Of a DNA stretch of 37,176 nucleotides, positions 1-37,176 are shown piece by piece. The translations under genes were made by a program, and so were the position numbers. The stretch is taken from NCBI GenBank assembly GCA_015657535.1, contig JADHZB010000576.1, positions 1 through 37,176 on the forward strand. The letters run 5' to 3'. Numbering within the stretch: the stretch's first letter is position 1; each line of letters starts with the position of its first letter. The notes beneath the pieces were generated by a model. The model worked only from the letters and a program-made list of their open reading frames with translations, was not told the origin of the DNA and ran no database searches. This DNA is from Nephromyces sp. MM_2019 (lineage: Eukaryota; Apicomplexa; Aconoidasida; Nephromycida).

Positions 1-538
1 ATATATATATATATATGTGTATATGTGTGTTTATGTATATGTGTATATATTTATATATGTATATATATGAAGTGTGCGTGTGTACTTGTAAATATATGTG
101 TGAATTTGTATATTATGTGTGTATATATATCAAGAGGATACGATCTTAGTAACATGTCCAATTTGAAACTTATATCTTGATGTGTGTAGTTCATTGGGGT
201 GTAAATTTTATATGTGTAAGTGAAGTCTGTATGTGACTAAATATATTTATATATATATGTGTGTGCATAGTAGAATTGTTGTGTGTGTAAATTTCTTGTG
301 TGTGTAAATTTCTTGTGTGTGTAGGTTCGTTGTATATTTTATAGATTTCAAAGAATATGTGTGTATTCAATGTTTTGTGCGATCACTTGTTATTATAAAT
401 ATATATATATTAATTTCAATCGTAATGTTAATATGTGTGTATTGGTTTATATGTGTAGCCAGAAGCTATGTGTTGATAATAAGGACAGTTTACATAGGCT
501 GTTTGATTTCTCTATGTGTGTGTAAGATATCTGTGTGT

Positions 539-576
<38 letters not shown>

Positions 577-629
577 AGATATCTGTATATCATATATATG
601 AGTGAATCATATGTCTGTGTATGAGGTAG

Positions 630-860
630 CTGTATAGCATATATCTGTGTGTATTGTATATCTGTGTGTATCATATATCAATGTGTAAGATAACTGTATA
701 ACATATATCTATGTGTACGATAACTGTATAACTTATATCTGTGTGTAAGATAACTGTATAACATATATCTGTGTGTAAGATAGCTTTAAAACATATATCG
801 GTGTATATTATATATCGGTGTGTGTAATATATATCGGTGTGTATAAAATATTTGTGTGTA
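630..860. repeat. 30-bp tandem repeat
   Basis: At least four units of 30 bp built around AAGATAACTGTATAACATAT and a following TCTGTGTGT run from about 687 to 800. More degenerate units lie on either side. Spacing between the GATAACTGTATAAC cores is exactly 30. Confidence 0.85.
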
Positions 861-1580
861 TATACATCATAGCCATTTGTGTGTGTATCTCTACAGTGTA
901 TATGAATGTGTATCAAAGACAAGTTATGGATACCCAAATATATATTAAATTGTGTGTGTGTGTGTGCATATATATATTTACAGCCAATTAATATAGGAGT
1001 AATTAAACGAAGTTAAAATGTATTGAAGTTGGCCAAGGTTGATATCTAAAGTATTTATTAGTTATGTTGATATATGTAACCCAAACTCTTAAATTATATA
1101 TACAGGTTTCCACACACACGTTTCCAAATTTACAAATCATTAGGCCTTGAGATATGATTGTGTGTTTGTGTTGTGGGTTGTGTGTGTGTGTAGGAGGGTT
1201 GTGTGTGTGTGTGTGTGGGTTGTGTGTGTGTGTGTGTGGGTTATGTGTGTGTGGGGGGGGGTTGTGTGTGTGGTTTGTATGGGTTTTGTGTGTGTGTGGG
1301 TTATGTGNTGTGTGTGTGGGTTGTGTGTGTGTGTGTGTGTTGTGTGTGTGTGTGTGTGGTGTGTGTGTGTGTGTGTTGGGTATGTGTGTGTGTTGTGTAT
1401 GTGTGTGTGTTGTGTGTGTGTGTGTGTTGTGTGTGTGTGTGTGTTGTGTGTTTCTTAATAGATGTTTGGATTGATGTGTGTTGTAGTTTTCCCAATTTTT
1501 GTCATAAATTTCTTGAGTACTAACTTAAGCCTATAATCAAACATAAAAGACATGTGTAGATAAAGTATTTAATAATGTAT

Positions 1581-1625
<45 letters not shown>

Positions 1626-1982
1626 GTGGAAATATATGATGTAATTATATGAGTGTGAGTTAAGCGTTGTGCGTTGTATGTGTGTGTATATGTATATGTG
1701 TTGTATGTGAGTGCTCTGTGTATCAGTGTGTGTGTACCCAAGTGTTCCACTATAAAATGTGTCTTTGGGGTGTTAAATAATTTAGATATAGATTGATCCA
1801 AATATTTATTTTAACACAATCGTCTGTATTTACACACATTTTTAGGGCGAAATTGATCTTAATTCATGCGTCATACTGTGTAGTTTTGATCAATTGTACA
1901 TGTCCCTTGTGTATATATCAGATTGTAATGTGTGTTGTAGTGTATGCTACAATGTGTGTGTTGATTAAAATGTGTGTATTGA

Positions 1983-2400
1983 TTACAGTGTGTGATTAAA
2001 TGAGTGTGTAGATGACAATGTATATGTAGATTGCAAAGTATGTGTAGATTGCAAGGTGTGTGAAGATTGCAAGGTGTGTGAAGATTGTAAGGTGTGTGAA
2101 GATTTTAATATGTGTGTAGATTGCAATATGTGTGTAGAATGCAATATGTGTATAGATTGCAATGTGTGTTTAGGTTGCAATGTGTTTAGATTGCTATATG
2201 TATGTAGATTGCAAGGTGTGTAGATTGTAAGGTGTGTAGATTATAGTGTAAATTGCAAAGTATGTGGGTTTTAGTGTAAAATGCAAAGTATGTGGGTTTT
2301 AGTGAAAATTGTTAAGTGTGTAGGTTTCTGTGTAAATTGTAAAGTGTGTAAGTTATAGTATAAATTGTAAAGCGTGTATATTTTAATGTAAATTACAATG
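1983..2400. repeat. 18-bp tandem repeat, degenerate
   Basis: An array built on a roughly 18-bp unit resembling GTAGATTGCAAGGTGTGT, with more than ten copies. Copies become longer and more diverged toward the right, where the unit reads as GTAAATTGTAAAGTGTGTA. No coding meaning is apparent. Confidence 0.8.
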
Positions 2401-2699
2401 TGTGTAGATCAAAAAGAATTCAACGTTAAATCATGAAATCGTTTATATATGTTATTGTTTCTTACCTAATTCCAAATTGAAAAAAAGTAAATATAATCGT
2501 CTTTGAAAAAGGTGTGTGTGTAACCTTTCATTTTTTATTAGAAAAAAAAAGAGTATAATTTGAGTGTATTGATAAAAAAATAAAATTATTACACATTATT
2601 AAAGAGGATGATGAAAATTATTTAATTTTTTTTTTACATCTTTTGTTTCAAAAATTTTAATCAAAATGTAGACTAAAAGTGTGTGTGTGCGTGTGTGTG

Positions 2700-2770
2700 T
2701 GTATATGTGTGTGTGGTGTGTATATATATGTGTGTGTGGTGTGTATATATATGTGTGTGTGGTGTGAGTT
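2700..2770. repeat. 23-bp tandem repeat
   Basis: Three near-identical units of TGTGTGTGTGGTGTGT followed by a TATATAT tail. This is a local higher-order repeat inside the TG-rich block. Confidence 0.75.
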
Positions 2771-3060
2771 TGTGTTTGTGTATGAGTGTGTGTATATATG
2801 TATATATATATATATACATGTATTGGAATCAATAATAATAATACTTGTTTATGAAAAAAAAGTTTGTGCAATAAATTGAATTTTTTGTGTAATAAGTTGA
2901 ATTTTTTTTTCAAGTGTTGCTATACGTGTGTGTGCTTTTTTTGATTCATCTAAAAGTGTGTACATGTGTATACGTTTGATGTGTGTGTGTTTGTGTATTT
3001 TTTGTGAGCATGTGTATGTATACTTGTGTGTGTATAACATGTGTACACCCACCCTTATAC

Positions 3061-4450
3061 TTGTTTAGAACTTTTTTGTTGTGTCATATATGCACACATA
3101 TATATCTAGATAGACATCGCTTAGCTTAAAATATGGTAGGGGAGATGATATTATTACACCATCTATATATAGTCCGTAGTAATGAAGAGATAATAAATAT
3201 ATATATATATATACACATCTATAGTGCATTTGTGTGGGGATTGGGGTGAAAATATACACATTTTTACTTTACCCAAATTTTTCCCCCACATATATATATG
3301 ATGCTTAAAAAACTTGTTAAAAAAAATAAGTAAATATTCTTTTGTAAGTTTTCTTTTGTAGCTATATATTTCAATAGTGTATATACAGATACACATTTTA
3401 ATAACATCTATATATAAATTTTTCAATAGCATATATACAAAAAACAAAATCTCAATGTAAGCTATATACACACACACATAAAAACTAGATACACATACAC
3501 ATTTCAACATAAAATTTGTATACACATAGACATTTCAAAAACGAATATATATAAACATAGCAATAACCAATATATATATATGAACTATATACACATACAC
3601 ATTTCAATATAAAATATATAAACATACTCATCTCGATATAAAATATATATACACATATTTTAAAATAGAATAAATATATATATATATATATACATCTTAG
3701 GTCAACATAAGTACCACTTGAGATTTATAGAGCTAATAAAATTATTTTTTTCCAAAAAACAGTTTGATGTTAAAATGGAGTGTCTTTAGGTGTTACTCTT
3801 TATACTCATTTGAACACCAATTAACAGTTTGCTATTTTTTTTTCTTGTGTATCCCACACACACACACACATATTTATAGAGTAGGTTTAAAATAATTGAA
3901 AGATCCAATTTTACCCTCTACATACCAGAAATTTAATTTCACTATATTTACTACATTTATACACATGGTAATGTTATATTTACACATCTACATATAAATA
4001 TATATTTAAATGTGAACTATTTATATATTCTGTAGAACTATCCTTGCTCCCTTTAGAGTTATACACATTTCCATTATCAATATGATTTAATTATATTCAT
4101 ACATTTATTTGTGTATATATATATATAATTTAAATAATCTTTAATTACACTATCAAGTATATACACACATAGAAAAATAGCACACATCAAACCTACCTCA
4201 TATTCAAAATTTTACTTTTCAAACATATATAATATATTTATTTATATAATATTTCAACAATACATGTAATAGATAAAGCATGCAAATAGATATCTATTCT
4301 TTGTAACTATTTGAGTAATTCTATACAAAAAATAATCCAAAATGAACCTTTACACATTTTAATTTTGTTTCACATATCCATTGTTTTTAGCTCTTATTAA
4401 AACATTTATATGTATCTAATTACGTGTGAAATTTATATATATATATATAT
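3061..4450. repeat. CA/TA-rich simple-sequence block
   Basis: Here the + strand changes from TG-rich to CA-rich: ACACATA, CACACACA (near 3470 and 3850) and ACATTTCAATA motifs replace the TG runs to the left. TA dinucleotide runs are frequent (3197-3212, 3670-3690, 4437-4450). I see no coding region on either strand. Confidence 0.75.
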
Positions 4451-6075
4451 AACTGAATATGATTTAGGATCAATTATTTCCTAACATTTTGTTAACAAGA
4501 AAACATCAGAAGAAATAAAGTTTCACCTACTCATATTTACCCATTGCTCGAATAGAAACGTTTATTTTACATAATTTCTCCACACACGTTAAATGGTGAT
4601 TTGTATTGATTAATCTTTGAATATTTAGCAAGATTAGCCCTTAAATACAAACATTTGAAACATATTGATAAAAACTTGTGTTAAAAAAAATTTCTTTATA
4701 ATATTTTGAAACTTGTTATAGTTTAGATAATTTTAAATTCTAGAACACTCGAATATAATATACCAAGCTGATTATCATTTAAATTGTAAAATATATAGAA
4801 AATTCAATTTTTTATAACTTTAATATAGAATTAAGTTGAAACTTATGAGTAGTAATCTCATTACAATCATACATAGAATTAATCACCACAATACACTTCT
4901 AGTTAAATTTATGTCCAAAATTTGTGTGTAAAGCCTGTGTGGATATCATTTGTATTTAAAACTTCGTATCAATAAAATTTATGTGTGAAATGAGTGAGGG
5001 TTGAACATTTAATAAAACTAGTGGGTAAAAATTGTGTGAGAATCAAATTTGTTGTTTAAAAAATGTTAATTACACTGGTGTTTAAATGTGTGATTCAGGT
5101 TTCTGTTTACAACTTGTGTGTGAATATGGTAAATCAAAATTTTTAGTTAGATGTATATGCTAAATAATATCAGTTATCATACGTATACAAATAAATCTTA
5201 ACATGTAACTTTTCAAAATGAACAAGTCTAAAATGTTGTATATATATATAACTCAGCTTTTGGGTAAAATAAGTTTAATTTGGTTATAAGGAGTTTAAGA
5301 TATACTAATAATAAAAAGACGATTTACCTGTAAATGAAAAAGTTATTTTCCAAAAATAGAAAAATATTAGTCTGACGAAAATTATTATTGATTTAAAGTA
5401 TTTACCAAAATTGTCTAACTAATCATCGAGTGGATCTTATTTGTTAATTCTATAAGCATACGTATGCGCATGTGTGCTATATGATTTAAAGCGATTGTGA
5501 GTAATTAAACAGGGTGGGGGGATTAAATTACTAATTAAAAACATTTAAAAGTATTAGCCTTTGTTGGAATGCTAGAAAGCCCATTCCGAAAAAAAAACAA
5601 GATTTAAAATATTTCGAAGCATTAAAATATAGTAAAATCAATTTCATGAAGTTATTTAAAGTATAATCTCCATTCTGTACATCATATTTTTGCCAAGGGA
5701 ATTATCCTAATGATAGGATAAAAGGAAAGAGGATGATCAATTGTCCTACATAACATGGCTGTGATTGAAAAGTAAACTGTTTAATTGAGTTGAAATACTG
5801 CTGTTTCTTAATGTATTAATACAGGAAGGATCATGACAACACATAATCAATATGTATGATGAAACATTTTAAACAGGTATACTTGCGTGTGTGCTAGAAT
5901 AAAAATAACAACACCTAATATCTATAGTGGATAAAGAAGAAAAATCCATAAAACGTATAATGAACAAAGGATAGGGATATGTAAATATACTGTAAAAAGG
6001 AATGGCAGCACATAATACTTATGTGTGCATCAAAAATTAAAACTCCAAATGTGATGATCTTCTTTCTTAGGGATA
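4451..6075. other. gene-free AT-rich spacer
   Basis: No reading frame, splice-consistent exon chain or structured RNA could be supported here. Scattered GTGTGTAA and GTGTGAA words recall the TG-rich block, and the 3' region of the NPC2-like gene begins at the right edge. Confidence 0.5.
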
Positions 6076-7087
6076 CTATGCGGTAGTAATGATTTCGGAG
6101 TGGGTATAGTCTTTGAGTGTGGGTGATGGCAAATCAATTGTTATTATTATTGGGTTAGAAAATGCTTCTAGAGAGTAATTCGCAGCTAGGAATGCCAAAA
6201 CTAAAAATTGTTTGTCTATTACTTCTGGATCAAGCATCATTTGACTGGAAGGGAATTCAAACAAAAGTTTGTAATTACCCTGTTTCATAGGACATGCTTG
6301 TTTTTCGCAAGCACTAAGTTCAAACAACTTTATGGCTGGAAAAATATATTAGGAGTATAGTGTAGTATATGCATAAATATTTAGCTTTTGTAGATAATAT
6401 ATTGCCTGAGAGTTATCAAATTCTTAAAGCTTATAGATAGTTAGATAAAAACAGGGTGTGTGTTCAGCTAGTGTTGAATAGAATTTATTACGGGAGTCAG
6501 TTAAATAAGTGTAAAGTTTCTTATAACTGAGGTGTATATATTATCTATAATATAGGGCTCTAAGTGTTTGGCATTGAGTAATGTAAGTGTGGTTCTAAAT
6601 AAGGTAATTTTACAATTGAGTGTGTTTTTCTAATATAAGTTTTATGTGATTTTATAATGAGTTGTCTAATTATGGTATAGAAAAGTTTAGATTGAGGTGT
6701 CTGTGTTTTAATTCTAATGTGAGGGCTTGAATATTGAATTCTGTTTGTGTGGTTTAAACTATAGAGAAATTCACAGTGTGTAAATTATATGATTTATGTT
6801 TAATTACCAGGGACATTTATTTGGAGATCAATCAAGTTTAGGATGGGGGTAAAGGAGTTATTACCAATCATTTCACAGTCCAAGACAATTGAAACTGTAC
6901 ATTTTCCATCTGCTTGGCAATCCTTATAAGTTACATGATATTTGTGGATTGATATTGATGTCTTTTGCGGAGGTAGATTGTTGGGACTGTTGCCCCTTAA
7001 TGATTTAGTTGACTCAAGTGAGCTTAAGAAGCATAGAGTAAATATACATGATAAAAGGAGATGATAGATGTAGAAGGTAGTTATCAT
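6076..7087 (-). CDS. secreted NPC2/ML-domain-like lipid-binding protein
   Basis: Two exons are joined: 7087-6808 and 6335-6076, with a 472-nt intron (donor GTAATT, acceptor TTTTTCCAG, phase 1). The product is 179 aa. Residues 1-27 form a hydrophobic signal peptide beginning MITTFYIYHLLLSCIFTLCF. The mature part has paired cysteines in exon 1 (DCQADGKC, then LDCEMIG). Exon 2 carries CEKQACPMKQGNYKL followed by a FPSS turn and beta-rich sequence. The C-x(4)-CPxxxG..Y pattern followed by alternating hydrophobic strands is typical of ML (MD-2-related lipid-recognition) proteins such as NPC2, which bind sterols or phospholipids in secreted or lysosomal compartments. The usual late C-terminal cysteine is absent, so the disulfide set is not canonical. 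The secreted nature is well supported; the ML assignment is inference from the pattern. It diverges from the Rpn5 gene across a 1.8-kb spacer. Confidence 0.65.
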
Positions 7088-8881
7088 ATTGTAAAGCGAT
7101 AATAATTAAGAAGCAGGATAAACTATATGAAAGTTTAAATTGGGAAGTGAAGAAAGAGGTAAGTTAGATGGTAAGAAAGGATGATTAAAATGATGAATGT
7201 GAGAAGCAGAATAATCAGCTAATTATTTGAATATTGTTATCAATTAATTGTTAACCTAATTCTAAGACATTAGTAAGAATCTAAGCATACACATCTGTCT
7301 AAATTGCACTTAAAATGGATCTTACAATCCAAGGATATTTATTATTATATACTATAGAACGTTTCCATAGCCTAAGCCCATAATTTTCGAAATGAGCTTG
7401 TTTCACAACTGATGTGGTGGATTCAAAATGAAAAGTTGTGATAATTTTTCCATGATAATATATATATATGTGCTTCACTTAAAAAATTATTTCTATATTT
7501 TTCTGACAAAATTTATATATTGATTTATAAAACTTGTTAAGTGTTTGTGTAATATTTAACTTTTCTTAATTTCTAAGTTATATGAACCAATGCTACTGAG
7601 GATTACAGATTGAGCACGAGTAAAAGAAAATCATCAAGACTCTCATTTTATCAATATTTTCTCTTTTTATATGCTTTCCAAAAATCGATGATTAATTTAC
7701 ATGGTTTTAAATAAAAATTGAAAACTGGTTGTACATTCAAGCCAAAATACTTATTCAAATAGTATTTTGAAAACTTGCCAAAATCTAGCATTAAAAAAGT
7801 TGAGGTCATTGTGGATTTATATATGGATAACTAATTAACAACATATCACGTATTTGAAATGTGAAATAATCTCCAATTTTCCTAAATTTAAAGCATATAT
7901 TTTAGGAAATTTAAGTAGCTAATACCTAATGTATATATAGTATAAATAAAATGTGACACATCGGATGAATCTAGGCACAATTAAGTAATACCCATTGTCA
8001 AAGCAAGCATATAAACAACGCTTGTGTCATAGTTTTTTGTACAAGTTTTATCAATACGCATTTATTTTAACGTACGGCACCTACTTAATTACAATTTACA
8101 CATACCCTAATATCACATACTTACTTAGCACCATGCACACACCTTTTTTAATATACGTACATACTACAATTCACACACCTATCATTGAACAGCTAGATAA
8201 CGATGCATAAAAACATCATATATACCTACCAAGCTACGTTTACACCAACACAAGATCATATATATTTACAAACAAAAAGTCGTATATACTTTATCTTGAT
8301 GGGCACATACATAAATTTGCATCAAAAAACTCAAAAAAACTTATTACATACGAATACACACACGTAACCACAATCCATGAAAACAATACATAAGATATAA
8401 ATAATAAACTACACAATATCACTATAACCTTATAAACATACATAAAACAATTGGTAATCACATGCAGGTATCCAATTAACTTACTTCTGGTTCGTTAAAT
8501 CTAACTACCCAGGTAGCAAAACAACTACACTATTCAACTAGATTTATTTAAATTCCGATATTTTCAACACATAACTCATTATCATCCCCTATCCGATAAC
8601 TCCCATCACAGTATTTGAGTTTAACTTTCTACACGCTTCCATTCTGATGATTTTCTAGAAACAGTACAGAGAAAATTAATGTTGTAAAAAACCAAGTTTT
8701 GGAAGCATTTATTTTACACACTATAGCAAGTCATTGATACTAACAAGTTCACTCTTCTACCTTGACACAAAAACACGACACAAATTGTGCTTACCTGAGG
8801 TTGTGCTAAGCAAATTATATATTGAATTTTACACATTAGATTCAATATTAAGATATTTGAACCACATACTTCTATTCAAGG
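7088..8881. other. spacer between divergent genes
   Basis: This stretch separates the 5' ends of the NPC2-like (-) and Rpn5 (+) genes and must hold both promoters. The part from 7990 to 8450 is rich in ACATAC/CACACA words on the + strand, and the frame open at 7995-8210 is composed of that simple sequence, so I do not call it a gene. No defined regulatory motif was recognised. Confidence 0.5.
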
Positions 8882-11800
8882 ATGACAACTGAATCAGCAA
8901 CGGCAATATTAGGAGACTTGGAGTCTCTAACTAATGATCCAAAGGCCATTGAGGATTTCAGTGAGTCTGTTAAACTTTTTTTACCTCGCATAGAAGCCTT
9001 TGTCGAAGTAAATATATCTTTATTCACTTATATTGTGACCATTGCTATTATATTATTATTCTTTCATCAAGAGAATTGCTTGTTTTATGATAAACATATA
9101 AATTAAAAAGTACTAAGCTTCATGTGGTTTTAGAGCCTCTTAATACTAATACCTTGTTGCAGTGATTTACTTGTATATATATTTCAGGCAGGACGTACAA
9201 CTACAGCTATTGATGAATTACTTTCACTAGAAAAAAAGTGCCGGCAAGCCTCCGATGCTCAATCAACATCAATTCTATGCTGTAAATTATTGGATATTTT
9301 CCATAACGAAGGGAATTGGGACAGCATTAATGAACATCTTGTTATAATGTGTAAGAAAAGGGGACAACTAAAGAGAGCAATAGTTGACATGGTACAACTT
9401 TGTATGAAATATTTAGAAGATAGCTTACCCGATGAGAAGCATAAAAACCTATTGAATACACTCTTGAGTGTTACTGAAGGCAAGGTAAGCTTATAATAAT
9501 TTCATTTATACAAACTGACTAGATTTCATATATTTTCCATGACTGTAACGTCATTTACTGATATGAAAGATAATAAAACTCTTAATCTCAATATCAATTT
9601 TTCATAACTATGGATATTTACATTTACCTTTAGATTTTTGTTGAGGTTGAAAGAGCTAGGCTAACTCTTTCATCAGCACATAGATTAGAAAAAGAAGGAA
9701 ATGTCAATGATGCAGCTGTATTACTACAGGATGTCCAGGTTATATATGCTCCCAAATTAAGATTTCTGATATCAAACAATTGATTATAATGTGACTACAT
9801 ATTTAGCTTGCTTTTGTTCTATAATTTTCTAAGAATATTTGAATTCCCAAAAACACACAATTCAACTTAGTTTAATACTTTTAAGCTACAATTTACAATC
9901 CCTCATTTGATTTTCATTGAACTCTACTCAAATCTGCTTGTTTAGAATAAATTAGATAGATAAATACTCACCTTTATCACATATGCAAACCATATATTAT
10001 TATTTTTTGAATTTAATATAGGTTGAGACTTTGGGATCTATGGATAAAATTGAAAAGGCTGAATACATCCTCGAACAAATGAGACTCTTATTATTGAAAA
10101 TGGATTACGTACGATTTCAAATTGTTAGCCGAAAAATTAATTTCCGACTTTTAGAAGCAGATGAATTCCAGGCTATTAAAATCAAATATTACAATTACAT
10201 GATCAAGTATTATATCCATGAAGATAGAACACTAGATGTTTGTAAATCTTATTACTCTTTACTTAATACACCCTGTGTACAAACGGACACAAAACAATGC
10301 AAGGAGGTAAAATTATTTAAACGATCTCTTAATTTTGACATCTCTCATTACCAATACCTAATTACAATGATTACTGTTTATATCTTAATCACGATTTGTT
10401 TTTACAGACTCTCGAATACTACATTCTTTTTCTCCTGCTTGCACCATATAATAATGAACAACAAGACATGCTAAATAGGCTGGTTGTGATGGGTAAATAT
10501 TTGATCTAGAAATAGTCATATTTATGAGTAAAAATACTTTTTACAAAACACAGTATTGGTCTTTTGTATGAAAAAAATTTTTTAAGCTTCTGAATACCAC
10601 ACTTAAAATATGTTAGGCTTCAACCGTTGTCGGTACTTCTATTCATAAATCTTATTTGTTTATATTTTCACAGAAAAGAAGAAACTTGATGAAAACATTC
10701 CATTCAAGTAAGTTCAACTAATCCAATAAAAATATTGTTTTCTCTCTTGAGATTTAGTTATACAGATATATTATTTCAAATTCACCAAATTTCTACAGGA
10801 AACTTGTTGAGGTTTTTATTACCTTTGAAATCATACCATTCGACTTTCCTTTTAAAGACATTGTTAAACAACACGACGTTTTTTCATCAAATCCTTCAAA
10901 GTATGTTTATTATTAATACCTCATATAATAAGTCTAATATTTTTATATATATGTTTGTTTAGTGAAACACTATGGGAAACTTTCAAGAAGCGTATAATCC
11001 AACACGTAAGTCAATACTTAATTCCAAAATTATGCATTTCAAGAATTTAATGTACATATGTGTATTGCTTTGAATCCAAGAAAAACTAACAATCTTATGT
11101 TGTGAAATCTAAATACAGAACATACTTGTGATTGGTAAATATTATAGCCAAATTACTATGAAAAACATAACCCACCACTTGCACATACCCATGGAGGTCA
11201 GTTTTTTTCATCTTAGTATCCTATTTTTTAAACTTTGGTATTCTAGACTTTAAAAATTACGAGAGCCTAAACAATTTTATTTCATTTTGTTTCTGCTTTT
11301 TTTATTACTCGTCATACTTTGTAAAATCACAGCAAGCGGAACTAGAAATTGCTGAATTGGTCTCACAAGGTCATTTAATGGCTAAAATTGATAGGTAATG
11401 AGCATGAGTACTTAAATTAATACTTCTTAGACCTAACACATTTCTTCTAAATATTAACTTATCCAGGCCTTCTCAAATAGTACATTTTGGTAAAGCTCAA
11501 ACATCAACTGATTTCTTGACTGAGTGGTCATATGACATTGGAAAGTAATTCATTGAATACATTTTCATATAATATTAAAACCACAATTCTTAATTACAGC
11601 TTTAATTTATTATTTTAATCCTTAAAAAAGTCACACACTATAAACCCTTCTTTATAAATGATATGAATATATATATATATATATATATATGAGTATTACA
11701 TCATATAAAACAAATTATTAGTAACTTGAATTTGATGTCTACATTATAATGATCCCTTATAAGCCTAATCTATTCCTACAATGAGTAAATAGTTACATAC

Positions 11801-12007
11801 CATATCTCCCAAGATATGTTAGTCTTAATTTTCACATTTCCATAATATGTATATTCAAATCCTCAAAATAATGTTTCCTAACATTCTAAATCTTTATTTT
11901 TTATATATAACAGAGGTATAGATCTTATAGAAGAAACCTCACATCTAATCCAAAAGGAACAAATGATTTATTCCGCTCGTCAAGTCAAACTCAAAACGAC
12001 TAATTAA
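8882..12007 (+). CDS. RPN5: 26S proteasome regulatory subunit Rpn5 (PSMD12)
   Basis: Twelve exons with GT..AG borders and compatible phases: 8882-9007, 9188-9484, 9634-9738, 10022-10306, 10408-10492, 10674-10707, 10799-10900, 10963-11005, 11119-11196, 11333-11394, 11467-11544, 11914-12007. They encode 462 aa, close to the usual length of about 450. Rpn5 is a scaffold subunit of the proteasome lid. Family blocks are clear: an N-terminal helical-repeat region with VTEGKIFVEVERARLT across the exon 2/3 junction, QVETLGSMDKIEKAEYILEQ in exons 3/4 and the KIKYYNYMI helix. The PCI winged helix spans about residues 360-430 (GKYYSQITMKN, then LMAKIDRPSQIVHF). The C-terminal helix LIEETSHLIQKEQMIYSAR is typical of the lid helical bundle. 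Exon 6 is only 34 nt. The gene converges on the Iwr1-like gene with a 476-bp gap. Confidence 0.96.
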
Positions 12008-12483
12008 ATACTAATCATTTGAGTAATCATAATCTTATTAAAAATTTTGTAATTTGAATTTCAACAATCATAAATATTCGAACAAAATTTCTTGAGAAAG
12101 AAATTGAAATTTTGAATTCCAATGCTATTCTGGCAATATCGATTCTTTAGCCATTTGATATTAATCGATATAACTTATGTTCTTTAATATTTTTTATATA
12201 TTTTCCATGGTACTTTGAAATATATATTTGATTTTTCGGATATTGCTATGACTTATAACATCTCTTGAAGAAAAGCTCATTTGATATAATTGTTTTGATA
12301 ATTTAGGTTCAAATTAGATTGTTTTAAATTTAATATTCACAGCACTAATTCGTAACTAAAAATTGAACTCGAAAATCAGTATTTAAAATTAATATAAATT
12401 TATAAGAATTCTAAAAAGTATATCTACATTAAATTTAGTGCCATTCATATATTGTTACATAGAATAATTCTGGAAAAAGTCAT
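12008..12483. other. convergent 3' spacer
   Basis: AT-rich spacer between the stops of Rpn5 (+) and the Iwr1-like gene (-). It must carry the 3' untranslated ends of both. No ORF or strong hairpin was seen. Confidence 0.5.
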
Positions 12484-13227
12484 TTATTCTTCGTTGGAAA
12501 ATGAATTCAGATCCCAGTTAGAAAGTGCAGAGCTATAACCAGATACAGAACCATTGTATGAAGAGCTATAACCAGATACAGAACCATTGTGTGAAACTGA
12601 GTCACTTAAGTCTAAAAAGTGTTCATCTTTATTTTCAAATCTAGCTAAGGAATAATAGCCTAAAACTTGTCCAGTTTGTTCATTTACAGCTTCACCTTCA
12701 AATATAGGGTTTTGAAAATTATCGGAGTATGATCTGAACCATTCTTCTTCAGTTGAATAAATAAGATCGGGCTCATCATTTAATTTGTACAAATCATAAA
12801 CATATTCATCATCTGAATCCTGTCTATGGTTTTCACCATATCTAGATGGGTCAACATTATTAGAAATTAGGCTATTAAGCCTATTAAAGTGGATTTTTGT
12901 GTCTGTATAATTATGGGGTGAGTCATAGCTATTAGTAACTATGTCAATGAATTTAAGTTTATGTCCATCGACCATATCAAGTAGCATAGAATTCATATTC
13001 TGTTGTTCTTCATCATAATATTCCCAGTCAATTGGATTCTCTAATTCATTAAAATGGCCAATCAGGCTCTTTGTTGATTTATGATCAACACTGGTCAGAT
13101 ATTGAAAACGTTTAGTGGGGGTAGAAGTTAAATTACTTTTAATTGATTTTGTTACAATCTCTTGGCAGGGTGTATCAGTACGTTTTCGTTTCATCCTAAG
13201 ACAAAACGTAACAGGATGCCCCTCCAT
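12484..13227 (-). CDS. IWR1: Iwr1-like RNA polymerase II nuclear import factor
   Basis: A single exon of 247 aa. Iwr1 (SLC7A6OS in animals) binds assembled RNA polymerase II and guides it into the nucleus. Two family hallmarks are visible: an N-terminal strand-plus-basic segment VTFCLRMKRKR (residues 6-16), matching the LRVKRKR start of the family, and the acidic aromatic block DSDDEYVYDLYKLNDEPDL (137-155) followed by STEEEWFRSYSDN (158-170), where the family has its Iwr1 domain. The middle is low in complexity and acidic. The C terminus has an 11-residue Ser/Gly/Tyr repeat (NGSVSGYSS twice, residues 214-233) encoded by a 33-bp tandem repeat. No nuclear export signal could be assigned with confidence. 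The first ATG of the frame is used; an additional 5' exon cannot be excluded. Confidence 0.75.
   Translation of the reverse strand: MEGHPVTFCLRMKRKRTDTPCQEIVTKSIKSNLTSTPTKRFQYLTSVDHKSTKSLIGHFNELENPIDWEYYDEEQQNMNSMLLDMVDGHKLKFIDIVTNSYDSPHNYTDTKIHFNRLNSLISNNVDPSRYGENHRQDSDDEYVYDLYKLNDEPDLIYSTEEEWFRSYSDNFQNPIFEGEAVNEQTGQVLGYYSLARFENKDEHFLDLSDSVSHNGSVSGYSSSYNGSVSGYSSALSNWDLNSFSNEE
12529..12590. repeat. 33-bp coding tandem repeat in the Iwr1-like gene
   Basis: Two copies with a 33-bp period share 29 identical bases (12529-12557 and 12562-12590), each beginning AGAGCTATAACCAGATACAG. They encode the doubled Ser-Gly-Tyr motif. Exact identity points to a recent slippage duplication. Confidence 0.9.
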
Positions 13228-14148
13228 CTACTTTTCTATTGCTTATAAGCTTTAGTAGAGCATTGGATGCATGAATAGAGAATAATATCAATAATGATAT
13301 TGTAAGAGTTTGAAGAGGGTGTAAAAGGAGTTGATAAGTAAAATTAGTAAATGCTTAAATAATGAATAGCTTTAAAACTATTTATTCAGCAGTTGCAGCT
13401 ACTATAAAAAATCTAAATTACTACTGCTAGGAGGAGGTTGGAGCTTGTTATTATAAACGCATGTAGGTAGGTTAGTTCTCCAAATAGTTTTGTAATAAAT
13501 TCTTGAAAATGTATTCAACCATTTTAATTCATAAACAACTATTAGTCTATGAAATGTTTAAGGATGTGACCAAGCATTTTATAGTTTGTATAAGAAATGA
13601 TGAGTTTGCAAATTTTACATAAACCTTTTATTTTATATTTCGTATTCTTAATGAATTATTCTACTCAGGGCTTACTAGATACGTGAAACTCAAAAAAGCA
13701 TATGTGATATATGGAACATTAAATTACTATATACAGATTATTGATTAAAAATGTAAATTTGATAATAAGTTTTGTAATATATTCCTTTATCCTTGTTTCA
13801 ACACTTTTTTAGTATCAACCGATGAGATTTTTGGTTACATTATATTTCTAAATTTAAACTTTAAGATTGAGAATGTGCTTAAAATTATAAGCGATTTAGC
13901 ATTTGATTCCTGAGCTTTGTGATGCTTAAAAAAATCTAACATCTTTTTTCTGTTTTATATTAAGATTCCTGATTAATTTTTAGTTTTGGGATTATTCCAC
14001 TCTATTTAGTCAAGTAAGGCCATTTCATGTGGAAGGTAGTAATACTTGGGAATGGAAAAATGTAGCACTAACAATTATTATGCCTTATTAACTCAGATTT
14101 ATCAAGTTGAATCAATTGAGCCTACCTATCAATCATCGGCTAACAAAG
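13228..14148. other. gene-free spacer upstream of the Iwr1-like gene
   Basis: No coding exon was supported on either strand. The right part lies downstream of the small membrane-protein gene and the left part holds the Iwr1 promoter. Confidence 0.5.
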
Positions 14149-14400
14149 TCAGTATCCAACTAATTTGCTAAAAGAGTTTTTCGATTTATAACTTTTATGG
14201 ACTCACTTGAAGCTAAACCTGGTGAATGCTAGTTTAGCACCAAATAACAACACTAATATAATGACAATTTCCACTTGTAAAAAAGTTAGCCAACCCCTTT
14301 CTAGTCCCCGGCAATTCAAGAAAAAGAGTCGATGGATGCAAATTGAGTGCTTTGGTTTGTGAAGTGGCTTTAATTGTTTAATTATACACCTCTTTTCCAA
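14149..14400 (-). CDS. small basic single-span membrane protein, two exons
   Basis: The frame opens at 14400 and reaches a strong donor (GTGAGT) after 14207. Joining to 14167 across a 39-nt intron (acceptor TTTTAG, phase 2) adds Asn-Lys-Leu-Val-Gly-Tyr and a stop, giving 70 aa. Read without splicing, it stops after one more codon (65 aa), so the product differs only at its tip. The N-terminal 38 residues are basic (KRCIIKQLKPLHKPKH), and one hydrophobic span follows at about residues 42-58 (FLQVEIVIILVLLFGAKLAF). This resembles small organellar or ER membrane subunits in general layout, but I recognise no family. It is divergent with the C2-CUE gene, 285 bp between starts. The frame could be fortuitous, though the clean donor at its end supports it. 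Confidence 0.45.
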
Positions 14401-14685
14401 GATAATTTATATCCTTTAGACAATTTCTGAAAAATTTCAATAGAAATACAAAAAGAAAAACCAATAATAAGAATAAGAATAATAATAAATTTTAAACTAA
14501 CTGTAAGTACATCCTTTAAATAGACTTGAAATTGTTTCTCTTTGCATAACTAATTTTCGAAAGAACACATATTTTGACTTAATAAACAAAATCAATACTA
14601 ATCAATCTCATCAGGAGTAACCTCTCTTAAGAACAAATCAATTTATAAGTCTAAATACTGATCACTTTTTAACAGATTATTAAAG
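14401..14685. promoter_or_regulatory. possible shared divergent promoter region
   Basis: 285 bp between the start codons of the small membrane-protein gene (-) and the C2-CUE gene (+). It is AT-rich with AATAATAAGAATAAG-type runs. No specific factor site is recognised, so its regulatory role is inferred from position alone and depends on the small gene being real. Confidence 0.3.
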
Positions 14686-16197
14686 ATGTCAAAAATTGAA
14701 TTCACAATAGTTCAAGCTACTAACGTAACCCAAATGGATATTTTATCCAAATCTGATCCTTTTATAAAAGTATACAAATTGCTTTAGTAATAATTCAAAT
14801 ACACTTCCTATATCCAATTTTCATTTCTATTTTGATTTTAGTTTACTTGGCAAAATAAAAAATTCAAGACTAAAGTAGTTGATAACAACTCAAACCCATA
14901 TTTCAACTGCAGATTTATCTTACCTTTTGACGTAAGTGAAGATGTTAGAAAGGAATAAATCTGATCAGAAACACTCTCAAATTTTCATTACACACACACT
15001 ACTTACTAATTTCTATTTACATTATTCTGAATATATCACTATATATGATTATCAAAGCATCTATACATTATTTAGTCAGTTTCTGGACCCTTTAAGGCAA
15101 ATTTGGAACTATTTGACCACAATATATTTGGCCCGAATGAAAAAATTGGTGAAACAATCATTGATTTCAGAAATTATAAGGTAATTCAGCTATTCTTATT
15201 ATTAAAATTCAATTATCCTTTATCACTAAGGACTACACATCTACATATTTGCTAAGCAACCACGTTTTCTCTTATATTAATAAAAAGCATGATTATGGTT
15301 TTATTATTTATCTTGAAACCTATTGCAAATTAAATTAATAACAACAGCCTAACCAAAGTAATTCAGATACCCTTGTACTAAATAATAAACAAAGTCAATG
15401 TCAAATAGACGTAGTTTTACATATATTTGGAGAATTTTCAGGTAATTAATGTTCAATTTCTACGTATCATCTAAATGTAAAATATATCCAAATCTTTCAG
15501 AAGAAAATTCGTTCTGGAAAAAAAAGGCTGCCATGAAAAACCCATATAACTCTCCACCCTATTATAACACACCAAATGTAATTTATTATTTATTTTTCCT
15601 AAAAATATTTTTCATATATTATGACGCTCACCTAATTGGCATGAATCAATTTAACTTTCATTTCAGAATCAATTTACCAATTCATATTTTGATGTATCTG
15701 TTTTTTCATATCTATGAGACAATTCTTAACTATCAGAGTGATTATAATAAATTCGATAATATAGCAATGATTCCATCAAATATTCCATTTTATCCGAACT
15801 CTTCAAGACCTCCTACCAACCCAAACTATCAATTTAATTTTGATGGAGAAAACCCAGGTAAAATAATTATAGGACTAACAACACCAATCAACTCAATTAC
15901 CCATTTCAATAACTCACAGGATCAAAACACATAGAACAAAATCGTAATCAGTTACAAAATCCCTACCCTATTCAATATCCCAATCAACACCCGCACCAAT
16001 ACCTTGATCAAAACACTAATCAAAAAGGTCTTCATAATGGAAATATTATGAGCCCTTCCATATTAGCTCAAATGTTTCCACTAATGCCAAGTGAAAAAAT
16101 TGCTAAAGTTTTGAAAAAATGTTCCTATAACTATCATAAAGCTATACCGAAATTGCATAAAAAGTATATGAAGTATAAGCAATATAATTTCATATAG
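14686..16197 (+). CDS. C2 and CUE domain protein, Tollip-like architecture
   Basis: Eight exons in consistent phase: 14686-14769, 14842-14931, 15076-15180, 15348-15441, 15501-15577, 15667-15693, 15737-15857, 15920-16197, giving 291 aa. Residues 1-125 form a C2 domain: IEFTIVQATNV, then MDILSKSDPFIK with loop-1 acidic residues D18 and D24, NSNPYFNCRFILPF, and ANLELFDHNIFGPNEKIG with D72 in loop 3. Some calcium-ligand positions are Asn or Glu, so calcium binding may be weak. A Pro/Asn/Gln-rich linker (about 135-243) follows. Residues 244-284 resemble a ubiquitin-binding CUE domain, with the MFP motif at 251-253 and a helix ending HKAIPKL. C2 plus C-terminal CUE is the layout of Tollip, which links ubiquitinated cargo to endosomal membranes. 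The C2 call is strong, CUE is good, orthology to Tollip is inference. Confidence 0.82.
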
Positions 16198-16488
16198 CTT
16201 TTATAACTATACTTTTTATATTCCTTTGACAAAAATAAATAGAGGCCAAGATTCATACATAATATTCTGAAATAGAAGATTCTAAAACAATTCCTGATAA
16301 ATTATTTATAATAATCTTTTGTTTAATTATATATATCTCGAATCATAGTAGCTTTTGTCAAAAACTTATGTGAAAATTGCCATTAAAATCATTTCTTGTA
16401 CTTTTATTGTATGATTTTGAAAGAACCAAAGGTTTTCTTCAACATTAACCCAATATTGAAAATGGGATATTAAAATATATATCTGTTG

Positions 16489-16548
16489 TTTGTTTATAGT
16501 TAATACGTTTTTATTATATATAATAGAAACGTATTAACTATAAACAAA
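16489..16548. repeat. 60-bp near-perfect palindrome
   Basis: Two 30-bp arms meet with no spacer, and 29 of 30 pairs are complementary; the exception is 16511/16526, a T opposite G that could still wobble-pair in RNA. The outer 20 bp of the left arm (16491-16510) begins TGTTTATAGTTAATACG, and its exact complement is 16527-16546. The centre is an AT palindrome. It begins 292 bp past the C2-CUE stop, in the convergent spacer with uS17. It could form a 3' hairpin, a cruciform, or be the remnant of a mobile element; no terminal duplication flanks it that I can see. Confidence 0.9.
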
Positions 16549-17485
16549 TAAACACAAAGTCTGTTTATCTAGCCTAGCAGTATCTTTTTATCACATTCAT
16601 GATAACTGATGAAAAGCACAATCAAGTTATTTATGATACTAGGTCATTATTTTATTTACAAATGAAATTTTATCAATAATTATTAAAATTCCATGATTAA
16701 AATCTTACAAAATTTAGAGATATATTTTTCAACATTGGGTCATTTTTATAATTTATTTCAACTTTACAGTATCTGCTTTACTAGATTGTTATATATTTAG
16801 GGAAAATTAGGCACATTATTGTTTGAATAGAACATAAACCTTATATAATTAATTTTTGTTCTGGTGCTCCAATATAATAATAATATCTTTTATGTAAAAC
16901 CCTTAATTCTAATCAATGTAATAATACAGTATAGAGAATAGATCTAAATTCTTAGCTTTCGTGAAAGATAAGGCAGATATAATCCAAAGGGGCCATGAAA
17001 AATATTTTTAATATTTACTTCCAGTCTTCAATTCAAAAATAGATCCCTGAGGAAGCTTAACGTAGAGATGCATATTTATGTTTACAGATGCTTAAATAGA
17101 AATTTGCTCAAGTTCATATTATCGTTACTTAGTGGGTGTGACCTTTAGTTATCTATCAGTTTTAAGAGTAGGAATCACAGATAGATTTCAATAAATAATA
17201 CTAATATTTTAGTTAGTTGTAGATAGTTAAATTTTAAAATAAGTATTCAAGTTATAAAAAGGGAACGAGGCTTGCCAATTAATATAGCTCTTTGAAAGGA
17301 ATTACAATATAAATGAATTCCTAATTAATATAATGTTGCGGATAAAATTGATAGTCTATCCAAAAACAATTAAATCTTTTAATATCAAAATAAGTTAGCA
17401 TATTCATGTGCTATTTTCACAATTCTAAAATGGGTAATCTAACTGGAATTAGGATTTAGAGATTTCAGAAAGAGTAATTAATTAG
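16549..17485. other. convergent spacer, no gene seen
   Basis: Lies between the C2-CUE gene and uS17, which run toward each other. No reading frame of credible composition or exon chain was found. Confidence 0.45.
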
Positions 17486-18311
17486 TCATAACTTTGTATC
17501 CTTGTCTCTATAAAGTATTTTTTTTAAAGTATAATTTTTCCAAGGCCCAATCCGAAATCCCAAAGGCTGGACTTGTACCACATCTCCTAAGTTAGCCTCT
17601 TGATGCTCATCGTGGGCCCAAATCTTTTTGGTGTATCTGAATGACTTCTTGAATCGAACAACATATATGAACCTGTTTTTGAAGATATAAAATTTTATAA
17701 AATATTTTATCAAGCCCAGTTGCGAAACGAAATGCTAAATCTAATAGTTAAGCTAAGAGAATATATAATTATAAGTTGTATAAGTTGAGAAAATATTCGA
17801 ATATGAATCCTTTGATAGCTTAGGTTATGGCCTCTGTTTATATCAGTGAACTAAACAATACATACATGGGTTTCTAAGATCTATGATGTAATGTTAAGGT
17901 AGCTAATAAAGTCAGGTTCCTTAAGCCAAATTTTTCATTAATATGTATAAAAAGGTAAAATGTTATTAAAGCTTATTATATGTGAATCAGAAATACCTGT
18001 CACAAGCTACCCGTATCGATTTTGGGTGCTTATCATTCATTACATATCCTATCATTTCATTATTGGGTAGGCGATTCTTGCCATCTGTATCAATTGTGAA
18101 ATGTTATCGGATTAATTATGTTAATGCATTTAATATGGTTAGGAAGTTCTATGGTGTGTTTGATATTTATATATATATATATGTACTTGAATCTTGTAAT
18201 AAGTCTCAAATCAGTTTGTATTAGTAAGAAGGAAGGCAAGGTATATATTTTTTTAACCTGCTCTTAAGTAGCCAGCAGTGGACCTTTGCCATGCCTTGTA
18301 GTGGTAGCCAT
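17486..18311 (-). CDS. ribosomal protein uS17, organellar (mitochondrial) type
   Basis: The 3' exon 17672-17486 and the exon 18084-17997 join through a 324-nt intron (donor GTATTT, split Arg codon). They give the complete S17 fold signature: [20 protein letters not shown], then [38 protein letters not shown] and [14 protein letters not shown]. uS17 binds 16S rRNA in the small subunit. The HDE..LGDVV and KN..L..IL blocks and the bacterial-like core length (about 81 aa from M at 18055) indicate an organellar protein, most likely mitochondrial, and not cytosolic uS17. The exon is open upstream to an acceptor (GATACAG) at 18085. A 28-nt first exon at 18311-18284 (MATTTRHGK, donor GTCCAC) fits in phase and is my preferred start, but that donor is weak, so translation from 18055 remains possible. 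Confidence 0.8.
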
Positions 18312-21149
18312 AGAGGTATTTAGATAGGCAGATTGTCATAACCCAAAATAAGTACCCTAAATATATGATTCTGTTTAGTTCACAACTATATTGTCCTCAG
18401 AGTACCAGTGAATGAAATATAACTAACTAGCTCATAGAAATTTCTTACATGAGTGTTCTCGTTAAATTGGATGTTTCCAGGTATAGTTAAATTATTTTAA
18501 TTGTAATAGTGTCCATTTGTATTCTATGTTTGATACTATATTTCATTAATAATTTGGTTGATGTTCTAAGTAATAGAGTGGGTAAAAAGTTAACTCCGCT
18601 TCAATGCGTTTCAGTAATATCTTTTTTAAATTATATCACCAGAATTGTAAAGTTTTTGTTTTCTTTATAGAAAATTTTAAAGTGAAAAAAATACATGAGT
18701 TGCCAATTAAATGTGCTTTTAATTTGTACCTTTTAATGGCTAAGTTGTGACACATAGGTAGATTGAATTAAAAATAAAAAGCCCTATATTGATTAGAATT
18801 CCTAACTCCATTAAAACAAAGTCCTTTGCTTTATTTAATGCTTTGCTAAGACAACAAGCACAAACAACACATTACATCCAATGTCATCTCGTATGTCAAT
18901 ATACAATTAAAATTGGGTTAATCAATAGTATGGGCTAATTACTACGCATTTTAAATTCCCTCTTTTTTAATTAAACTGTGGGGCTCTGGTAGTATTTTGG
19001 TGCAACCTAGTACATATAGTATTAAAAAGGTACCTTAGATCTTAACTAAACTTTTCAAAATATAATTTTAGAGTTTGTAAATCATGAATGCGTATCAGCA
19101 CAATGCTGGTAAACGAATAATCAATTTAATGTCATGTGTAAATAGTACTATAACTAAAATCTCAAGTCTTTACATGAGCCCATTTCATAATTTTTCTTAA
19201 AGAGTTGAACCAAAACACCAAGCGAGTTTGTAGATATGATTGGACTTAGATCACAAACTGAGTGTAATATCCCCCTAACCTAGCCAACAAAAGAGTACAT
19301 ACACAAACTTAAATACTAGGCTGAAAAAGCAATAAAAGCAATTTAGACTTTTGTACACAAATTTAACTGATTTCACTGATTTAAACACAAATTTTGTCCA
19401 ATTCACACAAATCTGTAAATTTAAAAAAGAAGACTAAATTTACTTCAAATCGGAGATACTAAACAAGATCAGAAAATATCTTTTGTAAATTATCATATCC
19501 AAGCAAAATTTAATCCTTTTTTTTAACAAACTTTCAATTTTCAATCATTTTTTTATACAATATTAAGCTTTTTCCTGAAATAAATCAGTTTTTAACCTGA
19601 TTGTCTGCTAAGATTACAAACGAAATTATAACTTACGAAGCTACCAATCTTAAACTAACAACATATTAACTACAAGTAACGTTAAATATTTAAATCCAAG
19701 TTCATAAACTCCAACCCTCCTGAGTACTCATTAGTTTACCCTCTCAGCTTACGTCACCATACCTAGCTGAGACCTATACATCAACCTATACCAGCGCATA
19801 GCCCACGATCCCAATCGTGAGTCTAATTTAAGATATTACACTGAGCTTGAGAAGTTAAAGCTTTCTTATGTATAAAATCAATCTCCTTATGAAAATTGTA
19901 ACTTAGGCCTTTGATGAAAGTTATACTAGTGAAATTTTTACACTCTGTAATGTTTTTTATCTATTTTCATCAAACGCAGATAAAATATATGCACTTACAA
20001 AAGCCCAAGCGGGCCTATACTTAGTAAATTGATGCTAGCTAGTATTAAATGAAAGAGCTGGAGAACATGTTTAATATTTATGATATATGTGTTCATTAGA
20101 CAGCTTACTGCTTAAATTTTCAAACTAGTTGATAAATTACCCTTTGACAGCTATTGCTTTACTAATCAGATATGTAACCGGTGTAATTTATAACAATGTA
20201 CACTTTTTTTAACTCTTTTGTGCACTTGATCTACAGGGTGCCTATATTATGTAGTGAAAAATACTAGCTTTTCTCAAGAAAGGTGAAATTCTGAAATAAA
20301 TTAGTATATTCATTTCTATAGTACTTAAAACTTCAAAACGGACTACTTTCTATCTAAGAAATTTTTAAATGGCTCCATATACGAATTTTATTTTTTAAAA
20401 CTTTTGTGATTGAGTATATTTATTTACATTGATATGGATACTTTAGTTACTCTTGTCGTAAAATATCCTTACCCAGGTCTAAGTGTTTTCAATTGTTTTA
20501 TATTTCAAGAAACTAATTGGCTAAAATATTTGAAATATTAGCTTCAAAAAAAACTATAAATACAAAATCTATGCTTTTAAACTTCATCAAGTATAGCATA
20601 AATAATTTACAACTCCCTTGAGTGTATATTTAAAGCTAAAGTTTCGAAGTATATTTTGAGAGCTCACTAATCAAAATTTACAGCAAATGAAAACCTATTT
20701 TTATTTAACACTGGATTTTTGGCATATTTATATTAAAGATACCTCCAACTAATAAAATCCTATATCCTTCAAAAAGTAAGCTAGATAAGAGTTATGGTTT
20801 GAAACAACATAATTTTTTTATGTATAGCTCCTGAAGGTTTTTCACACCTATTTTAATTGCATCCAAATGCCTGCATGAGACTAAAGAAAAGAATTAGTCG
20901 ACTTAACTTTTATACGCGGGAGCTGATTTTAGCGTATCTAATTAAGTCTTTCTATTGATAAAAAGTTCTTAATCATATCTCAGATATTTTAGGTAAGAAT
21001 TGGTTTTCTTTAATAGGATTGAATTTTTATATCAATTGTAAATAATTGGAATTGATAACATCATACCAGCATTTAACATATAATAGCACCTATTTCTTAG
21101 ATATTGTAATCTTTATGGATACACTTATCATAGTTTCAATAAAATTTAA
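18312..21149. other. gene-poor region
   Basis: No exon chain could be supported on either strand. Composition is mostly AT-rich spacer with one GC-richer island at about 19680-19860, listed separately, and a short GCCC/GGGC hairpin near 20003. Old decayed members of the secreted family seen to the right may lie here but are unrecognisable by eye. Confidence 0.4.
19740..19822. other. GC-richer island with two adjacent hairpins
   Basis: A 7-bp stem CTCAGCT (19743-19749) pairs with AGCTGAG (19765-19771), and a 6-bp stem CACGAT (19804-19809) pairs with ATCGTG (19814-19819) across a CCCA loop. In AT-rich protist genomes such islands often mark structured RNAs. It does not match a tRNA or a spliceosomal RNA that I can recognise, and strand is unknown. 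Confidence 0.3.
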
Positions 21150-21255
21150 ACCAACTTGACACCACTGGGCTTAAGTGTGGTATCCCAATGCTGAAATAGC
21201 TTCAAATATTGCACAAGTGCCTCCTTTATTAGCGAGTTACTATGAGAAAGGGTAA
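21150..21255 (+). pseudogene. possible 3' relic of the secreted nine-exon family
   Basis: A short stretch resembles the C-terminal end of the two intact paralogs. One frame carries Asp-x-x-Gly-Leu-Lys, as in the SDLYGIR block of the right-hand gene. After a shift, another frame reads VWYPN, then AQVPPLLASYYEKG and a stop at 21253-21255. Compare SWFQN then ESVPPLFFREFQIYER in the gene ending at 36258. Order, spacing and stop agree, but the match is short and a frameshift is needed, so chance similarity is possible. Confidence 0.35.
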
Positions 21256-22140
21256 TGAATTATTCAACTTTTCATTAAAAAATATTATAGCTTATAGCTT
21301 TGACATACAATTATTCAACAAATAAAAAGGCCCTTAATTAGATTTGTTCACATGTCAAATTATTGTAAACTAATAAATAAAATGAATATAATAATATGTA
21401 CGAGTCCTTTCATTTGCTTTCATGTTGGAATTTTCATTGCAATTCTTATTAGCTAAAATACGAATATTATAGAAGCTTTTATTATTTACTTCTCTTGGTT
21501 TTTAAACGTTAATGTAGATTTTATTGATTTAAATTCGGATACGTACAACCAGAGTTTTTGAGATTAAATGACAGCGAAATAAGCTAAACTTATTTGATTT
21601 AGCATTTGGAACGTCTTATTTCGTATTTCATACGAAACTTAATTAGCCTTATCGAAAGTTTGAATTATTAGTGAAACCCCAAAATATTCTACTTTGAGTA
21701 TAAATAATAATTGAAGTATTCAATTATATAGAGCTTGCAGAAAAAAATTAATTTTGTCTACCATATAGAGATTCGATAAATTAAAAATTATCTATATAAG
21801 GAAGAATTTTACACTATAAAAAGCTTGATTTATTGAATGTAAACAAGTTCAGGGTTCGATAAGTAATGCTATTTATTTGATGTGAATAATGGTTGCCTTT
21901 GTTAAATTATTCTGCTTCAAGTGCAACTAATATTTAATTTTATGTAATGTAATGTCACATTGGTACATTTTGTGGTTTCTATTTATGTTTCAAATCCTTA
22001 TTGATACTTCACCTTGGCTCAAAAATTAGCCGTAGGAAGTGTTTTAAATAGTGAAAATTGGGTCTTTTGTGAATGAAATCCTTTCAACACACAAATTATT
22101 ATTTACATTCGAGCTTCCACTGTAAATAATGCAAATCCTA

Positions 22141-22189
22141 GGCTTTGATCTCGAAGCTGAGACCTGAGTCGAGGTTTTATGTTAAAGCC
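22141..22189. other. nested foldback element upstream of the left paralog
   Basis: GGCTTT (22141-22146) pairs with AAAGCC (22184-22189), and inside it CTCGA (22150-22154) pairs with TCGAG (22169-22173). The loop holds a directly repeated CTGAG. It lies about 570 bp before the left paralog's start. Whether it is transcribed is unknown. Confidence 0.3.
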
Positions 22190-22757
22190 CTGGAAATATG
22201 TACTTTTCAGATAATTCAGTCGAAGCTTAACAGAAGTTTTCTTTTTTAGCTTCTTTTGAGGTTGGGAAATTAATCAAACTAATTCTTGCTTATACAGCTG
22301 GTTTGGCTATAGAATTCTCTTGTATAATTTTAGATTATAAATAACTAAAATGTAGAATCTAGCGAGAAGAATTATCCGTAGCCATTACATAAAGTAAAAT
22401 AATAAATTTTCTCATAAATGAAATGTTAGCTAACTTCTACTTTGTATGAAGCACTAGCAATCCTAGAAATACTTCAAGATTTAAAAGAATTGATTTTTGG
22501 GGAAAATAATTTTATCAATTGTCTATCAGAAAGTTTCCAAAAAATATTTTTACTCCTTATCTTTTGATTAGTGAATAAGGCCTACTTAAAACCATATATC
22601 CACCTTTGGGAATTTTTAAGCCATTAGCCTGCTGTTATTTTAAAATCCTCACTATGTAAAATTAAGGAATTCAAAAATGATAAAAGCTTATAGATAGAAT
22701 TTAAATGAATTTATGAATCAGTCATTTTAAGAGAGCTTATAAGTGACTACAGGTCGA

Positions 22758-25700
22758 ATGTTTCAAATAAAAATGTTTTCAAAGTGTTTAACTAAAATAG
22801 CGCTATCTGTTCTACTAATAATATGTCACTATTATAGGCCTGGGTATAAAGTTGCTTTTTCTTTACGTAAGTATTTTAATATAAAGATTTTAATGCGCTT
22901 AGACAAGAATGTTTATTTTAAAATGTTATTTTCTAAATTTTATAAAAACTTAGATATGAATCATTGGCTATACCTTCAAAATACAAACCCTGTTAAAAGC
23001 CTTTATGAGATAATTGAGAAAAGTTCATATAACGACAGGGAACTTTTTGGTCACAGGGCTTTTTATTACATTGAAGACAACAATGAAAATAATGAACAGT
23101 GGAGATACTTTCTTGAAAATTACATTCATAGACCAATATATGGACAAAAGGTATGCCCAATCTTTAATTTAGAAAATTTTTTATGAAACTAAATGTAAAT
23201 TCTACTTTTATTTACCCATTGAATATGAAATCTGAGCTTATAAGATTTCAAACATCCTTGGATTAAAAAAGTTAAGGTTATCTAGTTATCTTGCTTCGCT
23301 TTTCTATTTTTCTATCTTTCAGAAATCATGGGCAGCAACCCATAAAAATGAATTATATGGCCATTTTTTTCATTTAAATAATAGTTGTATAAAAGCACCA
23401 AAAGAAGAAATTGAAAAGCATTTTGAACAATTTTTAAAAGATATCTGCATCAAAATTATAGGTTAGTATACTCAATTTTGTTGGATGTAGCTACTTTAAA
23501 TCTTTTATTCAAATATCTAAACTTGATTCGTGCAAATTATCAGAAATTTTGAAGCTTGAAAATGATGATTGTAGTACAAAAAAAGGTGACTTATACATAA
23601 TCATTGAAAATTAATTGACCAGTTAAAAATATTCTTAAAAATACTTCGAAATGCCATATATGAGACTTCATTTTTCAAACTAATGTATCCTAATTGTAAA
23701 TTGAAAATTTGAATTCAGTTGTACTGATTGCGGAATTAGAAGGCTTTTATGAAAGTATTTTAGTCAATTACCAAAACCAACTTGTGTTTGAAATAAACGA
23801 CCATTCAGTTTTCCGTAAATTTGAATTTGAAATCAGATATAAAGGCAAGGGTGACCAAGAGCTAATAAAAAACTTCTGTAGATATATGCTCACTCAAAAA
23901 GACATTATAGATGAGGAAAATTGTAAAATTCTCTATAAATTTGACATTAATGAATTATCGATAAGCCGAAAGTATTATCACATAAAGATGGATTCTGAAT
24001 TGTGGTATACGTGTGTCTCCTATCAGCATAGGATGGATGAAAGAATTAACTATTTTGATCTGTTAAATTGCTATTATGATAAAGCAACAACATCATTTGA
24101 CAATTTGATTAAAGGCAAATTTGATATGAAAAATCTTTCACAAATAATAAATCTTATCCTAAAACTAAATGCCTATTCCTCATCAAGCCTAGTAAATGAT
24201 CCAAATTTGAGAAAAATTGGGTATGACTCATACCTTAGATTTAATAAAAAAATAATTTTACCTTGTGAGCTTCGGCATGGGGATGTAGATTCATTCGATG
24301 ATCAAATTGGCTCTTATAGAAACTATTTTGAAGTCAATAATACTTTCAAGCTTGTTATAATAAAGACAAATGGATTAGGTTAGACTTGTTGAAGTTTTTT
24401 CGTGATAACTGTTTTAGAAAATTGTTTGTTATGGATAGCTATGTCATTATTTAGTTAAAATAGTATTTGAGTCACTAGGAAAAACTTTATTAAATCTCAT
24501 TGATATAAATAATTATTAAATTTCCATGTGAAATCTTGTGATACGAATATCAAGCTATAGTTAGATGTTGAATATAAATTACTTTACAGACTTCGGTTTC
24601 ACGGATTTCGTTGGAAAGTTGAATAAATCCCAATTGGCAATGTTAGAAATTATTAAAAAATTATTTTCATTACGAGATTCTGTAACTTTTGGTTATGATC
24701 CATTCTCGCTTGATGACAATAAGGTTGATAATCTTGATAAATGGACATTTATTAATCATTACCTTATGAAAAGTATTCCTGAACTGGTGAGACTTTGCTC
24801 ATGTAGTTGTATAATGTGGTTACGGTTTTTACTAAGTCACGCTAAGAAAACGAATAATGTATGTGAAACCTTTTTAAAGCGACCATTTTCGATATTCAAA
24901 AATACTTTAGGCTCAGCATAAGGAAGCAATAGAAAATCAGATCATAGAAGAAATTGCATCCCTTTATTCATTTGGAGTCCATGAAGATAAACAGGACTAC
25001 TTGTTAGGATTGACGACTTACAAAAAAGAATTTATGAATGACTGTTTTTTAAAGCTATACATATACACATTTGGTAAATACTAATTTTTATTATGATTCA
25101 CTCATTAAAAATATATTACAATATTTTCCTCTAGAAAAAAGTTACTTTGCTTCCAAAGGTTTTCCTAACCCACCAAATAGAGGTAATAATGTGATAAGAG
25201 ATTTTCATCACTTTATTTTAATAATCTAATTGAACAACTTAAAGTTGTTATAAGCACATGAGACACTCATTTTCTTTGCAGTCAAATTAAGATTCATGGA
25301 GCCAACAGGTCTTGTTAGAATATTTGACAGGCGTAATAAATCCAAAATGATAGAAGTATTGATGCCTGCTTTAAAAAATGATTTTGATCTTGAATTTTTT
25401 AGTTATAGAACGGATTTCTTATTAGGTCAAATACCTACAACAAGCCTCCCAATGTGGATTCGGGAATGCATGCTTAGTAGTGATTTATCAGAAGTTTTAG
25501 AGCATGAGCTCTTAGTAAGTGAAATTGAAATACTAGAGAGCAAATTTTTTGAAGAACTATCTTTGGATGGAATTAATAATCGGCTAATGAAAAATGAATT
25601 CTTGAAAGAGGTTTTGAGAATCTTTTATAATATTATTGATCATTCAATTGATAAATCTAAACGAATGTTGGAGTCTATACCTCAATTAGCTATACGTAAC

Positions 25701-25949
25701 GCCAATAATGCCAGTGCCATCAGGCAAAGACTCTTTATGGATCTTATCAAACGTAACATTTATTGGAAAAATATTTCTGTCAAAGCAAGCCAGCATTTAG
25801 ATTTATATAAAATTAGAGCTTCTACTCCGCATTGGTTTAGTACACTGCCAAATAAGAGTTTATTAGGAGCATCGCCCCCAGCACTTATCCCAGCTCTATT
25901 TTTTCGGAATTTTGAGATTTATATACCAAGGGAAAAAAACAAAGTTTAA
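22758..25949 (+). CDS. secreted tandem-family protein, left paralog (nine exons)
   Basis: Exons: 22758-22866, 22903-23150, 23323-23461, 23544-23585, 23719-24378, 24590-24786, 24917-25073, 25135-25182, 25282-25949; 755 aa. The first intron is only 36 nt and in frame; if retained the product is 767 aa. Residues 10-23 (CLTKIALSVLLIIC) form a signal-peptide core, so the protein is probably secreted or placed in a secretory organelle. No domain is recognised. Blocks shared with the right paralog are EQWRYFLENY (end of exon 2), HKNEL (exon 3), LEGFY and SISRKYYHIKMDSELW (exon 5), FEVNNTFKLVIIK (end of exon 5), GYDPFSLDDNKVDNL (exon 6), IASLYS and FLKLYIYTFG (exon 7) and PALFFRNFEIY at the C terminus. 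Few cysteines and no later membrane span are seen. A second ATG at 22773 is an equally good start. Function unknown. Confidence 0.85.
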
Positions 25950-26774
25950 AATAGATAAAATTATTATATTAACTGTACGCAACCAACTGCTTTCAAGCGA
26001 CTTAACACAGCTTGTTGCATTTGCATAAATTAGTTGGGCACTCCTATTATAAGCTTTATAACTCACGTGTATTTATTTACATTCCACTTATAACTACGTT
26101 TTAGTAGTTTTTATAATTAATTCTTGCTTAATTAACTTTATCACCGAGTATCTAATAGGTTTATCTTTTTTACTTATTAAGTTAGTCAAGTCAATTTGGG
26201 AAGGAAAGCTGATCAACTAACATTTAAAGAATTAGTCATTCCATTATAAGATTATATATATTTACTAATTGGTAAAACAATTTCGGAATCAAATTTCTGG
26301 AAATAAGTAAATAGAGCTTCAAATTTAATACAAGGAACACAATTTGTTTTATAATACAGATTTCAATTTATTCAAGGCTTAACAATTATTATTAATGAGT
26401 ATAGTATATATCTAGCATTATGGCAGAGTAACAGAAATCATATCAACTTAAGAAAGGGCAACATTTAAGCTCAATATAGCTAATTGATCATTTTATTTTG
26501 ACTCAATTAATTATTATACTCAAGTTATAGTAGCTAATATAGCTTACAAGATTAATATAATTTAAACAATAATAGTAGTAGTTTTTGGAGCCTTCATGCT
26601 TTGAATATTCGTTAAATTATCAAATTGAGGTGGGATAGTGGCTTTAATATGAGATACTTCATAAGAGTGATTTTGAAAAAAAATTGTCAGGAACCTGTTT
26701 CCACATATTTATGCATTGAACTTTAAAATTGACTACATTAATATAAAGAAATTGATGAAACTTTATATGTATAT
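25950..26774. other. spacer between the left paralog and the pseudogene
   Basis: No exon of the family's 5' half (exons 1-6) is recognisable here, so the pseudogene to the right appears to lack those exons. The sequence is AT-rich with no other feature. Confidence 0.45.
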
Positions 26775-27516
26775 AAAATCAAGCTTGAGAAAGCAGAGAT
26801 AGACCAGAAGCAAATGCATCTTTCTAATGCCGTAATCAACTCGGAAATTTATAAAAAAGATTTTAGGCTTGTAGAAAAATACTTTTAAATAAAAATTCAA
26901 GTAAGCACTAGAGCACTGGAGATAGTGTTTGTTGAACATGGGATTGGACAACATAGGGAGGAATTTATTATTGAAAATGGAGATCCTTTAATTACCTTGG
27001 ATGATTTTTAATCTTCTAACGAATTTACGACAGTAGTTTGGCATATTTTAATCGTGTTGGTTGAATTAAAAAAAGTTCAAGATTCAAGTATATAGAGTCA
27101 GTATCTACTATAGCAGAAAATATGCTCTATAAATATATGCACTTATCTGATGCTTATGATGTATATCAGTCTAATTAAGAATTCTTGAGACATATATTTG
27201 TTAGTTTTAAGCATAGTATACAAACGTGCCTCCAGGTTAAGTAGCACTTAAGGGTGTAGAGGACACTCAAAAGACAATAGTTTGGTATTGATTGTTTAAA
27301 GAGCAGAATTACCTAACAAATATAAAAAGAAAGGTTGGAATGAAACATGTGTTATACATTAAAGATGTGTTGGCAATGGCTTGTATGGACTAAAAGTTGA
27401 TGAATCAGATTGGATCTAAAAATTACAGAAGCCACGAAACACTAGTCGACTATCAAGGGAAACTACCAGCTCTACTTTTTAGTACGTTCAGAATGTTGAA
27501 AAAAGTGAGGAATTAA
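26775..27516 (+). pseudogene. decayed third copy of the secreted family (exons 7-9 region)
   Basis: Remnants appear in family order. Near 26820-26914 a frame with IYKKDF and an interrupted EKYF..IKI ends at a GTAAGC donor, matching exon 7 of the intact copies. At 27098-27240 a frame reads SVSTIAENML, then HLSDAYDVYQSN, a stop, and EFLRHIFVSFKHSI, matching VSEIEILESKFFEEL..NEFLKEVLRIF of the left gene. At 27378 GLYGLK..DW matches LYGIR..SW of the right gene. Finally PALLFSTFRM matches PALFFRNFEIY just before a stop. The last three pieces lie in three different frames with several in-frame stops, so the copy is dead. Exons 1-6 are not recognisable. Pieces similar to each intact gene suggest an ancestral form or gene conversion. 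Confidence 0.75.
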
Positions 27517-27570
27517 CTAAATAAAAAAAACATAATTTGGAAATTAAAATCAATTTTTAACTTCCAACAG

Positions 27571-28400
27571 TGAATAAATCTTCACCCAAAGATAAAACTT
27601 TGATACAAAAATTGAAATTGTTTCTAATTGTTCTTGTTTTAAAGCATCAACTTGCTTACTAACAAATTTTTATAAAACTTAAAGTACTGTTTATTAACTA
27701 CTGAATCATGGTCTCCCATGTTTTGAATTTTCAAAATGTTCCCATTTTAAGTATATTTCATTGACCCACTTGGAAATTCTTGTAGCCAAATTCCCTTGGT
27801 CAAACTCACCAGGAATAAATTAGTAACCAATTAGGTTTTTTTCAGTTATCACAACTTGAAAAAAAATCAAGTTCAAATGTTTAGAGAAAGGCTAAAGAAT
27901 CAAATCACTCTTAACATGCTTCCTTCCTTTACAGGTATTGAATTATCAAGCTTTTAGCTACATATTTCCATTATCTGGAAGCATACCAATTTTTTTAAAT
28001 TTATCTGATGCTATGTAATTCAATAAAAGGATCTTAAGTTAAGTTTGTAATAATTTTAAAAATAACTCAGTCAATTTTATATTATTTAGTTCTATAATAG
28101 ACTTTTACTTGAATCACGCTAGAGTGCCCATTGTAGTGGCGAAGGAGCAATATCGTATATTTAATTAATCACAGTGATGGAATAAGGTGGTATAAATAAG
28201 TTATTGCCCCGTAGTTTTGATTTTTATGTACAGACAAGGCAAATAAGCTGCTAAGCTAAATTACTAAACAATTAGCCTTTAAAAGTATTCGCTTAACTTG
28301 TTGAAATATATCAGTCCTACAAGATGCACAAGTTTCCTATAATTCGTCTAGTTACATAATCAGTTACTAAGAAGTTGTGGATATGATTCAAAACAATCTT
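27571..28400. repeat. duplicated 3' flank, copy 1 (behind the pseudogene)
   Basis: This segment resembles 36320-37170 in order. Shared words are a TTCACCC block just past each stop, a CAGGxATAAATTA block, TTTxCATxATCTG, ATGCTA, CAAATAAGCTG (28240-28250 and 37011-37021) and TATTCGCTTA (28286 and 37059). The resemblance is diverged but collinear, so the flank was duplicated together with a gene copy. I see no gene inside it. Confidence 0.65.
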
Positions 28401-31400
28401 TGTTTGGTACTTCCCTCTCCGGTGATAAGTAACACATCCTATTGTTTCTACAACAATCAAAATGTAAATATAGAATCTTTACTCTTTCATTTTCTATCTT
28501 AGGCTCTCGAAAAATGTTTTATTTTCATGAAAATAGAATTATAAACATTGGAACAGCCCTAACCAAAGACTATTAAACATAATGATAAATACTATAAGTA
28601 TGCAAAAAACCCTTATAATTCAAAATTTTTACTGTCTCTTATTGAATTTTGTAGTCTCAATAGAACAACAATGATGAATTATAATTTATTGCTGGTAATT
28701 AATTATATTAAATAATTCAATTTATGACAATATGTTATGCTTTTACAGCTTAGTCACGAGATTATTAGAGTAAGCTCCATAAATTTCATATTTGAGTAAA
28801 AGTATCATCTAGAGGAATTGTTTAATAAAGCACAATCAATCAATAGTCAAATCTTATTAAAATGATTCACTGGAATTACCTATAAAATAATTTTAATGAA
28901 TAAGCCTATTAGTCAAGCTATAAGAGTTGCAGAACAAGACAAAACAGATAATTAGTCATTCAATTAGAGTGTAAAAGATATTAATAATATGATATGACTT
29001 ATGAAACAAATTTAAATTGATCTAATTTGGATAAATTTGCTAATTGCTCGATAAATGTATTTAATAAAGGAATGAAATTTGACCCAAATTATACAAGAAT
29101 TATAAATAAATAAATAATTTTTTATTTTTGTATTCAATATTGATTTAAACCTTGAAGCTAGAATCAATCAACAACAAGTTTAGAGATACGAGTTATATAA
29201 TATAATTAAAAAGGCAAATTATAATTAGGCAATCAATATCTTTGATAATTGAACAGTGATTTGAGTTAGAGCTTGCTTCATTGTTGATGTTGATATTTTA
29301 TATGAATTAATTATATATGACTAATAAGCATTCCAAATCGACATAAATGAGATAAATATAATTCGAATTAAGTGATAATTAATAAAGTTATCTTAATTGC
29401 AGTTTTAGCATTTTATTTAAATAAGGCTCACCAGTTTATTCTATGTGAGAATTATCCTATGTGACTTGACATTTTTGGTTTTTTTAAGTCTAAATTACAA
29501 CAAAACAGCTAAGCAAATTTTCAAAATTCAGGGTTTATCATAGGACTAAAGGACAACTGATCAAATTTCTCATTTAAATGATGCGTTCGCTTTATAAATA
29601 ATTTCATTAGAAAGTTTAGTGTCATTATTTCACTATCAAAACTATTTCACAAATGATTGGATATTTAGATTTTATTAAATTCTTTTATATTAGCTCACCT
29701 AATTCAGAGAATTCACTTATATTCGACAATCATGATAATTCATACTAAGCTCATTATGGATTAAATTGGGGCTGGACAATATGTTTTAGCACCATAATTC
29801 CTTTTGAGTGGTAATACAAGTAAAAATACATATATGTAAATTTAATTTCACATAAACGAGCAAATAATTTGAACAAATATTCGAAGCCCATAAAATTTTA
29901 TTCACGTAAAAAATATGTTGTAACTACAATGTCTATTGAAAACTTATTTAATGCTTAGTGAATAGAGATGAGGCCTAGTCTAAGGCTTATGTTTTTTCTA
30001 TTGACTGAGTAACCAGTTTTGTTTGAATGTTTAGGTGTTATAAGGTAGAAGTCCAAATTATGTAAAAAAATATAATGGAACTATGAAGTATTCAATTGTC
30101 CTTGGAGTAATCTACCCACTTTCGCTTATATTCTCTTCAGAATGTATTTGCAATGTATATGATAAAAATGTCCCAAAGTAAAAAAAAAATTTCCCAATCA
30201 GGCACTTGAGTATATATTGCTTATACCAACTGTGCCCTAATGTCACGAATCCGTTAGAAAATGAAAATTATTAATTATTGGTCTTTGACATATGGTTGCT
30301 TCATCGATCTTTTGGTAAAATAAGAAACTAATTAAAACATTGTTAAATTTGAGACATTCTAAGTATAAAAATTTTAAAACTAAAAAACAGTAATACAAGT
30401 ATAAAAATTGAAGGGACATAAAAATTAAAATTATAAATAGACAATCCGCTTTGTTCTTCAACTATTAAGTTATTACCCATAGCTAAATACATCTGGAAAT
30501 AAAATTTTGGCTTCTTTTTTTATTTCTAGTATAGAGGGGTAACATATTGTGAAGTATGAAATATACCAAAAGTGATAATTTTTTATTATATAGATATTCA
30601 TCTATTTTGATATGGTTATTTGTGGGTGGATTTGGTATAGTACAAGGTGTTTGTGTACAAAAAATTAAGTGTGTGTGAAATTTTTTCGCTGAATAAGTTA
30701 TGTTAAAATCATATCAACTTGTGTTGAGACTGAGTTAAGTAAAGATTAATAAAGGGAGATATACGTAGTTTGAATTAGTAACATTGTGTGAGATTGGTTT
30801 ATCGAAATAACAATTTAAGTTTTGCAAAGTATCAGCATTGCTTGGTGCTTACTATTTAAATTAGACATGTATGAAAACTTATAAACTCGGCATAAAATGT
30901 ATTATTTAAGAGTTTAGAAAGTAAAAACTGTTATTCTTGTATAGTAATTAACAACTTGTGACATTGCTTTTAATAATTTGAAGTTATTAACTACAAGCTA
31001 TCAGATGTGCATGACATTTTCTTAGTAAGAAATCGCTTCAATTTGCCATATATAAAGTTAAAACTCAAAATTCAGCTTGATAGATAGTAATGAGATAATA
31101 TGCTCAATCTTAATATGAATGATGCTCCTTCTTAAGTTCACTGATGTGTGAAATTTATCTCTTGTTGGTGATATTTGTACAATTGCACTTAGAGGAATCT
31201 CACAAAGGGTTAGCTATTATTTTCAACACTGTAGATCTCTACTAATTTGTGTTGGAATGATTGTGGTTTAACTTTTTCAAGTCATCAACTGAATATGGGA
31301 TATCTCCGTGGAATCATGAATGTTTAATTCTTACCAAATTAGAGTATTATTGTATAGATAGGATAGGCGAAAGAGCTTAAAAGGGAGACCATTGGTGTTG

Positions 31401-33008
31401 AATTCATAAAGGTGAGTTAAGTTTATTCATAACAAACAAAAATCAACTTAAGTAAATCACTAAATATCTATAATATTTCTTCGCAAAATTTACTGATATA
31501 AAACTAACTGATTTGTGAGTGAAACTTACAAAATTGCATTTGGAAAATTCTCATAAACTAATTGTTTTTAAATTGTGAGCTCCTATTGATTTTTTTCCAA
31601 TTGAATTTTACAGATTGTAGTGCTTTTACATAAATTTCCCATTAATTTGGTGAAGTTTTCAATTCTCCAATTGAGTTTGAAGGTTTTATGCATTAATGTC
31701 TTGAGGAGATTTGTATATGAAAAATTGGATTTCTTAGAATTTACAAATTTTCACTAGAATATGGTATAATGAACTTGAAATAAATTACAAGGCGTTAGGA
31801 TTACATGAAATCTCCCTAAAAGTAAATCATGCTTCTAACATTCGTACAAATTTAAGAAACTATATATAGTACATTGATTAAATCCAGAAATGTGTATAAT
31901 ACACTATGAATTTATCATTCCTATCTTTAAGTCCCAATTTAGAACTTTGAAAATCTGACGCGAATTTACAGGGAAATTTGGGGTATGCTTGACAAGAGAA
32001 AAGTGCCTAAAAAGAAGCTTATTGATAAATATCTGGTAAACCTTATTCAAATATACAAAATATACATGCTATAACATCTGCTGGGATTATTATTTTACTG
32101 GTAGAATCGTTTATATCATGAGAGATTGAATTTCTAACCAAGATTTCTACTTATCTTTCAAAATAATTATTATAGCTTTATTAAAATGAAAGCCATTCTA
32201 TGAGCATGACTTCAGGTGTGTTTGTCTCCGATACGAAATTTCTAAAACAATTCAAAAGATGCATCATTCAATAAGTTTGGTTGAGAAATTTATTTTAAAA
32301 TTGTTAAAAATGCAAGGCCTGATAGTAAGTAACCTGGCATCGTTCGTGCTTAACCATGTGTAAATTGTTTATGTGGGTAAATAGAATTTAATCATAACCC
32401 ACTTTGTAAAAGCACTTCTTGTAACAGAATATATGGCATAGAATATCTGGCTAGGGTGAGATTTGGATGTACTTTCAATTGTCATTAGATTTTTTTCTAT
32501 CACCTATAGATTTGCAATAGTGGCATCTATAATTTAGTCTAATTTTTCAAAATTTTAGTATTTAAGCCTAGTTTAATCATTATGTAAGCTTTCTAGCTGC
32601 TTGATACCGAATTATCTCATATATGAGATTTAGATTTATAATGTGCATTAAATATCTTAGAATAGCGTTGCTATAGGTGATCTGATAATCAATTTTAGAA
32701 TTTAAATAATAAAATTATTTTATATAAGCATCAATGAAAAAAGAATTATTTGATTCCTAAAGACCAGAAATAAGATTTAACGAGCTTAAAGTGTTGATGA
32801 AAACCTGAATCTTACACTAAGGAAAATCTGAATAAAATAATTCAATATTTGTAAATCTAATGAACTTGAAGTTACTTTGAATCATAAAGATATTTTAAGT
32901 TTAGATAATTTATAGCATTTAATCATTGGTAGAACCAAGACTCCTCCCTATTTGGAATTTGGCTACTTTAATATTACACATCGAAATCATGTAAATTACA
33001 TGTTAAAA
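28401..33008. other. 4.6-kb gene-free stretch between family copies
   Basis: No open frame or exon chain was supported. The section 28800-29110 has stretches of coding-like composition broken by many TAA/TAG codons and could be a very old family copy, but no family block was identified. Between 30600 and 31400 the + strand is mildly TG-rich. The region presumably contains the promoter of the right paralog at its right edge. Confidence 0.45.
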
Positions 33009-36000
33009 ATGATTATAAAGCTTTCAAGTCAAATAATAATTTTTTTATTATTTGTAAATGTTCTTTGTATAGAATTCTTATTGAAACCAATAGGTGAGAA
33101 TAAAATTCACCTTTCATCATAAAATATTCAAATGTTTTACCTTCAACTTTTACATTTTATGCCTCTATTCAATTAACGTTCAGACAATGAAATGCTTAAT
33201 AGTTTTAGGATTGGAGAATCAGGCATGATCAAATCATTAAAGGATATTATTTTATCTTATCATATTAATGAGAGCCAAAGTAATTTATTTCCAGGAAATA
33301 AGGATAGTAGCTCATATTCAGGAAATGTGGCTTTTAGCTATCTTATATACAAAGGCAGAGTCAATGCAAAATTAAATGAACAGCTACAGCTTGAGCAATG
33401 GGAATATTTTGTGGATAACTATTTAAAGAAAAAATCCAAAAATTCTAAAACTGGTGAAGAGGTTCGACTCTAATAGCTAACTTTCTGATACCCATGTATA
33501 ATTAACATAAAAACTCTTTTTCATAGCTAAATCATGCTTATTATTTGTTTTAGTTACTGTTTGTCTTCAATTAAGTTGAGCTCACATTTTTAATAAATTA
33601 TTTAAAATATAATTCAGTATAAATGGATGGATAAGCATGCTAATGAACTCTTTCAAATCTATTTGGATAAAGTTTATGGAGGCCAATTGGATTTGTTAAG
33701 TTATTCAGCTGCAGGTATAGATCCTAGAATTGAAGTCTTAAGACAAATCTGCAACCTTGTGCAAAGTTAGTTTCTTTAAACGTACATTGCGTTACTCATT
33801 ATCTTTATGGCTAAAATTAACAATTATAATATCTCACGTAGAGTTGGTTAAAAACAAGAAAAAATTAACCTCAATTGATCATAAACGAGGTAATTTCCAA
33901 AATTGATAATAAGAAAATTATTTAACATTATTTGTTTTTGGAATTAGAAATATAAAATGATGTTCCAAAATTTTTAAGTTATTATTGTAATAAACTTAGA
34001 ATTTGTAAGCAAACGACATAAAATTTTGTTTGTAAAATTTGACTTTAGTTAGTTTCCTCTTAAAGTTGGAAGGTATTTATAGAAATGTGACTGTAAGATT
34101 CTCAAAACCAATTTCCTTTCAAACACATGTTGATGTCTTTGCTCATGCTGAAATGATTAGCAAATACACTGGGGGCAATGATCATAGGATCATCACAATA
34201 TATTGTAAATTATATCAGCAAACATATAAGTATTATGATGAATTGTGCTTAGAATTTCTGCAAGCACCAATTTTAAAAATACCGTCTATAATGCGAACTT
34301 ATTATAAGATAGAGATGGAACCTGGTTTATGGGCTAGGTCGAATTCAAATGTGGATGTAGACAATTTAGACCACTTTGAAAAAATAAAAATTTACAAAAT
34401 ATTAAGAAGACCTAGTATTCAAAAAAGATTGAATAGCCAATACAAAACTGATTTGATTATAGAAAATTTTAAAACAATAAATTTATTGAAACATCTTTCT
34501 GATGCCCGTTTTGATGGTTTTAATAAGAGAGCTGTTGTAAAGAATTCTTTAAAATTGAATTTTCTTAAACATGAAGAAACATTTGTTTTTAGCAAAGAGG
34601 AAAGAGAGGGCATTCTAACATCGATGAGGGAGCAAGCTAAATTTTTGAAGACACATTTTGAAATTCAGAAAACCTTCAAGGTTATAATTTTAAAGAGTGC
34701 ATTGATTGGTTAGTTTATTTTACTATTAACGTCGATTATTCTTTTATAAAGCACCCATATATTTGTTATATATATATAACTATATATACTTAAATAGATA
34801 ATAAATAAAGTATTAACAATACAATTTACGCATAAATGAAGATAACAATCACATATTGGCTGGTATTATTCGATAGCTACTTTCCTATAAAATTGGCTAC
34901 ACATACTAATATAAAAATGAATATAATTGCTTTCAGATAGGACATTTTTAAAACTAATTGAATTCATGAGCGAATCTTTTGACTTAATGGAAAACTTAAT
35001 ATTAAAATTGAAAGAGATTCAAGATATAGACATAGAAGATGGCTTTGATCCCTTTTCACTCGAAAATTGTGGAACTGATAATTTGCTGAGATGGAATTAC
35101 ATCAAAGAAAATTTTATGAAAAAATACTATACACCAGTGAGGAGTTGATTAACATAAATATAAAATATGTAGATATGATATACCAATTATAATTTTATAA
35201 ACGTTTAACTCTCAGAATCTACTAAATTTTTACTATTTCAAAGGAAGTTTTATATTTTTGTATGTTTTAGGATTCTCAAACATATTACAATGCACTAGAA
35301 AGCAGTGTTATAAAGGAGATAGCAGCTTTATATTCACATATCGAGGATGAAGATTTTAACCAATTTTATGAAGCGCTAAGCGATCACAAAAATGAATTTT
35401 TGGATGATGTTATTTTTAAATTATATTTATATGTATTTGGTAAGGAATAAACAATTTTTGTCTTTATGATAGTATAAATACTCAAACAATTAATGTTAAA
35501 TCAGTAAAAAATAGCAAGGATCAAATGCTTGGAAATAATTTAGGTATATTAGCATTTTAAGCTATAACATATTCAATGTATCTACCTCAATATTATGAGG
35601 CTATGGCACATGATAAAAATAAATTAAGCAATGTTTTTAAATTTTTGCAGTAAAATTTTCTTATATACCGAATCTTGTAAATGTGAAGATAAATAGAAGA
35701 TTTAAACAAAGTTTCAATATTCTTATACGCTTTATTGAGTTTGATTTTGCGTATGAAAACCTTAAAAATCCAAAATTTTGGATAAAGTATATTGAAGCTA
35801 ACAAGAATGAATTTCCAGTATATATCCAAGAAAATTATAAGAAATGTGATTGGATGAAATACAATTTAACATTTAATTTTGATAAACCAGAATTTGTTAT
35901 GACAGAAAGATCATTTAGTCAAAATTTAAAAACATCCCAAGCTAGCAGATATAACAATAAGATTTTTCTGAAGAGTGCTTTTGAGGCAGTTTTAAAGGTA

Positions 36001-36258
36001 GGCTCTTCAAAGTTAGATTATTCTAATCGAAATGGAAAATTGAAACTAGGTGAGTATTTATTTGATAAATACAAAACCATGTTTAGTGAGGAACCAAATG
36101 TAGAAATTAATGAAGCTATCTTGAAGTCGGATCTATACGGAATAAGGCTTATGGTGCCATCTTGGTTTCAAAATTTAGTTACTGATGAATCTAATGAACT
36201 GTCAATGGAATCAGTGCCACCTCTTTTTTTCCGGGAGTTCCAGATTTATGAGAGGTAA
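33009..36258 (+). CDS. secreted tandem-family protein, right paralog (nine exons)
   Basis: Exons: 33009-33093, 33184-33461, 33618-33765, 33842-33889, 34049-34708, 34937-35136, 35271-35439, 35505-35543, 35651-36258; 744 aa. Exon 1 encodes little beyond a signal peptide (MIIKLSSQIIIFLLFVNVLC). Intron phases are 1,0,1,1,1,0,1,1, exactly as in the left paralog, and exon 5 is 660 nt in both. Shared blocks are EQWEYFVDNY (residues 99-108), HANEL, LEGIY, SIMRTYYKIEMEPGLW, FEIQKTFKVIILK, GFDPFSLENCGTDNL (442-456), IAALYS, IFKLYLYVFG and PPLFFREFQIYER at the end. The exon 2 donor (GTTCGA) is weak, but both the reading frame and the paralog require it. Sequence between blocks is strongly diverged. No known domain is recognised and function is unknown; secretion is the only supported property. 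Confidence 0.87.
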
Positions 36259-36319
36259 CTGGAAGGAGCTACATGAGCTAACATATTATTTTAAAGCTGA
36301 AATTATCTCATAACTTCAA

Positions 36320-37170
36320 TGGTTAATAAAACTTTCACCCAATTGTAAAGCTTAAATAAATAGACTAGAATTTGTTTTAATTTTTCTATTAAGAATGCTA
36401 TGTTGTTTATCGATAAATTTCTGTGGAGCATAAGTGAAATTTTATTTTTTGTGGTCCCCTATGTGCTCAAAATTCGAAGGCTTTCAATATTAAATAGATT
36501 TTTATTGCGCTTGAATTGAACTTTTTAGCAAACTTTTCTTGATCAATTCCAGCAGGCATAAATTATAGAATACCTAGTTCTCATCTGTGAACAAATTTAT
36601 TAAGATTCGTTAATAGAATTTTTTCAAGTTCAGCTTTATAGAGAAAGTTTAAGGTCTAATTAGTGTAGCTGTGCTTTAATTCTCTTCACACTGTTGCCTT
36701 AGTAGGCTTTTAAAAATGCTAGTTATTTGCATCATCTGAAAATTAAATTATTTCCTGAAAGTTATCCTATGCTACATAATGTAACATAGTTAGAAATATT
36801 TGTAGGTGTTTTAAAAGTAATCCAGCTAATTTTATTCTATTCGATTTTGAGATTTACTTTCTCTTGTATCAAGCTTAAATGGCTATTCCAATGACGAAGA
36901 TAAAATAATAAATTGCATATTTAGTCGAGTATAAGACTTTAGATTGTATTGAATTTTAGTTACATAATAAAGTATTTCCTCAACGTATCAATTATCATGC
37001 ATGAATAAGACAAATAAGCTGTTAATCTAAGTTACTACAGCTAGCTAGCCACCCAAAATATTCGCTTAATTTGTTCAGTTATGTGAGGTACACAAAGTGT
37101 ACATATCCCGCCATGATTAGATCTTACCAAGCTACTATGTAAGCAAGTATCAACGGATTAATATTATTAA
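36320..37170. repeat. duplicated 3' flank, copy 2 (behind the right paralog)
   Basis: Diverged, collinear partner of 27571-28400. It begins about 60 bp past the stop of the right paralog and runs to the window edge, so its true end is not visible. No gene is seen in it. Confidence 0.65.
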
Positions 37171-37176
37171 AAAAAT

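Follow-up and report, generated by a model that had tools for sequence, protein, structure and literature searches.

A window of 37,176 nt with a GC content of 28%, the whole of contig C304 in a genome of 48.3 Mb split over 1127 contigs, carries two intact members of what is probably (at roughly 0.58) a lineage-specific gene family, shaped by birth-and-death, gene conversion and diversifying selection, whose products are soluble, secreted and active at the host interface. Fast change and the swapping of gene pieces are common in genes at the host contact line. In the proposed scheme, the first exon would direct the protein out of the cell, cysteines would pair into disulfides, the variable surface would face host molecules or host immunity, and copy turnover, conversion and fast substitution would together renew the repertoire of host-interface proteins. 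We infer secretion, expression, target, disulfide bonding and a host role from the sequence, the part in parasite-host interaction from the pattern of change alone.

The source is a unicellular organism related to the parasites of malaria and to Toxoplasma. When its uL3 was searched against a protein collection of 5.8 billion entries, the top match was Cardiosporidium cionae (77% identity, 165 residues); Eimeria and Cyclospora came next among the species-named matches. In a uL3 tree of 11 rows, its own and ten selected from the 120 matches listed, the query groups with Cardiosporidium with support of 98/94; among PDB sequences, the top chains were 5xxb, 9ygm and 3j79, the first of which we take to be from Toxoplasma and the last from Plasmodium falciparum. 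On these matches and this tree, the source of the genome is an apicomplexan close to the Cardiosporidium/Nephromyces lineage. The published description gives the C. cionae assembly as 57 Mb with a GC content of 34.4% and a BUSCO completeness of 63.7%, and describes Nephromyces as a mutualist and Cardiosporidium as its parasitic sister (PMC7737231).

The two genes, both on the forward strand, consist of nine exons each and have frames that are open throughout: the exons of gene A span positions 22758-25949 and encode 740 aa, and those of gene B span 33000-36258 and encode 747 aa. All 16 introns of the pair are bounded by GT and AG and measure 61-228 bases, and their phases, 1,0,1,1,1,0,1,1, are identical in A and B, as is the 660-nt length of exon 5. 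The proteins align almost end to end by BLASTP (176 of 692 columns identical, or 25%; E 4e-41), and the motifs DPFSL, SIxRxYY and P[AP]LFFRxFxIY are found in both. The original prediction of two intact nine-exon genes with eight common splice phases, an exon 5 of equal length and shared conserved blocks is thus borne out.

Beyond exon 1, each gene is laid out as two tandem four-exon modules, exons 2-5 and exons 6-9. In gene A, a signal-peptide-like exon 1 (22758-22866) precedes a first module made of exon 2 (22954-23150), which carries an EQW-YF-NY motif, exon 3 (23323-23461), a linker exon 4 (23544-23585) and exon 5 (23719-24378), which holds four conserved cysteines; the second module comprises exon 6 (24590-24786) with DPFSL, exon 7 (24911-25073) with KLYIYT, a linker exon 8 (25135-25182) and exon 9 (25282-25949), which includes PALFFRNFEIY and the stop codon. 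Gene B follows the same plan, with its signal-peptide-like exon 1 at 33000-33093, exons 2 to 5 at 33184-33461, 33618-33765, 33842-33889 and 34049-34708, and exons 6 to 9 at 34937-35136, 35271-35439, 35505-35543 and 35651-36258, the last again ending in the stop codon.

Several observations suggest that the two modules descend from one. The phase pattern 1-0, 0-1, 1-1, 1-1 is repeated across them, and in both genes exon sizes pair as 2/6, 3/7, 4/8 and 5/9, an arrangement found, by a count made by hand, in 384 of 40320 possible orders (about 1%). When profiles were compared, exons 2+3 against exons 6+7 scored 28.7 (HHalign probability 50%) and 150 column shuffles reached at most 16.5; taken singly, exon 2 against exon 6 scored 20.1 (shuffle maximum 14.2) and exon 3 against exon 7 scored 16.5 (shuffle maximum 14.4). 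The comparison of exon 5 with exon 9 gave 13.6, a score that 7 of 60 shuffles reached and that is not significant, and whole modules in one comparison gave a probability of only 8%. When the exon HMMs were scanned reciprocally, the best E-value among the five non-self exons fell to the cognate one for all six profiles; for the exon-9 profile, exon 5 was the best target by E-value and exon 7 by mean score. The gene would thus combine a signal-peptide-like exon with a four-exon module that was duplicated long ago, an origin that these comparisons make clear for the first halves of the modules and only suggest for exons 5 and 9.

Secretion, which the original prediction had assumed for both proteins, is suggested by hydropathy, the measure used throughout for exon 1: its product is a hydrophobic N-terminus in A, in B and in all 13 intact models of the family described below, although in 11 of these the model builder had chosen exon 1 by hydrophobicity and donor site alone; in several copies the exon is also conserved as DNA. 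A C-terminal anchor was not found in any of the 13 proteins, the mean hydropathy of 19-residue stretches starting within the last 60 residues reaching 1.29 at most. Internal stretches of 1.6 or more occur in C355b, C240a and C25b, where a membrane span may occur. Inspection of the family proteins revealed no recognisable catalytic motif, and their content of glutamine plus proline is 4.6-7.9% in the 13 members.

In 27 columns, at least 12 of the 13 members carry the same residue; the EQW-YF core encoded by exon 2, two exon-5 cysteines and the phenylalanines of the terminal FFR-F motif all belong to this set. Two cysteine columns of exon 5 are occupied in 13/13 members; a second pair is complete in nine and wholly absent in four, and never occurs as a single cysteine. 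Since the members of this pair come and go jointly, they probably form a disulfide, and the domain would accordingly reside in an oxidising, extracytoplasmic place. The absence of the second pair may reflect one loss, the four proteins lying in one clade, yet C493a in that clade keeps both cysteines.

Searches with protein probes for exons 5 and 9 located at least 21 loci of the family, a lower bound, on 14 contigs. An automatic builder of nine-exon chains, which tolerated neither a stop nor a frame shift, reproduced the hand-made models of A and B and returned intact chains at 9 and then 2 further loci, bringing the intact genes to 13, with proteins of 740-783 aa. The builder was supplied with the A/B phases, so phase sameness in the other 11 models holds by construction, whereas the open chains themselves were not imposed. 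At seven loci (C1039b, C493b, C355c, C219, C959, C157 and C25a) no chain could be built, and each of the seven has exon 5 or exon 9 interrupted by in-frame stops. The remaining copy, C1039a, is cut short where its contig ends and stands outside the count of intact and broken genes, which covers 20 judged copies.

On all six multi-copy contigs the copies, broken ones included, are co-oriented head-to-tail, with exon 5 recurring every 5.7 to 12.4 kb (positions entered by hand). The genome-wide count that had been proposed as a check therefore agrees with a tandem array undergoing birth-and-death, in that intact and broken copies share orientation and one pair carries the conversion-like tract described below. 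One point needs correction: because B clusters with copies from other contigs in a tree of 13 family proteins, A and B are, on that tree, not recent tandem duplicates of each other.

A decayed third copy had been placed between A and B, and it is partly confirmed, mainly through what appears to be its 3' flank. Positions 27469-28328 match the 3' flanks of other family copies at the DNA level (27511-28087 against the C113 flank, E 1.5e-23), and leading into this stretch, on the forward strand, a collinear exon-9-like chain at 26719-27504 scores 75.8 bits, a marginal result that 3 of 80 shuffles reach. Exon 5 was not detected there, its chain score being reached by 65 of 80 shuffles, and tblastn of the whole A-B gap produced 91 hits, compared with 79 when the sequence was reversed, a relic being inseparable from chance by that measure.

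Closer to B, a 1.9-kb block at 31024-32956 is common to the 5' flanks of copies on C157, C959, C915, C219, C113 and C25. It contains, on the forward strand, an open stretch with an exon-6-like piece at 32190-32360 that scores 24.7 bits against a maximum of 14.4 in 40 shuffles; between 32190 and 32990, exon-9 and exon-5 chains remain within chance (28/80 and 13/80 shuffles). A similar exon-6-like piece lies upstream of the copies on C113 (13 bits) and C157 (15 bits), and the two copies on C493 have an exon-9-like piece (16 bits) between them. Given these like pieces at other copies, it seems that duplication of functional genes carried relics with it.

Exchange between copies is suggested by the tandem pair C240a/C240b. 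In 50-base bins the two are 42-75% identical across most of the gene, 98-100% in a short block in the middle of exon 5, and 80-100% over a stretch that begins 100 bases before exon 5 ends and reaches the first part of intron 8, the tract being covered by a single alignment of 1294 columns at 89%. Introns 5-7 are 95-97% identical, and introns 1-4 match at 70-76% of aligned bases, a measure on which random stretches score 73%. The tract, introns included, is conversion-like: it has the pattern expected of ectopic gene conversion, though it may have another cause. A second identity is more ambiguous. The final 1021 bases of the window (36156-37176) are shared at 100% identity with the terminus of C219, which bears a broken paralog there; because the two contigs break off at one and the same position, an assembly overlap would explain this as well as recent conversion.

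Secretion, duplication and diversifying selection are equally what reproductive proteins would display, and nothing in the sequence data places these proteins at the host interface; it is conceivable, if improbable, that they function for the organism itself, in mating, self-recognition or the oocyst/cyst wall, instead of acting towards the host, and owe their fast evolution to sexual or structural arms races. The coexistence of many intact, divergent copies with many dead ones resembles the apicomplexan contact families (PMC4413850), a likeness that does not separate a mating or wall role from a host role.

The family was also compared with known ones. Neither single exons nor the eight full-length members had a credible match in Pfam or NCBIfam, none of the eight reaching better than E 0.02 in Pfam, a database that has both a SAG-type and a FAINT model; nor was there a credible PDB sequence match for single exons or the full-length family. 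A full-length profile built from 8 of the first 11 models returned nothing at E <= 1 among 7993 proteins scored from the 5.8-billion collection, in which uL3 had matched proteins of Cardiosporidium, Eimeria, Theileria, Plasmodium and Cryptosporidium. Because the profile search requires shared words of five residues, it could miss relatives whose identity is below about 40% (our estimate). AlphaFold2, given an alignment of A and B only, yielded no usable fold for exon 5 or exon 9 (mean pLDDT 37 and 33).

The candidates that did surface were all rejected: Sld3_N, PI_PP_I and Ric8 failed the cut-off; TPR_22 was weak and present in 1 of 11; Mre11_C_bact, PI_PP_I, Rep3_C, glyco_access_1 and LipL32 were weak and appeared in one of eight members each; and SPINDLY in the PDB (E 0.69) and, from a separate search, a decarboxylase (E 1) were likewise weak.

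The description of the family as undescribed-looking and devoid of known domains is upheld within these profile searches and literature searches that omitted the organism name. A strongly diverged branch of a known apicomplexan family, such as FAINT/SVSP, SRS/SAG or ves2, might still escape profiles made from few sequences, a word-based search and low-pLDDT folds, but the eight members without a Pfam match, a PDB search with nothing better than E 1 (SPINDLY coming from the separate one) and an empty protein-collection search that did recover apicomplexans for uL3 make such a branch unlikely, somewhat more so than a mating or wall role.

The remaining question is whether the sequences are diversifying or merely decaying. 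For the clade of B (B, C113, C915, C358 and C493a), gene-wide NG86 dN/dS is 0.73-1.02 in 10/10 pairs, with a bootstrap interval entirely below 1 in seven of the ten. Intron conservation equals or exceeds that of exons in 9/9 pairs tested; in the A/B pair, introns and exons alike come close to what random sequence gives, and the C240 pair includes the tract. A codon model written for this analysis estimated an overall omega of 0.68. When M1a was compared with M2a over 697 codons, 2ΔlnL was 85.5, with 27% of sites in a class above 1 at omega 4.2; restricted to the 492 codons without a gap within four columns, the values were 38.4, 23% and 3.4. Twenty neutral simulations on the 697-codon tree gave a maximum of 5.99. 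The test rests on long-branched paralogs, and misalignment or unseen conversion could inflate it.

These results favour diversifying selection on a class of codons set over a frame of invariant aromatic and cysteine residues, though gene-wide dN/dS is mostly below 1, and the changing selection originally proposed is in line with a site-model gain that exceeds the simulated neutral null. That the family is instead drifting to loss under relaxed constraint, with omega near 1, pseudogenes and no positive selection, would suit the dN/dS of the B clade, the 7 broken genes among 20 and introns no less conserved than exons, but it is the least probable of the alternatives, set against 13 frames of about 750 codons that are still open, the 27 near-invariant columns and a class above 1 that fits far beyond all 20 neutral simulations.

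If the family does act at the host interface and the species belongs on the mutualist, Nephromyces side, secreted repertoires that diversify would then belong to the tunicate symbiosis as well, and not to parasitism alone. Gene families of the contact line are well described in few apicomplexan groups only, and the lineage concerned here is poorly sampled; with its intact and dead copies, conversion-like tract, diversifying selection and duplicated modules, the family is a candidate set for how the lineage handles its host, and also a clear structural target. A bolder version, in which an orphan secreted family, possibly with a new fold built from two copies of a single module, fuels a repertoire of the arms-race type in the Cardiosporidium/Nephromyces lineage, is speculative.

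Three known systems invite comparison. The SRS/SAG proteins of coccidia have cysteine-paired ectodomains, a secretory N-terminus and a C-terminal GPI signal, the first two of which the present family is predicted to share. Like the present family, they are multicopy, stand in tandem arrays and undergo local duplication and conversion (PMC4413850). The present family differs in that its eight full-length members have no SAG-type Pfam match, and in having two long four-exon modules and no C-terminal hydrophobic tail. The Babesia ves1/ves2 and smORF genes similarly form species-specific secreted or surface repertoires; ves1 is reported to be shaped by gene conversion, ves1beta to have up to 11 introns and ves2 to show little recombination (PMC4066756). 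No homolog appeared at E <= 1 among the 7993 proteins scored, and the single C-terminal transmembrane helix of ves proteins was not seen in the family, 13/13 members having no C-terminal hydrophobic segment.

The Theileria SVSP/FAINT proteins are predicted to be secreted, and are multicopy and arranged in tandem arrays (PMC4413850). The family has no FAINT match in Pfam in its eight full-length members and is not Q/P-rich. SVSP arrays are subtelomeric. In this genome, 100 of the 110 TTTAGGG-array matches fall on 12 contigs, none of which carries the family; the other ten may fall on higher-numbered contigs, where C959, C1026 and C1039 carry the family. What these systems have in common with the family is the mode of evolution: a multicopy repertoire, here species-restricted within the word-based search of the protein collection, and head-to-tail arrays (6/6 contigs) combined with gene conversion, here represented by the one conversion-like C240 tract. 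As the tested defining sequence features of SRS/SAG, ves and SVSP were not found, the family is filed as new in itself and as one of a kind already known.

At its 3' end, the window shares its final 1021 bases (36156-37176) at 100% identity with the final 1021 bases of C219, another contig of the same genome that carries a broken family copy, and immediately upstream of this stretch identity drops to 66-88%, as scored in 60-base bins. Either the two contigs overlap in the assembly here, or a conversion or duplication took place very recently. At the 5' end (1-4500), microsatellites of the TG/TGTGTA and TATA types are densely packed, and a single base in this region, at position 1308, is unread.

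Among the other putative genes of the window, a multi-exon gene on the + strand (8882-12007, outer bounds placed by eye) encodes the 26S proteasome lid subunit Rpn5/PSMD12, its N-terminal domain being matched by Pfam in two exons. An intronless ORF of 247 aa on the - strand (12484-13227) has a short segment repeated near its C-terminus and gave no match in a Pfam scan. Two features were delineated by eye: a putative gene of several exons (14686-16197) that would begin C2-like and end in an N/P/Q-rich tail, and, on the - strand, two open stretches (6076-7105), candidate exons of a small putative secreted protein, of which the 6800-7105 piece, the only one scanned, had no Pfam match.

On C493, a further contig of this genome, an exon-9-like relic (16 bits, L030:1221-1343) is flanked by two family copies, one intact and one broken; since it lies between both, the gene - relic - gene layout recurs.
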